Shown: one piece after another, positions 1-64,000 of the stretch
Numbering within the stretch: position 1 is the stretch's first letter
Layout: every line of letters starts with the position of its first letter
Assembly: GCF_030758315.1 (NCBI RefSeq)
Contig: NZ_CP132336.1
Location: 1,054,001 to 1,118,000, forward strand
Length of the DNA: 64,000 bases
Source of the DNA: Pararhizobium sp. IMCC3301
Lineage (GTDB): Bacteria; Pseudomonadota; Alphaproteobacteria; Rhizobiales; GCA-2746425
Direction of reading: 5' to 3'
Notes under the pieces: generated by a model
Seen by the model: the letters and a program-made list of their open reading frames with translations, nothing else
Told to the model about the DNA's origin: nothing
Database searches by the model: none
Position numbers and translations under genes: made by a program

Positions 1-212
1 ATAACTTCATCGCCATGGATCGCGGCACTGACAAACAGGGTCGATCCATTCTTGCGGCCGTGCACCACATGCACCGAAAGTGCCGCCGGCGTGTGATCAG
101 ACAGCACACTGACCGGTAGATCGACAGTCTTGCGTGCCCCCGGCTCAATCCTGAATGTGCCGATGTGAAACGCTGGTCTTGCGCCAACTTTCTCCACAGT
201 TTGAACGGACAT
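1..212 (-). CDS. Succinylglutamate desuccinylase/aspartoacylase family protein (partial, N-terminus)
   Basis: Only the first 70 or so codons are in the window; the gene runs off the left edge. The frame starts with ATG at 210-212 and reads through to base 1 without a stop. Near the edge it shows AAIHGDEV, the zinc-binding H-G-x-E-type motif of the AstE/ASPA (M14-like) family, preceded by beta-rich sequence typical of its N-terminus. The start codon overlaps the rimK stop by one base (TAATG), so it is probably translationally coupled and the last known gene of the rimB-rimK group. Family members remove acyl groups from N-acyl amino acids; the substrate here is unknown. Confidence 0.8.
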   Translation of the reverse strand, partial: MSVQTVEKVGARPAFHIGTFRIEPGARKTVDLPVSVLSDHTPAALSVHVVHGRKNGSTLFVSAAIHGDEV

Positions 213-1117
213 TATCCTTTGCCTTTGGTATTGGTTTTGTTTGGCTTTGCGCGTTTTTCCAGAAACTCGATAATCTGGCTGGCAATGTCTATCCCCGTGG
301 CCTTTTCCACGCCCTCCAGACCTGGCGAGGAATTGACTTCCATCACCACCGGCCCGCGCGCGGAACGCAACATGTCGACACCGCAGACATTCAAACCCAT
401 CGCCTTGGCGGCACGGGTCGCCGTTTGGCGTTCCTGCGCAGAAATCTTGACCGAAACAGCGCTGCCGCCACGGTGCAGATTGGACCGGAACTCGCCTTCT
501 GCTCCCTTGCGTTGCATCGCCGCAATCACTTTGCCGCCAACCACCAGCGCGCGAATATCACTGCCATTCGCCTCTTTGATGAACTCCTGTACCAGAATAT
601 TCACTTTCGCGCCCCGGAAGGCTTCAACGACCGATTTGGCTGACCGGTCCGTATCCGCCAGAACCACGCCCACGCCCTGAGTGCCTTCCAGCAATTTTAT
701 CACCAGCGGGGCGCCTCCGGCGAGCTTGATCACTTCCTCGGTCTGACTTGGATCATGAGCAAATGTCGTCACTGGCAGACCCAGCCCGTCGCGCGCCAGC
801 AACTGCATGGAGCGCAACTTGTCACGTGAGCGGCCAATGGCAACAGATTCATTCAGCGGATAGACCCCCATCATCTCGAATTGCCGCAGCACAGCCATCC
901 CGTAGAATGTGACAGACGCACCAATACGCGGAATAACGGCATCATATCCGGTCAGTTTCTCGCCATTATAATAGATTTCAGGACGCCGCGAGGCGATGTT
1001 CATGTAACACCGCAAGGTGTTGACGATGTTCAGTGTATGTCCACGCGCCTCGGCAGCTTCTTTCAGCCGTTTGTGGGAATACAAGCCCGGATTTCTGGCC
1101 ATCATACAGATTTTCAT
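212..1117 (-). CDS. rimK: RimK-type ATP-grasp glutamate ligase
   Basis: 301 residues, the usual length for RimK, which adds glutamates to the C-terminus of ribosomal protein S6. Visible features: an N-terminal pre-ATP-grasp region ([17 protein letters not shown]), the ATP-grasp stretch [38 protein letters not shown], and the metal-binding end [20 protein letters not shown]. The C-terminal tail is lysine-rich. It follows the RimB-like gene in the same direction and its stop overlaps the start of an aspartoacylase-family gene. Homologues in this neighbourhood could modify another acceptor, so the S6 target is inferred from the family. Confidence 0.88.
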
Positions 1118-1194
1118 GCAATTTCTCCTTGATAAGATTCAGGCGCGTACGCTGTTTGCGCTCGTCTCGGCTTTTCGCGGCCAAAGATCCGCCA

Positions 1195-1656
1195 TCAGTT
1201 TTTAGGCATGCCGACAAGAAAGGATTTGCCCGGCGCGACCAGCATGTTGTGTCGTCTGATTGCGGTCCGTCCCAGAATCAGGTCGAATTTCATCTGCTCA
1301 CGATCAGCCAACGACACTTCAATGCGCCAGTGTCTGCGACCCAGAGCCAGTTTCGTGGCGATCACGTAACGCATTTCAGGAACGCCGCTCGTGTTCCGGA
1401 TTTCACGCTCGTCCAGAACTTTCGCACTCTGGCGCTGGTCTTTGCGATGGCCGCGATGCGGCACATGAAACGAAATCCAGCGCTCGCCTTCCTTGTTGAA
1501 AGTCTGCAGATCAATCGCATGCAAAGCGGATGTCCGTGCGCCGGTGTCTATCTTGGCCTGCAGCAGCGCAATACCCAGATCCGGCAGCCCGACATGTTCG
1601 CGCCAGCCGATCACCTTGTCAGACTTCAGAGCCTGGGTAGCTTGATCCAGTTTCAC
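1195..1656 (-). CDS. rimB: RimB-like retropepsin-type protease (ATP-dependent zinc protease family, PF05618)
   Basis: 153 residues. The motif KIDTGARTSALHA carries the D-T-G-A active-site signature of the retropepsin-like fold, and LILGRTAIRRHNMLV matches the second conserved block of this family. In Pseudomonas RimB is a glutamate-specific protease acting with RimK on RpsF. Here it lies directly upstream of rimK, 77 bp apart, which supports that role. Translation starts at GTG (1654-1656), overlapping the stop of the upstream gene by 4 bases (GTGA). The older family name as a zinc protease is probably a misnomer. Confidence 0.8.
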   Translation of the reverse strand: MKLDQATQALKSDKVIGWREHVGLPDLGIALLQAKIDTGARTSALHAIDLQTFNKEGERWISFHVPHRGHRKDQRQSAKVLDEREIRNTSGVPEMRYVIATKLALGRRHWRIEVSLADREQMKFDLILGRTAIRRHNMLVAPGKSFLVGMPKN

Positions 1657-1934
1657 CTCAGGCAGTCCTCATTGGCGCGGCGGTAATTTACGAACGTGTT
1701 GGAACTCATCACGACAAAAAACCCGTCCATATCAATCATCACATACCCACGCTCGGTCATCGCGCGGGTCAATTCGCGAACATCATCGTCATAAAGCCGT
1801 CGACGGCCAGCAAGTTGACGCACCAGCTTTGCTGCGATGCGAAATCTGCCCTTCGGTTTCCCGCCAAACGGCTGCGTATACAGATCAGCCAGTTTATCGG
1901 CCACCTGCACCATAACATTTTTCGGTACGGTCAT
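1653..1934 (-). CDS. Conserved hypothetical protein, first gene of the rimB-rimK group
   Basis: 93 residues, basic, no membrane segment or signal peptide. The centre is arginine/lysine-rich (FRIAAKLVRQLAGRRRLYDDDVRELTR), followed by a beta-like segment GYVMIDMDGFFVVMSS. It overlaps the RimB-like gene by 4 bases, so both are probably co-translated. I do not recognise the family. It starts at ATG 1932-1934, next to an AT-rich intergenic stretch that it shares with divergent mgtE. Confidence 0.6.
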   Translation of the reverse strand: MTVPKNVMVQVADKLADLYTQPFGGKPKGRFRIAAKLVRQLAGRRRLYDDDVRELTRAMTERGYVMIDMDGFFVVMSSNTFVNYRRANEDCLR

Positions 1935-2042
1935 TGGTAAATCGTATAATTATTATTGTCCATAGCAATTATTTTTTACCTATTGTAATTTCTTGTCAAG
2001 CCTTTAATAATTTCTGACAGCATTTCGCCGGAAGGAACCACC

Positions 2043-3422
2043 ATGTCCAAAGCCCAGCTAGAAATTGTCCAGCCTGCTGACGAGCCGGATCACGGCCTCA
2101 CACAGGAATTGCTCGAAGCTGGCGATTCCGAAGGGCTGGCCGCACACCTGGAGGCCATGTCACTGAGCGATGCACTGCGCGAGATCCTCAATCTCAATGC
2201 ACCCGATCGCGAAAGCGTTCTGGCTCTGCTCCCCGTTGAGCTTGCGGCAAGCCTGATTGAGGAAGCCCCCACCGAAATCGCGGTTGAATTGCTGGAAAAT
2301 CACGAGGCGGAACGGGCCAGCCTCATTCTGCGTGAACTTTCCTCCGATGTTCAGGCTGATATCATCGGTGAATTTGACCAGGAACATGCCGACGCAATTC
2401 TTGGCGAAATGAGCGCGCGCGAAGCCGCGGACCTGCGGCGTCTGGCCGCTTATGATGACGACACGGCCGGTGGCCTGATGATTTCCGAAGTGTTCACCTT
2501 CTCGAAGAAAAATACTGTCGGACAGGTGCTCAAACAATTTGTCGATGAGGATTCCGATTTTGAGCGTTATCGCGGTCAGCATCCTTATGTGCTGGATTCC
2601 CGAAAACGGCCTGTTGGCGTCGTGTCCCTGCGCAGTCTTCTGACAGCAAAGAAATCAGAGCCTCTGACCGAGATCATGGTCAAGCCGATGTATGTCACGG
2701 TTGAAACCCCGCTCGACGATCTGCGCGATATTTTCGACAAGCATGCCTTCCTCGGCATCCCCGTCGTTGCGCAGAACGGCCGCTTGGCCGGTGTGGTCTC
2801 ACGTTCGGCAGTCGACATGGCGGCACTTGAGCGCGCGGAAACTGAAAGCCTGAAATTGCAGGGTGTTGTCGGAGAGGAAATCCGTTCCATGCCTCTTGGC
2901 ATCCGCTCGCGGCGACGGTTGGCATGGCTGTCCACCAATATCGTCCTCAACATCATCGCAGCCAGTGTCATTTCCGCATATGAAGAGACGCTGACCGCTG
3001 TCATTGCCATCGCAGTGTTCCTGCCGATGGTCTCGGACATGAGCGGCTGTTCCGGCAATCAAGCGGTCGCGGTCACCATGCGCGAATTATCGCTCGGTCT
3101 GGTAAAACCCGTCGATGCAATGCGGGTCTGGCTCAAGGAAGCCTCCGTAGGTCTGATCAATGGAACCGTTCTGGGCATTCTTATTGGCATCGTCGCCTGG
3201 GCGTGGAAAGGAAATATATATCTCGGTCTGGTGATCGGTCTGGCGTTGTGCCTGAATACCATCATCGCCGTGTCCATCGGCGGCGTTGTGCCGCTGCTGT
3301 TACGTCGCTTCGGCCAGGACCCGGCTGTTGCCAGTGGCCCTCTGCTCACCACCATCACCGATATGGCGGGTTTTTTTCTCGTCCTCAGCCTTGCCAGCGC
3401 TTTTCTCCCGTTTCTGAAATAG
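2043..3422 (+). CDS. mgtE: Magnesium transporter MgtE
   Basis: 459 residues, the full length of MgtE Mg2+ channels. The N-terminal helical domain (about 1-130) has the repeats LLPVELAASLIEEAPTEIAVE and ILGEMSAREAADLRRLAAYDDDTAGGLM. Two CBS domains follow (about 135-265; KRPVGVVSLRSLLTA, GRLAGVVSRSAVDMA), and the C-terminal membrane domain has about five helices, including VFLPMVSDMSGCSGNQA and ITDMAGFFLVLSLASAFL. A Shine-Dalgarno sequence (GGAAGGA) lies just before the ATG. It is a single gene, divergent from the rimB group. I see no Mg riboswitch in the short leader. Confidence 0.95.
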   Translation: MSKAQLEIVQPADEPDHGLTQELLEAGDSEGLAAHLEAMSLSDALREILNLNAPDRESVLALLPVELAASLIEEAPTEIAVELLENHEAERASLILRELSSDVQADIIGEFDQEHADAILGEMSAREAADLRRLAAYDDDTAGGLMISEVFTFSKKNTVGQVLKQFVDEDSDFERYRGQHPYVLDSRKRPVGVVSLRSLLTAKKSEPLTEIMVKPMYVTVETPLDDLRDIFDKHAFLGIPVVAQNGRLAGVVSRSAVDMAALERAETESLKLQGVVGEEIRSMPLGIRSRRRLAWLSTNIVLNIIAASVISAYEETLTAVIAIAVFLPMVSDMSGCSGNQAVAVTMRELSLGLVKPVDAMRVWLKEASVGLINGTVLGILIGIVAWAWKGNIYLGLVIGLALCLNTIIAVSIGGVVPLLLRRFGQDPAVASGPLLTTITDMAGFFLVLSLASAFLPFLK

Positions 3423-3462
3423 GAGCGTAGTCGGGCAATCCCCAAAAAGCCGAACACCATCA

Positions 3463-3966
3463 TCATTTCCGCAGATGTGTCAGGCCACGTTCCTCAACCC
3501 TGATGCGGACATACAGCATTGCTGCATTCAGCACCGAGAACAGGACGGCCACCTGGAACAGGTCCAGCACCATCGGTGCGACAAGGATTTCAGCAACGAC
3601 AAGGCAGTAATTCGGGTGCTTCAGATAGGCAAATGGACCAGATTTCACCAGGGGCTGATCGAGTATGATAATGCGCGTTGTCCAGCGTTCCCCCAAACTG
3701 ACGAGGATCCAGATTCGGAACATTTGCAGACCGGCAAACACCAGCAGCCAGCCAGTTGAAACCGGCTGGTTGTAGCCAAACCCGATCAGCGCCAGAAGCC
3801 ATGCAGCATGCAGCACAACCATCACCGAATAGTGACCTGCGCCAATTTCCCTGGCTCCCTGTCGCAGAAGCTTCGTGGTATTGCGCCTTGCAATCAGCAA
3901 TTCACTGAGGCGCTGCACCGCAATGAAGCTCAAAAACAGGGCTGCTGGCAGTGAAAAGTCAGGCAT
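3463..3966 (-). CDS. Isoprenylcysteine carboxyl methyltransferase-family membrane methyltransferase
   Basis: 167 residues from the ATG at 3964-3966; an upstream in-frame start exists but would lie inside the polyketide synthase gene. Four to five hydrophobic segments, then the family core GPFAYLKHPNYCLVVAEIL and the C-terminal RIRVEERGL, the SAM-binding signature of ICMT/PEMT-like enzymes. The start overlaps the type III polyketide synthase stop by one base (TGATG). In other bacteria (Streptomyces SrsB, Bacillus BpsB) such proteins O-methylate the alkylresorcinol or alkylpyrone made by the neighbouring synthase, and I infer the same here. Confidence 0.85.
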   Translation of the reverse strand: MPDFSLPAALFLSFIAVQRLSELLIARRNTTKLLRQGAREIGAGHYSVMVVLHAAWLLALIGFGYNQPVSTGWLLVFAGLQMFRIWILVSLGERWTTRIIILDQPLVKSGPFAYLKHPNYCLVVAEILVAPMVLDLFQVAVLFSVLNAAMLYVRIRVEERGLTHLRK

Positions 3967-5036
3967 CAGCGTTCGACAGCCAGGGGCAGGAAGGATGCCG
4001 TAAAGCCCGGACCCAGGGCACACATCATCATCTGCCCTTCCGTTTTCGCCTCCAGAATCCGCTTCAATACAAACAATGCGGTGGGTGCAGACATATTGCC
4101 ATAATCGCGCAGTACCGACCGTTCGGCGTCAAGCGATCCGGCCTCAAGGTCCAGTGCGGTTTCAATCGCCTCCACAACTTTGGCACCACCGGGATGGCAG
4201 ACAAAGCGCACGATGTCGTCCCTCGCCAGTCCGCTGCGCGATAATGCCTTGTCACAGGCTTCGGCAAAATAGGTTTCTGCAAAAACAGGTATCGAGCGGT
4301 CAAACACCACTCCGAGCCCCGCCTCGTCCACATCCCATCCCATTATCGACAAAGTATCGGGCCAGAGCTCTTCCTGGCCAATACCAAGCGAAACGCTGGT
4401 CCCGCCCGCTTTTCCCGGTTCCGTCGACAGCACACAAGCCGCCGCACCATCGCCGAAAAGAACGGTCGCGATAATATCCGCCTTTTGCAGTCGGTCGGAC
4501 CGAAACGACAGGGTACAGGCCTCCAGCGCCACTATCAGCACATGCGAACCGAGCTGCGCTGCCGCCTGAGCCTGGGCGATTGCAAGGCCCGAAACGCCGC
4601 CGGCGCACCCAAGTCCAAACACCGGAATCCGTCGAACATCAGTGCGAAAGCCCATATCCTTCCATGCCAGAGCCTCAATCGTGGGTGTGGCAATACCGGT
4701 GGAAGAAATTGTCACAATCGTGTCAATCTGCCTTGCGGATAACCTTGCATCGTCCAGTGCCGCTGTCGCCGCTTCCGTGAAAAGTTGTTTAGCACCCTTC
4801 AGAAACAGGCTGTTGCGCTCTGGCCAGTTTTTCGGTTCTTCAAACCAGTCGAATGGTGCAAAGGAATAGCGTTTTTCCACGCCTGAGGTCTGAAATGTGC
4901 TCGCCATGCGCTCGAATTGAGAATAACGCGGGCCCAGAATGCGCCGGGCATTCTCAAGCACAAGATTTTGCGGCAACTCATAAGCCGGTACAGCGGTTGC
5001 CAGGCCCTTCAGAAAAACACGCATGGCCACTTCCAT
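3966..5036 (-). CDS. Type III polyketide synthase (chalcone/stilbene synthase family)
   Basis: 356 residues with a complete catalytic triad: Cys144 in FGLGCAGGVSG, His281 in VCHPGGAK and Asn314 in YGNMSAPT. The C-terminal GPGFTASFLPL is the family's CoA-tunnel motif. The whole chain aligns with the bacterial alkylpyrone/alkylresorcinol synthase group rather than plant chalcone synthase. It probably condenses a fatty acyl-CoA starter with malonyl-CoA, and the membrane methyltransferase encoded immediately downstream would modify the product. A second methionine (MRVFLKG, residue 5) is an alternative start. Confidence 0.9.
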   Translation of the reverse strand: MEVAMRVFLKGLATAVPAYELPQNLVLENARRILGPRYSQFERMASTFQTSGVEKRYSFAPFDWFEEPKNWPERNSLFLKGAKQLFTEAATAALDDARLSARQIDTIVTISSTGIATPTIEALAWKDMGFRTDVRRIPVFGLGCAGGVSGLAIAQAQAAAQLGSHVLIVALEACTLSFRSDRLQKADIIATVLFGDGAAACVLSTEPGKAGGTSVSLGIGQEELWPDTLSIMGWDVDEAGLGVVFDRSIPVFAETYFAEACDKALSRSGLARDDIVRFVCHPGGAKVVEAIETALDLEAGSLDAERSVLRDYGNMSAPTALFVLKRILEAKTEGQMMMCALGPGFTASFLPLAVER

Positions 5037-5205
5037 ATGATCAAATTGTACAGATCATACGCGTCAGAATGTCACTTGGACCACCAAACAGGCCGACTGA
5101 TCGCATTACAATTTGGAAATATGCCTGCCGATTTGCCGTATGCTTTGGCGGCGCCGCCCAACAACCCCGCAGTCACACAGACTGCGGGGAAATAGGATGT
5201 GCCGG

Positions 5206-6834
5206 CTATTTTGAAAGTTTTCGGCTCTGGTTCAATCCGATCACCAGACTGACACACATGGCGAGCAGCACAATCGTGAACGGGAATCCGGTACTGACCG
5301 CCATCGCCTGAAGCGCGGTTAACGCACCCGATCCGCCAACCAGCAACAGGGTTGCTGCGACCACACCTTCAAAAGTGCACCAGAACACACGCTGGGCAAC
5401 CGGTGCATCTGTCTTGCCGCCAGCGGTAATTGTATCAATCACCAGAGAACCTGAATCCGATGAGGTGATAAAGAATATCAACACCAGAATAATCCCCAGA
5501 AATGACGAGATCCCTGCGAATGGCAGCGGTTTCAGCATTTCAAAGAGTTTCAGTTCCAGCGCGGCATCTTTCACCGGAGCCGCAGCATCTGCAACAACTT
5601 GCGAAATCGCAGTGCCGCCAAATACGCCCATCCAGACGACGCTGACAAGCGTCGGAATGACAATCACACAGAAGATGAACTCGCGTACTGTCCTGCCTCT
5701 TGAGACACGGGCAATGAACATGCCGACGAAAGGTGACCAGGAAATCCACCAGGCCCAGTAGAATGAGGTCCAGCCTTGGGAAAAGTTCACATCCTCGCGT
5801 CCGAATGGCATCGACAGCGGAATCAGATTGGTGACATAGGCCGTTCCGCCAGAAACGATGGCGGCAAAAATATCTCCGGTGGGTCCTACCAGCAATACAA
5901 ACACCAGCAACAGTGCTGCCAGCCCAATATTGACTTCTGACAGGATTTTCACTCCACCGTCCAGACCGCGCAGGACCGACAGCAGTGCGACAGCGGTAAT
6001 GACCGCAATCAGGATGACTTTGGCACCGTTGCCCGTGTCCCATCCGAATAGATAATTCAAACCGGCAAGTGCCTGTTCTGTGCCAAATCCAAGTGATGTG
6101 GCCAGTCCGAACAAAGTGGCAAATACCGCCAGGATATCGATGATGTGTCCCCACCAGCCCCAGACCCGCTCACCTAACAGCGGATAGAATGCCGAGCGCA
6201 GGGTTAAAGGCAGGCCACGATTATAGGTAAAGAACGCCAGTGATAATCCTACCACAGCGTAAATCGCCCAGGGATGAAGGGCCCAGTGGAAAACCGTCGC
6301 TGCCATTCCCAGATCACGGGCGGCCGCAATGTCACCAGCTGCCGCTCCCAGGGGTGCCCAGTCAGTCCGCGCGCCAGCCTCACCTGCAACACCGCCCAGT
6401 GACGAGGCAAAATGCGACATCGGCTCCGAAACGCCGAAAAACATCAGGCCAATGCCCATTCCGGCTGCAAACAACATGGCGAACCAACCCAGATATCCAT
6501 AATCTGGTATGGCATCATCTCCACCCAGTCGAATAGCGCCCAGGGGCGTGATCATCAGGACCAGGCTTAAAATGACGAAAATATTTGCCGCAGATAGAAA
6601 AAACCAGTCAAACGTCGACGTCAGGAATGGCCTCAGCCAGCCGAAAAAATCTGTCGCGCCTTCCTGAAACATCAGTGTGATCAGCACAAATCCGACGATA
6701 CCCAAACCCGAGATCAAAAATACCGGATTGTGAATATCCAGTCCGAACGGATTGATATTGTGCTGGCCGATTTCGAAATCGGTATCGACCGGATGCGGTG
6801 CCGCATCGTCTGAACTCTCAGTTGCCTCAGTCAT
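5206..6834 (-). CDS. BCCT-family betaine/carnitine/choline transporter
   Basis: 542 residues from the ATG at 6832-6834, which has GGGGAG in front; the open frame extends 49 codons further but that part looks non-coding. Twelve hydrophobic segments are visible. The BCCT signature is clear: FAAGMGIGLMFFGVSEPMSHF, FHWALHPWAIYAVVGLSLAF and the tryptophan-rich FYWAWWISWSPFVGMFIAR. It probably imports quaternary ammonium osmolytes such as glycine betaine. The C-terminus is short, so an osmosensing tail like that of BetP is absent. Single gene with no obvious partner. Confidence 0.92.
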   Translation of the reverse strand: MTEATESSDDAAPHPVDTDFEIGQHNINPFGLDIHNPVFLISGLGIVGFVLITLMFQEGATDFFGWLRPFLTSTFDWFFLSAANIFVILSLVLMITPLGAIRLGGDDAIPDYGYLGWFAMLFAAGMGIGLMFFGVSEPMSHFASSLGGVAGEAGARTDWAPLGAAAGDIAAARDLGMAATVFHWALHPWAIYAVVGLSLAFFTYNRGLPLTLRSAFYPLLGERVWGWWGHIIDILAVFATLFGLATSLGFGTEQALAGLNYLFGWDTGNGAKVILIAVITAVALLSVLRGLDGGVKILSEVNIGLAALLLVFVLLVGPTGDIFAAIVSGGTAYVTNLIPLSMPFGREDVNFSQGWTSFYWAWWISWSPFVGMFIARVSRGRTVREFIFCVIVIPTLVSVVWMGVFGGTAISQVVADAAAPVKDAALELKLFEMLKPLPFAGISSFLGIILVLIFFITSSDSGSLVIDTITAGGKTDAPVAQRVFWCTFEGVVAATLLLVGGSGALTALQAMAVSTGFPFTIVLLAMCVSLVIGLNQSRKLSK

Positions 6835-7247
6835 TACTGCGCTCCCCGTATCAAAGAAATAGTGTTTTGTTGTGGAATTTGGTTTCAGCCCCACGCTTGC
6901 CAGCAACGCTAACATGGTTGGCAACAGTCTCAAAAGAATACTGCGCCCCGCAGATGTCTGATTACGACATTCCGGTGGCAATTAACGTCCTTGCAGCGCC
7001 CGAGCACAGCATTGGCTGGAATTGCGCCCCCTCAATATGCCGGCAAGGCGACAATGGTCAGCGCCGGTACAGCCAATAATTTAAATCCATGTGAATTGAT
7101 GTGGCCTCCGCAGCAAAACCGATCTTCGGCGGACCCAGCGAAATGCCGCCATAGCCAAGTACTGCCACGCGGGCGCAAGTATTGCCACGCGGGCGACAGC
7201 CTGACCCTGCCCCATTGGTGCGTCATTTGCCTGCTGACCGCCCCCCG
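6835..7247. other. Intergenic region upstream of the BCCT gene
   Basis: About 410 bases lie between the BCCT start and the end of the ArsR-type regulator. Short open frames here lack ribosome sites and family features. The only structure seen is the 20-bp tandem repeat listed separately. Confidence 0.6.
7156..7195. repeat. Two-copy 20-bp tandem repeat
   Basis: CAAGTACTGCCACGCGGGCG is followed directly by CAAGTATTGCCACGCGGGCG, differing at one base. It lies 50 bp beyond the stop of the ArsR-type gene. No function is apparent. Confidence 0.9.
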
Positions 7248-7559
7248 TCAAGCGCAATACAATCCATGCAGGGTCTTCAATACGACAGCTACCTCGTTGC
7301 CTTTAAGCGAATAATAGATCGTCTGCGCATCTCGCCGTGTTTGCACCAGACCTGCGGAGCGCAATTTTTTCAGGTGATGCGACATCGCGGGTTGGGACAT
7401 ATCAACAAGACCAGCCAGTGACAGCACACTTTGCTCGCCGTCCAGCAGAATGCACAGAATCCGCAGCCGCGCCGGTTGCGATAGCATGTCCATCAGCGCT
7501 GCCGCTTCCCTGATATTCGGTTCCAGATCCTGAATTTTGATGTCCATCAAAAATTTCAC
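7248..7559 (-). CDS. bigR: BigR/SqrR-type persulfide-sensing ArsR repressor
   Basis: 103 residues of winged helix-turn-helix (LSLAGLVDMSQPAMSHHLKKL). The two cysteines, Cys36 (LRILCILL) and Cys102 (second to last residue), are 66 residues apart, the same spacing as the redox pair of BigR and SqrR, which form a disulfide or tetrasulfide on sulfide stress and release DNA. There is no metal-binding CxC motif of classical ArsR. It is divergent from a sulfide-handling operon, the usual BigR context. The open frame begins with GTG (7557-7559); ATG at 7545-7547 is the alternative start. Confidence 0.87.
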   Translation of the reverse strand: MKFLMDIKIQDLEPNIREAAALMDMLSQPARLRILCILLDGEQSVLSLAGLVDMSQPAMSHHLKKLRSAGLVQTRRDAQTIYYSLKGNEVAVVLKTLHGLYCA

Positions 7560-7562
7560 CCT

Positions 7563-7602
7563 TGTATATCGGTAAACGCTTATATAAATATCGATAGATA
7601 CA
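7563..7602. promoter_or_regulatory. Candidate operator/promoter between bigR and the sulfide operon
   Basis: The 65-bp divergent spacer is very AT-rich. It contains the interrupted inverted repeat TGTATATCG ... CGATAGATACA around TTATATAAATA. It does not match the ATTC-N8-GAAT pattern found before the dioxygenase gene, so binding by the repressor is only inferred from position. Confidence 0.35.
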
Positions 7603-7624
7603 AACTCAAGCGAGGATCAACACA

Positions 7625-7846
7625 ATGTTTAAAACTGCAAATGTCGGCTCTGTAGATCGCATCATTCGGCTGGTTGTCGGAGCGATTCTGGTTATCGGAC
7701 CCTTTGTGTTCGCATCTGCATTGTGGTCTGGCCCCGTCCTGAGCTGGCTCGTGCCGCTTATCGGTATCGTCCTGATTGCAACGGCACTTTTCCGCTTTTG
7801 TCCGCTGTATCGCATCCTTGGCATGAACACCTGCAAAACAGGCTGA
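7625..7846 (+). CDS. DUF2892 (YgaP-like) small membrane protein
   Basis: 73 residues: MFKTANVGSVDRIIRLVVGA is the standard N-terminus of DUF2892, followed by two membrane helices and the end FRFCPLYRILGMNTC, with the two conserved cysteines of this family. In E. coli the same domain is fused to a rhodanese in YgaP. Here it is the first gene of the sulfide operon, with a second gene only 7 bp downstream. Its exact role is unknown; a membrane anchor or sulfur relay is likely. Confidence 0.88.
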   Translation: MFKTANVGSVDRIIRLVVGAILVIGPFVFASALWSGPVLSWLVPLIGIVLIATALFRFCPLYRILGMNTCKTG

Positions 7847-7853
7847 ATTATAA

Positions 7854-8285
7854 ATGGAAACTGCCACCCAATTCACGCCCTGGGCTTCGCTTGGCGGCGG
7901 TGTCCTTATCGGCATAGCCGCCATCTTGCTGATGGCTGTTCACGGACGCATTGCCGGGATGACAGCAATCCTCTCCGGCGTCATTCCGCCCTTGGGAAAT
8001 GACTGGGCCTGGCGACTGGCATTCCTGGTCGGTGCAATTATTGCTCCGCTGATTTACCTGGCATCGGGGGGCGTTGTGCCTTTTGCGGTTCCTGTAAGTA
8101 ACACTGCGTTGGTGATTGGTGGACTGATCGTCGGCGTTGGCGTGTTTTTCGGCTCGGGCTGTACCAGCGGCCATGGTGTATGTGGCATGGCGCGTCTGTC
8201 ACCGCGTTCAATTGTCGCGACCGGCATATTTATGCTCGCAACATTCATCACTGTTTTCATTATCCGACATGGTCCGGGGCTGTAG
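7854..8285 (+). CDS. YeeE/YedE-family sulfur transporter, first half
   Basis: 143 residues with four hydrophobic segments. It carries the signature GSGCTSGHGVCGMARLSPRS, the cysteine motif that in TsuA/YeeE forms the thiosulfate path. In many bacteria one long protein has two such repeats; here they are split into two adjacent genes (PmpA/PmpB type), the second starting two bases after this stop. Probable role: moving thiosulfate or another reduced sulfur compound across the inner membrane. Confidence 0.9.
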   Translation: METATQFTPWASLGGGVLIGIAAILLMAVHGRIAGMTAILSGVIPPLGNDWAWRLAFLVGAIIAPLIYLASGGVVPFAVPVSNTALVIGGLIVGVGVFFGSGCTSGHGVCGMARLSPRSIVATGIFMLATFITVFIIRHGPGL

Positions 8286-8286
8286 T

Positions 8287-8727
8287 ATGATCCGGCTATT
8301 ATCTTCCGCGATTATCGGCGCCGTTTTCGGTCTTGGAATCGCGATTTCCGGTATGGCAAACCCGGCAAAGGTTCTGAATTTCTTCGATCTGTTCGGCACC
8401 TGGGATCCAAGCCTTGCCCTTGTCATGGGCGGTGCCCTGCTCACCACCGCCATTGGCTATCGCATTGTCTTTGCCCGCCAGCAAAAACCGGTTCTTGGTT
8501 CCGCATTCGATGTGCCGAAAAACCGCACAATCGATACCCGGCTGGTTGCCGGATCGGCAGCCTTTGGTGTTGGTTGGGGCATTGCCGGCTTCTGTCCTGG
8601 CGGTGCCATCCCCGCACTTGGCCTGGGGTTTTCTGAACCACTCATCTTCGTTGCAGCCATGCTCATTGGTATTGCCACTGCCCGCGCCGCAAATAACTGG
8701 CTCCGAAGAACCGCCATTATCGCCTGA
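8287..8727 (+). CDS. YeeE/YedE-family sulfur transporter, second half (DUF6691)
   Basis: 146 residues from ATG 8287; the frame is open further upstream but that overlaps the previous gene. Hydrophobic, with the repeat motifs AISGMANPAKVLNFFDLFG and GIAGFCPGGAIPALGLG, the second-half counterpart of the cysteine motif in the preceding gene. The pair should form one transporter. It is followed by about 90 bp holding the operator and ribosome site of the dioxygenase gene. Confidence 0.9.
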   Translation: MIRLLSSAIIGAVFGLGIAISGMANPAKVLNFFDLFGTWDPSLALVMGGALLTTAIGYRIVFARQQKPVLGSAFDVPKNRTIDTRLVAGSAAFGVGWGIAGFCPGGAIPALGLGFSEPLIFVAAMLIGIATARAANNWLRRTAIIA

Positions 8728-8794
8728 TTTTTTTAACCCGACCGGATACCGGGCCGCGCAGGCAGGCAATGACAGGCCATCCGATCAATATAAT

Positions 8795-8810
8795 ATTCAA
8801 TAATATGAAT
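8795..8810. promoter_or_regulatory. BigR/SqrR operator (ATTC-N8-GAAT)
   Basis: TATTCAATAATATGAATA at 8794-8811 is a palindrome that exactly fits ATTC-N8-GAAT, the motif described for the persulfide-responsive repressor SqrR. It ends directly before the ribosome site AGGAG of the dioxygenase gene. The repressor encoded at 7248-7559 has the matching cysteine spacing, so binding is a reasonable inference. Confidence 0.75.
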
Positions 8811-8821
8811 AGGAGAATGCG

Positions 8822-9706
8822 ATGAATTCTTATCCTCTCGATATGTCAGTTCGTCCCGAAGTGACCGCTTTCTTTGATGATGCCACCAATACCATCAGCT
8901 ATGTGGTCAACGACCCCGGCTCTAACGCCTGTGCAGTGATCGATTCTGTTATGGATATCGACTACGCGGCCGGACGCCTGACTTACGATCATGCCGATAA
9001 AATCATCTCGTTCATCACCGACAACAGCCTCACACTTGAATGGATCATCGAAACCCATGTTCATGCGGACCACTTGTCTGCGGCCCCCTATATTCAGCAA
9101 AAGCTTGGCGGCAGGATCGGCATCGGTGATCAGATCATGGTCGTTCAGGACACGTTCGGCAAAATCTTCAATGAAGGCACCGAATTTCAGCGCGACGGAT
9201 CGCAGTTTGATGCACTTTTCAAAGAAGGAGATATCTACACGATCGGCAACATGCAGGCCGTTGCCATCTTTACGCCGGGTCACACCCCCGCCTGCATGGT
9301 CCACGTCATCGGTGACGCGGCCTTTGTCGGCGATACATTATTCATGCCCGATGGTGGTTCCGCCCGCGCCGACTTTCCAGGCGGAGATGCCGCAACACTT
9401 TACGACAGCATTCAAAAAGTTTTGGCTCTTCCCGATGATATGCGCCTGTTCATGTGCCACGATTACGGCCCCAACGGCCGGGATATCAAGTGGGAAACAA
9501 CCGTCGGCGAGGAAAAGCTGCACAACATCCACGCAGGCGAGGGCAAAACCCGCGAAGATTTCATCAAATTCCGCACCGCGCGCGATGCCAGCCTCGGCAT
9601 GCCCCGGCTCATACTGCCTTCACTTCAGGTTAATATGCGGGCAGGCGAAGTGCCTCGGGACAGCGAAGGCAGTCTTATGCTGAAGGTTCCACTCAATCGT
9701 ATTTAG
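8822..9706 (+). CDS. blh: Persulfide dioxygenase-like metallo-beta-lactamase-fold enzyme (Blh/ETHE1 type)
   Basis: 294 residues. Metal ligands are visible in THVHADHLSA (H-x-H-x-D-H), TPGHTPACMVH and FVGDTLFMPDGGSARADFP, the last typical of the ETHE1/Blh branch. FMCHDYGPNGR supplies the remaining histidine. The family oxidises glutathione persulfide to sulfite using one iron. Strong ribosome site (AGGAG) next to the BigR/SqrR-like operator. The gene lies between the YeeE/YedE pair and a DUF442 gene, the arrangement known for BigR regulons of plant-associated alphaproteobacteria and Xylella. Confidence 0.9.
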   Translation: MNSYPLDMSVRPEVTAFFDDATNTISYVVNDPGSNACAVIDSVMDIDYAAGRLTYDHADKIISFITDNSLTLEWIIETHVHADHLSAAPYIQQKLGGRIGIGDQIMVVQDTFGKIFNEGTEFQRDGSQFDALFKEGDIYTIGNMQAVAIFTPGHTPACMVHVIGDAAFVGDTLFMPDGGSARADFPGGDAATLYDSIQKVLALPDDMRLFMCHDYGPNGRDIKWETTVGEEKLHNIHAGEGKTREDFIKFRTARDASLGMPRLILPSLQVNMRAGEVPRDSEGSLMLKVPLNRI

Positions 9707-9750
9707 CGCTCGACAGCGCAGCGTTTCAAACTCAGAAGGAAGGGCCAGCC

Positions 9751-10098
9751 GTGAACATCAGGAAAATCGATGACAGTCTGTCTGTCTGTCCACAGATTTC
9801 GACAGACGATATTGAAATTATCGCTGCAAAGGGCTTTTGCTCCATCATTTGCAACCGTCCGGACGGTGAAGCGGACAATCAGCCAGGCTTTTCCGAAATT
9901 GCCGCGGCTGCAGATGCTGCCGGGCTGGAAATCCGTTACCTTCCCGTCATATCCGGCCAGCTGCAAGATCAGGACATTGCAGAATTCAGCGCTGCCCTGC
10001 GCGATTTACCAGCGCCTGTTTTGGCCTATTGCCGCACAGGCACGCGCTCAGCCATGTTGTGCTCACTCCATGAAAATCGCAATAAAACTCCCTCGTAA
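9751..10098 (+). CDS. DUF442 / TIGR01244-family sulfur transferase-phosphatase-like protein
   Basis: 115 residues starting at GTG, preceded by AAGGAAGGG. It has the family's opening (DDSLSVCPQISTDDIEIIAAKGF), NRPDGEADNQP, and the active-site loop LAYCRTGTRSAMLC, a C-x5-R loop like that of dual-specificity phosphatases. In BigR-type operons this domain is fused to or next to the persulfide dioxygenase and is thought to act as a rhodanese-like sulfur transferase. Located 44 bp after the dioxygenase gene, same strand. Confidence 0.88.
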   Translation: MNIRKIDDSLSVCPQISTDDIEIIAAKGFCSIICNRPDGEADNQPGFSEIAAAADAAGLEIRYLPVISGQLQDQDIAEFSAALRDLPAPVLAYCRTGTRSAMLCSLHENRNKTPS

Positions 10099-10155
10099 AA
10101 GGCAGGAAGAGATGCGCCGGGTCGCACATTTCTGGCCAACGCCAGGACTTAGAAA

Positions 10156-11895
10156 ATGCAAATGAGGGCACCTTCCTTCCGGCAGGCGGCCGGGCTCGCG
10201 CAGCGCTATCTGCCTGTTTTCACATGGAGCAGAACCTATAATCGGGAAACATTTGCCGATGATATGATTGCCGCCGTGATTGTGACCATCATGCTGATTC
10301 CACAATCGCTTGCCTATGCTCTGCTGGCCGGCCTTCCGGCACAAATGGGCATTTATGCCTCTATGGCCCCGATCATTCTCTATGCTGTATTCGGCACCAG
10401 CAGTACTCTGGCGGTCGGTCCGGTTGCCGTGGTGTCTTTGATGACTGCGGCAGCAATCGCCAAAGTCGCACAACCCGATTCCGCCGAATTTGTGGCCGCC
10501 GCCATAACGCTGGCATTTCTGTCAGGTGCGTTCCTTGTTCTGCTGGGCGTCCTGCGCCTCGGATTTCTCGCCAACTTTTTGTCCCATCCGGTGATCTCCG
10601 GCTTCATCACTGCATCTGGAATTCTCATTGCCGCCAGCCAGTTCAGGCATATCCTGGGCGTATCCGCGGAGGGAGACACCCTGTATGAGCTCGCTGTCTC
10701 ACTCAGCCGCACTGCCGGCAGCGTCAATCCCTACACATTCGCAATTGGTGTGACTGTGACCGTGTTGTTGTTCTGGATACGCAAGGGACTGAAGCAGCGT
10801 CTGATAGGAATTGGTGTGTCTTCGCGGCTGGCAGATATGGCTGCAAAAACAGGCCCGGTCGCCGCAATTCTTGGGACCATTCTTTTGGCATGGGGCCTGG
10901 ATCTGGGTGCCAGAGGAGTCGCCCTTGTCGGCGACGTGCCTCAGGGACTTCCACCACTGACCCTGCCCTCTTTTTCGATCAAACTTTGGCGCGACCTTGC
11001 AGGATCCGCCATACTGATTTCCATTATCGGTTTCGTTGAATCGATCTCGGTGGCTCAGACCCTCGCCGCCAAGCGACGGCAACGCGTCGATCCCAATCAG
11101 GAACTTATCGGCCTTGGCGCGGCAAATCTTGGGGCCGCGTTCACCGGCGGCTTTCCTGTGACAGGAGGATTTTCCCGATCAATCGTCAATTTCGACGCTG
11201 GTGCCCGCACGCCGGCAGCAGGTGCCTACACAGCGATCGGCCTCGGCCTTGCGGCCCTGTTTTTGACACCGCTGATTTACCATCTGCCGAAAGCAACTCT
11301 GGCGGCCACCATCATCGTGGCTGTGCTGTCGCTGGTGGACTTTTCAATCCTCCGGAAAACCTGGATATATTCCAAAGCTGATTTTGCCGCTGTTCTCACC
11401 ACTTTGCTCATCACCCTCGCTCTCGGCGTGGAATGGGGTGTTGTTGCCGGTGTCCTGACGTCGCTTCTGATCCACCTTTACAAGTCGTCCCGTCCGCATA
11501 TGGCAATCGTCGGACAGGTTCCCGGAAGCGAACATTACCGTAATATTCTGCGCCACAAGGTCATCACTCATGACACCATCCTGACGCTCCGCGTGGATGA
11601 AAGCCTGTATTTCGCCAACGCACGGTTTTTGGAAGATGCCATGTACGCCATGGTGACGGACCGACCCGAACTCCGACATGTCATTCTCATGTGCACGGCA
11701 GTCAATGACGTTGATATGAGCGCACTTGAATCCCTTGAAGCCATCAATCAGCGCCTTGCTGACATGGGTGTTAAATTCCATTTGAGCGAAGTTAAAGGCC
11801 CGGTCATGGATCGCCTGCAGCGAACAGATTTCCTGCAGCACCTCTCAGGAAAAGTCTTCCTCAGCCAGCATCGCGCCATATGCGAATTGGCATAA
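10156..11895 (+). CDS. SulP-family anion permease with STAS domain
   Basis: 579 residues. The N-terminal three quarters are membrane (MIAAVIVTIMLIPQSLAYALLAGLPAQ is the SulP signature; SRSIVNFDAGARTPAAG is the conserved substrate region). The C-terminal 140 residues form a STAS domain (HDTILTLRVDESLYFANARF, MCTAVNDVDMSALESLEAIN). It is the last gene of the sulfide operon and probably moves sulfate or sulfite, the end products of persulfide oxidation; the transport direction cannot be told from sequence. Two possible starts lie two codons apart. Confidence 0.92.
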   Translation: MQMRAPSFRQAAGLAQRYLPVFTWSRTYNRETFADDMIAAVIVTIMLIPQSLAYALLAGLPAQMGIYASMAPIILYAVFGTSSTLAVGPVAVVSLMTAAAIAKVAQPDSAEFVAAAITLAFLSGAFLVLLGVLRLGFLANFLSHPVISGFITASGILIAASQFRHILGVSAEGDTLYELAVSLSRTAGSVNPYTFAIGVTVTVLLFWIRKGLKQRLIGIGVSSRLADMAAKTGPVAAILGTILLAWGLDLGARGVALVGDVPQGLPPLTLPSFSIKLWRDLAGSAILISIIGFVESISVAQTLAAKRRQRVDPNQELIGLGAANLGAAFTGGFPVTGGFSRSIVNFDAGARTPAAGAYTAIGLGLAALFLTPLIYHLPKATLAATIIVAVLSLVDFSILRKTWIYSKADFAAVLTTLLITLALGVEWGVVAGVLTSLLIHLYKSSRPHMAIVGQVPGSEHYRNILRHKVITHDTILTLRVDESLYFANARFLEDAMYAMVTDRPELRHVILMCTAVNDVDMSALESLEAINQRLADMGVKFHLSEVKGPVMDRLQRTDFLQHLSGKVFLSQHRAICELA

Positions 11896-11962
11896 TCCAC
11901 TGATCTGACGAGCATTTCGGCACCGCAAACCGGATCAGATAAACGCCGGCACTGCAGCGCTC

Positions 11963-12784
11963 TCATTGCATGGCTGCAGGCTCAAGATTTCTCTCTGCAA
12001 GCTGCGCGCCAATCTGCTCAAACACGTTCGGGCTCAAGACAGAGATTGTCAGTTTGTTGTTCAGATCGTTGCGCCGGATGGATGCGTGAAGGCCGGCTTG
12101 CGCGGCAACAACGTAGCCGGCGGCAACATCCCACATATTTGTCTGCTCTTCGTAATATCCCTGCGTCATGCCAAGTGCCGCAAATGCTGTCCCAACCACT
12201 GAACATCGAAGATTCATGCATTCCAGATCGGCATTCAGAAAAATATCCTGCGCCTGTCTGAAAGACGATGTTCCCCAGTAAGGGCTTTGCCCCAGGACCA
12301 CCGAAGGTATTTCTGATCGCTGAAATTCCGATTTTTCAGATCTGTTGTACCGGATTCCCGGCGTCGCACTGTTTGCCGAAACCAGAATATCAAGCAGCGG
12401 AATACAGATGGCCCCCATCACGGGTAACCTGTTCTCACAATAGCCGATCGAGACACCCCAGAATGGTATGCCTGCGAGAAAATTCGAAGTTCCGTCAATC
12501 GGATCAACGCACCAATAGGCACCGCTTTCGACACCCCCGCCCTCTTCTCCGACAATATCATCTTCAGGGTATTGTGCACGTATTCGCTGCCGGATCATGT
12601 CTTCGACGTTGCGATCTGCTTCGGACACAAAATCTCTGGGATTTTTCGACTCAATTCGCAAAGTTTCCGACTGCTGAAAATATGTGACCGCCAGCTCCGC
12701 AGCTTCAGCTGCCAGATCTTCCGCAAATTGTTGTTTGCGCTTTATCTCGTGCGTTCCTGCAATATTCAAACTGTCGGCTGTCAT
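11963..12784 (-). CDS. Inositol monophosphatase-family phosphatase
   Basis: 273 residues. The metal-binding signatures of the family are present: GEEGGG, CVDPIDGTSNFLAGIPFWGVS and near the end NMWDVAAGYVVAAQAG. Mg2+-dependent; members dephosphorylate myo-inositol phosphate, histidinol phosphate, PAP or similar compounds. It is the last gene of the Ugp-like operon and its start overlaps the metallophosphoesterase stop by 4 bases (ATGA). That coupling suggests it dephosphorylates the product released by the phosphoesterase. Confidence 0.88.
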   Translation of the reverse strand: MTADSLNIAGTHEIKRKQQFAEDLAAEAAELAVTYFQQSETLRIESKNPRDFVSEADRNVEDMIRQRIRAQYPEDDIVGEEGGGVESGAYWCVDPIDGTSNFLAGIPFWGVSIGYCENRLPVMGAICIPLLDILVSANSATPGIRYNRSEKSEFQRSEIPSVVLGQSPYWGTSSFRQAQDIFLNADLECMNLRCSVVGTAFAALGMTQGYYEEQTNMWDVAAGYVVAAQAGLHASIRRNDLNNKLTISVLSPNVFEQIGAQLAERNLEPAAMQ

Positions 12785-13605
12785 GACAACCGGTCCCGGC
12801 GCAAAGCGCTTTCGCCTCCGGTACTATCCAGCTCCACATAGCGCGTGCTGACAACATGATCTCCAGCGGGACGCAGACTGTGTATGAAATAGGCAAAAGG
12901 CTCATCGACCAGTCCCAGTTCACAATCCCCAAAAGGGCTCTCACCGCCGAATTGAAATGCCGGACTTCCGGCAACGTAACACTGCGCCCCCATCCAGACC
13001 GCGTGGTAGGGTCGATGAATATGTCCGCACAAAAGGGTTACCTTGGATCGGGCATTTCTGATCAACTCACCGAATACTTGATCGCCTTCAATTGTGGTGA
13101 TTTCATCAAACTCGGCCAGACCTGTGGAAAATGGCGAGTGGTGCAACAATATAATCGTGTGCGGAGCCGTTGCCGACAACAGATTGGTCTGTAAACGGTC
13201 CAATTGCCTGTCCGTCAGCCGGCCTGTCATGGTGCCTTCAATAAGGCTGTCCAATCCAATAATCTGCGCTTCAGCGGAATTGACATAAAAATCAAGTGGC
13301 CCGGCTTCTGGCAGAGGACCCGATGATCCGAACACGCTTCGAAACGGTTCTCTCAAATCATGATTCCCGGGGACGACAAATACCGGAATATCCAGCATAT
13401 CCATAAACTGTTTTATTTTGAGATAGGACCCGATATCGCCGTTCTCTGCTAGGTCACCAGTGACCGCGACAAAATCCAGATTGGTTTGAATTTCGCGAAG
13501 ATCACCGAACAGGATTTCCAGGGCGTCGTATAAATTATTTCTGAGTAATGGGTGATCCTGGGGGGCATCAGCCAGATGTAAATCAGATATGTGAGCAAAT
13601 CGCAT
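12781..13605 (-). CDS. Metallophosphoesterase (GpdQ/CpdA-like phosphodiesterase)
   Basis: 274 residues with the full calcineurin-type metal site: ISDLHLAD, VTGDLAENGD, VVPGNHDLREPF, LLHHSPF and LLCGHIHRPYHAVW. No signal peptide, so it is cytoplasmic. Closest in layout to the glycerophosphodiesterase GpdQ and cyclic-nucleotide phosphodiesterases. It lies in a Ugp-like transport operon, 82 bp after the permease gene, and overlaps the downstream inositol-phosphatase-like gene. I infer that it cleaves a phosphodiester brought in by the ABC transporter. Confidence 0.88.
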   Translation of the reverse strand: MRFAHISDLHLADAPQDHPLLRNNLYDALEILFGDLREIQTNLDFVAVTGDLAENGDIGSYLKIKQFMDMLDIPVFVVPGNHDLREPFRSVFGSSGPLPEAGPLDFYVNSAEAQIIGLDSLIEGTMTGRLTDRQLDRLQTNLLSATAPHTIILLHHSPFSTGLAEFDEITTIEGDQVFGELIRNARSKVTLLCGHIHRPYHAVWMGAQCYVAGSPAFQFGGESPFGDCELGLVDEPFAYFIHSLRPAGDHVVSTRYVELDSTGGESALRRDRLS

Positions 13606-13687
13606 GATGGCTCCAGGTTAAAAGTCTCTATTTCTTCAACAGAAATTATTCTGAGCCACACAATGACCAGGCAAAATCGTCTCTGTC

Positions 13688-14500
13688 CTACTTGATTCCA
13701 GCGCGCATGAAGTTGGCGACGAATTGCCTTTGGAAGATCAGGAACCCAACGACCAAAGGTGCGGTCGTAAGAAGCGTGGCAGCATTCACCAGTGCCCATT
13801 CAACGCCGCTTTCAACCGTCGCAAATACGCTCAGGCCAACTGTCACCGGCCGGGCCTCCGGGGAGTTTGTAACGATCAACGGCCAAAGGAAGTTGTTCCA
13901 GTGAAAGCTGATGGAAACCAGCGCATAGGCCAGATAGGTTGGCTTGGCCAAAGGCACATAGACATTCCAGAGCACGCGCCAGGTTGAAGCACCTTCAACC
14001 TGAGCTGCTTCATCAAGCGAAATCGGAACAGACTTGAAAGTCTGTCGCAATAGGAAAATTCCGAACGCAGACGTCAGATAGGGCAAAGCGATACCGAAAA
14101 TCGTGTCGGTCAAACCCAATTTGGTCAGTGTTGTGTAGTTCTCAACGATCAGAATTTCGGGAGTGATAAGCAGTTGAACCATAATCAAGGCGAACAGCAA
14201 TCCGGCACCTGGAAACCGGTAACGCACAAAGGCGTAGGCAACCAGGGTGCACAGGATTAAATTAGCGACCAGAATGATAAGTGTGAGAATAACTGTGTTG
14301 GCGAAATACAGCGCAAACGGCGCTGCCTGCCAGGCTTCAACGAAATTTTGCAGCGTCATCGGCGCATCCAGTTGAATGGTTGCCGAATATTTCTCCGGAT
14401 GGATGGCAGTCCAGACTGAATAAATGAACGGAACACCCCAAATCAGCGCAAGCACGATTGCCAGAGTGCTGATCGCGATCCTGTTGATACCGGCTCTCAT
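13688..14500 (-). CDS. ugpE: ABC transporter permease, UgpE-like
   Basis: 270 residues, six membrane helices, and the EAA loop DEAAQVEGASTWRVLWNVYV that docks to the ATPase. Similar to the second permease of carbohydrate/glycerol-3-phosphate importers (CUT1 class). It overlaps the preceding permease gene by 4 bases (ATGA). The gene symbol rests on operon position and on the UgpB-like binding protein, so the substrate is inferred. Confidence 0.82.
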   Translation of the reverse strand: MRAGINRIAISTLAIVLALIWGVPFIYSVWTAIHPEKYSATIQLDAPMTLQNFVEAWQAAPFALYFANTVILTLIILVANLILCTLVAYAFVRYRFPGAGLLFALIMVQLLITPEILIVENYTTLTKLGLTDTIFGIALPYLTSAFGIFLLRQTFKSVPISLDEAAQVEGASTWRVLWNVYVPLAKPTYLAYALVSISFHWNNFLWPLIVTNSPEARPVTVGLSVFATVESGVEWALVNAATLLTTAPLVVGFLIFQRQFVANFMRAGIK

Positions 14501-15369
14501 TGGTAATGCGTCCTTCTGTCAAGAATTTTGAATTGGACCAGTGCAATCAGGCCGAGGAGAAAAACCATGAAAACCGTCAGAGTCGCGCCATACGCAAAAT
14601 CTCTGTAGCGGAATGTGACTTCGTAAATATAGTAGAGCAGAAGCGAACTGGAATTGTTCGGCCCGCCCCTTGTCATAACGACAACGTGGTCGATCAGTCT
14701 GAAGGAATTGATCAGCGCATTGACCGCCACAAACACGGTCGTTGGTTTGAGAAGCGGCAGAACGATATCGAAGAATATCCGTGTTGAGCCGGCACCTTCC
14801 AATCGTGCGGCCTCTTTCAGATTGGTCGGAACGGCTTGCAGCGCTGCAAGGTAGAAAATCATGAAAAGTCCGGATTCTTTCCAGATGGCAACCACCATCA
14901 TCGAACCCAGCGAGGTGCTTGAACTGCCAAGAAAATTAATCGGAGGGAGTCCGAAAACGGATAGAATCTGCGATGCCAGACCAATGCCTGGTGCATAGAA
15001 AAACAACCAGATGTTTGCCACCGCAATCATTGGCAGCATGGTGGGCATGAAGAATGACAACCGCATCAGCGCTGTGCCGGGCAGCTTCGCGTTGACCAGC
15101 AGCGCCATGCCGATGGAAAGTGCAATTGCGGCTGGTATTGTGAACAGAGCATAAAGCGCACTGTTCCAGAGAATCTGTTGAAACGTTTCATCCGCGAGCA
15201 GCGTCTCATAATTTCCAAGGCCGATGAACTGTGACGGCCGGCGGATTGTTCCCATACTCCAGAACGAATTAAGAAGGGATTTTACCGCCGGATAGTGTGT
15301 AAACGCGGCCAGAAGGCTGCAGGGCACCACCAGAAGAATGAGCGCTAGTCGGAATGTGAGTGGTTTCAT
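14497..15369 (-). CDS. ugpA: ABC transporter permease, UgpA-like
   Basis: 290 residues with six membrane helices and the EAA loop KEAARLEGAGSTRIFFDIVL. DHVVVMTRGGPNNSSSLLLYYIY is the usual UgpA/MalF-type segment. It pairs with the overlapping downstream permease. A strong stem-loop separates it from the binding-protein gene upstream, which may lower its expression relative to that gene. Confidence 0.82.
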   Translation of the reverse strand: MKPLTFRLALILLVVPCSLLAAFTHYPAVKSLLNSFWSMGTIRRPSQFIGLGNYETLLADETFQQILWNSALYALFTIPAAIALSIGMALLVNAKLPGTALMRLSFFMPTMLPMIAVANIWLFFYAPGIGLASQILSVFGLPPINFLGSSSTSLGSMMVVAIWKESGLFMIFYLAALQAVPTNLKEAARLEGAGSTRIFFDIVLPLLKPTTVFVAVNALINSFRLIDHVVVMTRGGPNNSSSLLLYYIYEVTFRYRDFAYGATLTVFMVFLLGLIALVQFKILDRRTHYQ

Positions 15370-15386
15370 CTGATGCCCGCCTGTTT

Positions 15387-15412
15387 GTGCATGCCGCTTT
15401 CACGGCATGCAC
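15387..15412. other. Intercistronic stem-loop between binding-protein and permease genes
   Basis: GTGCATGCCG, a six-base loop, then CGGCATGCAC: a perfect 10-bp stem with no following T-run on the minus strand. Located 22 bases beyond the binding-protein stop. Such hairpins usually protect the upstream mRNA end, giving more binding protein than permease. Confidence 0.8.
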
Positions 15413-15433
15413 ATTTGATAGTTTGAACGATGC

Positions 15434-16711
15434 TTATTTGTAAGCATCCAGAACCGCATCAGCCTTCTTCTGCGCTTCTGCGAGGGCCTCGGCAGGATCC
15501 GCCTTGCCGTCAATCGTCGATTCAATCGCCTCGACCAGGAATTGAGTCACCCGGCCACGCTGAAATGTCGCGAATTCGCGATTGGCATATTGAATCTGGT
15601 CACGTGCAACCAGAGCCTGAGGAAGTTTGGCGGCATATTCTTTCATCACCGGAGTTTCCCACGTATCAGCCCGCGGTGCGATGTACCCGGTAGCGATGGA
15701 CCATTTGGCTGCATTTTCAGGTGCGGTCATGAACTTGATGAAATCAAGCGCGGCTTCCCGCTCCTCATTCGTTGTCTCTTTGAAGATGTAGAAGTTGCCG
15801 CCGCCGACAGGAGCACCCGGACCTTTACCGCCGGGCAGGAATCCGACACCCCAGTCGAATTCAGCATTGTCGTTTACGAATGCCAGATTGCCCGTTGAAG
15901 TCCAGATCGTGGCAGCATTTTGCTCGACAAAGGCCTTAGGCGTGTCGCCCCAGCTGATTCCGCCGGGTGCCATGACACCCTCCTCAGACAGTCTGGTCAG
16001 GAATTTCAGCGCACCCACCGCTTCGGGCGTATCGATGGCAACATCAACGCCATTGTCTGCTGACAATTGACTGCCGTTCGAAATCACCAGTCCGCCATAT
16101 AGCCACGCCCCGCCAAGGCCGAGCGTTGGGATACGTGTGCCCCATTGGGTCACGTTGCCATTGGAATCTTTTTTGACGAGTTTTTTGCCCATCTCGATCA
16201 TTTCATCCCAGGTCTTGGGGGGCGTTTCCGGATCGAGACCTGCCTCTTTAAATGCCTTTTTGTTGTAGTACAGAACCGGCGTTGAGCGCTGAAATGGAAC
16301 GCCGTAGATTTTTCCGTCCAGCATCGCGTCTCTCATGAAACCCTTGTAGAAGCCGTCAAGCCAGACCTGGTCTTCCGCTGAACTGGCAACATCGGTGATC
16401 GGAATGACAACGTCTTCTTCAACCAGCGTGAAGATATCAGTGGCCAGCAAAACAGCGACATGCGGCGGTTGGCCCGCAGTTGCTGCCGTCAGCGCTTTCG
16501 TTGTGGTTTCTTCATAATTGCCGGCGTAAACCGCTTTCACATTGTGTTGCGGATTCTTGGCTGCCCAAGCATCTGTCAATTCCTGGATAGTGGCAACAGC
16601 TGGCGCATTCACGCCAACCGGAAAATAGAATTCCAGTTCGGCAGAAAACGCGGCACCTGCATACAGCACCATTGCTGCTGTGGATGTCATCAGTGTTGTA
16701 GAAATTCTCAT
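15434..16711 (-). CDS. ugpB: UgpB-like ABC transporter solute-binding protein
   Basis: 425 residues. It begins with a classical signal peptide ending near AAFSA, so the protein is periplasmic. The stretch VPFQRSTPVLYYNKKAFKEA followed by GLDPETPPKTWDEM closely resembles E. coli UgpB, the glycerol-3-phosphate and glycerophosphodiester binding protein. The rest is a standard family 1 binding-protein fold. Genes for the ATPase upstream, permeases downstream, and two phosphoester-hydrolysing enzymes in the same operon fit a phosphoester substrate. Confidence 0.85.
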   Translation of the reverse strand: MRISTTLMTSTAAMVLYAGAAFSAELEFYFPVGVNAPAVATIQELTDAWAAKNPQHNVKAVYAGNYEETTTKALTAATAGQPPHVAVLLATDIFTLVEEDVVIPITDVASSAEDQVWLDGFYKGFMRDAMLDGKIYGVPFQRSTPVLYYNKKAFKEAGLDPETPPKTWDEMIEMGKKLVKKDSNGNVTQWGTRIPTLGLGGAWLYGGLVISNGSQLSADNGVDVAIDTPEAVGALKFLTRLSEEGVMAPGGISWGDTPKAFVEQNAATIWTSTGNLAFVNDNAEFDWGVGFLPGGKGPGAPVGGGNFYIFKETTNEEREAALDFIKFMTAPENAAKWSIATGYIAPRADTWETPVMKEYAAKLPQALVARDQIQYANREFATFQRGRVTQFLVEAIESTIDGKADPAEALAEAQKKADAVLDAYK

Positions 16712-16738
16712 GTCAGTCTCCTCCTTGGGTGTTTATTA

Positions 16739-17830
16739 TTAATTTGCCTGCGAGCGGGTGTTCACTTCAACATCAGGCTGGAACGGTACATTTTGCCCGT
16801 CCGAATGCCTGAACAGGTGCAATGCATTCTGATCGGCGTCCAGGAACACTTCACGACCCAGACTAAAGCTCTCGGCTTTGGGGATGATCGTGATAATTCG
16901 TGCCTTGTCGGCGATTTCGATGGTGACAAGTGTATGGACGCCCTCATATTCCGCGCCGACAATCTTTCCGTTCAGGCCAAGCGCAGAAGGTTGGCTGCAA
17001 AGCACCAGATCCTCTGGTCGAATTCCAATCAGGAAGTCCCTTGCGCTTGCCGCATGGGTTCCCAGAATTTCCGGCGCAACAGCGGAGCCATTGATCAGGT
17101 TCATCGGGGGTGTGCCGATAAAACTGGCTGCGAAAATATTATTCGGCTGGACATAGATTTCTTCAGGTGTGCCGAATTGCGACGCTCTGCCGCCATCCAT
17201 CAGCATGACTTTGTCAGACATCGACAAAGCTTCGCTTTGATCATGGGTCACATACACAATTGTGATGCCAAGCTTCTGGTTTAACTCGCGAATTTCGCTG
17301 CGTATTTCGACCCGTAATTTGGCGTCGAGATTTGACAGCGGTTCATCCATCAAAACCAGTGGACGATTTGCGACAAGCACTCTGGCCAGCGCGACGCGCT
17401 GCTGTTGTCCCCCGGACAGCTGGGCCGGATGGCGCTGCAGCAACTGGTCAAGGCCCATAAGTTCGGTTACCCGTTCCAAATTGGCATTTTGCTCCGCCAC
17501 CGGGGTGCGCCGCACGCGCAGTCCGTAGAGGATATTCTGGCGCACCGTCATATGCGGAAACAGCGCATAATTCTGGAACACCATACCAATATTGCGCTCG
17601 GCAGGCGGCAATTTGGTAACGTCAACTCCATCAATCAGAATTTGCCCGCCCGACACCGTATCCAGGCCCGCCATAAGCCGCAAAGCTGTGCTTTTCCCGC
17701 AGCCGGAAGGCCCCAGAAGCGTCAGAAACGTACCGGCCTCGACCTTGAAGCTGATGTCATGCAGAACCTGGACAGATCCCCAGCTTTTCTTGAGATTGAT
17801 CAGTTGAAGGTCAACGCCTGTTTTTGTCAT
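16739..17830 (-). CDS. ugpC: ABC transporter ATP-binding protein, UgpC/MalK-type
   Basis: 363 residues from the ATG at 17828-17830, which overlaps the DeoR stop by 4 bases. Walker A GPSGCGKST, Q-loop NYALFPHMT, signature LSGGQQQRVALARVL and Walker B VLMDEPLSNLD are intact. The C-terminal part (about 240-363) is the TOBE regulatory domain of the MalK/UgpC class (IGIRPEDLVL). It energises the importer formed with the two downstream permeases. Confidence 0.9.
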   Translation of the reverse strand: MTKTGVDLQLINLKKSWGSVQVLHDISFKVEAGTFLTLLGPSGCGKSTALRLMAGLDTVSGGQILIDGVDVTKLPPAERNIGMVFQNYALFPHMTVRQNILYGLRVRRTPVAEQNANLERVTELMGLDQLLQRHPAQLSGGQQQRVALARVLVANRPLVLMDEPLSNLDAKLRVEIRSEIRELNQKLGITIVYVTHDQSEALSMSDKVMLMDGGRASQFGTPEEIYVQPNNIFAASFIGTPPMNLINGSAVAPEILGTHAASARDFLIGIRPEDLVLCSQPSALGLNGKIVGAEYEGVHTLVTIEIADKARIITIIPKAESFSLGREVFLDADQNALHLFRHSDGQNVPFQPDVEVNTRSQAN

Positions 17831-18606
17831 GACAGGATCACCTCCAGGCCGGCGTTTGAACATTTTGCCAACATTGCTGCGTCTAATTCCCTGTTTGTGA
17901 TGACCCCGTCGATCTCGTCAAAATTGGCGGTAATCGAAAAAGCACTGCTTTTGAATTTGGTATAATCCGCGATCACATAAGCGCGGCGGGACACTGACAG
18001 AGCCATCCGCTGAATCTCGCTGTAAGGCTCCAGCACCATGCTTATTGCGCGACGATCAACATCGATCGCCGAGGCGCATAAAAAAGCGATGTCAAATGTC
18101 AGCCCACCCAGTGCATTTGCCGCCAATCGGCCTCCGAAGGCTTCGTTGACCCTCAGGAAATTTCCACCCGTCAGGTAGAATTTCTGGTGTTTTTGAGCGG
18201 CAAAAACATTTGCGATGCTCAAGCTGCTGGTGACAAAGGTGCAGTCCTGTCTTTTGGCAAGCGCGACGGCCAGTTGGACAGCGGTCGTTCCCGCATCCAG
18301 GAAAACTGTTTCATTGCCCATCAACATGCCGGACGCGACGGAAGCGATCCGGTTCTTTTCCGCAATATTTACGGTCGCGCCCACTTCTTTGGGCAATTTC
18401 CGGTTCGCCAGCGCAATGCTGACTGCTCCGCCATGTGTTCTCGCGAGCAGCCCCTTTGTTTCCATAGCGCTCAGGTCACGCCTGATTGTCGCGACGGAAA
18501 CTCCGAACAGGTTGGATAAATCATTCACATCAACAGCAGCGTTGGCATTTATCAATTCAAGCAACTCACTCTGTCGCGTTGCTACCAATTGAAAATGGTC
18601 TCGCAT
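17827..18606 (-). CDS. DeoR/GlpR-family repressor of the Ugp-like operon
   Basis: 259 residues. N-terminal helix-turn-helix (VNDLSNLFGVSVATIRRDLSAM, then TKGLLARTHGGAV, the DeoR signature) and a sugar-phosphate-binding domain (FLDAGTTAVQLA, VTSSLSIANVF, LTGGNFLRVNEAFGG). First gene of the operon and overlaps the ATPase gene, so it probably regulates itself and the transporter in response to a phosphorylated ligand. A paralogue is encoded divergently at 19229-20008, and both upstream regions carry related 17-bp repeats. Confidence 0.9.
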   Translation of the reverse strand: MRDHFQLVATRQSELLELINANAAVDVNDLSNLFGVSVATIRRDLSAMETKGLLARTHGGAVSIALANRKLPKEVGATVNIAEKNRIASVASGMLMGNETVFLDAGTTAVQLAVALAKRQDCTFVTSSLSIANVFAAQKHQKFYLTGGNFLRVNEAFGGRLAANALGGLTFDIAFLCASAIDVDRRAISMVLEPYSEIQRMALSVSRRAYVIADYTKFKSSAFSITANFDEIDGVITNRELDAAMLAKCSNAGLEVILS

Positions 18607-18658
18607 TCGCTCCCTCCGACAATAGTTTGATGAATTTACGCGGCTTTAAGGTAAACGT

Positions 18659-18695
18659 CAATCATAAACGCTCATATACAATCGAAAACGTTCAT
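18659..18695 (-). promoter_or_regulatory. Tandem 17-bp direct repeats upstream of the DeoR/Ugp operon
   Basis: On the minus strand ATGAACGTTTTCGATTG is followed after 3 bases by ATGAGCGTTTATGATTG; 14 of 17 bases agree and the repeat pitch is 20 bp, about two DNA turns. Tandem direct repeats before a DeoR-family gene suit a DeoR operator. A related copy lies at 19141-19157, before the second deoR-type gene. Confidence 0.65.
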
Positions 18696-19228
18696 CATGA
18701 CTCACTAAAAGAGGTGCGATAACAGGGCCGGAACACATTGTTTTATTGACTTAATCAGCGACGATACGCGCATCCAAATATAAAGTAATGTCGACCACTT
18801 TTGCTGGCCAACAATCTCAATACCTCTCCTGAAAACAGCCAGAATCAAAGTGTTCATTGGATTTTTAAACGATATTGGCAGGCAGTACGCGCCCGGCACG
18901 TTCAGCTAAGCATTCGATCTGTCCACACATGGCACCCGCAAAATCCAGCTTCCAAATATGGCGACTTCCGGACTTCCGCTTTGTGGCCACATTTACTTGC
19001 ACAGCTGCAACATATGCGTGTTTTTGAGCGATTAATCCATAATAGCTCCATTCTCATTCATACCGCTCAGAGAGACGAACAGTTTCTCCCGCATAAATTG
19101 CTGACAGAGAGCGCAAAGGATGCGTTATCTCCTGTCCCAATGAGCGGTTTTGAGTGATAATGATTGACTTCGACACGATCAATGCCCAAGTTTTGCAACA
19201 GAAGTTCAGGAACCCCCGGAGTGATTTC
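18696..19228. other. Divergent control region between two deoR-type genes
   Basis: About 530 bases. Apart from the repeat copies at 19141-19177, I see no coding frame with a ribosome site and no stable terminator-like hairpin. Short frames in this stretch are not supported. Confidence 0.6.
19141..19177 (+). promoter_or_regulatory. Second set of DeoR-type repeats
   Basis: ATGAGCGGTTTTGAGTG matches the repeat ATGAGCGTTTATGATTG at 14 of 17 positions. A weaker copy, ATGATTGACTTCGACAC, starts exactly 20 bp further on (10 of 17 against ATGAACGTTTTCGATTG). Both lie 50-90 bases before the preferred start of the downstream regulator. Confidence 0.5.
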
Positions 19229-20008
19229 ATGTCGGAAGACACTCAACTTGCTGCCGTCAGGCAGCAACAGATCGTAGATCTGATAAACCGCAATCAGTCT
19301 GCCAAGCTGGCTGAGCTGAGGGCAAATTTTGGTGTCTCGGAGGCAACCATACGACGCGACCTGGCAGCACTGGAATCCAGAGGCGTTATTGTCCGCACTC
19401 ATGGCGGTGCTGTCACGAATTTACTGGTGTCTCAGGTTGAGCCGAATGAGAGCCGTGCGGTTTCCAACGTCGACGAAAAAGTCAGGATTGGCATCGCCGC
19501 CGCACAACTCATTACGGGTGAGAAAACCGTGTTTCTTGATGCCGGGACGACGGCACTTCAGATTGCCTGCGAAGCCCAGGAAAACACCCGCTGCCGATAC
19601 GTAACCAGTTCGCTCGGCATCGCCAATGAGCTGAAAAAGCGCTCAGTTCCCTACCTCTACGTCATTGGCGGAGCTTATCTGGAACTCAACGACTCCTTTA
19701 CAGGTTCGATTGCCATTTCAACTGTCCGCTCGCTATCTTTTGACATTGCCTTTCTGTGCGTTTCCTCGGTTGACGTTGAGCGCCAGCAGGTCAGCATTGG
19801 TCTTGATGCTTATAGCCAGGTGCAAAAGGAGGTTATCGGCGTGTCCCGCCAAAAATACGTTGTGGCGGATCATACAAAATTCCGCACCGGGGCATTTGTC
19901 AGCACAGCGACCTTCGATCAGATTGACGGCGTCATCACGACAGATCTGGTTGGCAAAACCGCCATTGAGAAAATGAAACTGGCCAACCTTGATGTCGTGC
20001 TCGCATAG
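19229..20008 (+). CDS. DeoR/GlpR-family transcriptional regulator (paralogue)
   Basis: 259 residues from ATG 19229 (MSEDTQLAAV); the frame is open 25 codons further upstream, but the shorter start gives the same length as the paralogue at 17827-18606. HTH signature KLAELRANFGVSEATIRRDL then SRGVIVRTHGGAV; ligand domain with FLDAGTTALQIA and VTSSLGIANEL. No transporter or enzyme gene follows on its strand. Either it co-regulates the divergent Ugp-like operon or acts elsewhere. Confidence 0.9.
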   Translation: MSEDTQLAAVRQQQIVDLINRNQSAKLAELRANFGVSEATIRRDLAALESRGVIVRTHGGAVTNLLVSQVEPNESRAVSNVDEKVRIGIAAAQLITGEKTVFLDAGTTALQIACEAQENTRCRYVTSSLGIANELKKRSVPYLYVIGGAYLELNDSFTGSIAISTVRSLSFDIAFLCVSSVDVERQQVSIGLDAYSQVQKEVIGVSRQKYVVADHTKFRTGAFVSTATFDQIDGVITTDLVGKTAIEKMKLANLDVVLA

Positions 20009-20018
20009 AGCACTTTCT

Positions 20019-20046
20019 GCAGGATTGCCGCCATCAGAAATCCTGC
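20019..20046. terminator. Hairpin between convergent genes
   Basis: GCAGGATT ... AATCCTGC, an 8-bp stem with a 12-base loop, in the 39-bp gap between the deoR-type gene and the convergent nnrU. No clear T-run on either strand, so termination is uncertain. Confidence 0.4.
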
Positions 20047-20047
20047 G

Positions 20048-20734
20048 CTAACGTCGCCAAAGATACTGCAAATCCACAGCTTCAAATCCGATTACGGCGG
20101 GATGCAACAGGATCAGAAGGAGCAGCAGACCAAGTCCCGCTACAAGTCTGACAACCAGATCCAATGATGGTTGCAGCGCGCGCGCCTTGGTGGATTCATC
20201 CAGCAGCGCCTGCCAGACTGCCGGGCCGATCTCGTTTCGGCGGCGGCGGTCAATGAGCCGCATGCCCACCACAGCAAGCACCGCAAAACCGCCGAACAGC
20301 AGCGCATGTGCCAGATCTCCGTTGGGTGCCAGATGGCCCAGCGCCCACAGCCCGATGGCCGCGAGATAGGGATGCCGGACCAGACCGATGATGCCGGGCC
20401 GGGCCGGATTGAAAGTATCATCGCGCCAACCGCCGAAGGAGAACGGATTTGGCCGCAACGCCGCCAGTGCAACGATCAGGCAGGCAACTGCCAGAGCCGC
20501 AAGTGTAACCAGATTCTGCCATTCCGCACGCGGCCACAGTTCCACATAGGGCGCCCGTCCTGCGGCGACAATCAGCCAGACCAGAACCGCGACTGAAAGC
20601 ACCGAATAGGCCATCGCGAATGCGGTTTTACCGATCCGTGCCACAAGCCATGGCTTGACCGGCGGCCGCACCGGGATGGCATGGCTAGCCAGAAACAAGC
20701 CGAACGCCGCGATATATTCACCCCAGCCATTCAT
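20048..20734 (-). CDS. nnrU: NnrU-family membrane protein
   Basis: 228 residues from ATG 20732-20734, four bases after the nnrS stop; a longer upstream frame overlaps nnrS and is not needed. Six hydrophobic segments. Family landmarks: N-terminal LFLASHAIPVRPPVKPWLV, the central GLVRHPYLAAIGLWALGHL, and a hydrophobic C-terminus. The H-P-x-L region resembles membrane methyltransferases. NnrU is linked to nitrite/nitric oxide metabolism in denitrifiers, but its reaction is not known. Confidence 0.87.
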   Translation of the reverse strand: MNGWGEYIAAFGLFLASHAIPVRPPVKPWLVARIGKTAFAMAYSVLSVAVLVWLIVAAGRAPYVELWPRAEWQNLVTLAALAVACLIVALAALRPNPFSFGGWRDDTFNPARPGIIGLVRHPYLAAIGLWALGHLAPNGDLAHALLFGGFAVLAVVGMRLIDRRRRNEIGPAVWQALLDESTKARALQPSLDLVVRLVAGLGLLLLLILLHPAVIGFEAVDLQYLWRR

Positions 20735-20738
20735 CTCA

Positions 20739-21947
20739 TCACCGCCCTGTATCTGCAGAACGGAGTGCCCCGCGCGGCCGCACCAGCATCGGCCAGTAGA
20801 GAATTGCAAAGCCCGCGAAGGCCACAATCCATGCCGCCGCTGCCAGATGCAAAAGCCAACTCCAGTCAGGCCATAGCCCGGCGGCGAACCGTGCCGCAAC
20901 CGCGACAATCAGCGCGACATAGAGTGTTGTTATGCTTGGCCCGGCATGGAGTGGCCGCCCCGCATGGCCGAGGCTTGCCCTTGTCATCATCGCCAGCGTC
21001 ATCAACCCCGTTGCACCTGCCAGCCAGATATGCCGTGCCGCAGTTGCCATGTCGGGAAACAGCCACCCTGCTATCACTGCCAGAAAGCCCAGCGGCACGA
21101 ACGCATACCCTGCATGCAGCACCCAGACCAGCGCCTCAGCCCCGGTCTGCATGCCCTGCCAGCGTGCCATCCGCCAGAAATTTGCAAGTCCTGCCAGGCC
21201 ACAGACAATTGCAGTCACTCCCTGGTCCGGCCAGATTACCCAGAGTGATAAAGCGGCGAATGTCAGCGCCAGAACCAGGCCGTCGGCCCGGCCAAAAGGC
21301 GTCGGCAGCCGAACCGCGCCGCGTTTTGCAAGCCAGTTGCGGGTGAAACTCGGCACCACGCGCCCTCCGATCAGTGCGATCATCATGACTGCCGTCGCCA
21401 GACCGGTCCGAAGCCCGAACCCGCCTGCCGGATAGCCGCCACGTGCTGCCTCCAGATGATAAATTGCATTGGCCAGCGTCCACAGCGTCAGCAGTCCCAG
21501 CACCGGCAGGTTGCGCCAGTTTCGCCCTGCGATGATCTCGCGCGCCAAAAATCCCGCCAGCGCCAGCGGCAGCGCAAGGTCGGCTAGCGCCACCACCGTC
21601 CAGGGCAGAAGGGCCGACACAGCCACAGCGCCACGGCCAACAACCCACAGTGTCGCCAGCCCCAACAGCGGCCAGCCGGTGACAGGCAATCGTCCGGTCC
21701 AGTTTGGCACTGCCGTCAGCAAAAACCCTGCCATCACCGCTCCCAGATAGCCGAACAGCATCTCATGGGCGTGCCAGGACACAGCATCAAAAGCTGTCGG
21801 CAGGATTTCGCGTCCGGTCAGCATGAAAGTCCACAAAAGCATCGCCAGAGCTGCCCATAGCGCACCGATCAGAAAGAACGGCCGGAAGCCAAAACTCAGG
21901 ATAGCGGGACCTTGCCAGGCCCGCATCCGCTCGGCGGAATTTGTCAT
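20739..21947 (-). CDS. nnrS: NnrS-family heme/copper membrane protein
   Basis: 402 residues, about twelve membrane helices. Conserved NnrS features: FGFRPFFLIGALWAALAM near the N-terminus, WHAHEMLFGYLGAVMAGFLL, and TRASLGHAGRPLHAG later. NnrS protects cells against nitric oxide and nitrosative stress and binds heme and copper. It forms a two-gene operon with nnrU. No nitrite or nitric oxide reductase gene is in the window, and I see no FNR/NNR-type box in the short upstream gap. Confidence 0.92.
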   Translation of the reverse strand: MTNSAERMRAWQGPAILSFGFRPFFLIGALWAALAMLLWTFMLTGREILPTAFDAVSWHAHEMLFGYLGAVMAGFLLTAVPNWTGRLPVTGWPLLGLATLWVVGRGAVAVSALLPWTVVALADLALPLALAGFLAREIIAGRNWRNLPVLGLLTLWTLANAIYHLEAARGGYPAGGFGLRTGLATAVMMIALIGGRVVPSFTRNWLAKRGAVRLPTPFGRADGLVLALTFAALSLWVIWPDQGVTAIVCGLAGLANFWRMARWQGMQTGAEALVWVLHAGYAFVPLGFLAVIAGWLFPDMATAARHIWLAGATGLMTLAMMTRASLGHAGRPLHAGPSITTLYVALIVAVAARFAAGLWPDWSWLLHLAAAAWIVAFAGFAILYWPMLVRPRGALRSADTGR

Positions 21948-21976
21948 GTCTGTGTCTCCATTTTCTAAGCTTTGTG

Positions 21977-23125
21977 CTACGTCCTGAACCGCAAATTATC
22001 CCGGTTCAACTCGGACACCGACTTGCAGCCCATCAGCCGCATATCACGTTCTATTTCGCTGCGCATCAGACCCAATGCCCGTTCCACACCCGCCTGCCCT
22101 GCTGCTGCAAGCGGATAAAGGTAGAACCGTCCGCCACCCACCGCCTTTGCGCCCAGCGACAGAGCTTTCAGCACATGGGTGCCGCGCTGCACTCCGCTAT
22201 CCATGATGACGTCAATCCTGTCACCCACCGCATCCACAATCTCGGCCAGTTGGTCGAACGGTGCCCGTGATCCATCCAGTTGCCGGCCGCCATGGTTTGA
22301 CAGCACAATGCCGGTGCAGCCGATATCCACAGCCCGTTTGGCGTCGGCCACACTCATCACGCCTTTCAGGCAGAACTGGCCATCCCACTCCTGCACCATT
22401 TTTGCTACATCATCCCATGTCATCGAAGGGTCCAGCATTTCGGTGAAATAGCGTCCGATAGAAAGCGCCCCTGCGCTCATATCGACATGATCATCCAGCT
22501 GCGGCAGTGCAAATTTCTCATGGGTGACATAATTGATGCCCCACATCGGTTTCAGGGCAAATTGTGCCATGCCCTTAAGGGACAGCCGGAACGGGATAGA
22601 GAATCCTGTGCGCAAATCCCGTTCACGATTGCCGCCGGTGATCGAATCCACCGTCAGCATCATCACCTCCACACCCGCCTCTTTGGCCGACTGCATCATC
22701 GCCTTGTTCAAGCCGCGATCCTTGTGGAAATAAAACTGATAGCACTGCGGATTGCTGTGCTTCTTTCGCACCTCAGCAAGGCTCACGGTCCCCAGCGAGG
22801 ACACGCCGAACATGGTGCCGAACTTTTCCGCTGCTGCCGCAACCGCAAGCTCGCCATCATGGTGAAACAGGCGCTGCAATGCCGTTGGCGAACAGTAAAT
22901 AGGCATTGCCAGCTTCTGCCCCATGACGGTGACAGACATGTCGACATCTTTGACACCGGCCAGAACATTCGGCACCAGATCACACCCATCAAAGGCGTCC
23001 GTATTGCGCTGATAGGTTGTCTCGTCGTCAGCCGCCCCATCGATATAATTGAAGATCGGTCCCGGCAGACGTTTTTCGGCAAGCCTGCGGAAATCATGAA
23101 AATTGTGGCAGTCTTTCAGGCGCAT
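21977..23125 (-). CDS. lldD: FMN-dependent alpha-hydroxy-acid oxidase/dehydrogenase (LldD-like)
   Basis: 382 residues, TIM-barrel flavoprotein. Motifs: PGPIFNYIDGAADDETTYQRN at the N-terminus, GVSSLGTVS, and the active-site stretch GIVLSNHGGRQLDGSRAPFD, whose histidine is the catalytic base; VIMDSGVQRGTHVLKAL binds the FMN phosphate. It is probably a membrane-associated L-lactate dehydrogenase, but mandelate or other 2-hydroxyacid dehydrogenases of the same family cannot be excluded, so the symbol is tentative. It is followed by nnrS after 29 bp. Confidence 0.85.
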   Translation of the reverse strand: MRLKDCHNFHDFRRLAEKRLPGPIFNYIDGAADDETTYQRNTDAFDGCDLVPNVLAGVKDVDMSVTVMGQKLAMPIYCSPTALQRLFHHDGELAVAAAAEKFGTMFGVSSLGTVSLAEVRKKHSNPQCYQFYFHKDRGLNKAMMQSAKEAGVEVMMLTVDSITGGNRERDLRTGFSIPFRLSLKGMAQFALKPMWGINYVTHEKFALPQLDDHVDMSAGALSIGRYFTEMLDPSMTWDDVAKMVQEWDGQFCLKGVMSVADAKRAVDIGCTGIVLSNHGGRQLDGSRAPFDQLAEIVDAVGDRIDVIMDSGVQRGTHVLKALSLGAKAVGGGRFYLYPLAAAGQAGVERALGLMRSEIERDMRLMGCKSVSELNRDNLRFRT

Positions 23126-23430
23126 AAAAACTCACTATAGCTCGGTACAAGGATGATCGTAGCTCTGGAGGATTCGCTGCAACGAGTCAGCACCAATTGT
23201 AACCGCCTGGCATGCATATCATCAATTCTGCCGCGCAGAAACGAAATGCTGGCATCAAAACGACGTTTCCCGTAACAGTGTGACAGCATTGAAAAAAAGG
23301 CCCCGCGCCGGCCGAACCCGGCGCAAACATATTGCACTGCCGTGCGACACCACTTACTGATAACCAGCCCGTTGAAGCACCGCTTCACCTGCTGGTTTCA
23401 ACACCCTGATCTGTCAAAGGACCTGACCCA
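23126..23430. other. Divergent intergenic region
   Basis: About 300 bases between the LldD-like gene and the divergent aminotransferase. Short open frames show no family features. No operator or hairpin was recognised with confidence. Confidence 0.5.
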
Positions 23431-24567
23431 ATGAGCAACACATCTTCTGCCGTGGACCCGGATGGCCTGATGGAATTTTCCGTCGTCTTTACCGACCGCT
23501 CTTTGAACCATATGTCGCGCACCTTTCAAAAGGTCATGACAGACATTTCAGCCGGACTGAAACAGGTCTACAACGCCGAGGCTGCTATCATTGTGCCCGG
23601 CGGCGGAACCTTTGCCATGGAAGCAGTGGCCCGGCAGTTCGCTGGCGGCAAAAAAACCATGGTGCTGCGCAATGGCTGGTTCTCCTATCGCTGGACACAG
23701 ATTTTTGAGGCTGGTGACATTCCCGCTGAACAGGTGGTGCTGAAAGCGCGCCAGACCGGCAATCAACATCCGGCTCCCTTCGCGCCCCACCCGGTTGAGG
23801 ATGTGGTCAAGGCCATCCATGAAGAAAAACCGGATGTCATCTTTGCTCCCCATGTGGAAACCTCATCCGGCATCCTGCTGCCGGATGATTACATTAAATC
23901 GGTCACCGACGCCGCCCACGCTGTCGGCGCCCTGTTTGTGCTCGACTGCATCGCCTCCGGCGCTTTGTGGGTGGATATGAAAGCCTGCGGCGTCGATGTG
24001 CTCATCAGCGCGCCGCAAAAGGGCTGGAGTTCATCGCCCTCCTCCGGCCTGGTGATGCTCAGCGAACGCGCGCTGGAGGTGCTGCCCGGCAGCAAAAGCT
24101 CCAGCTTCGCAGTGGATCTGGCGAAATGGCACCAGATCATGCAGGCCTATGAAAACGGCGGCCACGCCTACCATTCCACCATGCCGACCGATGCGCTCAC
24201 CGGCTTTCGCGACACCATGCTGGAAAGCCGCGACTATGGTCTTGAAAAACTGCGTGAAGAGCAATTGGCACTGGGTACCGGTGTGCGCCGTGTTCTTGCC
24301 GACCATGGCTACAAAAGCGTTGCCGCGCCCGGCTTTGAAGCGCCCGGCGTGGTGGTCAGCTACACCAGCGATCCGGCCATTCAAAACGGCAAGAAATTTG
24401 CCGCGCAGGGCATGCAGATTGCAGCCGGCGTACCGCTGATGTGCGACGAGCCCGCCGATTTCTCCACATTCCGCCTTGGCCTTTTCGGCCTCGACAAACT
24501 CCACGATGTCGACGCCGCAATTGCAAAAGTTGAAACAGCTCTGACGGAAATTGAAGCGCTGGGATAA
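23431..24567 (+). CDS. Class V PLP-dependent aminotransferase (alanine-glyoxylate/serine aminotransferase-like)
   Basis: 378 residues. The small-domain glycines PGGGTFAMEAVARQF, the cofactor-binding aspartate in LFVLDCIASGALWVDM, and the PLP lysine in SAPQKGWSSSPSSG are all visible. FRLGLFGLDKLHDVD is the usual C-terminal arginine-bearing segment that binds the carboxylate. This family transfers amino groups between small amino acids (alanine, serine, 2-aminoethylphosphonate) and keto acids such as glyoxylate. Single gene; the divergent LldD-like enzyme could supply a keto acid, but that is conjecture. Confidence 0.88.
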   Translation: MSNTSSAVDPDGLMEFSVVFTDRSLNHMSRTFQKVMTDISAGLKQVYNAEAAIIVPGGGTFAMEAVARQFAGGKKTMVLRNGWFSYRWTQIFEAGDIPAEQVVLKARQTGNQHPAPFAPHPVEDVVKAIHEEKPDVIFAPHVETSSGILLPDDYIKSVTDAAHAVGALFVLDCIASGALWVDMKACGVDVLISAPQKGWSSSPSSGLVMLSERALEVLPGSKSSSFAVDLAKWHQIMQAYENGGHAYHSTMPTDALTGFRDTMLESRDYGLEKLREEQLALGTGVRRVLADHGYKSVAAPGFEAPGVVVSYTSDPAIQNGKKFAAQGMQIAAGVPLMCDEPADFSTFRLGLFGLDKLHDVDAAIAKVETALTEIEALG

Positions 24568-24598
24568 GTTGCAGGGTCAGTGGAATGGTGCAATACAA

Positions 24599-25777
24599 CT
24601 ATGAGACGGTCTGATAGGATGGCCCGAGACCACGCAGATTGACCGGATCGTAGCCGTCCGGATGCGCCGATTGCTCTCTGCGCTCCCAGACGGACGGGTG
24701 AACCGCTTCACTTTCAGAAATGTAGCGCGGTTCCGAATTCGGCAGATAAAGACCGGCAAATGATTTGCGATCAGGCCACTCTTTCAGATGCACTAGCTTG
24801 GGGATCCACTCCAGCAGACGCCAGAAAAAGCCCATTGAGTCGTGCAATTTTGCTGTTGAACTGGGTTCAACATAATTGCGGGTGCTGTTTTTGGGATTCT
24901 TCCCCATCACAAGACGCTTCGCCATGACCTTGCGATAGACCAGGCCGTGTTTGCCCGCCTCGTCCACCATCCAGGCCAGCGGAATTTTCGCGGCTCCGCT
25001 TTCCGGCTCGGCGTAACCACCGCCAATATCCGAATGCACCCCTGCAAACCAGACCTGCTTGATATACTGTCCCTGAGCATCCTCGTCTTTGACAAAGGGG
25101 TTGGTCTTGAATTTTTGCGGCTCCCGCCATTTGCTGACTCTGAACATCCGCCGGCGTTCATCGACAGCCATTGCATGGCAAAACACCTGTACGCTGGGAT
25201 TTTCATTCGTGTATGGCAGGCTTTCCAGCGAAGGTATGTAAAATCGGTCCGGGCGTGGAACGATCACCGAATTGACCGTATCCCAGCACCCCATAAATTT
25301 GATGATAATTCTTTCTGTTTCCAGAACCTCCTGAACACGCCAAGCAATTCCAAAATCATCTGCAACACCGGTTTTCTTGTAGGCCGTGAATGCGTAATCG
25401 CTCAAATGTTCCTGATGCGGCTTTAACAGCCCCACCATATGAATAAAGCCTGCCAGAATTCTGGCGGTGTGGGCCCCTCTGCTGAAGCCGAAGAGGTAGA
25501 CATTGTCACCGCGTCGGTACTGCCGCACCAAAAACCTGTAGGCATCCAGAACATTGGAATCCATCCCATAACCGGTCGCAAGACCAAACACACCTTTTGC
25601 TTTGTTCTTGAAGGCGGCCCATGCACCGCTGTCGCTTATGGTTCCAATTCCGGGGTCGTAAAAGGCAATCTGAGAAGCATCCTTTTTCAGGATACGATAG
25701 AATTTCAATACGTTGGACTGATGTTCCTTGATCTCATTTCCAGTCCCATCGCAGCAAATTATAATATTCTTCGCCAT
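24599..25777 (-). CDS. DUF2235 (Tle1-type phospholipase/alpha-beta hydrolase-like) protein
   Basis: 392 residues from ATG 25775-25777. N-terminal NIIICCDGTGNEI and FYDPGIGTI, the nucleophile elbow LFGFSRGAHTARILAGFI (G-F-S-R-G), then KFMGCWDTV and the histidine region WFAGVHSDIGGGY. These are the landmarks of DUF2235, the catalytic domain of T6SS phospholipase effectors of the Tle1 family. There is no T6SS, PAAR or adaptor gene here and no signal peptide, so an effector role is not supported; a cytoplasmic hydrolase is more likely. Confidence 0.88.
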   Translation of the reverse strand: MAKNIIICCDGTGNEIKEHQSNVLKFYRILKKDASQIAFYDPGIGTISDSGAWAAFKNKAKGVFGLATGYGMDSNVLDAYRFLVRQYRRGDNVYLFGFSRGAHTARILAGFIHMVGLLKPHQEHLSDYAFTAYKKTGVADDFGIAWRVQEVLETERIIIKFMGCWDTVNSVIVPRPDRFYIPSLESLPYTNENPSVQVFCHAMAVDERRRMFRVSKWREPQKFKTNPFVKDEDAQGQYIKQVWFAGVHSDIGGGYAEPESGAAKIPLAWMVDEAGKHGLVYRKVMAKRLVMGKNPKNSTRNYVEPSSTAKLHDSMGFFWRLLEWIPKLVHLKEWPDRKSFAGLYLPNSEPRYISESEAVHPSVWERREQSAHPDGYDPVNLRGLGPSYQTVS

Positions 25778-25933
25778 CACCAACTCCAGCAGATATCACG
25801 TCGGAACAAGCAATATTCAATAATTTCTTGATCGCATAAGATCGATATTAATCCCGTCACCACTTTTCACCTAACACACTGTGCCCTTTCCAATTTTGCT
25901 GAATGCTATTGTGCAGGTTCAATTCTCTGCCTA

Positions 25934-28900
25934 TTAATCCAAGCCACGTGCATTTAATTCCTTGTCCGAGGCCAGTTCTACTCTGGCGATCGTCTGCTCC
26001 CAAGTCTCACTAGATGCTGCACCCGCCAGATATGGCTTAATTAGCGCATAGTGCTGATGAAGTTGCCGACGAGAAAATCGCGCTTTGCGCATGATTTGAT
26101 GGAGAGCTGCTTTCTCATGAAAATTGAAACCCAATCTCACGCAGCGACCCAGTTGGGATAGAACAGCAGACAAGGGAATGGGGTTTTCCGCATTTACCTG
26201 TCCGCGTTCATGAAGTAGGGCTGGTAAGCCAAACAGATAGGATAGTTCCGGAATTATCCTGAGGGCGAACCTTCGTGCTTTATCGCAAGTTTTAAGTTTC
26301 TTGGGGTCAGTTCCCAATGCCATTTCGAGCTCACTCAACGGGTCTCCCCGCATCCAGCGCCAAATGAGCTTACTGAGAATCGGAAGCGCGAAAGCCGCTC
26401 TTTCGTCATCGGTTCTCAGTGCTTCGTATCGCTTCTTGCCGAACAACTCTATGAGGCTTTGCCGCCTACATACTTGTTCGAGGAGTTCGGGGTTTTCCGA
26501 GAGCCAGCGGAAAAACCACCTCCGCCATTCGGGTACCTTCGCGTCCGCTCCGGGGCCATTTTCCTCTAAAGCTGCTGAAAGCCGCGAAACCAATTCAAGC
26601 GAAAGGCCAAGACTCGCAGCTACCTGCGTTTCGACCAACTCACGTTTGGATTCCGGAGACTGCCCCTTGAAGAACGCAATTGCCGTATCAACTCGGCTTT
26701 GCAACCAGTCGTCGTCTTGCCTCTTTTTGGCAAGGTACGCGCCAAAGGAAGACTTAATTGCGCTCGAAAGTGCCTCTGTCTCTGTATCTCCCTTTGCACC
26801 GGATACGAGCCGCACGATAGCATATCGCTCTATCTCACCCGTATGGTCAGTTCCGGCATGAACACGATCTAGGACCGCTGTGAGGGGGTCATCAATTTCA
26901 AGGCATTGATCAGATTGCCCAAAAATTGCGCGCAGATCGGTCCAGTGCGCGCCGATTGTTGATGCATCAACGTCAATACCGACGACTTTGCCCGGTACAA
27001 CTAGTACAATGCCGCTGGCATTCTCGCCAGCACGACCAGCGCGTCCAGCGGCGTTGAGTAACTCTTGAGCCTCAAGGATCTCGCGCTTGTCTTTGGCCTG
27101 ATCGAAACGGCTGTCCTCTCCTATGATAACCAATTCACTTGGCAAGTTCATCCCTTGCGCAAGTGTCGAAGTTGCAGTCAGTACCTTTATTCCGTTGGCG
27201 CGTTTGTACAGGGATTCGCAAAGGTGCCGTTCTTCAGGCAATAGCAATCCATGATGAACCGTCGCCGGTTTCACGACTTTTCCCATATCCACCTCAAGAT
27301 ATAGATGCGCGGCGGCACCCATTTCCAATGTGGCAATCTCAAGCCATCCGGCCTCATCATCCCTCAGCTTGATAGATACCGGTTCCAAGAGATTGGAGAT
27401 TTCATTCGCAGCGCTCGCAGCGTTTTTGATTGTCTGAAAGAACACAAGCGTCTTAAGATTGGTCTCGACAGCAGCAGCGGAGATGGCCGACGAAACTTTG
27501 ACAGCATTGGGCGTCAGCTTCCAATACTTGCTGGCTGCTAGCTGAACCGGTTCATCTAGCAAGCCCAGCAGCGCATAGTCAGTTCGTTTATTGGTGGCCC
27601 AGGTCTGTTTCATGCTGAACAGTGCCATGGGGGTCACATCAAGCATCCTTTTAAGGGCGTCCGGTGGGAATTTCGTTTTTCTTGTTTGCCGGGCAAATGT
27701 CAGCCGCTTTTGTAAGGCCGTGACCGTGTTTTGTTGATAGACGACACTTCCTCGTAATTGTCGCGTTGGTTTCCATGACAGCGCAAGCGAGAGGCAAGGA
27801 CGATCAGTCAAGTCCGCGATCCACCCTGCAATGTCATCGGTATTTTTCATCATTGCGGAGAGCAAAAGGAAATCGGCTTCACCTGCAATATTTGCTAAGT
27901 TCAGCACACAGAGCATAGCATCGACTGCCCGTCGATCATTAGGTTTGTCGCTTGCGTGGAGCAAATGGCACTCATCGAATACAAACAGCCCCACATCCTC
28001 GAAAACACTGGCGTCGATGCTCATCTGTGTCAAACAGGCTTCAGGAGTCATCACGAGGATTTCGGGTAGTTCCTCGTCACCAGTAACGATTCCAAATTCA
28101 TCTTGCCGCTCACGCTGAACGGATGCTGTCGGAAATGAACTCGCCAATGAGCGTGTCGTCTGGTCGACCAGTGCGTGCGTTGGCGCTAGAAAAATAACTG
28201 TTTTCTCAGCCAAGAGTGCGGTGTTGATTTTTAGTTCAGCTAGTGTGGATTTTCCAGCACCGGTAGGGAACCCAACTGCAGCTGACGTGCCCCGTTGCAG
28301 ATATCCTTGGTCAATCGCCTCGCGATGATTGCGCCAGAGAAATGGGCGCGATTTTGCGAGGCGCTGCATGCTGCCGCCCCACTTTACCGGGTCGACATTC
28401 GGTGGTGCGGAAATTCTCGTGACAGCGCTATCAGAAAGGTCTTTGGAAACCGCAACAAGTAACGACGCCAGATGATGAGGGCCGGAAAAGGCGCTTGTTG
28501 GGGAATCCTCCCATTCGTCACTTACATGTTGTTTTGATCCTATACTAAGTTGACAAACACGACGGAAAACCTGAACTGGATCGCGAGGGTCATCCGCCGC
28601 GTCTCCTAATAGAATCAGATTGGCTAGAACATGAACACCTTCAAGAATGGCGCGATAAAGCGCGCGTGTTGCGCATAGTGCGGGCTCAGCAGACGCCACA
28701 GTTTCTCGATCAGGGATAGCGCGCCCGGTTAGCAAGACAAGTCGGCCACAGGCCAAATCCCGAAGAGCCAGGATAAGAGAATTTTCAATTGGATCATCGG
28801 TTTTCCAGTTCAAAACCTTTGAGACTTCTCCTGCGTCCGCTGTTGCCTCGGCGACAATAAACAGCAGCATCGCAGCGAGATCGCTTGATATCGCCCTACT

Positions 28901-29233
28901 ATCTATGAACGTTTGCTGGTGGTCGGAGCTGAATAGGCGGTCGGCATTGAGGCATAGCTGATGTGCTGTTGCGGCTACAAATGCGGCGGCGCTTCTGTCC
29001 TCACGTTCGGGCAAGATAGAAACCAAAGCTTCATTGGTGAAGGCAAGCCGACGTATTGTTCCGACAAGCGCCACCAGTTCATCTAGCTCTTCAGCGTTCG
29101 GCTCTCTTAACCGGATTCGTGCTGCCGCGATCTGCGCAAACGTTTCGGTTAGAAGATCAGGCAAAGCCTCGCGATCGAGGCCAACCAGAGAAGGTGTTGC
29201 ACGAATTAAATCGGCTGTATCCTGATCATACAT
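25934..29233 (-). CDS. hamB: HamB-like SF2 helicase of a Hachiman-type defence pair
   Basis: 1099 residues. Residues 1-300 are a helical region with no recognised domain. A Ski2/Hel308-like helicase core follows: Walker A GFPTGAGKST (321-330), motif Ia FLAPTHALVDQ, DECH box VFDECHLLHASDK (about 418-430), motif III LLLSAMMKN, and motifs V/VI TSTLAQGMNLPSELV and LLNAAGRAGRAGENASG. The C-terminal 350 residues are helical. It overlaps the DUF1837-like nuclease gene by 8 bases. Longer than the HamB and AbpB proteins I know of. Base composition is more AT-rich than the flanks, and an IS remnant lies beside the pair, both suggesting transfer. Confidence 0.8.
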   Translation of the reverse strand: MYDQDTADLIRATPSLVGLDREALPDLLTETFAQIAAARIRLREPNAEELDELVALVGTIRRLAFTNEALVSILPEREDRSAAAFVAATAHQLCLNADRLFSSDHQQTFIDSRAISSDLAAMLLFIVAEATADAGEVSKVLNWKTDDPIENSLILALRDLACGRLVLLTGRAIPDRETVASAEPALCATRALYRAILEGVHVLANLILLGDAADDPRDPVQVFRRVCQLSIGSKQHVSDEWEDSPTSAFSGPHHLASLLVAVSKDLSDSAVTRISAPPNVDPVKWGGSMQRLAKSRPFLWRNHREAIDQGYLQRGTSAAVGFPTGAGKSTLAELKINTALLAEKTVIFLAPTHALVDQTTRSLASSFPTASVQRERQDEFGIVTGDEELPEILVMTPEACLTQMSIDASVFEDVGLFVFDECHLLHASDKPNDRRAVDAMLCVLNLANIAGEADFLLLSAMMKNTDDIAGWIADLTDRPCLSLALSWKPTRQLRGSVVYQQNTVTALQKRLTFARQTRKTKFPPDALKRMLDVTPMALFSMKQTWATNKRTDYALLGLLDEPVQLAASKYWKLTPNAVKVSSAISAAAVETNLKTLVFFQTIKNAASAANEISNLLEPVSIKLRDDEAGWLEIATLEMGAAAHLYLEVDMGKVVKPATVHHGLLLPEERHLCESLYKRANGIKVLTATSTLAQGMNLPSELVIIGEDSRFDQAKDKREILEAQELLNAAGRAGRAGENASGIVLVVPGKVVGIDVDASTIGAHWTDLRAIFGQSDQCLEIDDPLTAVLDRVHAGTDHTGEIERYAIVRLVSGAKGDTETEALSSAIKSSFGAYLAKKRQDDDWLQSRVDTAIAFFKGQSPESKRELVETQVAASLGLSLELVSRLSAALEENGPGADAKVPEWRRWFFRWLSENPELLEQVCRRQSLIELFGKKRYEALRTDDERAAFALPILSKLIWRWMRGDPLSELEMALGTDPKKLKTCDKARRFALRIIPELSYLFGLPALLHERGQVNAENPIPLSAVLSQLGRCVRLGFNFHEKAALHQIMRKARFSRRQLHQHYALIKPYLAGAASSETWEQTIARVELASDKELNARGLD

Positions 29234-30017
29234 TCTCAGCCTCCATTTCTTTTGCAGCGTCGAGGGCTTTATTCGCCATTCTGCTCATCCAGTCACGTAG
29301 GTTGCTTTGATGGAAGGTTTCGGCCCTTCTCTTTCCTACAACGTCGCCCGGCGTTATTTTCTTGTATCCCTTGAAGAGCGCCTTCCGTCCGTCTTGGGAG
29401 CGCTCCTTATCTCCTATGGTGATTGAGACGCGGTAAGCACGAGCCCGCTTCCAGAGAATTTCGTGAACTGCTTTATCTGGATCCAAGTGGTCGTTTTGAG
29501 CTAGTAGTGTGGTTGTTTCGGAAACCAACTCATTGTCGCGCGACCCGGCTTCCAACGACTTGAACTCTGGCCAGACCTGGCTGGTAATTTTGCCGCGTGG
29601 ACCATCTGTCGCTTTTTCTTCACAGATAACAACTGACACCACATTCTCATCGGTTTCATCCAGACAGATATGAAGCCCGTCAAATCCCTTGTTTGCATGG
29701 ATCATGTGGGGTGGCGACTTGAGAGATTCAGGGTTTTGGATATTGGCAGCAATCCAGGAAATTACCTGAAAAAGCCATCCGTCCCGATGCCACGGCTGCT
29801 CCACATTCTCAGCAGTCAGCGCGCGAATTGCCCCCTCCAGCGCATTTCTTGTGGGGGCATAGGCGATGCAATCCGTTTCATTTAGAACCTTCAAGACGTG
29901 TCGATATTGCCCGATCGCTACGCGCGCAATTAGCCTCGCCAGTTCATCCTCATCAGTGATTGACCAGTCTGTTCCCGACCAAAATTTCCCATTGCTAATA
30001 GGCTCAAATTTTATCAT
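29226..30017 (-). CDS. hamA: HamA-like DUF1837 nuclease subunit
   Basis: 263 residues from the ATG at 30015-30017; a GTG 11 codons upstream (30048-30050) is an alternative. The central block FDGLHICLDETDENVVSVV with CEEKATDGPRGKITSQVWPEF contains the D...E-x-K pattern of a PD-(D/E)xK-like nuclease site, as in the DUF1837 proteins HamA and AbpA. In Hachiman, HamA is held inactive by the HamB helicase and cuts DNA when HamB senses damaged or invading DNA. The family call is by motif and by pairing with the helicase, not by search. Confidence 0.7.
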   Translation of the reverse strand: MIKFEPISNGKFWSGTDWSITDEDELARLIARVAIGQYRHVLKVLNETDCIAYAPTRNALEGAIRALTAENVEQPWHRDGWLFQVISWIAANIQNPESLKSPPHMIHANKGFDGLHICLDETDENVVSVVICEEKATDGPRGKITSQVWPEFKSLEAGSRDNELVSETTTLLAQNDHLDPDKAVHEILWKRARAYRVSITIGDKERSQDGRKALFKGYKKITPGDVVGKRRAETFHQSNLRDWMSRMANKALDAAKEMEAENV

Positions 30018-30137
30018 ATCAAGTATTCTAAGCTGTTTAAAATTAACCACAATTTGTGAGTTATTATTTCTACCCGCTACTTATACCCATTTAAGAAACG
30101 TTTGAATTCGCAACTTAATGTCTGATTCAATATTCTG

Positions 30138-30970
30138 TCAGATACAGCACCGTCTTGCCAGCCTGCTGATCATGATGCGGATATGGGCGATCAGTATCCA
30201 TGCGGTTGAACTAGTGATCGAGGTTTCCCAATCCTTCGACAGTCTGTGGCATTTTCCAAGCCATGCAAAGGTATGCTCGACCACCCAGGATGGGGCAGTA
30301 CCTTGAAGCCTTTGATGATGTCACATCGCCGGATCACCTCGATTGTCCAGCCTCCCTTTCCATTGAGCGAGTGCTTGAGTTCGTCTCTAGCGTAGCCATC
30401 GTCGGAATAGATGTAGCGCAGGAAGGGGTAAAAGCGGCGGATCGATTGCAGGGTTGGTGCGGCTCCACCCCGGTCCTGAACCTCAGCGCTGTGAAAGACG
30501 AGACCGACCATGAAACCATTGGTGTGGGTGATGATATGACGCTTGCGGCCCTTTATCTTCTTGCCTGCATCATACTCGCAAACTCCCCTCCTTTCGGTGG
30601 TCTTCACGCTTTGGCTATCGATGATCCCGGCGCTATGGCACGGGTTCCTTGCCTTCCAGTTCCCGCGCCACCTGCACCAGCGCATAGTTCATCAGCGAAA
30701 GCGTTCCATCGTTACGCCAGCCGTAAAGGTAGCCATGCACCGTGGACAGCGGCGGGAAGTCCTTCGGCGGCATCCGTCATGGGATACCGCCGCCGGCCAC
30801 ATAGAGAATGGCGTTCAAACCTCGCGCAAATCGGTAGTTCTAGCTCGCCCGCCGGTACGGGCCGATGGAACCAGCGGTGCAACCACTATCCATTCGGCAT
30901 CCGTCATATGGCTTGGATAGCGCTCCAAACTGCGGTTTTGTTCAACACGGGTGATATCAGTCCAGGGCAT
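30138..30970 (-). pseudogene. IS5-like transposase, decayed
   Basis: Read on the minus strand from ATG 30968-30970, the pieces spell an IS5-type DDE transposase: SLERYPSHMTDAEWIVVAPL, then IIDSQSVKTTERRGVCEYDAGKK (first Asp), YIYSDDGYARDELKHSL (second Asp) and, in another frame, VVEHTFAWLGKCHRLSKDWE (Glu). The frame is broken at least four times: a base loss near 30815, a TGA in place of Trp at 30777-30779, a shift near 30635 and another near 30290. The element cannot make an active enzyme. I could not define terminal inverted repeats. Confidence 0.85.
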
Positions 30971-31087
30971 CGTGGCCTCCATGGAATCTTTGACAATCCG
31001 ACGGAATCACGTCCCACTGATATCACTCAACAAATCGGGTTCTCTGGTCGAACCCGTCATGTAGCGCTCGCTGTGCGCCTTGACGGT

Positions 31088-32392
31088 TCAGCTATCCAGT
31101 TCCAGAAGCCGCATCTTGCCTTCCAGAAATCTTTTCTCCCGGACATTCTGCGACAGTCGGATGGCCGTCTCAAAACAGTTTTTTGCACCGCTTCTGTTTC
31201 CGGCGCGGGTCAGCACATCGGCCCTGGCGGCATAATAAGGCTGGTACTGGTCGAGCGTCCCCTCGGATGCCGCCGCGTCAAGCATCGCCAGTGCGGCTTT
31301 GGCTGAGCTTGCATAGGAAATCGCAATGGCCCGGTTGATAGCGACCACCGGCGATGGCTGCATGGCATAAAGCAATTGGTAAAACGCCTCAATCTGCGGC
31401 CAGTCAGTTGCGCTCCACGATGGACTTTGCGCATGGATCGCACTGATGGCAGCCTGCACCTGATAGGGGCCGACGCGTTGTTGTGGCAAAACAGTTTTCA
31501 GAAGAGCCGCTCCTTCGGCGATTTTGGCCCGATCCCAGCGGCTGCGGTTCTGCAATTCAAGCGGAACCATATCGCCATTTGCATCGGTCCGGGCAAAGCG
31601 CCGGGAATCATGCAGCAGCAGAAGCGCCAGCAAACCGCCCGTTTCCGGCTCTTGCAGCATTAAATGACGCACAATACGGGCAAGACGCAGCGCTTCTTCT
31701 GTCAAATCCGTCCGTATCAGCGCGTCTCCCGGCACACCGGAATAGCCTGCGTTGAAAATCAGATAGATGACGCCGAGAACCGATGAAAGCCGCTCCGGCA
31801 GCACTGCCGCATCCGGCACCTGATAGGGTATTCCCGCAAGCGCGATTTTTTTCCTGGCGCGCACCAGACGCTGGGCCATGGCATCCGGCTTGTCGAGAAA
31901 GCTGGCGGCAATTTCCTCGGTCGTCAATCCGCCCAGCGTGCGCAAAGTCAGCGCCATTCTGGTTTTTTTCGCAAGGGCCGGATGGCAGCACGTAAAGATC
32001 ATTTCCAGACGCTTGTCAGGGATCATGTCAACTTCGCTGCGAGCGTCTCCCTGAAGGTCCAGATCCAGCAGAAATGAGATTTCCGCTTGTTTTCTGGCAA
32101 AATTCTTGTCCCTGCGCAGCCGGTCGATGGCTTTGCGCCGGGCCGCAGTGATCAGCCAGGCTGCAGGACTGTCAGGCAGGCCGTTTTTTCCCCAGTGCTG
32201 CATGGCGGAGATAATGGCGTCCTGCAGACAGTCCTCGGCCAGTTGAAAATCGCCCAGTGTTTTTACAAGAGCTGCCAGTATGCGCCCCCACTCCTCGCGG
32301 ACGGTCGTATCGATAGTCTGCTGGAGCGTCTGGGGAGGCAGCATCTTCGGCTCAGGTTCGAGTTGCGGGCGGCATTCGCCTATAGGGGTCAT
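31088..32392 (-). CDS. ECF RNA polymerase sigma factor, ECF42-like (DUF6596, TPR extension)
   Basis: 434 residues. Sigma region 2 is seen as QLAEDCLQDAIISAMQHWG and PAAWLITAARRKAIDRLRRDK; region 4 as RTLGGLTTEEIAASFLDKPDAMAQRLVRARKKI. The C-terminal 200 residues form a helical TPR-like extension (RADVLTRAGNRSGAKNCFETA). The size, extension and adjacent DGPF/YCII gene define group ECF42, whose members lack an anti-sigma factor. An internal methionine (residue 17) is an alternative start. Confidence 0.87.
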   Translation of the reverse strand: MTPIGECRPQLEPEPKMLPPQTLQQTIDTTVREEWGRILAALVKTLGDFQLAEDCLQDAIISAMQHWGKNGLPDSPAAWLITAARRKAIDRLRRDKNFARKQAEISFLLDLDLQGDARSEVDMIPDKRLEMIFTCCHPALAKKTRMALTLRTLGGLTTEEIAASFLDKPDAMAQRLVRARKKIALAGIPYQVPDAAVLPERLSSVLGVIYLIFNAGYSGVPGDALIRTDLTEEALRLARIVRHLMLQEPETGGLLALLLLHDSRRFARTDANGDMVPLELQNRSRWDRAKIAEGAALLKTVLPQQRVGPYQVQAAISAIHAQSPSWSATDWPQIEAFYQLLYAMQPSPVVAINRAIAISYASSAKAALAMLDAAASEGTLDQYQPYYAARADVLTRAGNRSGAKNCFETAIRLSQNVREKRFLEGKMRLLELDS

Positions 32393-32469
32393 TCCTGCAG
32401 TACGGACCTCAGCCTAGAACACGTTTTATGAAAATCAAATGGCTCGATATTCATGCAACGTGCATTTGG

Positions 32470-32823
32470 CTAACTGTCCCAGACCACCAGCGGCCGAACC
32501 TCGATACGTCCGTTTTCCGCGCTCGGGATCATCGCCGCATAGCTGAGCGCTTCATCCAGGTCTGCGCATTCCAGAAGATAATATCCGCCCAACTGCTCCT
32601 TGGTTTCAGCAAAAGGGCCGTCCATGGTTTCTGTCTTGCCATTGCGGATGGCGACGGTCGTCGCCGTCGCTGTGGGCTGCAACGCATCACCGGCAACAAA
32701 CTTTCCGTCCGATTTCACCTTCTCGGTAAAATCCATATAGGCTTGCATAAAGGGTCCGAATTCAGCTGTTCCAGGCTGAGGCCCGGCCCCTTCGGTGGAA
32801 TAAATGAGACACATATATTGCAT
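32470..32823 (-). CDS. YCII/DGPF-domain protein, partner of the ECF42-type sigma factor
   Basis: 117 residues from ATG 32821-32823, preceded by AGGAAAGATCC. It opens with MQYMCLIY and contains MDGPFAETKEQLGGYYLLEC, the DGPF motif that gives the family its name. DGPF proteins are the usual targets and partners of ECF42 sigma factors; their chemistry is not known. It lies 77 bp upstream of the sigma gene on the same strand. Confidence 0.88.
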   Translation of the reverse strand: MQYMCLIYSTEGAGPQPGTAEFGPFMQAYMDFTEKVKSDGKFVAGDALQPTATATTVAIRNGKTETMDGPFAETKEQLGGYYLLECADLDEALSYAAMIPSAENGRIEVRPLVVWDS

Positions 32824-33073
32824 TGGATCTTTCCTTTGTTCGAAACAGAAACACCTTGCCCCTGTATTGAACAGACGAACAGACCTGCCCGCAATCGACA
32901 TCGCCGCGAAAAAAATTGTATTTTTCACTTCGGCGGCTGCAAGGCTGCCAGCACATCCTGTTCGAAATGCTCCGTTGCTGATTGACAGCTACCCGGTTGC
33001 AGGACACGTTCGGCGTCACAAAACAGCATTCCAGGATCCGAACTGGACAGACCGCCGGAACATACGCTCTGTG

Positions 33074-33772
33074 TCACTCAACCGGGAGATATTTCTTGGT
33101 CACTTCCATGCCTTGGCGCATATGGGTTTCCAGATGGTCCAGCATGTCCTGCATGTTGTCGCCTGTAGCGCAGCGCACATAGACATCATGGGCTCCACGC
33201 TGAGGACCCGGTCGGTTATGTGCCTTTTGATGCAGCATGAAATAGAATTGCAGATTGGGCTTCATCTGCTCCCAGGTCTTTTGCAACAGCATATGGTTCG
33301 ATAATTCGTAGCACCAGCTGTGCAGCGCAAGTTCCAGTTCAATCGCGCATCCCTTATTGCGATTGCGGTCTATCTCCGTCTGCAGCGCCAAGTTGCGTCG
33401 CTGCAGTTCGGCCAGGGCCTGCGGCGTACGTTTTGTCCAGCATTGCTGGATTGCGAATTGCTCCAAAGTAGTACGCAGGGAATATAATTCCTCCAGATCG
33501 CGCCGGGTGACGCTGCGGACAAACAGACCCTTATAGGGTGTGCTTTCTACCAGCCCGCTTTCCACCAATTCGCGAATGGCCTCGCGCAGGGGCGCGCGGC
33601 TGACCCCCAGCTGCGTCGCCAGCCTGGTTTCCGTCAGCCGTTCACCGGGAGAAACATTGCCATTGACAATCAACTGGCGCAGCCGACGCACAATCTGGCC
33701 GCGTCTGGTTTCATCAGCAACTGGTTCCAAATTCCCTAGGGCCGACACTGTTTTATCCTGTGTGGTCAGCAA
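33074..33772 (-). CDS. GntR-family regulator, FCD (FadR) type
   Basis: 232 residues. Winged HTH: RGQIVRRLRQLIVNGNVSPG and LTETRLATQLGVSRAPLREA, IRELVESGLVES. The C-terminal FCD ligand domain carries LHSWCYELSNHMLLQKTWEQM and LDHLETHMRQGMEV. The open frame begins with TTG at 33770-33772, overlapping the aminotransferase stop by 20 bases; GTG at 33746-33748 is another possible start. It closes the amino-acid ABC operon and probably binds the GATTGTCGACAATC palindrome upstream of the binding-protein gene. Confidence 0.87.
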   Translation of the reverse strand: MLTTQDKTVSALGNLEPVADETRRGQIVRRLRQLIVNGNVSPGERLTETRLATQLGVSRAPLREAIRELVESGLVESTPYKGLFVRSVTRRDLEELYSLRTTLEQFAIQQCWTKRTPQALAELQRRNLALQTEIDRNRNKGCAIELELALHSWCYELSNHMLLQKTWEQMKPNLQFYFMLHQKAHNRPGPQRGAHDVYVRCATGDNMQDMLDHLETHMRQGMEVTKKYLPVE

Positions 33773-34706
33773 TCAGTTGCTTATATAGATCACGAATGCG
33801 GCGGGTCATGGGCCCGGCACCCTCGGCCTGCCCGTCACGGCCGATCCGCTTGCAGTCAATTTCGCGAACTGGCGTTTGGGCACCGAACGTACCGGTCAGA
33901 AATGCCTCGTCCGCACTATAGGTCTCGTAGAGTGAATAGTTTTTTTCAAAAACCGGAATGTCATTGGCACGGCACAGATCAATCACCTTCTGGCGCGTCA
34001 CGCCGTTCATGCAATAGTCTCCGGTCGAGGTCCAGACCTGTCCATTGCGGACAATGAAGAAATTACAGGCATTCGTCGTGTTAACGAAGCCATGCGGGTC
34101 CAGCATCAGCGCCTCATCAGCTCCGGCAGCTTCGGCCTGCAGACAGGCAATCACGCAGTTCAACTTCGAGTGGGAGTTGAATTTGGCGTCCTGCGAATGC
34201 GGCAGACCGCGCACCTGGGCAACACTGGCCAGACGAATGCCCCGGCTTTGCAAGCGGTCAACCGGTTTGGAATGCTCCATGACAATCACTACGGTTGGCC
34301 CGGAGCGCGACAGTCCGGGGTGCTGAAACGGCTTGGCCTTCAACCCGCGCGTCACCATCAGCCGGCAATGCACGTCAGTGTGCATATTATTTGCCTCGGC
34401 CGTGCGGCGCATCGCATCCGCGATGCCTGCCCGGTCCATGCCAATGTCGATCGACACCGCTTTGCAGCTGTTGAACAGGCGATCCATATGCTCATCGAAA
34501 AACGCCCATGTGCCGTTATAGAGCCGCATACCCTCCCACATGCCATCGCCCAGCATGAAGCCGGCATCATACACCGACACCTTCGCCTCACTGCGATGCA
34601 GGATGTTGCCATTGATGTATATCATGATGTCCTGGTTGCGCACATCATCATCGGCATCGTGAGTTGTAGCAGACGGTTTTTCAGACATTGGCAAAGCAGT
34701 ATCCAT
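33753..34706 (-). CDS. Class IV PLP-dependent aminotransferase (branched-chain/D-amino-acid type)
   Basis: 317 residues from ATG 34704-34706, 10 bp after the ABC ATPase stop; the longer frame upstream overlaps that gene. Features: IYINGNILHRSEAKVSVYDAG and GFMLGDGMWEGMRLYNG, the PLP lysine in KFNSHSKLNCVIA, and DEALMLDPHGFVNTTNACNFF. The N-terminal 25 residues are an unusual polar extension. Its place in an amino-acid uptake operon suggests it transaminates the imported compound. Confidence 0.88.
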   Translation of the reverse strand: MDTALPMSEKPSATTHDADDDVRNQDIMIYINGNILHRSEAKVSVYDAGFMLGDGMWEGMRLYNGTWAFFDEHMDRLFNSCKAVSIDIGMDRAGIADAMRRTAEANNMHTDVHCRLMVTRGLKAKPFQHPGLSRSGPTVVIVMEHSKPVDRLQSRGIRLASVAQVRGLPHSQDAKFNSHSKLNCVIACLQAEAAGADEALMLDPHGFVNTTNACNFFIVRNGQVWTSTGDYCMNGVTRQKVIDLCRANDIPVFEKNYSLYETYSADEAFLTGTFGAQTPVREIDCKRIGRDGQAEGAGPMTRRIRDLYKQLIADHTG

Positions 34707-34716
34707 AGGTTTGTTC

Positions 34717-35502
34717 CTAATCCAAATTCGGTTCGGGCAGGCGAAAAGATCCATGACCACGCAGGAAGTTTTTGGTGCCTTCCTGTGTCGGATTGATGAG
34801 AACCGCTTCCGGTGCCCCCTGTTCCAGTATTTTGCCACCCGACAAGAACAGCACCCGGTCGGCAACGGTGTAGGCAAAGCCCAGCTCATGGGTGACAATC
34901 AGCATCGTCATGCCGTCATCGGCGAGTTCTTTCATGGTTTGCAAAACTTCGCCGACAAGTTCGGGATCAAGCGCCGATGTGGCCTCGTCGAACAGCATGA
35001 TTTCCGGCTCCATGGCCAGCGCCCGGGCAATGGCGACGCGCTGCTGCTGTCCACCGGACAATTGCGAAGGATAAGCATCCGCTTTCCACGCCAGCCCCAC
35101 CTTTTCAAGATTTTGGTCGGCGCGCCGCGCGCATTCTTCGGCACTGCATTTCAGCACCGTTTTCGGGCCTTCCATGACATTTTCCCGAACGCTCATATGC
35201 GGAAACAGATTGAAATGCTGAAACACCATGCCGACCCGGGCGCGCAGCCCGGTCAGCTCTTTTTCCGAATAGGCGACGCTCTCACCTGAAGATTTGCCGA
35301 CAGGCGTTCCATTCAGGCTGATCTGCCCGCCGCTCGGAATTTCCATGAAATTCACACAGCGCAGCATCGTGGATTTTCCGGAACCCGAGGCACCTATCAC
35401 AACAATGGTCTCGCCCTTGTTGACGCTCAGATCGATGCCATCCAGCACTGTCACACCGTCAAAATTCTTCTGCAGATTTTCAATCTTCAGCACTTCGGTC
35501 AT
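34717..35502 (-). CDS. Polar amino-acid ABC transporter ATP-binding protein (GlnQ-like)
   Basis: 261 residues. Walker A VIGASGSGKSTMLRCVN, Q-loop FQHFNLFPHMS, signature LSGGQQQRVAIARALAM, Walker B IMLFDEATSALDPELV and switch histidine VTHELGF are intact. The D-loop and length match the GlnQ/HisP class for polar amino acids. It lies 3 bp downstream of the second permease gene in the same operon. Confidence 0.93.
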   Translation of the reverse strand: MTEVLKIENLQKNFDGVTVLDGIDLSVNKGETIVVIGASGSGKSTMLRCVNFMEIPSGGQISLNGTPVGKSSGESVAYSEKELTGLRARVGMVFQHFNLFPHMSVRENVMEGPKTVLKCSAEECARRADQNLEKVGLAWKADAYPSQLSGGQQQRVAIARALAMEPEIMLFDEATSALDPELVGEVLQTMKELADDGMTMLIVTHELGFAYTVADRVLFLSGGKILEQGAPEAVLINPTQEGTKNFLRGHGSFRLPEPNLD

Positions 35503-35505
35503 GGC

Positions 35506-36171
35506 TTAACTCCGGACCTTTGTCTTGACTTCCAGGCGCCGCACCAGAAGCGCCAGCGGATAGATCATGACAAAGAAAATAAGGGCAACGCTGGTGTACA
35601 TTTCAATCGGGTTGAAGGCGATTGTTGAAATCGTCTTGGCCTGATGCATCAACTCGCCATAGGCAATCACCGAGGCCAGCGACGTCATCTTGATCAGTTC
35701 CACCGCCCGGTTCATGAATGCCGGCACCATGCGCCGGATTGCCTGCGGCAGAATGACGCGCCGCATCTGCTGCAGATAATTCATTCCCAGCGCTTTTGCA
35801 GCCTCCCACTGACCCTTGTGAATCGACTGGATGCCCGCCCGGTAAATCTCCGATGAAAACGCAATCGTGTTCAGTGTCAGCCCAAGTGCGGCAGCGGTGA
35901 AGGCATTGATATCAAACGGCGCGATAATGGGGAACGCAAAGAAGAACCACATGATCTGGACCAACACCGGCGTGTTGCGGAAAACCTCGACAAAGGCCGT
36001 GGCAGGCCAGTTGAAGATGCGCTTTGACGAATAGCGCGCTGCCCCCACAAACAGACCGAAAAACAGCCCCAGACCCAGGCAGACAATGGCCAGAATAATG
36101 GTGTTCTTCAAACCGATCAGCAACAGATACCAGTTGGTGTAAACCGCTGAGAAATCCCAATTATATTCCAT
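35506..36171 (-). CDS. Amino-acid ABC transporter permease (HisM/GlnP-like)
   Basis: 221 residues with about five membrane helices. The HisMQ-class signature is seen in FRNTPVLVQIMWFFFAFPII and the EAA-like loop GQWEAAKALGMNYLQQMRRVI. N-terminus MEYNWDFSAVYTNW resembles that of the sister permease upstream, so the two form a heterodimer. It follows that permease gene after 10 bp. Confidence 0.92.
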   Translation of the reverse strand: MEYNWDFSAVYTNWYLLLIGLKNTIILAIVCLGLGLFFGLFVGAARYSSKRIFNWPATAFVEVFRNTPVLVQIMWFFFAFPIIAPFDINAFTAAALGLTLNTIAFSSEIYRAGIQSIHKGQWEAAKALGMNYLQQMRRVILPQAIRRMVPAFMNRAVELIKMTSLASVIAYGELMHQAKTISTIAFNPIEMYTSVALIFFVMIYPLALLVRRLEVKTKVRS

Positions 36172-36181
36172 CAGGCCGCCC

Positions 36182-36862
36182 TCATCCCTGCGTCATTTCG
36201 CCGGTTTTGCCAAGACGGTGTTCAAGCACGCGCACGCCCATCGAACAGGCAAAAATGACGATGAAATAAATCCCGGCGGCAATCGTGAACACCTCCAGCG
36301 AGCGGTAGGTGGACTGGGCAATACTATTCGCCTGATACAGCAGATCCGCATAGGAGATGGTGCTGACCAGGGTGGTGGTTTTCATCAATTCGATGGCGCG
36401 TTCCAGAAAGGCCGGGATCATGCGCTTCACCGCCTGCGGCAGAATGATGCGGCGCAGCGATGCGTTGCGATCCATGCCGATGGCCTTCGCTGCTTCCCAC
36501 TGGCCGTCATCGATCGACACGATGCCGCCGCGGAACACTTCGGCAAAAAACGCTGAGGATTGCAGCGAGAAAGTCAGCACCGACGCCTCGAACGGATCGA
36601 TTTCAACACCGAACAGAATCGGCATCGCAAAGAAGAACCAGAACAATTGTGCAATCGGCGGCGTCGAGCGCAGAAACTCGATCAGTATCCCGACAGGCAC
36701 ACTGACCAGCTTTGCGCCATAAAGCCGGCACAGCGCCAGAAACAGGCCCAGGGGCACACCGAACAGCAGCGCCAGTCCGGTGACTTTGAGCGTATTCAAG
36801 AGGCCCAGCATCAACAGGTCAAAATCCCTGAAGACGATGCCAAAATCCCATTCATATCCCAA
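36182..36862 (-). CDS. Amino-acid ABC transporter permease (HisQ/GlnP-like)
   Basis: 226 residues, about five membrane helices, with FLRSTPPIAQLFWFFFAMPI and GQWEAAKAIGMDRNASLRRII. Translation starts at TTG (36860-36862), supported by AGGA eight bases upstream and by the same GYEWDF opening that its partner has after its start. It is separated from the binding-protein gene upstream by a strong stem-loop. Confidence 0.92.
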   Translation of the reverse strand: MGYEWDFGIVFRDFDLLMLGLLNTLKVTGLALLFGVPLGLFLALCRLYGAKLVSVPVGILIEFLRSTPPIAQLFWFFFAMPILFGVEIDPFEASVLTFSLQSSAFFAEVFRGGIVSIDDGQWEAAKAIGMDRNASLRRIILPQAVKRMIPAFLERAIELMKTTTLVSTISYADLLYQANSIAQSTYRSLEVFTIAAGIYFIVIFACSMGVRVLEHRLGKTGEMTQG

Positions 36863-36892
36863 AGTTCAGGTCCTGATATTCGGGTTGAAAAG

Positions 36893-36920
36893 CGGCAGGC
36901 GAAGCGTGCTCCGCCTGCCG
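36893..36920. other. Intercistronic stem-loop after the binding-protein gene
   Basis: CGGCAGGCG and CGCCTGCCG form a perfect 9-bp stem around a 10-base loop. It lies between the binding-protein stop and the first permease start, the same layout as at 15387-15412. Probably stabilises the upstream transcript. Confidence 0.75.
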
Positions 36921-36947
36921 GTGACAGACTTGCAGTTGGTTACAGGT

Positions 36948-37787
36948 TTACCATTCTTCGCGGCGCACGGCAGGCACGGACGAAGGATCAACACCGAATT
37001 CGGTGAGGAAGTCCTCGTACCAGACTTGAGTCTGGCCCGTTGAGTAGTAATACGCGATTGCAGTGCTGACCCAGTCGCGAAATGTCTTGTCAGCTTCGCG
37101 GCGTACACCGGCAGATGAGGCTGACTGGCGCACTGGCGATGGCAGCACAATCTGGCCCCGGCCGATCTGCTTGCGCATTGCAATCAACGGCGGATGGAAC
37201 AGCGAAACTGCTTTCACCCGGCCCGACTGGAACGCTGCAACAGATTCCCCATTTGAGGGAAAGCGCAGAATCTCCGCCTTGTCGAGATATTTGGTGACGT
37301 AGGTGTCCATGGTTGTGCCCTGGGTGACGGCCAGTTTCATGTCGTCCGTGTTGAGATCAGCCCAGGTTTCGATTTTCATGTCATCATCGGCCAGAACCGC
37401 CAGCGCATAATACAGCAGTGGCTGGGCCGGAAAGTCGATCGCAAGCGCCCGCGTCGGGGTCGCGTCCAGTACGAACATGATGTCGATCTTGTTGGCTTGC
37501 AATGCGGCAATTGCCGTGCCCCAAGTCACTTCAACCGGTTCGAATTCGACACCCAGTTCAGCGGCCATCGCCTTGCCGACAGACGAGCCAAGGCCGGTCC
37601 ATTCATCAGCGCCAAGTTCCTTGTAAAACCAGGGCGGTGCCTGAGTGACGCCAATGCGCAGGCTACCGCGCTCCTTGATGGCGTCCCATGTGGATGTTTC
37701 CTGAGCCGTTCCAGCGCCAGCGGCGGCAAACAGCGCAGTAACGGCAACCAGAAAGGCGGCCAGTTTTGTTGTGATTGATTTGAGCAT
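36948..37787 (-). CDS. Amino-acid ABC transporter substrate-binding protein (family 3)
   Basis: 279 residues from ATG 37785-37787. Signal peptide (MLKSITTKLAAFLVAVTALF, cleavage near AGAGTAQ). Family 3 core: ERGSLRIGVTQAPPWFYKEL, GTAIAALQANKIDIMFVLDATPTRA and LAVTQGTTMDTYVTKYL. Ligand is probably a polar amino acid or related carboxylate, not determined. First gene of an operon running to the GntR gene, with the GntR-type palindrome 56 bases upstream. Confidence 0.9.
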   Translation of the reverse strand: MLKSITTKLAAFLVAVTALFAAAGAGTAQETSTWDAIKERGSLRIGVTQAPPWFYKELGADEWTGLGSSVGKAMAAELGVEFEPVEVTWGTAIAALQANKIDIMFVLDATPTRALAIDFPAQPLLYYALAVLADDDMKIETWADLNTDDMKLAVTQGTTMDTYVTKYLDKAEILRFPSNGESVAAFQSGRVKAVSLFHPPLIAMRKQIGRGQIVLPSPVRQSASSAGVRREADKTFRDWVSTAIAYYYSTGQTQVWYEDFLTEFGVDPSSVPAVRREEW

Positions 37788-37842
37788 GAAGGTCTCCGTG
37801 TCAAAGGTAACAGGGGTAAAATTGAACATTTCAACTATTGTC

Positions 37843-37856
37843 GATTGTCGACAATC
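37843..37856. promoter_or_regulatory. Candidate GntR operator
   Basis: GATTGTCGACAATC is a perfect 14-bp palindrome, 56 bases before the start of the amino-acid binding-protein gene. FCD-type GntR proteins commonly bind TTGTCnACAA-like palindromes, and the last gene of the operon encodes one. Partial copies (TTGTC, CTGTCAA) flank it. Confidence 0.6.
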
Positions 37857-38029
37857 TGTCAATTTATCGGAAATGCACCTTAAGGTTTGTGGAAAACAAC
37901 GTCCGCTGTCTTGTTTACCAGCCGCCACAACATGGCCGATATGTCGCCACCTTACCGCTAATTTTCTATTGATCGAAGTCAAGGCGCGCCCGCTTCAGCG
38001 AGGTAAGCTGCACCCCATAATCGAATGGG

Positions 38030-38302
38030 ATGGAGACAATGGATTTTTTCAGGAAAACCGGAGAAAAGCTTGAATTGCTGGAACAGATGATGGAACGCAC
38101 TTCGGTCGGCATCGGCGGGGATATCGCCCGTGCCGCTGAACAGGATTTGCGCGCCGCCATGTCTGCCTGCCTTGGCTGTCAGGCCACATCTGACTGCAGA
38201 AAATGGCTGGCCGCAGACCACATTGATGCAAGGCCACCATCCTTTTGCCCCAATGCACAACGGCTGGAACGCCTGCGCAACAGCGAAACCAGGCACTGTT
38301 AA
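38030..38302 (+). CDS. DUF6455-family protein
   Basis: 90 residues, acidic-to-neutral, no membrane helix. Four cysteines occur in the family pattern: LRAAMSACLGCQATSDCRKWL and PPSFCPNAQRLE. The pattern hints at a metal or redox site, but no function is known. ATG at 38030 or three codons later. It converges with the GNAT gene downstream. Confidence 0.75.
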   Translation: METMDFFRKTGEKLELLEQMMERTSVGIGGDIARAAEQDLRAAMSACLGCQATSDCRKWLAADHIDARPPSFCPNAQRLERLRNSETRHC

Positions 38303-38311
38303 CATTACCGC

Positions 38312-39049
38312 TCAGCGCTCCGGCGTCTCATTATGGCGCAGAGCAGCGATCAGATCGGCAAGCCTGTTCTTCTGCTGTCCGCTGCTGCTAAAATTCTCCG
38401 GGTCAAGCCAGGAAGTATAGGCCTTTTTGAGTGTCGGCCATTCCCGGTCGAGAACCGAGAACCAGGCAGTATCCCGGTTGCGGCCCTTATAGACCAGGGC
38501 CTGACGGAATATCCCTTCATGGGTAAAGCCATAACGCTCAGCCGCACGGCGTGAAGGCCCGTTCAGACTGTCGCATTTCCACTCATAGCGGCGGTATCCA
38601 AGGTCATCAAAAATATGAACCATCATCAAAAACATGGCTTCTGTGGCAAGCGCCGTGCGTTGCAGCAACGGTGAATAAGCAATGTTACCCACTTCAATCA
38701 CACCGGATCGCGGCATCATGCGCATGTAGCTCGCCATGCCCACCGCCTTGCCGTTAGCGCGCTCGATGATGGCATAAAACAGCGGGTCTCTGCCTTGGGC
38801 CTGTGCTGCAATCCATTCTGTCAGCGCAACTTCAGTGTCGAACGGGCCTGACGCCATATAGGTCCAAAGACTGCCATTGCTGTCCTGCTGGTAGGCTTTG
38901 AACAGATCACCGCCATGGCGCGCTGCATTCAGGGCCTCAAGGCGGCAGAACCGCCCCTCCATCGCCACTTCTGACGGCGGCTTGCAGCCGGCCCAGCCAG
39001 CAATCTCCGCACCTATCGGTTGACCGAATTCATTGAAATACTGCGGCAT
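38312..39049 (-). CDS. GNAT-family N-acetyltransferase (RimJ/RimL-like)
   Basis: 245 residues from ATG 39047-39049. The GNAT fold is seen in FYAIIERANGKAVGMASYM, EVGNIAYSPLLQRTALATEA (acetyl-CoA loop in modified form) and YEWKCDSLNGPSRRAAERYG with GFTHEGIFRQALVYKGRNRD. This type acetylates ribosomal protein N-termini or small molecules. It follows the CoA-transferase gene after 26 bp on the same strand. Confidence 0.85.
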   Translation of the reverse strand: MPQYFNEFGQPIGAEIAGWAGCKPPSEVAMEGRFCRLEALNAARHGGDLFKAYQQDSNGSLWTYMASGPFDTEVALTEWIAAQAQGRDPLFYAIIERANGKAVGMASYMRMMPRSGVIEVGNIAYSPLLQRTALATEAMFLMMVHIFDDLGYRRYEWKCDSLNGPSRRAAERYGFTHEGIFRQALVYKGRNRDTAWFSVLDREWPTLKKAYTSWLDPENFSSSGQQKNRLADLIAALRHNETPER

Positions 39050-39075
39050 GTTCCCTCTTCTGGATAGCGCCAAGC

Positions 39076-40416
39076 CTATCCCCATTGCGGCGGTGAACGG
39101 CGCAACTGACCGGCGGGAATGCGCCACGCCACTGGCAGCCTGTCAATGGAAAGCGGAAAACGCACCCGCCGTGCCAAGCCCCATCCGGTGTGTTCAACCG
39201 CGTCGGCCAGATCGCTGTCCGCTTCGCCTCTCGCTGGCGCGCCGGGCTCTGTGCGTTTGCTTTGCGCCAGCAAATGCGCGGTGCGCGCCAGCGAGAGGCG
39301 CGCTGACAGAACCCTGCCCGTGGTGTTGCGCGCCTGCAGGGCATAAAGCACACTTGCCGCCATCAGATAACCGGTGGCGTGATCCAGCGCCTGCACCGGC
39401 AGAGGCACCGGCTTTTCAGCACCGCTTTGCGCCATGCCGTATTCGGCAATGCCGCTGCTCATCTGCACCAGACTGTCAAATCCGCGCCGGCCGGCCCATG
39501 GACCGGTCCAGCCATATGCATTCAGCGAAACATCGATCAGACCGGGATTGAGCGTGCGCAGCCGTTCACTTTCATAGCCCAGCCCTTCCAGCGCCCCTGG
39601 CCGGTAGCCATGCACCAGCACATCTGCGGATTTGACCAGCGCATCAAACACTGCACGGTCTGTGGCCGAACCAAGGTCCAGTCCGGCGCAATGTTTGCCA
39701 AGCGTCACCTCCGGCACCACGGCCCCTTCCTCCCAGAATGGCGGATCCAGGCGCAGCACCCGGGCACCGTATCCGGCCAGAAACCGCGTTGCCACGGGGC
39801 CTGCCAGAACCCGGGTCAGATCCAGCACTTTAAGCCCGGCCAGTGGAGCTGGCTTCGGCACGCTCTCGCCACTCTGCTGCCAGTGCACCAGCGACTCTGT
39901 GGCAACAGCCTGCCCTTGCCGGTGGTTCGCCCAGGCCTCGATACTGCGCATCGTGGCAGCGCAACCATCGGCAGCTACCACCGCAGCCTCCAGTTCCTCT
40001 GCATTCCATTCGGCGACAAGCGGTGCAAGCGCGGTCCGGTTCTCCACCTCGCCGAGCACCGAAAGGGCTGCCCGCCTGTGATGCGGCGCATTGGTGTGCA
40101 GCCTGATCCAGCCATCCGATGTTTGATAATCGCCGGCAATCGGGTCCCACACCGGCGGCAGGTCCCAGCCCAGCGGCCGCAACGTCATGCCGAACCAGAG
40201 GGAAGCCAGAAACCGGTCCACCCGCACCGCGCCGCGCGTGCCTGTCAGGCCAGCCACCATCAATCCGGCCATGCCGACACTGGCCGCCGCCAGATCCGAA
40301 ACCGCAAACCACGCCGCCAGTGGATCGCTCTCTCTGACCGACAGAAGTTCAGTATCCAGCCATGCTTCTGTGCCGGGAAATGCCAACACAATCTCTTTCA
40401 GAAAGGGAGTGTTCAT
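39076..40416 (-). CDS. CaiB/BaiF-type CoA-transferase with apparently permuted halves
   Basis: 446 residues. The usual N-terminal start of this family, LAGLKVLDLTRVLAGPVATR, appears only at about residue 195, followed by the catalytic aspartate region GPWAGRRGFDSLVQMSSGIA. The first 190 residues contain the part normally found in the C-terminal half (SDGWIRLHTNAPHHRRAALS). The gene therefore looks circularly permuted or is a fusion of two half-domains. It probably transfers CoA between carboxylates. Located between TauE/SafE and GNAT genes on the minus strand, near the tripartite transporter operon. Confidence 0.85.
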   Translation of the reverse strand: MNTPFLKEIVLAFPGTEAWLDTELLSVRESDPLAAWFAVSDLAAASVGMAGLMVAGLTGTRGAVRVDRFLASLWFGMTLRPLGWDLPPVWDPIAGDYQTSDGWIRLHTNAPHHRRAALSVLGEVENRTALAPLVAEWNAEELEAAVVAADGCAATMRSIEAWANHRQGQAVATESLVHWQQSGESVPKPAPLAGLKVLDLTRVLAGPVATRFLAGYGARVLRLDPPFWEEGAVVPEVTLGKHCAGLDLGSATDRAVFDALVKSADVLVHGYRPGALEGLGYESERLRTLNPGLIDVSLNAYGWTGPWAGRRGFDSLVQMSSGIAEYGMAQSGAEKPVPLPVQALDHATGYLMAASVLYALQARNTTGRVLSARLSLARTAHLLAQSKRTEPGAPARGEADSDLADAVEHTGWGLARRVRFPLSIDRLPVAWRIPAGQLRRSPPQWG

Positions 40417-40443
40417 GAAATTCGTTAGGCCTTTAAAACGCGA

Positions 40444-41181
40444 TCAGCCGCCGGCAATCACATCTGCAATCAATTGCACAGCAATAAACCCCAGCATCAC
40501 CAGAATAATCTTGTCAAACACACCGCGTGGAACATAGCGCGCGATCAGCGCGCCAAGCGGCATGAACGCCATCAGCGGAACAAGCGCCAGACAACTGATC
40601 CAGAACCGTTCCATGGTCATCAGCCCGAAACCGATCATCACCGGCAGTTGTGCCGCCGCCATGGAGATGAAAAACAACGAAATCGTGGCGATGAACTGCC
40701 TGCGCTCCGGCTTCATGGCATTCAAAAACGTCAGGGAAACAGGTGCGGAAATACCCACCGCGCCCTGCAACACGCCGGCCACCGTGCCAACCGGCAGGAC
40801 AATCCGCAAGGCGGCGGCATATTCCAGCTTCCAGTCCGGTTTTGCGAGGCGGAATCCGATATAGGCGACCACCAGAACCCCGACCATCATGGTCAGAAAA
40901 TCTGTCGGCAGATAGGCCAGCATAACGGTACCGATAGCGGCGCCTACCAGCCCGGTTCCGGCAAGCCGGTAACTCAGCGCCGGCGGCAACTGGTCGCGGC
41001 GATAAGCCCAGACCTGCCACAGATTGGACAGAAGGTTTGGGATCACGAAAATCGTCACCGCCGTAGGCACATCGTAAAACAGGGTGATGATCGGCACAGC
41101 CACGATCGGTGCCCCTGCCCCGGTCGCCCCTTTCAGAATTCCGCCCAGTGCGAAGCTGAGAAAAATATAGAAAAATTCCAT
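40444..41181 (-). CDS. TauE/SafE-family anion exporter
   Basis: 245 residues from ATG 41179-41181. Eight hydrophobic segments; GGILKGATGAGAPIVAVPII and GVLQGAVGISAPVSLTFLNAM are the two inverted glycine-rich repeats of TauE/SafE. Exports organic or sulfur-containing anions such as sulfoacetate or sulfite in known members. Divergent from tctC, with 265 bp between them. Confidence 0.9.
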   Translation of the reverse strand: MEFFYIFLSFALGGILKGATGAGAPIVAVPIITLFYDVPTAVTIFVIPNLLSNLWQVWAYRRDQLPPALSYRLAGTGLVGAAIGTVMLAYLPTDFLTMMVGVLVVAYIGFRLAKPDWKLEYAAALRIVLPVGTVAGVLQGAVGISAPVSLTFLNAMKPERRQFIATISLFFISMAAAQLPVMIGFGLMTMERFWISCLALVPLMAFMPLGALIARYVPRGVFDKIILVMLGFIAVQLIADVIAGG

Positions 41182-41446
41182 GGAAACTTGCACCGCCCGA
41201 CATCTGTTCCGCCAAGTCCTATACCCAACAGATTTCCCTGCCAACGGCCTTTCACTACGGTCAATGCAATTGCGGCCGCCCATTCACATGAGACAGTTGG
41301 CACGACCCTCTCAAAGCCACGGATACAGCAACGTCTACGCATTTCCACCCGGCAAAACTTTTCACAACCTGCTTGAAGTCCGTTGGGTGTGCTGGCATGG
41401 TCCCCGTTCAACAAAACAGGTGTTTTGTCGAAACAGGGAGAGAACT

Positions 41447-42409
41447 ATGAAAATAATCAAATCAACCGCTGTAGGAGCATTCCTCAGCATCGGGATGCTT
41501 ACATCCGCTTTCGCGGCTGAATGTATTGCTCCGGCCAACCCCGGCGGCGGCTGGGACTTCACCTGCCGACAGATCGGCAAAATCATGTATGATATCAAGG
41601 CTGTGGATGAACCTATTCAGGTGACAAACATGGCCGGTGCCGGTGGCGGCCTCGCCTACAGCACCGTAGTCAATGAGCGCAATACCGATCCCGATCTGAT
41701 TATCGCTGCATCCTCTGCGACAACCACACGGCTGGCACAGAATGCCTATGGCGGCGCGACCGCCGATCAGGTCCGTTTTGTCGGTGCCATTGGCGCTGAT
41801 CCGGGTGTGATTGTTGTCAGCGCGGATTCAAAATTCCAAAGCCTTGGTGATCTGGTTGATGCCATCAAGGCAGATCCGGGTTCCGTTGCTTTTGCCGGTG
41901 GTTCGGCAGTGGGCGGCTTTGATCATCTCAAACCGCTTATGATCCTGCAGCGTGCCGGTTTCACAGACATCACCAAAATCAAATATATCGGTGTTGACGG
42001 TGGTGCAGACGCCATCACCCAGACCATTGGCGGTTTCACTCAGGCGATGACCGGCGATATGTCGGAAATTGTTGGCTTTCTGAAATCCGGTGAAGTGCGT
42101 GTACTGGCCGTTCTCACCGAAGAACGTGTGCCCGGCTTTGAGGATATTCCGACAGCCAAGGAGCAGGGATTTGATGTGGTCGCCGTCAACTGGCGCGGCC
42201 TTTATATTCCCAAAGGCGTCAGCGACGAGGTTTTCGATACCTGGGCTGACCGCCTGGCCAAGGTGGCCGCATCCGATCAGTGGAAGCAGGCGATGGTTGA
42301 CAATGGCCTGGCACCTTTCACCAAAGTCGGCGGTGACTTCCAGAGCTATGTCGATGGCCTGGTCTCTGAGGTTGCGCAATTGTCGAAAGACATTGGGGTC
42401 ATTCAGTAA
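41447..42409 (+). CDS. tctC: TctC-type periplasmic substrate-binding protein
   Basis: 320 residues from ATG 41447, after GGGAGAG. Signal peptide ending about AFAAE. Family motifs: CIAPANPGGGWDFTCRQIGK and VTNMAGAGGGLAYSTVVNE, IIAASSATTTRLAQNAYGG. First gene of a tripartite tricarboxylate transporter operon; binds a carboxylate in the periplasm. The downstream AtuA and DUF4387 genes suggest the ligand is not simply citrate. Confidence 0.92.
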   Translation: MKIIKSTAVGAFLSIGMLTSAFAAECIAPANPGGGWDFTCRQIGKIMYDIKAVDEPIQVTNMAGAGGGLAYSTVVNERNTDPDLIIAASSATTTRLAQNAYGGATADQVRFVGAIGADPGVIVVSADSKFQSLGDLVDAIKADPGSVAFAGGSAVGGFDHLKPLMILQRAGFTDITKIKYIGVDGGADAITQTIGGFTQAMTGDMSEIVGFLKSGEVRVLAVLTEERVPGFEDIPTAKEQGFDVVAVNWRGLYIPKGVSDEVFDTWADRLAKVAASDQWKQAMVDNGLAPFTKVGGDFQSYVDGLVSEVAQLSKDIGVIQ

Positions 42410-42849
42410 TGGCATCTGACCGGATTTTTGGTCTGGTCATATTCGGAGTGGCGCTCGCATATATTGCGAGCGCCTTTCAGATTCAGGCCAGTTTTCTGTC
42501 CGATCCGGTCGGGTCCAAATCTTTCCCGATCCTGATCGGCGCCGTCACAATGATCAGCGCCCTGGTGCTGATTGTAAAACCCGACCCGGACCCCGATTGG
42601 CCGGCATCGCGCACCTTTGTTCTGCTCGGCATCGCGGTTCTCACCCTCATCTTCTATGCCTATGCGCTTAAGCCGCTGGGTTTCATCGCCCCGACTTTCA
42701 TCGCCGCGGCCATTCTCAGCTATCAGATCAGCCCACGCGCAGTGCCTGCACTGCTCACCGGGGCTGGCTTGTCGATTGGTCTGTTCATACTGTTCAAATA
42801 CGCGCTGGGTCTCGGGCTGTTTGCCTTTCCCAAAGGCTTTCTCGGATAA
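42409..42849 (+). CDS. tctB: TctB-type small membrane subunit
   Basis: 146 residues, four hydrophobic segments, opening with DRIFGLVIFGVALAYIASAF and DPVGSKSFPILIGAV, typical of TctB. Its ATG overlaps the tctC stop by one base (TAATG). It is the small membrane component of the transporter. Confidence 0.92.
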   Translation: MASDRIFGLVIFGVALAYIASAFQIQASFLSDPVGSKSFPILIGAVTMISALVLIVKPDPDPDWPASRTFVLLGIAVLTLIFYAYALKPLGFIAPTFIAAAILSYQISPRAVPALLTGAGLSIGLFILFKYALGLGLFAFPKGFLG

Positions 42850-42855
42850 ATTTTC

Positions 42856-44361
42856 ATGGAAACACTCGCCAATCTTGCACTGGGTTTCAGTGTTGCCTTC
42901 ACGCCCTTTACGCTGATGCTCGCCATTATCGGCTGCTTTCTGGGCACCATTATCGGTGCCCTGCCCGGTCTGGGGCCGTCTAACGGTGTGGCCATTCTGA
43001 TCCCCATCACCTTCACCCTGGGGCTGGACGCCACATCGGCGCTGGTGCTGATGACAAGCGTCTATTACGGCGCCATGTATGGCGGGCGTATTTCCTCGAT
43101 CCTGCTCAACATTCCCGGCGATGAGCCCGCGCTGATGACAACGCTGGATGGCTATCCGATGGCCAGGCAGGGTAAGGCCGGGGATGCGCTTGTACTGTCT
43201 GGTGTATCCTCTTTCGTTGGTGCATTTCTGGCAACCATCGGCCTCATCATTCTTGCTCCGCTGCTTGCCCGCGTCGCCTATCTGTTTGGGCCGGCGGAGT
43301 ATTTCGCGCTTTATCTGCTCGCCTTTTGCACACTTGGCGGCATGGCCTCCAACAATCAGGCGAAATCCGCAATTGCCGCCTGTCTCGGGCTTGGCATTGC
43401 CATGATCGGCCTCGACAATACGTCCGGCATGCCGCGCTTTACCTATGGCAATCTCCACCTTATGGATGGCGTGGATTTTCTGGTCGCCATTGTCGGCCTG
43501 TTTGCGATTGCCGAAGTGTTCTTTTTCATCGAAAGCCACGGCAGGGACACAGCTATTGGCGTCAAACTTGAAAAGGTGACGATACCCGTCAAAATGATTC
43601 TGGACAGTTTCTGGACCATGATCCGCTCCACCTTTATCGGTTTTTTCGCAGGTGTTCTGCCCGGTGCCGGTGCCTCGCTTGGCAGCTTCATGGCCTATAT
43701 GGCGGAAAAGGCGGTTTCCAAGGACCCGGATTCTTTTGGCAAGGGCAATCCACGCGGTGTTGCCGCGCCTGAAGCCGGCAACAATGCCGCGGCAGGCGGT
43801 GCTCTTGTGCCGATGCTGACGCTTGGCGTCCCTGGTTCCGGCACAACAGCAGTGCTGCTGGCCCTGCTGATGACCCTCAACATCACGCCCGGCCCAACCC
43901 TGTTTGCCGACCGGCCGGAAGTTGTCTGGGGGCTGATCGCCTCACTGCTCATCTCCAATGTTGTGCTGCTCGTCATGAATGTGCCGCTGGTCAAGATCTT
44001 CGTCTATGTGTTACAGGTGCCGGCCTGGGTGCTGCTGCCAGGTGTCACCATGATTTCCTTTGTTGGTATCTACTCTTTGTCCGGCAGCTATTTCGATTTG
44101 CTGCTGATGGTCGGCTTTGGTATTCTGGGTTATTTTCTGCGCAAGCTGGACATCCCGACAGTTCCGGTGATTCTGGGCATTCTGCTGGGCAATCAGATGG
44201 AAGATTCCCTGCGCCGGGCGATGGTGTTGTCAGACGGCGACTGGAGTTTCCTGTTTTCCACGCCCATCGCAATCGGGCTCTGGGTTGCAGCCATTGGTGG
44301 CTTCGTTGCTCCCATGTTCCTGCGCAAAGTATTGAAGAAACCACAGGCTATTACGGATTGA
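42856..44361 (+). CDS. tctA: TctA-type large membrane subunit
   Basis: 501 residues, about twelve membrane helices. IIGALPGLGPSNGVAILIPI and FFAGVLPGAGASLGSFMAYM are the two glycine/proline repeats of TctA that form the ion and substrate path. Six bp after tctB. Catalyses sodium- or proton-driven uptake of the carboxylate delivered by TctC. Confidence 0.95.
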   Translation: METLANLALGFSVAFTPFTLMLAIIGCFLGTIIGALPGLGPSNGVAILIPITFTLGLDATSALVLMTSVYYGAMYGGRISSILLNIPGDEPALMTTLDGYPMARQGKAGDALVLSGVSSFVGAFLATIGLIILAPLLARVAYLFGPAEYFALYLLAFCTLGGMASNNQAKSAIAACLGLGIAMIGLDNTSGMPRFTYGNLHLMDGVDFLVAIVGLFAIAEVFFFIESHGRDTAIGVKLEKVTIPVKMILDSFWTMIRSTFIGFFAGVLPGAGASLGSFMAYMAEKAVSKDPDSFGKGNPRGVAAPEAGNNAAAGGALVPMLTLGVPGSGTTAVLLALLMTLNITPGPTLFADRPEVVWGLIASLLISNVVLLVMNVPLVKIFVYVLQVPAWVLLPGVTMISFVGIYSLSGSYFDLLLMVGFGILGYFLRKLDIPTVPVILGILLGNQMEDSLRRAMVLSDGDWSFLFSTPIAIGLWVAAIGGFVAPMFLRKVLKKPQAITD

Positions 44362-44365
44362 AAAA

Positions 44366-45733
44366 ATGACACGCATTCTCATCCCCTCCGGTGCACTTGG
44401 TCTTGGCTATGACAAGGAGGCGATGGCCCGGGCCATTGCCGCAAAGCCGGACCTCATTGCCATCGACGGCGGCTCGACAGATTCCGGCCCATCCTATCTG
44501 GGCCGCGGCGTCTCGAAATATTCCCGCGCCTCGACACGGCTGGAATGGAAGGGCCTCATGGAAGCGCGCGCCGAGGCGGGCGTGCCGCTGGTTATCGGCA
44601 CAGCGGGAACCTGCGGCACCGACAGTGCCGTGGACTGGCTGCTGGAAATCACCAGAGATATTGCTGCGGAGCTGGGACAGAGCTTGAAAATCGCGGTTCT
44701 GCGCTCCTCGCAACAGGCCGCCATTGTGACAACCGCCTTTAACAGTGGAAAGCTGCATCCGCTCAGCCCGGCGCCCGACCTGTCGGCCGATGCCATTGAA
44801 AACTTCACCAACATCGTCGCACTGGCCGGCGCGGAGCAGATCCAGGCCGCCATCAACACCGGCGCGGATATCATCATTGCAGGACGCACAACCGACACCG
44901 CCATCATTGCCGCCTTGCCGCTGATGCAGGGCTGTCATCCCGGCGCTGCCTGGCACGGCGCCAAGATCGGCGAATGCGGCGCGCTCTGCGCCAGCAATCC
45001 GCAATCCGGCGTAGTGCTGATCGATTTCGACACCGATGGCTTTACCATCACGCCCACCGCTGACGGAGCGAATGCCAGCCCGCACACCGTGTCTGCCCAC
45101 ATGCTCTACGAAAATGCCGATCCCTTTATTCTTTATGAGCCAGGTGGCCATCTCGATGTCACCAATGCGCACTACGAGGCAATTGACACCAAAAGCGTGC
45201 GCGCCACCGGGGCACAATGGGTTCCCTCACAACGCTATACGGTAAAGCTGGAAGGTGCGCGCATCGCCGGCTATCAGATCATGGCTTTTGCCCTGTTGCG
45301 CGACAAACGCTATGTCGATCAGGCTCAACAATGGGCTGATGATATCGTTCAGAAAAGCCGGGAGAAGGCCATCGACCGACTGGGACTTGCAGAGGAAGAT
45401 TTTACCATCGAACTACGCCTCATCGGCAAGAACGCGACCTTTGGCGCGCTGGAGCCGGAAAACACCAATTACCGGCCCACAGAAATTGGCGTGATGGGCT
45501 TTGTCACTGCCAGCACCATGGCAATGGCCCAGGAAATCGGCAAGATCCTCAATCCCTATCTGCTGCATCATCCGCTGACACGGGAAGAAGAACAGCCCAC
45601 CTTTGCGTTCCAGTTTTCCCCGGCGGAAGTTCCGGTTGGGCCTGTCTATGAATTCTGTCTCAACCATGTCATGGAACTTGATCATCCGATGGATGCATTT
45701 GCTCTGGAAACGCTTGAGGTTGGCCGTGGCTGA
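44366..45733 (+). CDS. AtuA-family (DUF1446) acyclic terpene utilisation-like protein
   Basis: 455 residues. N-terminal LIPSGALGLGYDKEAMARAI, then AIDGGSTDSGPSYLGRGV, GTAGTCGTDSAVDWLLEI and IIAGRTTDTAIIAALPLMQG, the landmarks of this family. AtuA was named from terpene catabolism in Pseudomonas, but most members lie in carboxylate transport or catabolic operons and their reaction is unknown. Begins 4 bp after tctA, so it probably acts on the imported compound. Overlaps the next gene by 8 bases. Confidence 0.9.
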   Translation: MTRILIPSGALGLGYDKEAMARAIAAKPDLIAIDGGSTDSGPSYLGRGVSKYSRASTRLEWKGLMEARAEAGVPLVIGTAGTCGTDSAVDWLLEITRDIAAELGQSLKIAVLRSSQQAAIVTTAFNSGKLHPLSPAPDLSADAIENFTNIVALAGAEQIQAAINTGADIIIAGRTTDTAIIAALPLMQGCHPGAAWHGAKIGECGALCASNPQSGVVLIDFDTDGFTITPTADGANASPHTVSAHMLYENADPFILYEPGGHLDVTNAHYEAIDTKSVRATGAQWVPSQRYTVKLEGARIAGYQIMAFALLRDKRYVDQAQQWADDIVQKSREKAIDRLGLAEEDFTIELRLIGKNATFGALEPENTNYRPTEIGVMGFVTASTMAMAQEIGKILNPYLLHHPLTREEEQPTFAFQFSPAEVPVGPVYEFCLNHVMELDHPMDAFALETLEVGRG

Positions 45734-46025
45734 ACTGGGACACTTAGTGGAAAAAGTCCGCTCCAAGAACGCCGGACCGTTCAAGCTTACCATCGATATT
45801 TTCTGCGGCTCGAGCGATGCATACACTCATGTCGGATCGGCTCTGTCCACCGAACGCATTGCCACCCTGCTGCGGACCGATCCCTCAAAGCTGCAACGCT
45901 TCGACATTCCCTCCCTGAATGTCATAAAATTCAGCCTCGACCGGCCCCAGGTCCAGGGCTCGATTCATGACCGCGACATGCACGGTGCCAGTTGGGCGGC
46001 CCTTGTTGCTGAATTGGAGATTTAA
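45726..46025 (+). CDS. DUF4387-family protein
   Basis: 99 residues starting at GTG 45726-45728 inside the end of the AtuA-family gene. KVRSKNAGPFKLTIDIFCGS and DRDMHGASWAALVAELEI are typical of DUF4387, which regularly accompanies AtuA-like proteins, separately or fused at their C-terminus. The overlap suggests a two-subunit enzyme. No membrane segments. Confidence 0.85.
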   Translation: MAELGHLVEKVRSKNAGPFKLTIDIFCGSSDAYTHVGSALSTERIATLLRTDPSKLQRFDIPSLNVIKFSLDRPQVQGSIHDRDMHGASWAALVAELEI

Positions 46026-46246
46026 AACTTCCTTCCCCCGGCCTCTTGCTGGTGTCGAGGCCCCCGATCAGCCCGGCCGTGAACTTTGGCCCGTTTATTT
46101 CACCGCCGAGCTTGCTATAATGCGCGCAGAAATAGAATCGGATCAAAAATTCGGCTGATAATTTCAGCAGATCCGGGTTCCGCTATGCTGAAAAATCCCC
46201 GTCGAACGGATTGCAACGCAGAACAGCCGCACGAAGGAGCATCACC

Positions 46247-46672
46247 ATGAAGACCCCTTGGCATTTATGGATTGTCGGCCTCGCCACCCTGCTATGGAAC
46301 GCGATGGGCGCGTTTGACTATTTTATGACGCAGACAAAAAATGCAGACTACCTCACCCAGTTTACGCCGGAGCAGCTGACTTATTTTCAGAGCTTTCCTG
46401 TTTGGGTACAGGGCAGCTGGGCTGTAGCAGTATGGTTCGGCGTCGCTGGCTCAGTGCTGTTGCTGTTTCGCACCAGATGGGCAGCGCCGGTGCTCGGACT
46501 GTCATTTTTTGCCATGATGGTAACTTCGTTCCACAATTTTGTTCTGGCAGAGGTAAAAATGCAGGAGGTTGTCGGAGCCGAAGCGATCTATTTTTCCGCC
46601 TTCATATTTGTCATTGCACTGGTGCTGTGGCTCTACGCCTTGAAAATGCGCGCCAACGGAGTACTGCGATAA
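46247..46672 (+). CDS. Four-helix membrane protein of unknown function
   Basis: 141 residues from ATG 46247, preceded by AAGGAGCATCACC. Four membrane helices: around 5-25 (HLWIVGLATLLWNAMGAFDY), 55-75, 85-105 and 118-135. The charged loop YFMTQTKNADYLTQFTPEQL links helices one and two. I recognise it as a conserved hypothetical type but cannot name a function. It converges with the extensin-like gene. Confidence 0.7.
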   Translation: MKTPWHLWIVGLATLLWNAMGAFDYFMTQTKNADYLTQFTPEQLTYFQSFPVWVQGSWAVAVWFGVAGSVLLLFRTRWAAPVLGLSFFAMMVTSFHNFVLAEVKMQEVVGAEAIYFSAFIFVIALVLWLYALKMRANGVLR

Positions 46673-46685
46673 GCACCCTCGGGCT

Positions 46686-47594
46686 TTATTCACACAGCCG
46701 GAAGCCACCTTTACGCGCGCGCATGTCGAGGTGAAAGTGATTGGCATGGGCAGCATTCGTCATCGGCCCCAGAACCGTCGTGAAATAAGCGCAGGCCGCC
46801 CCGCGTATCGCGGCTTGAAAAGAAGCTGATTTGTCGTAATTGATATTGCGTTCCACCACCGCAATGCGGCCGGCCTTTCCGGCTTCGAAGAAATGCACGT
46901 CCAGCCCATTGGCAAACGCATGTTCGCTGAGCTTGGAATCTGTCACTCCATTGCGCATGCGGCACTGATACGACGTGCTGATGCCGATCCCGGACAAGGG
47001 TTCCTGCAGATAGAGCTTTGAAAGCGGGGCAACACTCTGTTTCACCCATTTGGCAAGGGCGACTGCCATCGGGCAGGACAAGGTCGCTGTTTCGCTGAGT
47101 GTGACGCCTCCAGGCAACGCTGTCAGGGTGACCGGATATGCAATTCCGCAACCGCCTTCTGCAATGATCGGATCGAGCGCTGTGAATTGCACGCCCAATG
47201 CTTTCAGATCCGCTTGACAGGCGGATGCGGTGGCAGCTTCGGTCTTCACAGCCTCAAGAATTGAGGCCGGTGTCAGGGCATTTGAGGGCAGTTTCTCCTC
47301 CTGAACCGATGGCACAGTCTCTGCCTCTGATCCAGTTTCTGCCTCTGCCTCTGCCTCTGCCTCGGTCTCTGCTTCTGCCTCGGTCTCTGCTTCTGGCTCT
47401 GTATCTGTCTCCACCTGCGGTTTGGAAACCGGTTTCATGGAGCCAACTGAAACTGGAGGCTGAAGGGTGTCTGGCGCGTTGCCGGCTAGCGGTTTGCTGG
47501 TTGGGAGCGGCACCGCTTCGGTTGCAGCAAGGGGCATTGGTGCAACCACCAGCAACGCGACCAGAACAAGTGTACTGAGGCGATCATTTCGCAT
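46686..47594 (-). CDS. Extensin-like C-terminal domain protein (PF06904), peptidoglycan-related
   Basis: 302 residues from ATG 47592-47594. Signal peptide ending near PLAATEA, then a low-complexity linker of Glu/Ala/Thr repeats (about 45-100), then the catalytic-looking domain: SEHAFANGLDVHFFEAGKAG and NAAHANHFHLDMR, whose S-x-H...D and H-x-H residues resemble the zinc site of M15/VanY-type peptidases. Its start overlaps the L,D-transpeptidase stop (TGATG), so both are expected to act together on the cell wall. The repeat linker is made of hexamers that could change in number. Confidence 0.85.
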   Translation of the reverse strand: MRNDRLSTLVLVALLVVAPMPLAATEAVPLPTSKPLAGNAPDTLQPPVSVGSMKPVSKPQVETDTEPEAETEAEAETEAEAEAEAETGSEAETVPSVQEEKLPSNALTPASILEAVKTEAATASACQADLKALGVQFTALDPIIAEGGCGIAYPVTLTALPGGVTLSETATLSCPMAVALAKWVKQSVAPLSKLYLQEPLSGIGISTSYQCRMRNGVTDSKLSEHAFANGLDVHFFEAGKAGRIAVVERNINYDKSASFQAAIRGAACAYFTTVLGPMTNAAHANHFHLDMRARKGGFRLCE

Positions 47595-48670
47595 CAGGAA
47601 CCTTCGAGAAACTCTACAATCGTACCGGTAGAGACGAGTTTGGCCAGTTCTGCGGCATCCCAGTTCGTCAGCCGCACACAACCATTGCTCTGTGTTTTGG
47701 CAATCTTTGACGGATCGGGCGTGCCGTGAATTCCATAGGTCGGTTTCGACAGATCAATCCATATCGAGCCGACCGGGCCATTCGGGCCTGCTGCAATGGT
47801 CAGGACCTCTTTATTATCACCCTGGGTGAAATTGATTTTCGGATTATAGGTATAGGTCGGGTTTTCCGCGACTGCGACAACCTCGTGGGTTCCCGACGGG
47901 CTAGGGGTACTCTCGCTTCCCACAGTGGCCGGATACATGGCTACCAGCAGCCCTTCTGCATCATAGGCTTGAACCCGGCCATTCTTCCCATCGACAATAA
48001 TGCGTTTGACGCTTGCGTTCTCGATCGGCCGCATCGGACTTGCGACGAGCAGGACCTCGCCGACATTTGCAAAAGTAGCCGAGGGATTGAGCGCGCGCAG
48101 GAAATTTTCATCCATATGGAACCGCTCTGACAGCATCTCGACTGGACTTGTATAGCTGAGCGCCTTCAGTTTCGCCTTCTCACTGTAATCACTTGGCACC
48201 TCGGCAATATAATCCATAGCCAGATCTTCCGCTGTGAGTGTGTAGGTCTGCATCACCGCGTCGCCAAAACTCGCAACGAGCAACTCCCAGGTTTCTGGTG
48301 TGACGGTTCCGGTTACCTCAAGCTGATTGACAGATTGAAAGCCGACCAGCGCGCTCGCATAATTATCGCCTGCGAAACCGTCAATCACACCGACCGAAAA
48401 TCCGGCCCGGTCCAATGCGATCTGCACACGGGCAACCAGCGCTGAAGGTCCTTCATGCTCTGCTTTTGGCCCTGCTTCTGACCCTGTTTCTGACCCTGTT
48501 TCTGAATTGGGTGCTGACCCCTCTTCTTGTTTGAGCAGAAGAGTTTGTCCTGGCGTTGCTGCTTCAATGGCATCCTGGGTCAGGGGGGTTTGACCCATAG
48601 CCAGCGACATCGCCAGAAGGACATATGCACAGGAGGTCAGCATGCCTGTGATGAACAATGATTTTTTCAT
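47594..48670 (-). CDS. L,D-transpeptidase (YkuD) with peptidoglycan-binding domain
   Basis: 358 residues. Signal peptide at the N-terminus, a short SETG/SEAG repeat, a helical peptidoglycan-binding domain 1 (ALDRAGFSVGVIDGFAGDNY), a LysM-like segment (about 165-205), and the YkuD domain at the C-terminus with GIHGTPDPSKIAKTQSNGCV and RLTNWDAAEL, which holds the catalytic H...SxGCxR site. It makes 3-3 cross-links or anchors proteins to peptidoglycan. An exact EcfG-type promoter lies 69-93 bases upstream on the minus strand, so general-stress control is likely. Confidence 0.93.
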   Translation of the reverse strand: MKKSLFITGMLTSCAYVLLAMSLAMGQTPLTQDAIEAATPGQTLLLKQEEGSAPNSETGSETGSEAGPKAEHEGPSALVARVQIALDRAGFSVGVIDGFAGDNYASALVGFQSVNQLEVTGTVTPETWELLVASFGDAVMQTYTLTAEDLAMDYIAEVPSDYSEKAKLKALSYTSPVEMLSERFHMDENFLRALNPSATFANVGEVLLVASPMRPIENASVKRIIVDGKNGRVQAYDAEGLLVAMYPATVGSESTPSPSGTHEVVAVAENPTYTYNPKINFTQGDNKEVLTIAAGPNGPVGSIWIDLSKPTYGIHGTPDPSKIAKTQSNGCVRLTNWDAAELAKLVSTGTIVEFLEGS

Positions 48671-48738
48671 TACGTCCCTTTCTTAATGACTGCGGAATGC
48701 AGTCACAGCGCCGAAATATGCGCGCTCTTGGAGATAGA

Positions 48739-48763
48739 AACGTGGTTGATCGAGAAAAGTTCC
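48739..48763 (-). promoter_or_regulatory. EcfG-type promoter for the L,D-transpeptidase operon
   Basis: Minus strand: GGAAC, 16 bases, CGTT, matching the alphaproteobacterial general-stress sigma EcfG consensus. Reads toward the L,D-transpeptidase start at 48670. A small hairpin (TGACTGC ... GCAGTCA, 48687-48705) lies in the leader. Confidence 0.78.
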
Positions 48764-48831
48764 ACTGCTGCTACCTATAAAGATAGTTGAAAGGAGGAAT
48801 TATTCCCGACCTCATTTTTTTATCAATTCAT

Positions 48832-48856
48832 GGAACGAATGCGCGCTGCGTCCGTT
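48832..48856 (+). promoter_or_regulatory. EcfG-type promoter for the gene at 48900
   Basis: GGAAC at 48832-48836, 16 bases, CGTT at 48853-48856, then TAAC. Reads toward the ATG at 48900, about 44 bases further. It is divergent from the promoter at 48739-48763. Confidence 0.78.
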
Positions 48857-48899
48857 AACATTGCAACAACACCATGAAACGCCATTTTGGAGAACTGCC

Positions 48900-49235
48900 A
48901 TGACCGAATTGTTTGCCATCTTTCTTGTAAGTTGCTCTCATATGCTTGGCGTGTGCAAGGAGTCTCCTGAGCCGGTTCAGGTTTTCGCTAACTATAATAC
49001 ATGCGAAGAACGCCTTTATACTCGCCTTGACGATGCCGTTTCGAAATTTGAGAAATCCCTTCCTGTAGCAGTCGGCAAATGCGTCAAAGTGCAACCCGAT
49101 ATGGCCTTGGCCAACCCTGATTTCAAATGGTTCTTTGCCAACGACGGCAACCTTTTTGTCGAAGCAGTTGCGCCCGCTGCCCAGCAGAACGCTGCCAATT
49201 CTCAGCAGGCTATGCTGAGCCCGGACAAAGGCTGA
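48900..49235 (+). CDS. Small secreted or membrane-attached protein of unknown function
   Basis: 111 residues from ATG 48900 after GGAGAACTGCC. The N-terminus TELFAIFLVSCSHMLGVC is hydrophobic and could be a signal or short anchor; it is followed by cysteines at about residues 19, 35 and 59 (NYNTCEERLY, AVGKCVKVQPD). The C-terminus is rich in Ala/Gln. Not recognised. The exact EcfG-type promoter upstream and the strong terminator downstream mark it as a single stress gene. Confidence 0.7.
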   Translation: MTELFAIFLVSCSHMLGVCKESPEPVQVFANYNTCEERLYTRLDDAVSKFEKSLPVAVGKCVKVQPDMALANPDFKWFFANDGNLFVEAVAPAAQQNAANSQQAMLSPDKG

Positions 49236-49286
49236 TACCGAACCGCAGGCACGTTTCCTGCGCACAACGCAGCAGATCCTACGAGC

Positions 49287-49324
49287 CACAAAAAAACCCC
49301 CGCCATGGCGGGGGTTTTTTTGTG
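49287..49324. terminator. Bidirectional Rho-independent terminator
   Basis: AAAAAACCCCCGCC pairs with GGCGGGGGTTTTTT in one continuous palindrome, with a T-run on either strand. It lies 55 bases after the stop of the small stress gene. Confidence 0.92.
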
Positions 49325-50300
49325 CATGCACAAATTTCCCTGGGAATTATTTGTCCAAGAGTATCCCTGACGATCCCAATTAAGATCAGGTAATCCGGGC
49401 AACCAAGCGGCAGCTTCCCACCTCGTGACGCGCATCGGGCAGATTTCAGCAAAGCCCATATCCTTCAGCACTTCATGAGTAGATAGAATTTTTAGTCCGG
49501 GGTTACGTGTGGGTCACAGAGGCAAACTTAGCGCCGCTGTCCTGATAACCACAAGAGAGGAGTTCAACGGACATATGTGGCGTGCGCGCAAACACGGCCT
49601 TCGGTTGTGCCCCTCCCCCTACAGGCCCACCGGACAGCATCGGCCAAACATATACGCATCACCGCATCGTATCGTTAGCATTGAAGAGGACCTCGGCGCG
49701 CGAGCCCGTGCGCACAAGTCACAGCTTCACAACGTCTCGTACTGCCATACCTTTCTCATAAAAATGAGCCGCGGATCCACACCCTCAGTTTGCTTCACTG
49801 TGACCCGGCGCCACCAATACAGCGCATTTGCGCGTTGACAGCGCAATAGAGAAGGCTGCCTCAGCAGCCAGGACTGGCGTGTTTCACAAGGCCAGTGCAA
49901 GCTGAGGCACATCAAGTGAGCACCGTGTGGGAAATAGCCTCATCCATTCAATCTTGCTGCCGCGCGCCCCCAAGCGAAATAAACACCGGATGGCAAACCT
50001 GAAAGGGTATTAATGCGCCCGGATCGCCTGCAGACTCATGTCGCGAGTTCCAAGAGACCCTGTGCCCGCTCAGCATGTTATCTCAATTCGAGGTCCCCGA
50101 CGCCTTGGCCCCGGCGGCATGAATTTGGAACGGGCCATAATAATCTTGACGCCACCGCCGACGCGATCAGGATTTTGCGCGACCCGGATTGCCGTTGTGC
50201 CGATGCACAAATGTTAAATCGATTTCATGTGGCGAGTTATTGAATCCAGATTTGACGAATGATTTCCAGTAAAGGGGTGGGGCCACTCCCCGAACGCAGA
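49325..50300. other. Gene-free stretch of about 1 kb
   Basis: No open frame here has a ribosome site together with family features; those up to 109 codons look like random translation. The stretch holds a nested stem structure at 49858-49908 and short GC-rich hairpins. It may be eroded coding DNA or hold an unrecognised RNA. Confidence 0.5.
49858..49908. other. Nested inverted repeat, candidate structured RNA or protein site
   Basis: Outer arms GCCTCAGC and GCTGAGGC (8 bp, perfect) enclose inner arms ACTGGC and GCCAGT (6 bp) with a 12-base loop. A smaller hairpin, GCGCATTTGCGC, lies just upstream near 49822. No T-run follows, so it is not a simple terminator. Confidence 0.45.
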
Positions 50301-50324
50301 ACGGCCGCTCCGAGGAGCGGCCGT
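50301..50324. terminator. Strong hairpin downstream of the PRC-barrel gene
   Basis: ACGGCCGCTC and GAGCGGCCGT form a perfect 10-bp stem with a CGAG loop, 25 bases past the stop of the minus-strand gene. There is no U-tract after it on that strand, so it may be a processing end rather than an intrinsic terminator. Confidence 0.55.
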
Positions 50325-50348
50325 CATACACGACAAATTTAGGTCGAA

Positions 50349-51221
50349 TTAGCCTTCATATTCAGGCTGAGCTTCGAGCTGTTCTTTGCTGGCATCGATA
50401 TAGACACGGAACGCCGAGCCATCGGTTTCGCGCAGGATGCTCAATTCATCAAGCGTGACAGCAATCTTGCGTTCGCCAATACCAAGGAAGCCACCGATAC
50501 CCAGGATCGCTTTCGTGATCTGGCCGCTGTCGTCAACGATCAGTTTGTCGATTTCGCCGACATCTTCATCTTTCGCGCCGTAAACGCGTGCGCCGGTCAG
50601 ATCTTCCGTGGTCAGTTCTTCGAACGAAGAAACACCGTAGCCTTCACGGGTAACTTCGGGTGCCATAAGCATCCGACGCTCGCCGTCCATCATGCGATCG
50701 GCGTCTGTTTTTTCTTCAGACATCACCCGCTCTTTCTTGACGTCGACGTCGGTTTCAACTTCCTGCTCGCGGTCCGTCACGGCAACGCGGGCATAGGTTT
50801 CCATATCGGTCAGACCCTGCTTGTTGGTGTTTACGACCAAAAAGAAATCGTCTGGGTCATCTTTTTCGCTGACCATCTTGATGCTGGACATTTCCACGGC
50901 AACATCTTTTTCGCCGATGCCGATAAATCCACCAACACCGATAATCACAGCTTTCACCTGGCCGTCACGGCTGAGGATCACATCATTGATTTCGCCGATG
51001 TCATCCCATTCCTGTTCAGCATCTGCTTCCAGCATTGTTTCGGCATTGAAGCTGTCAAAATCTTTTTCAGCCGCATAGACACGCATTCCGATGAATTCAG
51101 AAGCGTAAATATCGCCCTGCTGCTCAACCGAATAAGGCTGCAGTGCTGTTGTGTGAGCTGCAGCAAAGGCTGATGTGGACAGCATGAGCGTCATTGCAGT
51201 TGTTGCGATAATGCGTTTCAT
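50349..51221 (-). CDS. Exported protein with two PRC-barrel domains
   Basis: 290 residues. Signal peptide (KRIIATTAMTLMLSTSAFA). Two PRC-barrel repeats, around residues 40-125 (IGMRVYAAEKDFDSF, GEINDVILSRDGQVKAVIIG) and 205-285 (LTGARVYGAKDEDVGEIDKL, QITKAILGIGGFLGIGERKI), joined by an acidic linker. PRC barrels bind diverse partners; exported two-barrel proteins are common in Hyphomicrobiales and often stress-induced, but have no defined job. A one-mismatch EcfG-type promoter lies about 80 bases upstream. Confidence 0.88.
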   Translation of the reverse strand: MKRIIATTAMTLMLSTSAFAAAHTTALQPYSVEQQGDIYASEFIGMRVYAAEKDFDSFNAETMLEADAEQEWDDIGEINDVILSRDGQVKAVIIGVGGFIGIGEKDVAVEMSSIKMVSEKDDPDDFFLVVNTNKQGLTDMETYARVAVTDREQEVETDVDVKKERVMSEEKTDADRMMDGERRMLMAPEVTREGYGVSSFEELTTEDLTGARVYGAKDEDVGEIDKLIVDDSGQITKAILGIGGFLGIGERKIAVTLDELSILRETDGSAFRVYIDASKEQLEAQPEYEG

Positions 51222-51297
51222 GAGGCATTCTCCATTTGTTGTATCGTTTTGTATAACTACACGCCGGGTTCGACATCGTGCGTGGCGTTACCAACAG

Positions 51298-51322
51298 AAC
51301 AAACGACTCGCGAATAAGTTCC
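51298..51322 (-). promoter_or_regulatory. Possible degenerate EcfG-type promoter for the PRC-barrel gene
   Basis: Minus strand: GGAAC, 16 bases, TGTT instead of CGTT. Position relative to the start at 51221 is right, but with one mismatch in the -10 it is a weak call. Confidence 0.4.
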
Positions 51323-51728
51323 AAAGCATTTGCAAGTTTTGGGCTTATTTGCTGTTTTCGGAACAGCGAGAAAAGAACTGGTAGAGTTCATGGGTCTGAA
51401 CGGTGGTATGGCTGCATATCAAATGAGGTTCGGAGGCAGTGGCTGTGCATTCTATTGGGCAGCGCGCGAACAACCTTCCACCGCAGAGCGCAATTTGCCT
51501 CTGGCCAGGCAGTGTCTTTGAACCAGGCATTATCTTTGAATATGCCGGCAAATCCACAGCTTTGAATCCAAACCGGAAATGAAACAGGCAGTTCGAACGC
51601 AGTGCCGGTTCGCGCATGTCGGTTTTTCCCGAAACTCCTCCGAGCGCTAATTGGCGATTGCTGATCTGAAACCGTTTTCGCCTTGGCTTTTGAGTTCACA
51701 CTTTATTACCCATCTTTGAAGACGCCCC
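51323..51728. other. Gene-free stretch before the response regulator
   Basis: About 400 bases. Open frames on both strands here lack ribosome sites and recognisable features. Nothing further is seen before the EcfG-type promoter at 51729. Confidence 0.5.
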
Positions 51729-51754
51729 GGAACCGTTGTGAAAGTTTGTTCGTT
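51729..51754 (+). promoter_or_regulatory. EcfG-type promoter for the response regulator
   Basis: GGAAC, 17 bases, CGTT, reading toward the ATG at 51809, 54 bases away. Confidence 0.78.
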
Positions 51755-51808
51755 GTCGTGCCACCAAGACCATTCATGATAAATTTGATTCAAACTGAAA
51801 GAAAAAAA

Positions 51809-52162
51809 ATGGCACAACAACGGACATTGCTGATTGTCGAAGATGATCCCTTTATCGCCATGGACATGGAGTGGGAATTTTCTGACCGCGGTTACAAGGT
51901 TATCATCGCTTCAGATCCGGCCAGTGGCGCGCGCGCCCTCACCCAGGTGGTGCCGGATTTTGCCATTCTGGATTATAATCTGGGAAAAGAAACCAGCGTC
52001 CCGATCGCCAACGCTCTGGTAGATGCAAAAATTCCGTTCATCTACCTAACCGGACGCCCCCAGGCTGTTGTCGACGATGCGTCCGCACCCGATGCTCCAA
52101 TTATACCAAAACCATTCAACTTCGATTTTCTGGAGCGCACCTATCTGGCTGCTTCGGCCTGA
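51809..52162 (+). CDS. Single-domain response regulator
   Basis: 117 residues from ATG 51809 (MAQQRTLLIVEDD); the frame is open further upstream but crosses the promoter. A lone receiver domain: acidic pair in VEDDPF, phospho-acceptor Asp in FAILDYNLGKET, the Thr in IYLTGRP and Lys in IPKPFNF. No output domain. Single-domain receivers under EcfG control (such as SdrG) help tune PhyR/NepR/EcfG signalling. The exact EcfG-type promoter upstream makes a similar role plausible. Confidence 0.92.
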   Translation: MAQQRTLLIVEDDPFIAMDMEWEFSDRGYKVIIASDPASGARALTQVVPDFAILDYNLGKETSVPIANALVDAKIPFIYLTGRPQAVVDDASAPDAPIIPKPFNFDFLERTYLAASA

Positions 52163-52165
52163 TAC

Positions 52166-52198
52166 AACAACACCCCCGCGAGTAGCGGAGGTGTTGTT
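52166..52198 (+). terminator. Terminator of the response-regulator gene
   Basis: AACAACACC and GGTGTTGTT form the outer stem and CCGC/GCGG the inner one, four bases after the stop codon, followed by TTTC. Typical intrinsic terminator, though the T-run is short. Confidence 0.75.
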
Positions 52199-52265
52199 TC
52201 TGGCGGGTATTTTGGAGGTCACCGCTGGTATAGTTCAAACTTCAAACTGCAGATCAATCTTAGAC

Positions 52266-52340
52266 TCAGATAAGCCCTGCGTAGGACATGATGGCTCCCG
52301 TAACAAAAAGAACGCCGAATACATAAAGCGCAGTTTCCAT
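52266..52340 (-). CDS. 24-residue membrane miniprotein
   Basis: ATG at 52338-52340 with GGAAAGAGG about 8 bases upstream; the peptide METALYVFGVLFVTGAIMSY plus four residues is a single membrane helix. An exact EcfG-type promoter lies 34-58 bases upstream on the same strand. A similar-sized miniprotein with its own EcfG promoter occurs at 55292-55366. Function unknown. Confidence 0.6.
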   Translation of the reverse strand: METALYVFGVLFVTGAIMSYAGLI

Positions 52341-52373
52341 TTTGAGGGCCTCTTTCCTGGTCTCTGGGGTATT

Positions 52374-52398
52374 AACGGCGAGCGGCGATATTGGTTCC
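52374..52398 (-). promoter_or_regulatory. EcfG-type promoter for the miniprotein at 52266-52340
   Basis: Minus strand: GGAAC, 16 bases, CGTT, reading toward lower coordinates. It lies between the DUF1206 gene and the miniprotein. Confidence 0.75.
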
Positions 52399-52491
52399 GG
52401 CATGTCCCCAAAAAAAAAGTATCCTGGATACTAAGTGTCCCCGATAAGCACTTAGCGACCCACCCGGTGGGGGCGACACAATAAGCCGGCA

Positions 52492-53310
52492 CTACACCTG
52501 CTCTTTGACGCTTGCATCCTCAACATTAATGTTACGCCATATCGCTTCCGTGAATGAATAGGCGGCAAACAGAATAAGCCCTACCCCCATCGCAAGCAGC
52601 AACCATTGTCCGAAAGGAAGCCCCTGCAGGAATTCCAGAGCATCTTCTGTAGTTGGAGCTTTGCTGGCGTCCTCGCCTGCATTCAGAAATCGATAGGTCA
52701 GCAGAACGCCAAGCAGAGCAAAATCCAGCCCTCTAGCGATGAGACCCGCAATTGAAATTGGATGAATGTATGTCATCTGAGCCTCAGTGGCCTTCAGATG
52801 GTCTTCGTATTTTCGCAAAGCCGCCTTTCGCCAGTGCGCAGCCGCCACACCAAAAAAGATGATGGCAAGCCCAAGCGAAATATACTGCGTGCTCACGAAA
52901 CGGGAAAGAGATTCTGCAAATCCACCTGAACTGCCACTGCTGCCGGACCCCCACACCAATCCCAATAAGGAGAGCGCGTAGAGTGCAAGCGCAGCATAAG
53001 TGAAAGCGCTGGCCAGCAGTCCTGCCCGAACAACAAGACCCTTCGCTGACCAGCCATGATCGTCCGTGTCAAGCAGGGACTGGATCAACCGCCACACGAC
53101 GTAGCCGCCCAGTCCGATAATCATCAAGCCCACCATGAAGTCCCCCAGGGGCTGCTCAAGAAGTGTTCTCAACGCGTCTTTGCTGTCTTTTTCGTCCCCG
53201 GCACCAAACGATGCCAGCACTGTGAATATACCGATTATGAGGTAAACCAGTCCGCGTGCTGCATAGCCGGCGCGCGCAAGCGGAATGATCCAGGTGTGAG
53301 AAGATTTCAT
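52492..53310 (-). CDS. DUF1206-family membrane protein
   Basis: 272 residues from ATG 53308-53310. Six hydrophobic segments arranged as three repeats of the DUF1206 unit: ARAGYAARGLVYLIIGIFTV, VRAGLLASAFTYAALALYAL and IARGLDFALLGVLLTYRFLN. The arginine and glycine-rich start of each repeat is the family hallmark. Function unknown; often near stress genes. It follows the PAP2 gene after 31 bp. Confidence 0.92.
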   Translation of the reverse strand: MKSSHTWIIPLARAGYAARGLVYLIIGIFTVLASFGAGDEKDSKDALRTLLEQPLGDFMVGLMIIGLGGYVVWRLIQSLLDTDDHGWSAKGLVVRAGLLASAFTYAALALYALSLLGLVWGSGSSGSSGGFAESLSRFVSTQYISLGLAIIFFGVAAAHWRKAALRKYEDHLKATEAQMTYIHPISIAGLIARGLDFALLGVLLTYRFLNAGEDASKAPTTEDALEFLQGLPFGQWLLLAMGVGLILFAAYSFTEAIWRNINVEDASVKEQV

Positions 53311-53341
53311 GGTGTTGCCAGACTGTTTGAATTGTGTTCCC

Positions 53342-54055
53342 TCAGCCGGAACGCCCCAACTCCTCGTTTCGTTCCGCACCGCCTGTCAGACGGCGGGCAA
53401 TTTTGTCAGCAACCAGCCAACTGCCCGATGCCCATGCCAGACCGATGGCCCAGCCCGCAATCACGTCACTCGGCCAGTGGACACCCAGATATACGCGTGT
53501 GCTGCCGATGATCAGTGCGAGCGTCATCGCAGCGACCAGAACATAGATCCTGAGCCGGCGCATCTCGATAAACCGTATCGCTATCGCGGCAAGCGTGAGC
53601 CAGGCGATCATCGAAAGCATCGCGTGCGCACTGGGAAAGCTGGAAGTAAAGGTCTGGTCGAGACGGTCTACAAGGTCTGGCCGGGCGCGGTTGAAAAACA
53701 GTTTCAGCAGTGAAGATACAACACTCCCGGAAATCAGGGTCAGGGCGAGAAACACTGCTGCAGCGTTTTTCCGTGCAATCAGCAAAGCGCTCAGCACAAT
53801 CACCACCGCCAGGACCACTATTGGGTAGCCGCCAAGGGCGGTCAGCTCGGCGGCGGTCTTCTGGAACCAGACTGGGCCCCAGGCGTCGGAAAGATCTTCC
53901 GGATTGCGCAAGGAGAGGACAACAATGCGATCAAAACTCTCCGTCAGACCGAGTTGGACCGCCGCCACCAAAACGGCAAATGCCACGATCCCGATTGACA
54001 AAGTCGAATATGCGGCACGGCGCATAGCTTTAGAGGACGTCCTCTGGCTCATCAT
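53342..54055 (-). CDS. PAP2-family membrane phosphatase
   Basis: 237 residues, about six membrane helices. The PAP2 active-site motifs are visible: LFFNRARPDLVDRL (variant of KxxxxxxRP), SSFPSAHAMLSMIAWL (PSGH-like, here PSAH) and STRVYLGVHWPSDVIAGWAI (SRxxxxxHxxxD). It dephosphorylates lipid phosphates such as phosphatidic acid or undecaprenyl pyrophosphate. Overlaps the lipid-kinase-like gene by 4 bases, a kinase/phosphatase pairing. Confidence 0.92.
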   Translation of the reverse strand: MMSQRTSSKAMRRAAYSTLSIGIVAFAVLVAAVQLGLTESFDRIVVLSLRNPEDLSDAWGPVWFQKTAAELTALGGYPIVVLAVVIVLSALLIARKNAAAVFLALTLISGSVVSSLLKLFFNRARPDLVDRLDQTFTSSFPSAHAMLSMIAWLTLAAIAIRFIEMRRLRIYVLVAAMTLALIIGSTRVYLGVHWPSDVIAGWAIGLAWASGSWLVADKIARRLTGGAERNEELGRSG

Positions 54056-54963
54056 TGTGCAACTCCAGTATGCGGAAGCAATACCCGTAAAGCATCTTTT
54101 TCGATCTTGAAATCAACCCGGGAAGGCAAATCCACAAGTTCCCCATCTTTCAACGCGCTTGAATTCTTCCGTTTGCGAGGGAACGAAACAGACATCTTCT
54201 GTGTCTCTTCAATGGTAACATTCCTGTTTTCCGTCCACGTACCGACGATCAAATCCAGGATCAGTTTTACCGCTTCCAATGGATTCACTTTTGGAGTGCG
54301 GTAAACGCCCAGGCAGTGCCCGTTATATGTGTCAGCAAATAAATTGTGTCCGGCCCCCAGAAGATTGTTCGACACAGACAGAGCCGTAATCCGTTCAGTG
54401 TGTGGCTTTGTCGCGTTCACGGTGAAATGCGCCGGAAAGGAAGGCGGATCAGTTATGACACTGAACATTGCCCGCAAGGTCGCCGTGATTTTCCCCAATC
54501 GAGACGCATAATCCATCTTGTTGCGCAATTTCACGGCCCGCGGGTGAAAACCAACCGAATATTGGTTGATGAAGGGTTCGCCATTGGCTGTTGCAATGTC
54601 GGCCAACACTTCCCTACCCTTTGCCAGTGCAGAAACCGCCTCAAAAATATCTGCCGGTGATCTGAGAGTGCTGGCATAAAGATTCATGGTGCCGCCAGGG
54701 AGCACACCGAGAAGTCTGTTGGTTCGCCAGGCGAGCTCCGCGAGCGCCGAGACGGTACCATCGCCACCGGCAGCAATGAGCAGTTCTGCCTGTGAAGCTC
54801 TCGCCTGTTCGAGCGCATCCGCCATCCCGGTCTGGTCAATTCGGATGATGGTAACTCTATGACCGGCCTTTTCAAATTCCGATCTGACATGAGATTCAAG
54901 AGATGCCATGTCGCAGGTCTTTAAAGTCCCGCTTTCGCCATTGATAAGCGCCAAACCTTCCAC
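54052..54963 (-). CDS. Diacylglycerol/sphingosine kinase-family protein
   Basis: 303 residues. Catalytic-domain motifs: LLIAAGGDGTVSALAEL, LLGVLPGGTMNLYASTL (nucleotide-binding GGDGT and PxGT) and PFINQYSVGFHPRAVKLRNK. No membrane segment; family members phosphorylate diacylglycerol or related lipids. Coupled by 4-base overlap to the PAP2 phosphatase, so the two may act on one lipid. A weak EcfG-like promoter (GGAAC-N16-AGTT, 55123-55147, minus strand) lies upstream. Confidence 0.9.
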   Translation of the reverse strand: MEGLALINGESGTLKTCDMASLESHVRSEFEKAGHRVTIIRIDQTGMADALEQARASQAELLIAAGGDGTVSALAELAWRTNRLLGVLPGGTMNLYASTLRSPADIFEAVSALAKGREVLADIATANGEPFINQYSVGFHPRAVKLRNKMDYASRLGKITATLRAMFSVITDPPSFPAHFTVNATKPHTERITALSVSNNLLGAGHNLFADTYNGHCLGVYRTPKVNPLEAVKLILDLIVGTWTENRNVTIEETQKMSVSFPRKRKNSSALKDGELVDLPSRVDFKIEKDALRVLLPHTGVAQ

Positions 54964-55229
54964 TGCACGTATTCCTTCCGCCGTTGGTCCGGCTCGCAGC
55001 TTTTGTGAGCCGCGCGCCCTTTCGATTTAGGATCTCGTTCACTGTATTATACAGAGAGACACATCTACACAGAGAAACATCGCGTTTCCAGCGCTACAAT
55101 ATTTTCCCCGCCTCACGACGGTAACTGCCAACAGGCTGAGGAGTTCCGGGCGACTCAGAATTCAATCCAGTCCTTCCCAGGGCCGGCTAAAGGTAAAAAG
55201 GGGGGCTAACCTGCAGTTCACAAAAATCC
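54964..55229. other. Divergent intergenic region
   Basis: Nearly 270 bases between the kinase-like gene and the promoter at 55230, with no supported open frame. It contains the weak EcfG-like element at 55123-55147 (minus strand, one mismatch in the -10). Confidence 0.5.
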
Positions 55230-55255
55230 GGAACCTTTCGGCAGGTCTGTGCGTT
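55230..55255 (+). promoter_or_regulatory. EcfG-type promoter for the 55.3-56.0 kb genes
   Basis: GGAAC, 17 bases, CGTT, then AT. It lies 36 bases before the miniprotein ATG at 55292. Confidence 0.78.
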
Positions 55256-55291
55256 ATCGGGCATATCCAGCAAAAAAGGGGAGCTTTTCCA

Positions 55292-55366
55292 ATGAACGCC
55301 ATCGTCTATCTCGTCGGACTCGTTGTTGTCATCATGTTTATCCTGTCACTTCTCGGATTGCGGTAG
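55292..55366 (+). CDS. 24-residue membrane miniprotein
   Basis: ATG 55292, ribosome site GGGGAG about 8-12 bases upstream. The peptide, MNAIVYLVGLVVVIMFILSL plus four residues ending in Arg, is a single membrane helix. Directly follows an EcfG-type promoter and precedes the PhnA-like gene by 9 bp. This short type of protein is common in Hyphomicrobiales and usually left out of annotations. Confidence 0.65.
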   Translation: MNAIVYLVGLVVVIMFILSLLGLR

Positions 55367-55375
55367 GATCGCATC

Positions 55376-56005
55376 ATGCCAAACACAGCAAAACAAATTT
55401 TAACCGACACAGGTCCAGCCACGGTTGCGCCTTCGTCTTCTTATCTGGAATGGGGTGCCATCATGGGTGGTGCGGTGCTTGCAGGGGGGATTTCTGTTGT
55501 CCTTCTGCAATTTGGTGCCGGCACAGGACTTGCGATGGGCTCTGCAACGCTTGCCGATGGCTCTGCGTCCTGGAACGTACTTGTCGCGGGTCTCTACGTC
55601 GTCATCGTCGCAATCGCAAGTTCGTCCGCCGGCGGCTATATCGCAGGGCGGATGAGATCGAAATGGGCAGACTCCACTGTGGAGGAAGTTGAATTTCGCG
55701 ATGGTGCACATGGTTTGGTCGTCTGGGCGGTAGCAACGCTTGGTGTGGCTGTTGTGATGGGCGCACTGACTGCAATATCGGCGTTGGGTGCTGCTGCGGC
55801 AGCAGCTGCAACTGATATTCCTGAGAATACGTTGCGCTTGACTGCAAATGTCTCGGCGATATTTTCATTCGCCAGTGCAGCCGGAGCTCTGCTTGGCGCG
55901 GCGGCTGCATGGTTCTCCGCAACGTTAGGCGGAGAACACAGAGACCAGGGCCTGTCCGTGCATGAGGTGGTCCCGCTCGCACTGAGACGCCGCACGGCAA
56001 AATAG
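55376..56005 (+). CDS. PhnA-like membrane protein
   Basis: 209 residues. Five hydrophobic segments rich in Ala and Gly: YLEWGAIMGGAVLAGGISVV, NVLVAGLYVVIVAIASSSAG, GGYIAGRMR, HGLVVWAVATLGVAVVMGAL and a C-terminal Ala-rich one. It belongs to what is called PhnA-like in alphaproteobacteria, which is not phosphonatase. Function unknown. Cotranscribed with the miniprotein from the EcfG-type promoter and closed by a strong terminator. Confidence 0.75.
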   Translation: MPNTAKQILTDTGPATVAPSSSYLEWGAIMGGAVLAGGISVVLLQFGAGTGLAMGSATLADGSASWNVLVAGLYVVIVAIASSSAGGYIAGRMRSKWADSTVEEVEFRDGAHGLVVWAVATLGVAVVMGALTAISALGAAAAAAATDIPENTLRLTANVSAIFSFASAAGALLGAAAAWFSATLGGEHRDQGLSVHEVVPLALRRRTAK

Positions 56006-56024
56006 GCGAAATCCGTCTGAATTT

Positions 56025-56055
56025 AAAAGGCACCCGGCGAAACCGGGTGCCTTTT
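56025..56055 (+). terminator. Rho-independent terminator
   Basis: AAAAGGCACCCGG and CCGGGTGCCTTTT with a 5-base loop, followed by T and G. It lies 20 bases after the PhnA-like stop. Confidence 0.93.
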
Positions 56056-56110
56056 TGCGTTTTGGTGGAGTGTTGGCTTCAATTAATTTTGCTCAACTGT
56101 AAATCTCATT

Positions 56111-56135
56111 GGAACCAATCCCGATCCACCGCGTT
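56111..56135 (+). promoter_or_regulatory. EcfG-type promoter for the DUF3309 operon
   Basis: GGAAC, 16 bases, CGTT, then TTA. It reads toward the ATG at 56166, about 30 bases further. Confidence 0.8.
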
Positions 56136-56165
56136 TTATGCACGTAACAATCATGGAGAGCGGCA

Positions 56166-56381
56166 ATGTCTAATCCCGACCGACCTACGCATACAGAACG
56201 CGAAACGACGACTGTAGTTACTGATGGAGGCGGCGGCGGTGCTGTCTGGTTCCTCATTGGTGCAGTTGTGGTCGCACTGATCATCGGCGGCTACTTTTAT
56301 ACAGGTGGCGACTTCTTTGGCGGTGGCAACAAAACAATTGATGTGAACGTAGACGTTCCCAAAGTAGAACCAGCCAACTGA
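56166..56381 (+). CDS. Small single-helix membrane protein
   Basis: 71 residues: a charged N-terminus (RPTHTERETTTVVTD), a glycine run, one membrane helix (AVWFLIGAVVVALIIGGYFY) and a periplasmic-looking tail. Not recognised beyond the small stress membrane-protein type of this group. It is driven by the EcfG-type promoter and followed by the DUF3309 gene after 15 bp. Confidence 0.7.
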   Translation: MSNPDRPTHTERETTTVVTDGGGGGAVWFLIGAVVVALIIGGYFYTGGDFFGGGNKTIDVNVDVPKVEPAN

Positions 56382-56396
56382 ATAGGGGCATAAATC

Positions 56397-56555
56397 ATGG
56401 GTCTTGGTACAATACTTGTAATAATTCTGGTAATTCTCCTCATCGGAGCGCTGCCATCCTGGGGCTACAGCCGGAGCTGGGGATATTTTCCTTCCGGCGG
56501 ACTGGGCTTGGTATTGCTGATCGTTTTGGTCCTTGTTTTGATGGGCCGAGTCTAA
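56397..56555 (+). CDS. DUF3309-family small membrane protein
   Basis: 52 residues, ATG 56397. Two hydrophobic segments around the family core ALPSWGYSRSWGYFPSGGLG, which is diagnostic of DUF3309. Function unknown. Probably cotranscribed with the preceding small protein from the EcfG-type promoter at 56111. Confidence 0.85.
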   Translation: MGLGTILVIILVILLIGALPSWGYSRSWGYFPSGGLGLVLLIVLVLVLMGRV

Positions 56556-56590
56556 CCGCAAAGCGGTCAGTCTGATCTGAACTGATCGAG

Positions 56591-56652
56591 ACCCGCTCCG
56601 GGACCGTAATTTTCTGTGTCACAGGAATTTACGCTCCCCGGGCGGGTTTTTC
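56591..56652 (+). terminator. Terminator of the DUF3309 operon
   Basis: ACCCGC/GCGGGT plus CCGGG/CCCGG form a long stem, interrupted by an inner hairpin (CTGTG/CACAG), then TTTTTCG. It lies 36 bases after the DUF3309 stop. Confidence 0.75.
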
Positions 56653-56761
56653 GTTTGGCGGGTTACTCGCCAAAAACAAAGCTCTGTCTCTCTCCCATGC
56701 CATTGGCTAAGGTGCCCGTGAAAACACGCTCGCATAATGCCGGCATCGGGAGACAGCACCA

Positions 56762-57697
56762 ATGGCAAAGCCGCCACGTAAAGTCATCATAACCTGTGCC
56801 GTGACCGGTGCCATACACACACCCACCATGTCGCCGCATCTGCCGGTGACACCCAGTGAAATTGCCGCCAGTGCCGTTGAAGCTGCCGAAGCCGGTGCGT
56901 CGATCCTGCATCTTCATGCGCGCGATCCCGGCACTGGCAAACCCACCCAGGACCCGGCAGTGTTTGCGCAGTTTCTGCCGCGCATCAAGCAAAGCTGCAA
57001 TGCGGTGATCAATCTCACCACCGGCGGCAGTCCGTTCATGAGCGTTGCCGAGCGCATGGCTCCGGCCACAACATTCAAGCCTGAAGTCGCCTCGCTGAAT
57101 ATGGGATCGATGAATTTCGGCCTCTACCCGATGCTCGGCCGTTTTTCCGAATTCCAGCATGAATGGGAACGCACCCATCTGGAAGCCTCGCGCGATCTGG
57201 TGTTCAAGAACACGTTTCAGGACATTGAGGACATTCTGCGCGCCGGCAATGATAACGGCACCCGTTTCGAGTTTGAGTGCTACGACATTTCCCATCTGTA
57301 CAATCTGGCGCATTTCGTTGATCGCGGCCTTGCGAAAACGCCGCTTTTCATCCAGTCGGTATTCGGCCTGCTGGGCGGCATTGGTGGCCATCCGGAAGAT
57401 CTGATGCATATGAAACGCACCGCCGACCGGCTGTTCGGCGAGAGCTATCAATGGTCCATACTCGGTGCCGGTCGCAACCAGATGCCACTGGCTAGCATGG
57501 GTGCTGCTCAAGGGGCCCATGTGCGTGTCGGGCTGGAGGATTCGCTGTGGATAGCGCCCGGCGAGCTGGCACGGTCCAACGCCCAGCAGGTTACAAAAAT
57601 CCGCCAAATACTGGAGGGCCTGTCGCTGGAAATCGCCACTCCTGATGAAGCCCGCGAGCTGTTACAGTTGAAGGGCGGCGATCAGGTCGCGTTTTGA
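56762..57697 (+). CDS. BKACE-family beta-keto acid cleavage enzyme (DUF849)
   Basis: 311 residues. KVIITCAVTGAIHTPTMSPH and SILHLHARDPGTGKPTQD (zinc-binding His pair), INLTTGGSP, and the C-terminal GAGRNQMPLASMGAAQGAHV and RVGLEDSLW are BKACE landmarks. The family condenses a beta-keto acid with acetyl-CoA, giving acetoacetate and a CoA ester; Kce in lysine fermentation is one member. The following SDR and aconitase X genes suggest a short oxidation-dehydration-cleavage route, with substrate unknown. Confidence 0.93.
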   Translation: MAKPPRKVIITCAVTGAIHTPTMSPHLPVTPSEIAASAVEAAEAGASILHLHARDPGTGKPTQDPAVFAQFLPRIKQSCNAVINLTTGGSPFMSVAERMAPATTFKPEVASLNMGSMNFGLYPMLGRFSEFQHEWERTHLEASRDLVFKNTFQDIEDILRAGNDNGTRFEFECYDISHLYNLAHFVDRGLAKTPLFIQSVFGLLGGIGGHPEDLMHMKRTADRLFGESYQWSILGAGRNQMPLASMGAAQGAHVRVGLEDSLWIAPGELARSNAQQVTKIRQILEGLSLEIATPDEARELLQLKGGDQVAF

Positions 57698-57716
57698 ACC
57701 AATACGGAAGTTTAGC

Positions 57717-58499
57717 ATGAGCGAAACAATGGGCCTTCCGCCCGGAACCAGAGTCCTCGTCACGGCCGGGGCAAGCGGCATTGGCTATGCGATTGCCACA
57801 AGTTTTGCTGCAGCGGGCGCAAAGCTCCATGTTTGCGATATTGACAAAACCACGCTGGATGCCTGTGCCGCTGCCCATCCGGACTGGGGCACAAGCCTTT
57901 GCGATGTATCCGACGAGGCTGAAGTGGAACGTCTGTTTCAGGAAGCCGAAGCCCATCTAGGCGGGCTCGACGTGCTGGTCAACAATGCTGGCATTGCCGG
58001 ACCAACCGGCAGCATTCACACCATGGACGGGCCGGAATGGCGGCGCACCATTGATGTCAATCTCAACAGCCAGTTCTACTGCACAAAGCTGGCTGTGCCG
58101 CTGCTTCAGCAATCTGAAAATCCCTCCATTATCTGTCTTTCCTCAGTCGCCGGTCGGCTTGGTTATGCGTTCCGCACGCCCTACGCCGCCAGCAAATGGG
58201 CGATTATCGGCATGGTCAAAAGTCTGGCCATTGAACTGGGACCGCAAGGCATTCGCGTCAACGCCATACTGCCTGGCGTTGTGGAAGGCCCTCGTATCGA
58301 CAAAGTCATCGCTGCACGGGCGGAAGTCGCCGGCGTGCCGCATCAGCAGATGGAACAGGAATATATCTCGAAAATATCCCTGCGCCGCATGGTCACTGCG
58401 CAGGACATCGCCAATCAGGCGCTCTATCTCGCCTCGCCGCTCGGCGCCAACATATCCGGCCAGCCCATCAGCGTTTGCGGCAATGTGGAAGTGCTTTAG
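57717..58499 (+). CDS. Short-chain dehydrogenase/reductase
   Basis: 260 residues, Rossmann fold. Cofactor motif VTAGASGIGYAIA (TGxxxGIG type), NNAG (VLVNNAGIAG), catalytic Ser in CLSSVAGRLG and Y-x-x-x-K in YAASKWAIIG. The acidic residue CDIDKTTL after strand two favours NAD(H). It follows the BKACE gene after 19 bp and probably oxidises a hydroxy acid to the keto acid that BKACE cleaves. Confidence 0.93.
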   Translation: MSETMGLPPGTRVLVTAGASGIGYAIATSFAAAGAKLHVCDIDKTTLDACAAAHPDWGTSLCDVSDEAEVERLFQEAEAHLGGLDVLVNNAGIAGPTGSIHTMDGPEWRRTIDVNLNSQFYCTKLAVPLLQQSENPSIICLSSVAGRLGYAFRTPYAASKWAIIGMVKSLAIELGPQGIRVNAILPGVVEGPRIDKVIAARAEVAGVPHQQMEQEYISKISLRRMVTAQDIANQALYLASPLGANISGQPISVCGNVEVL

Positions 58500-58687
58500 C
58501 CGCATATCTGTGACCTGTAGCTTGGTGTTATAGACAGTTCAGTCATCATCGCGATGATCGTAACTCTGCCTGTTGCAGTGCAAATGCGGATTTGCTGCGG
58601 CTCTCATCTACCAGCCTGTAGACCCGCTGTCATTCCTGAAGTAACACTGTCATTCCAAACCACCTCCCGGAATTGCAGGACATATTC

Positions 58688-59944
58688 ATGCTGTCGCTCA
58701 GTGCTGAAGAACAGGCCGTTCTGGCCGGGACAACCGGCACCACAGGCGACCGCATGGCCATGGAAATTGTCGTTGAGGCGGCCACCATGCTGGGCGCGCA
58801 AAGCCTCGTGCCGGTTATATCCAGCCATATTGACGGCTGCCTTTATCATGGCGATTCCGGCGCGCTGTTCTGCGAGGAACTGGCCCGCAGGGACGCACGC
58901 GTCAAAGTGCCGACCAGCACCAATGTCGGCGCGCTAAACCTGCTCAACCCGAATCAGACCCGCCTGCCCCCGGCGCAACGCAAAATGGCTCTGCGGCTGA
59001 TGACCGCCCACCAGAGGATGGGCTGCGCCTCAAGCTGGACCTGTGCGCCCTATCAGGCGGGCATGCGCCCGCAGCCCGGGGATCAGGTCGCCTGGGGCGA
59101 ATCCAACGCAGTGGCTTTCGTCAATACGGTACTTGGCGCGCGCAGCAATCGTTACGGTGATTTTCTTGATATTGCCTGTGCGGTCTCCGCTCGCGCGCCC
59201 AATTACGGTCTCCATCTTGGCGAAAACCGCCGTGCCAGCCTGTTGATTGACCTGTCCGGTCTGGCGCGGCCCTTATTGCAGGAAGATGCATTTTTCCCGG
59301 TTCTGGGCGCGATGATCGGCCGTCTTGCTGGCGAGGCAATAGCGGTGGTGGACGGCCTGCTGCCGGGCGCGACCGATGACCAGCTCAAGGCGCTGTGCGC
59401 CGGGGCGGCTTCCACCGGTTCTGTAGCGCTTGTGCATCTGGCTGGCATCACCCCGGAAGCGCCGGACGCTGAAACCGCTCTCGGCGGCCTGCCGCCGCAA
59501 GAGATAATTCCGGTCGATCAGGCCATGGTGCTCGCCGCCCGCAACAGCCTCAGCCTGGCAAAACCCGGCCCTATTGACTGTGTGGCACTCGGCAGCCCGC
59601 ATTTTTCCAATGCCGAATGCCGGCGGTTTCTGCAACTGGCAGAAGGACAACCATTTCGTGTACCGGTCTATATCTGTCTCGGACGCCACACTTTGGCGCA
59701 GTTACAAACTGATGGTGCCGACGACGCTTTGCGTGCCCTGGGCGTAACTTTGGTGGTGGATACCTGCGTTGTGGTCACGCCGATTCTGCCCGCCACGCCA
59801 GGCGTGATGATGACCAACTCCGCCAAATTCGCCCATTATGCCTCCGGCAACACCGGCTATGCGCCGGTTTTCGGCACACTTCCGGATTGTGTCGCCAGCG
59901 CCCGGACCGGCCATGTCGTATGGGATGCCGGGCTATGGGGATGA
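58688..59944 (+). CDS. Aconitase X catalytic (large) subunit
   Basis: 418 residues from ATG 58688, with AGGA eight bases upstream; a TTG five codons earlier is less likely. Motifs: VVEAATMLGAQSLVPVISSH and IDGCLYHGDSGALF, VPTSTNVGALNLLN, and cysteines in GCASSWTCAPYQAGMRPQPG that probably bind iron or an Fe-S cluster. Bacterial AcnX enzymes characterised so far are cis-3-hydroxy-L-proline dehydratases. It is separated from the SDR gene by 188 bp and overlaps the small subunit gene by 4 bases. Confidence 0.88.
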   Translation: MLSLSAEEQAVLAGTTGTTGDRMAMEIVVEAATMLGAQSLVPVISSHIDGCLYHGDSGALFCEELARRDARVKVPTSTNVGALNLLNPNQTRLPPAQRKMALRLMTAHQRMGCASSWTCAPYQAGMRPQPGDQVAWGESNAVAFVNTVLGARSNRYGDFLDIACAVSARAPNYGLHLGENRRASLLIDLSGLARPLLQEDAFFPVLGAMIGRLAGEAIAVVDGLLPGATDDQLKALCAGAASTGSVALVHLAGITPEAPDAETALGGLPPQEIIPVDQAMVLAARNSLSLAKPGPIDCVALGSPHFSNAECRRFLQLAEGQPFRVPVYICLGRHTLAQLQTDGADDALRALGVTLVVDTCVVVTPILPATPGVMMTNSAKFAHYASGNTGYAPVFGTLPDCVASARTGHVVWDAGLWG

Positions 59945-60375
59945 GCTGGCAGGCAGACATGCTGTGCGCCGGAACAGCGGAAGGCGAAGTGTTGCGGTTT
60001 GACGCGCCGGTCAGCTTTTGGGGCGGCATCAGCCCGCAAACCTCCGAAGTCACTCTGGCCGGTCACCCGCAGCTTGGCGAGATAATTGCAGGCAAAATAC
60101 TGGTGATCCCGCGCCTGATTGGCTCTTCGTCTTCTTCCGCCGTGCTGCTGGAGCTGCTGTATAATGGCATTGCCCCAAAGGCGCTGATACTGGGAGGCCG
60201 CGATGCCATCCTGCCGGTTGGAGTGGTGGTCGCGCGGCAGATGGGCTGGCCCACCATCCCCATCGCCACCCTCTCCGCCCCACCCTTCATCAGCGGCACC
60301 CGGCTGCGACTTTGCGAAGATGGCCGGATTGAGCAACTGACGCCGACGCCGCAAACCATTTCTCCCTCACCGTAA
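59941..60375 (+). CDS. Aconitase X swivel (small) subunit, DUF126
   Basis: 144 residues starting at ATG 59941, overlapping the large subunit stop (ATGA). LRFDAPVSFWGGISPQTSEV and GKILVIPRLIGSSSSSAVLL are typical of the DUF126/AcnX swivel domain, which closes the active site of the large subunit. The C-terminus overlaps the convergent gene at 60367 by 9 bases. Confidence 0.9.
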   Translation: MSWQADMLCAGTAEGEVLRFDAPVSFWGGISPQTSEVTLAGHPQLGEIIAGKILVIPRLIGSSSSSAVLLELLYNGIAPKALILGGRDAILPVGVVVARQMGWPTIPIATLSAPPFISGTRLRLCEDGRIEQLTPTPQTISPSP

Positions 60376-60948
60376 TTCCACCATTCGTTCGGAAAATTCC
60401 AACGCAATGGCGTCGAGTGTGTTTTTCAGATAGCGCAGCATGTGGCCTGGCCAGACACCCATTTCACTATCCTCGACACAGGCCATATGGATTGTATTGC
60501 TGGCACTGGCATAGGGATGGCGGCTTTTCTCGGCGGCAGCGCGCATGGCCTTTTGCAGGCGCATATAATCAGTTTCGGCGGCGGCCACTGTTTCGGGCCT
60601 GGCAATTGCGTGGCTCAGGCCGACCACGCGGAACATGTCGAATGCCTGAGGTGTCGGGCGTTTATAGCCCTTCATCCGGTAATAGAAGGTAATGACATCG
60701 GCGGCGATCAGACCGGCCTGAAACTGCAACTGGCTCAACTCGCCGCGCATCAGTGCCCGGCCCAGGGCAAACCCCCATTCCGGGCGTTGCGCATTGGCCT
60801 TTCTGGCCCCGTGCATGCGCTGACGCGCTTCCAGCGCGACCTGGCGCACCCGGTCCGCCTGTCCCGCCCGGGAGGGCTGGCCATTGGGCTGTCGCTGGAT
60901 ATGGACAATGCGCTTGCGCCCGGCACGTTTTACAGCTTTGGTTTTCAT
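60367..60948 (-). CDS. Hypothetical protein of a phage- or plasmid-like module
   Basis: 193 residues, strongly basic N-terminus (KTKAVKRAGRKRIVHIQR), mostly helical, no membrane segment. The centre (FALGRALMRGELSQLQFQAG, TFYYRMKGYKRPTPQAFDM) is not a family I can name. It lies downstream of the DnaA-domain-like gene, 88 bp away, on the same strand, so I group it with the repressor module. Confidence 0.6.
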   Translation of the reverse strand: MKTKAVKRAGRKRIVHIQRQPNGQPSRAGQADRVRQVALEARQRMHGARKANAQRPEWGFALGRALMRGELSQLQFQAGLIAADVITFYYRMKGYKRPTPQAFDMFRVVGLSHAIARPETVAAAETDYMRLQKAMRAAAEKSRHPYASASNTIHMACVEDSEMGVWPGHMLRYLKNTLDAIALEFSERMVELR

Positions 60949-61036
60949 AGCTCCGCCTGTTCTGTTTATGAGATTTTAAAAGAAACTATCGCGAGAATAT
61001 TGGCCGCAACTCTGCGGACCACGAGTGTGACACCCC

Positions 61037-61567
61037 TCACAACAGGCCCCTGTCACGGCGTGCCTGATGGCTGCAGATGCCGCGCGACACCAAAGCGTGG
61101 TTCTCTGAACGAAGAAATTTGGCAATGCGTGTCACCACACAGCCGGTTTCGTGCCAGGCCCGCCAGCAGAATTCATGTTTGGCCAACTTGACATAGCGCC
61201 GGCCCTTGACCTGACGTATCTCGTCGGCCGCCAGCCCGTAGCGAACGCAGATCTCGTCCATAATCTTCGCGAGACTCAGCGCGTCACGCGGGTCGCCCGC
61301 AAAACTCTTTGGCGCCACCTTTGGATGGCTTGCAATACTGACCGGAAACAGGATGGCCTTCATTTTCGGCCCCGGCTCGCGATGATAGACTCGCCTTGCG
61401 CGGATTTTCGCAGGTTTCAGCTTCAACTTTGCGCCAGTCGCCCCATCAGGCAGATGCAGCGCGCCATCGGCCTTGCGGGCATAGGGCATGCCACCCATAC
61501 GGTAGAGCCGCTGCTTGTGGGCCTGTTGCAGAAGACGGGCATAGCTCAGCTCTGTCAGCCCGCTCAT
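61037..61567 (-). CDS. Protein with a DnaA C-terminal-domain-like HTH
   Basis: 176 residues from ATG 61565-61567. The C-terminal 75 residues (IMDEICVRYGLAADEIRQVK, then GRRYVKLAKHEFCWRAWHET, GCVVTRIAKFLRSENHALVS) follow the DnaA domain IV layout: short basic loop GRR, a helix, then an HTH with the RDHST-like segment replaced by SENHALV. Similar domains occur in alphaproteobacterial phages. The N-terminal half is basic and unassigned. It overlaps the upstream small HTH gene by 4 bases. Confidence 0.6.
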   Translation of the reverse strand: MSGLTELSYARLLQQAHKQRLYRMGGMPYARKADGALHLPDGATGAKLKLKPAKIRARRVYHREPGPKMKAILFPVSIASHPKVAPKSFAGDPRDALSLAKIMDEICVRYGLAADEIRQVKGRRYVKLAKHEFCWRAWHETGCVVTRIAKFLRSENHALVSRGICSHQARRDRGLL

Positions 61568-61740
61568 TGCACTTGCCCCTGGCGGGCATCGCGCAACAGT
61601 GCCAGCACATTGTATATCAGCGCCTCGGAACAGCACAGAGTTTCGGCAATCTCGGCGCTGTCCATGCCAAAGGCCCAGTAATACAGGACATTGTCGGTAA
61701 AGGCGCGCGAGGCGCAATGCTGTACGGCTGAAACGGCCAT
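61564..61740 (-). CDS. Small HTH protein
   Basis: 58 residues from ATG 61738-61740. AFGMDSAEIAETLCCSEALI followed by YNVLALLRDARQG looks like a helix-turn-helix that is almost the whole protein. Overlaps the DnaA-domain-like gene by 4 bases (ATGA). Probable early regulator or DNA-binding accessory of the module. Confidence 0.6.
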   Translation of the reverse strand: MAVSAVQHCASRAFTDNVLYYWAFGMDSAEIAETLCCSEALIYNVLALLRDARQGQVQ

Positions 61741-61864
61741 GACCAACCTTTCGGTATTGTGCGGCCAATGCCGCTCTGCGGATTGAAAAGCCGGTGCGGG
61801 AAAAGCATAACCCGCACCGGCTGCGTGGCCTGACCCGGGAGGACAGGTCAGGCCGGGAGAGCGA

Positions 61865-62074
61865 TCATGCGCCCGGGGACCCATTCCCCGCTGCAAGACC
61901 CGGTGCTGCAGACCGCACTGCCAATGGCTGTGCATCTGCGCTGCCATAACTGGCTTCCGGAGGGCTTGGCGCGGCACTCTCCCTGCTCGTCAATGCCCTG
62001 CCACACCCGATCCGGCAGCCAACCAGGCAAAGAAATTCCTCGACATGGAAGTTGAAGTGATCTAGATGTGTCAT
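61865..62074 (-). CDS. Possible small protein divergent from the S24 repressor
   Basis: 69 codons from ATG 62072-62074 with AGGA just upstream. THLDHFNFHVEEFLCLVG looks like real protein, but the rest is low in hydrophobic residues and could be out of frame; a neighbouring frame (PGWLPDRVWQGIDEQGECRA) also looks plausible. Either a cro-like position without a Cro-like protein or a frameshifted remnant. Confidence 0.3.
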   Translation of the reverse strand: MTHLDHFNFHVEEFLCLVGCRIGCGRALTSRESAAPSPPEASYGSADAQPLAVRSAAPGLAAGNGSPGA

Positions 62075-62080
62075 ATGCAT

Positions 62081-62122
62081 CCTATAGTCCGTTTCCTATT
62101 ATCAATAGGTGTTTGCCTATTA
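62081..62122. promoter_or_regulatory. CCTAT/ATAGG operator cluster, left of the S24 repressor
   Basis: CCTAT at 62081, the inverted repeat CCTATT-ATC-AATAGG at 62095-62109 and CCTATTA at 62116-62122. They lie between the repressor start and the minus-strand small genes, where an auto-regulated divergent promoter is expected. The same motif recurs at 62858-62900. Confidence 0.75.
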
Positions 62123-62153
62123 GTTGCAAGTCAACCATTGTGATGAAAAAACT

Positions 62154-62798
62154 ATGGATAAAATCAGAAAACGCCTGCTGCGCGAAATTGAAGCTCATCA
62201 GATGGATATGAAGCAGCTGTCTCTGGCGCTCGGCAAGAACCACGCCTATGTCCAGCAATTTTTAACGCGCGGCATTCCCGCCCGGTTGAAGGAGGATGAC
62301 CGGCGCAAGCTGGCCGAACTGCTGGACATTCCCGAAAGTGAACTGGGTGGCCCTGTCGCCCAGCCGCAGGCCTCCGATACCTCGACCCGGTTCAAGACTG
62401 TCACGGAATATGATATTCGCGCTTCCGCCGGCGGTGGCGCCCTGACATCGGAAGAGAATATCCGGTCAGAATGGCCTTTCGATCCAGCCTATATCAGTGA
62501 TTTTCTCGGCCTTCCCACCAGTGAACTCGCCATTATCGAAGTGCGCGGCGACAGTATGGAGCCCACCCTGTCCAGCGGCGACCGGGTTATGGTGCACATG
62601 ACTGACAGGCAGGCATCCCAACCGGGCATCTTCATTCTTTATGATGGCGGCGGCACCGTCATCAAACGAGTGGAAAAGATCCCCGGACAGGATACGCTGG
62701 TGCTGATTTCCGACAATCCGCTGCACACACGTTACGAAGTTTCCGGCGACGATGTTCAGATAGTTGGCCGCGTCGTATGGGCCGCCAAACGACTTTAA
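62154..62798 (+). CDS. HTH/S24-peptidase repressor (phage CI/LexA-like)
   Basis: 214 residues from ATG 62154. N-terminal HTH (about 15-55; MDMKQLSLALGKNHAYVQQF), a linker with the Ala-Gly bond that such repressors cleave (DIRASAGGGAL), and the S24 domain: catalytic Ser in VRGDSMEPTLSSGDRVMVH and Lys in GGGTVIKRVEKIPG. Self-cleavage in response to RecA filaments is expected for the family. It sits between two operator clusters of CCTAT/ATAGG repeats and is the likely ligand of both. Confidence 0.92.
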   Translation: MDKIRKRLLREIEAHQMDMKQLSLALGKNHAYVQQFLTRGIPARLKEDDRRKLAELLDIPESELGGPVAQPQASDTSTRFKTVTEYDIRASAGGGALTSEENIRSEWPFDPAYISDFLGLPTSELAIIEVRGDSMEPTLSSGDRVMVHMTDRQASQPGIFILYDGGGTVIKRVEKIPGQDTLVLISDNPLHTRYEVSGDDVQIVGRVVWAAKRL

Positions 62799-62857
62799 TC
62801 TGCAACACGACGCCGCCACACTGCGATCTGCTTTCAAATCCAGTTCCCATCTTTCAT

Positions 62858-62900
62858 ATAGGTTTTAGCCTATTGACTAATTGATAGGATTATTCCTATC
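62858..62900 (+). promoter_or_regulatory. Repressed promoter and CCTAT/ATAGG operators, right of the S24 repressor
   Basis: ATAGG-N6-CCTAT at 62858-62873 and GATAGGA-TTAT-TCCTATC at 62883-62900. A -35-like TTGACT (62873-62878) and -10-like TATCTT lie 18 bases apart, with the second palindrome filling the spacer. A repressor bound here would block transcription of the gene at 62934. Confidence 0.75.
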
Positions 62901-62933
62901 TTGATCCTGTTGACAGGAAGTGGGAGACTGCGC

Positions 62934-63266
62934 ATGAACCACCTCGACGCAATCGGTTATCTGGAGCGGGTGGCGTTTGAAGACATCATGGTGCCGGATC
63001 TCGGTACCATTCTGTGGTGCGAAGCCGATTTTCAAGTCGAAGCCGATGATGATTCTTACGCCTTTTACGTCCGCCAGATTTACACCCAGCAGACCAGCCC
63101 GGAAGGCACGGACGGATTTTTCCCCGCCAGAACCGACACCGCCGCACAGATAGTGCTGGAACTGGAATTGCGCACTTTTCTCGAACATGAGCCGGCCATC
63201 CGGCAGCAACTCTGCGAACTGGCCGATGCGGCAGGCATGGCACACTGGCTCCATGTAGCGGCATGA
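62934..63266 (+). CDS. Hypothetical protein under control of the S24 repressor
   Basis: 110 residues from ATG 62934 after GGGAG. Acidic, no membrane segment. Contains EADFQVEADDDSYAFYVRQI with TDTAAQIVLELELRTFLEHE. Not recognised. The promoter with two operators directly upstream suggests it is switched on when the repressor is inactivated, as with an early phage or plasmid gene. Confidence 0.65.
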   Translation: MNHLDAIGYLERVAFEDIMVPDLGTILWCEADFQVEADDDSYAFYVRQIYTQQTSPEGTDGFFPARTDTAAQIVLELELRTFLEHEPAIRQQLCELADAAGMAHWLHVAA

Positions 63267-63356
63267 AGTCGGAATTGTAGCCGGCGCGCCTTGGCGTGCC
63301 CGTTCCGACCCACTCGGTTCTTGACTTCGCGCCGCAATCCACGATCATCATGTCCC

Positions 63357-63812
63357 ATGGACCCAATGATCGGACAGGCAGCCCGCCTTGCTGGCGTGAA
63401 TATCGAGACCATCCGCTATTACCAGCGGCGCGGCCTGATTGAGCGGCCAGACAAATCCGCTGGCCAGGCCTATCGACGCTACAACACGGAGACCATTGCG
63501 CGCATCCGATTTATCCGCAAAACACAGGCGCTGGGCTTCTCGCTTCGTGAAATTCAGGACCTGTTGGCGCTATCGGCGCAGGACAGCGCCGATTGCGGTG
63601 ACGTTCGGAACCAGGCGGTGGCGAAGATCAAGCAGATCAACGCGAAAATCAGCGAACTCGCACGCATCAGTGACAGACTTGAACGGGTTGTAGCCGCCTG
63701 TCCGGGTTCTGGCCACACGATTGACGATTGCACCATTCTGCAAGCACCGGGAAGCGAACAGTCCGGCGGGACCGGAGTACATCATCCATGTGACGGAAAA
63801 ACCCGCTCGTGA
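63357..63812 (+). CDS. merR: MerR-family regulator, mercury-sensing type
   Basis: 151 residues from ATG 63357 (alternative ATG 63366). HTH at the N-terminus (IGQAARLAGVNIETIRYYQR), then a dimerisation helix. The three cysteines Cys80, Cys115 and Cys124 (SADCGDVR, ACPGSGHTIDDCTI) have the spacing of the Hg(II)-binding cysteines of Tn501 MerR (82, 117, 126). No merT, merP or merA is in the window, and I find no classical merOP palindrome upstream. The C-terminal tail is a little longer than in Tn501 MerR. Confidence 0.88.
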   Translation: MDPMIGQAARLAGVNIETIRYYQRRGLIERPDKSAGQAYRRYNTETIARIRFIRKTQALGFSLREIQDLLALSAQDSADCGDVRNQAVAKIKQINAKISELARISDRLERVVAACPGSGHTIDDCTILQAPGSEQSGGTGVHHPCDGKTRS

Positions 63813-64000
63813 TCGAGACGCTGTTTTAACGCGCTATCGTCTCAGCCAGCGGCGCCTCCAACCGGCGCATTGGCAAACACAACACACCCATTACAAACTG
63901 CTTTTGAACTGGACTGCGGAATCAGGATGATGTAATCGATCGCATCGTTTCGTAATTACTCACCCCTACCTTTTTCGGATATGACGTTCTGATTTCAAGC
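63813..64000. other. End of window, no gene seen
   Basis: Nothing supported after the merR stop in these 188 bases. A gene may start beyond the edge. Confidence 0.4.

Follow-up and report, generated by a model that had tools for sequence, protein, structure and literature searches.

A 7.4-kb cluster in the window, the 64,000-nucleotide stretch of the Pararhizobium sp. IMCC3301 genome analysed here, is very probably a satellite of the general stress response (GSR) of alphaproteobacteria, with EcfG-directed envelope genes, SdrG-like feedback, and a miniprotein-partner operon. Computation established the promoter-like sites with their clustering, placement and conservation, as well as the core stress locus and a miniprotein family. 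The first-pass annotation described the region as an envelope stress regulon. A compact stress module is upheld, a separate envelope-stress sensor is not, and the region is better described as the "envelope arm of the general stress response". The genes and candidate promoters are as follows.

46686..47594, minus: extensin-like C-terminal domain protein (PF06904, 4.7e-49)
47594..48670, minus: L,D-transpeptidase (YkuD) with peptidoglycan-binding domain (PF03734, 8.7e-22; PF01471, 1.3e-10)
48739..48763, minus: candidate EcfG-type promoter (N16) of the L,D-transpeptidase/extensin-like operon, exact motif
48832..48856, plus: candidate EcfG-type promoter divergent from 48739, exact motif
48900..49235, plus: 111-aa protein, no Pfam or NCBIfam match
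50349..51221, minus: two-stretch PRC-barrel protein (PF05239, 3.7e-17), signal-like N-terminus by eye
51298..51322, minus: one-mismatch candidate EcfG-type promoter (GGAAC-N16-TGTT), 76 bp upstream of the PRC-barrel gene
51729..51754, plus: candidate EcfG-type promoter (N17) of the response regulator, exact motif
51776..52162, plus: single-domain response regulator, SdrG-like (PF00072), alternative start 51809
52266..52340, minus: miniprotein 1, 24-aa hydrophobic, METALYVFGVLFVTGAIMSYAGLI, hydropathy 1.84 over 19 residues
52374..52398, minus: candidate EcfG-type promoter of miniprotein 1, exact motif
52492..53310, minus: DUF1206 membrane protein (PF06724, 6.5e-36), six hydrophobic segments
53342..54055, minus: PAP2-superfamily phosphatase (PF01569, 4.1e-25)
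53350..53375, minus: candidate EcfG-type promoter (N17) for DUF1206, within the PAP2 3' end, overlapping 53348-53373 on the opposite strand
54052..54963, minus: diacylglycerol/lipid kinase (PF00781, 3.3e-18), 3' end overlapping the PAP2 start
55123..55147, minus: weak one-mismatch (AGTT) candidate promoter of kinase-PAP2, 159 bp upstream
55230..55255, plus: candidate EcfG-type promoter (N17) of miniprotein 2 and 55376, exact motif
55292..55366, plus: miniprotein 2, 24-aa hydrophobic, MNAIVYLVGLVVVIMFILSLLGLR, hydropathy 3.03 over 19 residues
55376..56005, plus: membrane protein with four hydrophobic segments, co-directional partner of miniprotein 2
56111..56135, plus: candidate EcfG-type promoter of 56166-DUF3309, exact motif, shown for the window
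56166..56381, plus: 71-aa protein, one hydrophobic segment, no Pfam or NCBIfam family
56397..56555, plus: DUF3309 small membrane protein (PF11752, 1e-22)

A scan of the 64-kb window for exact GGAAC-N16/17-CGTT returned 48739-, 48832+, 51729+, 52374-, 55230+, 56111+, and the overlapping pair 53348+/53350-. All eight are confined to 7.4 kb, and the window holds no further match of this kind. One N18-spaced match lies at 487+. The first-pass annotation listed the first six sites, all of which are present at those positions and strands; its list was incomplete, since the pair ahead of DUF1206 was missed. These six sites lie, in order, 68, 43, 21, 33, 36, and 30 bp from the called starts; for 51729+ the 21 bp would be 54 bp with the second Met of the response regulator as its start. 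With 53350- placed 39 bp before the DUF1206 start, seven of the eight exact sites stand 21-68 bp before a same-strand start, and the remaining one, 53348+, pairs with 53350- on the opposite strand. Within the cluster, seven of the eight sites lie no more than 120 bp ahead of a start on their own strand, compared with 12 of the 66 other genome matches (Fisher p = 1.9e-4).

First-order Markov sequences contained 0.13 matches per 7.6 kb (at most 2 in 300 runs) and 0.95 per 64-kb window (at most 3 in 60 runs); the observed count is 8 for both. The exact motif occurs 74 times genome-wide, and uniform placement of the 74 matches in 20,000 trials put at most 5 in any 7.4 kb. A genome-wide scan, proposed earlier as a check, finds its densest cluster here and shows no enrichment over the reversed-pattern control (74 vs 125). 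Isolated matches elsewhere are therefore mostly noise, and the case rests on clustering, position, and conservation. The one-mismatch copies reported previously at 51298- and 55123- do exist, 76 and 159 bp from their genes, the latter farther out than the 30-70 bp given earlier. Such copies number 6 in 7.6 kb, near the background of 2.7 expected from the remainder of the window, and were dropped as independent evidence. About nine candidate promoters of the form GGAAC-N16/17-NGTT lie in 7.4 kb.

PhyR, EcfG, and an HWE kinase, found by profile, lie together in one locus of the same genome with a NepR-like gene (L003:5257-5445), which was named from position and size, without a profile match. 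GGAAC-N16-CGTT precedes nepR-ecfG in this genome and in the congeners G001 and G003. The site-conservation comparison covered these two congeners, in which sites, exact or with one mismatch, recur ahead of most orthologues. In G003, the cluster and phyR-nepR-ecfG form one island whose 59 kb contain 15 exact sites, of which 13 are at most 120 bp from a same-strand start, against 78 in 5.25 Mb. At the sequence level, the core locus, the motif before nepR-ecfG, and the sites at orthologous positions all support the earlier assignment of the motif to EcfG. DUF1206 is absent from the same-genus genomes G002 and G004, and a close receiver homologue is absent from G001, G002, and G004; the module is therefore not shared by the whole genus. 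The DUF1206 locus of Pararhizobium mangrovi (L004) was rejected as a counterpart, having no exact site and no other gene in common.

The reported motif of Rhizobium etli EcfG1 is GGAAC-N16-CGTT (PMC3892343), and that of Sphingomonas melonis is GGAAC-N17-20-GTT, with a PRC-barrel gene among the top EcfG targets (PMC6599016). The window resembles the EcfG (sigma-EcfG/RpoE2) regulons of R. etli, Sinorhizobium meliloti, and S. melonis in its motif and in the PhyR/EcfG region of its genome (PMC3892343). It differs from them in that about nine candidate promoters are packed together away from the core, with an emphasis on the envelope and with two 24-aa proteins.

The 48739 site has counterparts at L029:10946- (66 bp) and L031:14172+ (67 bp), and its leader is 65% identical with both promoter boxes preserved. 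The Pfam domains given above agree with the earlier reading of an L,D-transpeptidase with an extensin-like peptidase gene. The nearest solved sequence to the transpeptidase is 8da2 (6.4e-79). The start of the extensin-like gene overlaps the transpeptidase stop, the pair is retained in G003 and G001, and the two genes probably form one operon. The divergent 48832 site has counterparts at L029:11038+ (29 bp) and L031:14068- (28 bp), and the 48900 protein weakly resembles L003:9905-10213 near the core locus (20% over 100 aa, single-pair E 1e-6). For the PRC-barrel gene, the TGTT form and the 76-bp distance are identical in G003 and G001, and the leader is 91% conserved along its entire length, beyond the site alone.

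The 53350 site is exact in G003, likewise inside the PAP2 3' end (L030:988-, 59 bp), and has one mismatch in G001 (L031:10534+, 59 bp). The lipid kinase scores below the cut-offs of the MamU/YegS-type models. One-mismatch sites also occur 142 bp ahead of the kinase in G001 and 116 bp ahead of PAP2 in G003. The 56166 protein resembles the 57-aa L003:673-846 near the core locus (37% over 49 aa, single-pair E 9e-12). For the names DUF1206 and DUF3309, a search of the GSR literature found a single paper, which concerns a cyanobacterium.

The response regulator was correctly recognized earlier as a single-domain protein. It has one PF00072 receiver domain, related to the SdrG and PhyR receivers, with PDB matches to 2msw (4.3e-14), SdrG 5ieb (1.2e-12), 2lpm (7.5e-11), and PhyR chains (5e-8 and weaker). 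SdrG and other FAT GUY receivers carry a PFxFATG(G)Y-type motif, for which the window has IPFIYLTGRP and G003 has IPFVFVTGRP, PFxFxTG-like and inexact. The 51729 site has a counterpart at L029:19213+ (53 bp). An HWE-kinase-like gene is divergent from the orthologue in G003. No kinase lies beside the window's receiver, and tblastn gave no signal for a remnant. By its matches to 5ieb and to 2lpm, the SMa0114 structure, the receiver resembles the SdrG/SMa0114 type, and it differs from this type in having no neighbouring kinase. In S. meliloti, SMa0113/114 is reported to be RpoE2-dependent and receiver-kinase pairs have sigma-E2 motifs (PMC3616915).

ORFs 55292 and 52266 are members of a hydrophobic family, MNxIIYLVGLVVVVxxILSFLGLR, that is conserved in many alphaproteobacteria. 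Neither Pfam nor NCBIfam holds a model for it, and a Tom6 match to one miniprotein (E 0.11, sub-threshold) was taken as noise. The peptide strings had no match in published papers, and PMC5521070 yielded nothing on the family. The 52374 site is exact before the G003 orthologue and has one mismatch in G001 (28 bp in both); the 55230 site is exact in G003 (L030:1836+) and has one mismatch in G001 (33 bp in both). Out of 54 collected loci, 6 with an ORF off the pattern (L110, L112, L118-L121) and 2 window duplicates were removed. GGAAC-N16/17-NGTT was found 15-90 bp upstream in 24 of the remaining 46 copies (shuffles 0.075), which still include near relatives (for example L123/L124, both without a site, and L105/L108, both with one). 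Outside the window and the congener islands, 18 of 39 copies have the motif. It is missing from 22 of the 46, including both Bradyrhizobium copies. PhyR exceeded the cut-off in 17 of 19 miniprotein-positive genomes (G189 barely) and in 4 of 20 listed negatives, a comparison in which genome size and kinship are confounders and which is only consistent with co-occurrence.

Of 47 miniprotein loci, 20, the window's own included, have a homologue of 55376 immediately behind the small ORF. The protein has no Pfam or NCBIfam family above the cut-off; PF24364 alone appeared below it, with no NCBIfam match. The earlier name "PhnA-like" was not sustained, as no PhnA profile in Pfam or NCBIfam matched, and "PhnA-like protein" does not occur among the GSR literature matches listed. 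Short single-helix proteins such as KdpF, CydX, AcrZ, and MgtS of E. coli tune a larger membrane partner. The miniproteins are like them in size and putative single helix, and the partner in the window is an uncharacterised membrane protein. By description, the miniproteins are also similar to S. meliloti SEP6, which has fewer than 30 aa, a predicted transmembrane helix, presence in the P100 pellet, and conservation in Hyphomicrobiales (PMC10117765).

In the proposed mechanism, stress would activate HWE kinases, which would lead to phosphorylation of PhyR. Phosphorylated PhyR would bind NepR and release EcfG, and the free sigma factor would guide RNA polymerase to the promoters of the cluster. 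The L,D-transpeptidase and its extensin-like partner, the PRC-barrel protein, lipid kinase/PAP2, DUF1206, DUF3309, and the two miniproteins would then reinforce and remodel the envelope. The SdrG-like receiver would be raised too and probably feeds back on PhyR phosphorylation. Miniprotein 2, from an apparent operon with the larger membrane protein, is probably its small subunit or regulator.

It is unlikely that these promoters are served by another, envelope-stress ECF sigma factor and resemble EcfG promoters incidentally. GGAAC-type -35 boxes are favoured by most ECF sigma factors and are common to many ECF groups. A second PF22233 match, at G000:C1:2623839, was considered as a second PhyR and rejected, because the frame reads as an ECF-type sigma gene, with what looks by eye like a membrane anti-sigma gene behind it (L093:6031-6810). 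Another ECF factor could therefore contribute. Against this stand the same motif before nepR-ecfG in three genomes, the fusion of the cluster to the core locus in G003, and the SdrG-like receiver, which is a GSR signalling type (PMC5898713). That the sites are inactive chance matches is extremely unlikely: 47 of the 74 genome matches are intragenic and the reversed control is more frequent, but 8 were observed in 7.4 kb against 0.1 expected, similar distances are kept in two congeners, and the motif accompanies the miniprotein family far beyond the genus.

The 24-aa ORFs might also be non-coding, as parts of EcfG-dependent small RNAs or leaders of the downstream gene. Such RNAs have been reported for R. 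etli, for example the 88-nt ReC64 (PMC3892343), as have sigma-E2 promoters ahead of 23 small RNAs in S. meliloti (PMC3616915). The plasmid records (18 of 31 fetched) list no gene at the miniprotein ORFs, in a table that is incomplete by its own description. This explanation is highly improbable in view of the coding signature. Pairwise mismatch at codon positions 1, 2, and 3 is 0.35, 0.11, and 0.60 over 45 copies, which indicates protein-level selection. G9 and G22 never vary, although their codons include all four for Gly, 45 of 46 copies have exactly 24 residues (collection filter 22-26), and a purine-rich, ribosome-site-like stretch precedes most starts (by eye).

As a satellite of the GSR, the cluster would tie the general stress response to peptidoglycan cross-linking and lipid turnover. 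From sequence, the miniprotein family appears to be a common product of this response that has been overlooked. It is more likely than not that this class-wide, 24-residue, single-helix family, outside the gene tables seen, is a standard GSR output and often the small subunit of a larger membrane protein encoded behind it. Many EcfG targets are functionally uncharacterised; of the 202 genes raised by RpoE2 in S. meliloti, 150 have no predicted function (PMC3616915). Ordinary laboratory alphaproteobacteria would allow the conserved miniprotein-partner pair to be deleted, tagged, and measured. Should the family prove general, a recurrent product of the response may have been absent from transcriptome tables that rely on standard annotation.

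All six exact EcfG-type sites (GGAAC-N16/17-CGTT) claimed by the first-pass annotation, at 48739-, 48832+, 51729+, 52374-, 55230+, and 56111+, were recovered by an exact search of the window, which corresponds to G000:C1:1054001-1118000 of the 4.58-Mb, one-contig genome. The search added an overlapping pair, 53348+/53350-, and found no further N16/17 match within the 64 kb beyond these eight. Eight matches in 7.6 kb (48601-56200) compare with a mean of 0.13 in first-order Markov sequences (300 runs, maximum 2). The whole genome contains 74 matches, and in a chance model of 20,000 uniform placements the densest 7.4-kb stretch held at most five. The motif is not enriched genome-wide (74 versus 125 for the reversed control) and 47 of the 74 matches are intragenic, so an isolated match elsewhere is weak evidence. 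Position sets the cluster matches apart from the others: a same-strand start lies within 120 bp downstream of 7 of the 8, compared with 12 of the remaining 66, on starts from a simple in-house gene finder that may individually be wrong; for the single-domain response regulator (receiver) at 51776, 51809 is a possible alternative. Two more exact sites (G000:C1:2251802 and 2252460) mark a probable second small stress locus: one lies 32 bp upstream of the gene of a small hydrophobic protein (53 aa), the other 39 bp upstream of a gene whose product resembles the PRC-barrel protein of the window (41% over 80 aa).

The EcfG1 motif of R. etli is described as GGAAC-N16-CGTT (PMC3892343). A profile search of the genome found one clear copy of PhyR (L003:4286-5083; PF22233, 2.6e-20), accompanied by an HWE kinase gene and an ECF sigma gene, both identified by profiles, and a NepR-sized gene. 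The motif occurs 55 bp upstream of nepR-ecfG and 236 bp upstream of the HWE kinase gene. The core of the congener G001 carries a divergent exact-site pair (L032:9611- and 9645+), and that of the congener G003 has an exact site between nepR and phyR. Thus, the motif stands at the general stress response (GSR) locus itself in three members of the genus. The stretch L093:5840-6810 carries a separate ECF sigma gene, the second PF22233 match, with an apparent anti-sigma gene downstream.

In G003, a single island (718000-777000) unites phyR-nepR-ecfG, kinases, a BrkB orthologue, and orthologues of most of the window cluster; a CsbD-like gene, recognized by eye, lies within it. The island has 15 of the 78 exact sites of the G003 genome, and for 13 of these 15 a start on the same strand is no more than 120 bp away. 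In G001, the cluster is separate from the GSR core. Site-by-site comparison covered G003 and G001. Both congeners have exact sites before the transpeptidase gene, with distances of 66 and 67 bp versus 68 in the window, and also before the 48900 orthologue (111-aa protein). The sites of both miniproteins are exact in G003 and have one mismatch in G001, as does the DUF1206 site, which in G003 lies within the PAP2 end as in the window. The receiver site is exact in G003, and no receiver orthologue was seen within the G001 cluster. The PRC-barrel site has its TGTT form at 76 bp in all three; its leader is 91% identical along the whole length, making this conservation less informative than that of the transpeptidase site, where both boxes are kept in a leader of only 65% identity. 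The weak kinase-PAP2 site of the first-pass annotation has one-mismatch counterparts 142 bp before the kinase in G001 and 116 bp before PAP2 in G003. For 56111, no counterpart was established in either cluster.

Among the four congeners, DUF1206 occurs in G001 and G003 only, and a close receiver in G003 only (61%). There, an HWE-kinase-like gene (L029:18174-19184), absent from the window and probably gained or lost as a unit, is divergent from the receiver orthologue. The G003 island also contains an 875-aa protein gene and a peptidase S51 gene (PF03575) at L029:11758-15573, between the 48900 and 50349 orthologues; the former product we take to resemble cyanophycin synthetase. At the corresponding place in the window, no ORF was called over about 1.1 kb. 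Catabolic genes on both flanks of the cluster (42856-46025 and 56762-60375; TctA, AtuA, BKACE, short-chain dehydrogenase, and aconitase X) look unrelated to the stress genes. The gene at 62154-62798 encodes a repressor-like protein whose C-terminus, judged by eye, appears to be of S24 type; a mobile element may begin or end here.

The cluster encodes an L,D-transpeptidase with a peptidoglycan-binding domain, an extensin-like protein, a PRC-barrel protein, the receiver, DUF1206, PAP2, a lipid kinase, and DUF3309. The nearest solved relatives of the receiver are 2msw, SdrG (5ieb, 1.2e-12), 2lpm, and PhyR chains. Sphingomonas SdrG hands phosphate toward PhyR (PMC5898713), and this resemblance suggests that the receiver may feed back on the GSR. 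The gene at 55376, previously called PhnA-like, has no PhnA profile match, and the name should be abandoned; hydropathy gives its product four hydrophobic segments.

The ORFs 55292-55366 (+) and 52266-52340 (-) encode 24 residues each, and five related ORFs of G003 and G001, orthologous or paralogous, have the same length. Hydropathy gives each miniprotein one hydrophobic segment. Three peptides tried against NCBIfam and Pfam had no match above cut-off, and a literature search by peptide strings found no paper. An alignment built from these miniproteins matched 20 of 289 genomes of the class, G000 included, and protein search of PLSDB found 31 plasmid records, chiefly of Hyphomicrobiales. No annotated feature underlies the plasmid matches in the PLSDB gene table, which is incomplete; three records (H24, H25, and H31) are nearly devoid of annotation. 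GGAAC-N16/17-NGTT lies 15-90 bp upstream of 24 of 46 collected copies (shuffles, 0.075), the strict CGTT form of 14 of 46 (shuffles, 0.04). When the seven copies from the window and congener islands are excluded, 18 of 39 retain the motif. Among the 143 neighbouring genes in these loci that encode 40 aa or more, it precedes 17 (3 of the 17 being window genes), a rate that is itself high; several such neighbours look like stress genes. Copies starting with MHS or MSS, with a site in 2 of 8, may form a second branch. A third own copy, of the MHS branch (G000:C1:2741188-2741259), lies about 5 kb from phyR and has no EcfG-like site of its own within the 150 bp read. When 45 copies are compared in pairs, the first, second, and third codon positions differ at rates of 0.35, 0.11, and 0.60, which shows selection on the peptide. 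A 55376 homologue lies immediately downstream in 20 of 47 loci, including that of the window.

In the proposed model, stress would release EcfG, which would activate the cluster promoters; cell wall cross-linking and lipid turnover would result, and the miniprotein and its partner would enter the membrane as a pair. More speculatively, the miniprotein may pack against a helix of its partner, as its constant length and the invariant G9 and G22 suggest, and gene order points to 55376 as that partner.

Several reported elements are comparable. In R. etli, ReC64 is an 88-nt direct EcfG1 target downstream of phyR-tcrY, described as non-coding (PMC3892343). In S. meliloti, sigma-E2 promoters are reported at 23 sRNAs (PMC3616915), and SEP6 is a Hyphomicrobiales-conserved protein of fewer than 30 aa with a predicted helix (PMC10117765). 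ReC64 or SEP6, likened here by description, may belong to the 24-aa family. The cluster is probably a further case of known EcfG-type stress regulation, and the miniprotein family merits following.
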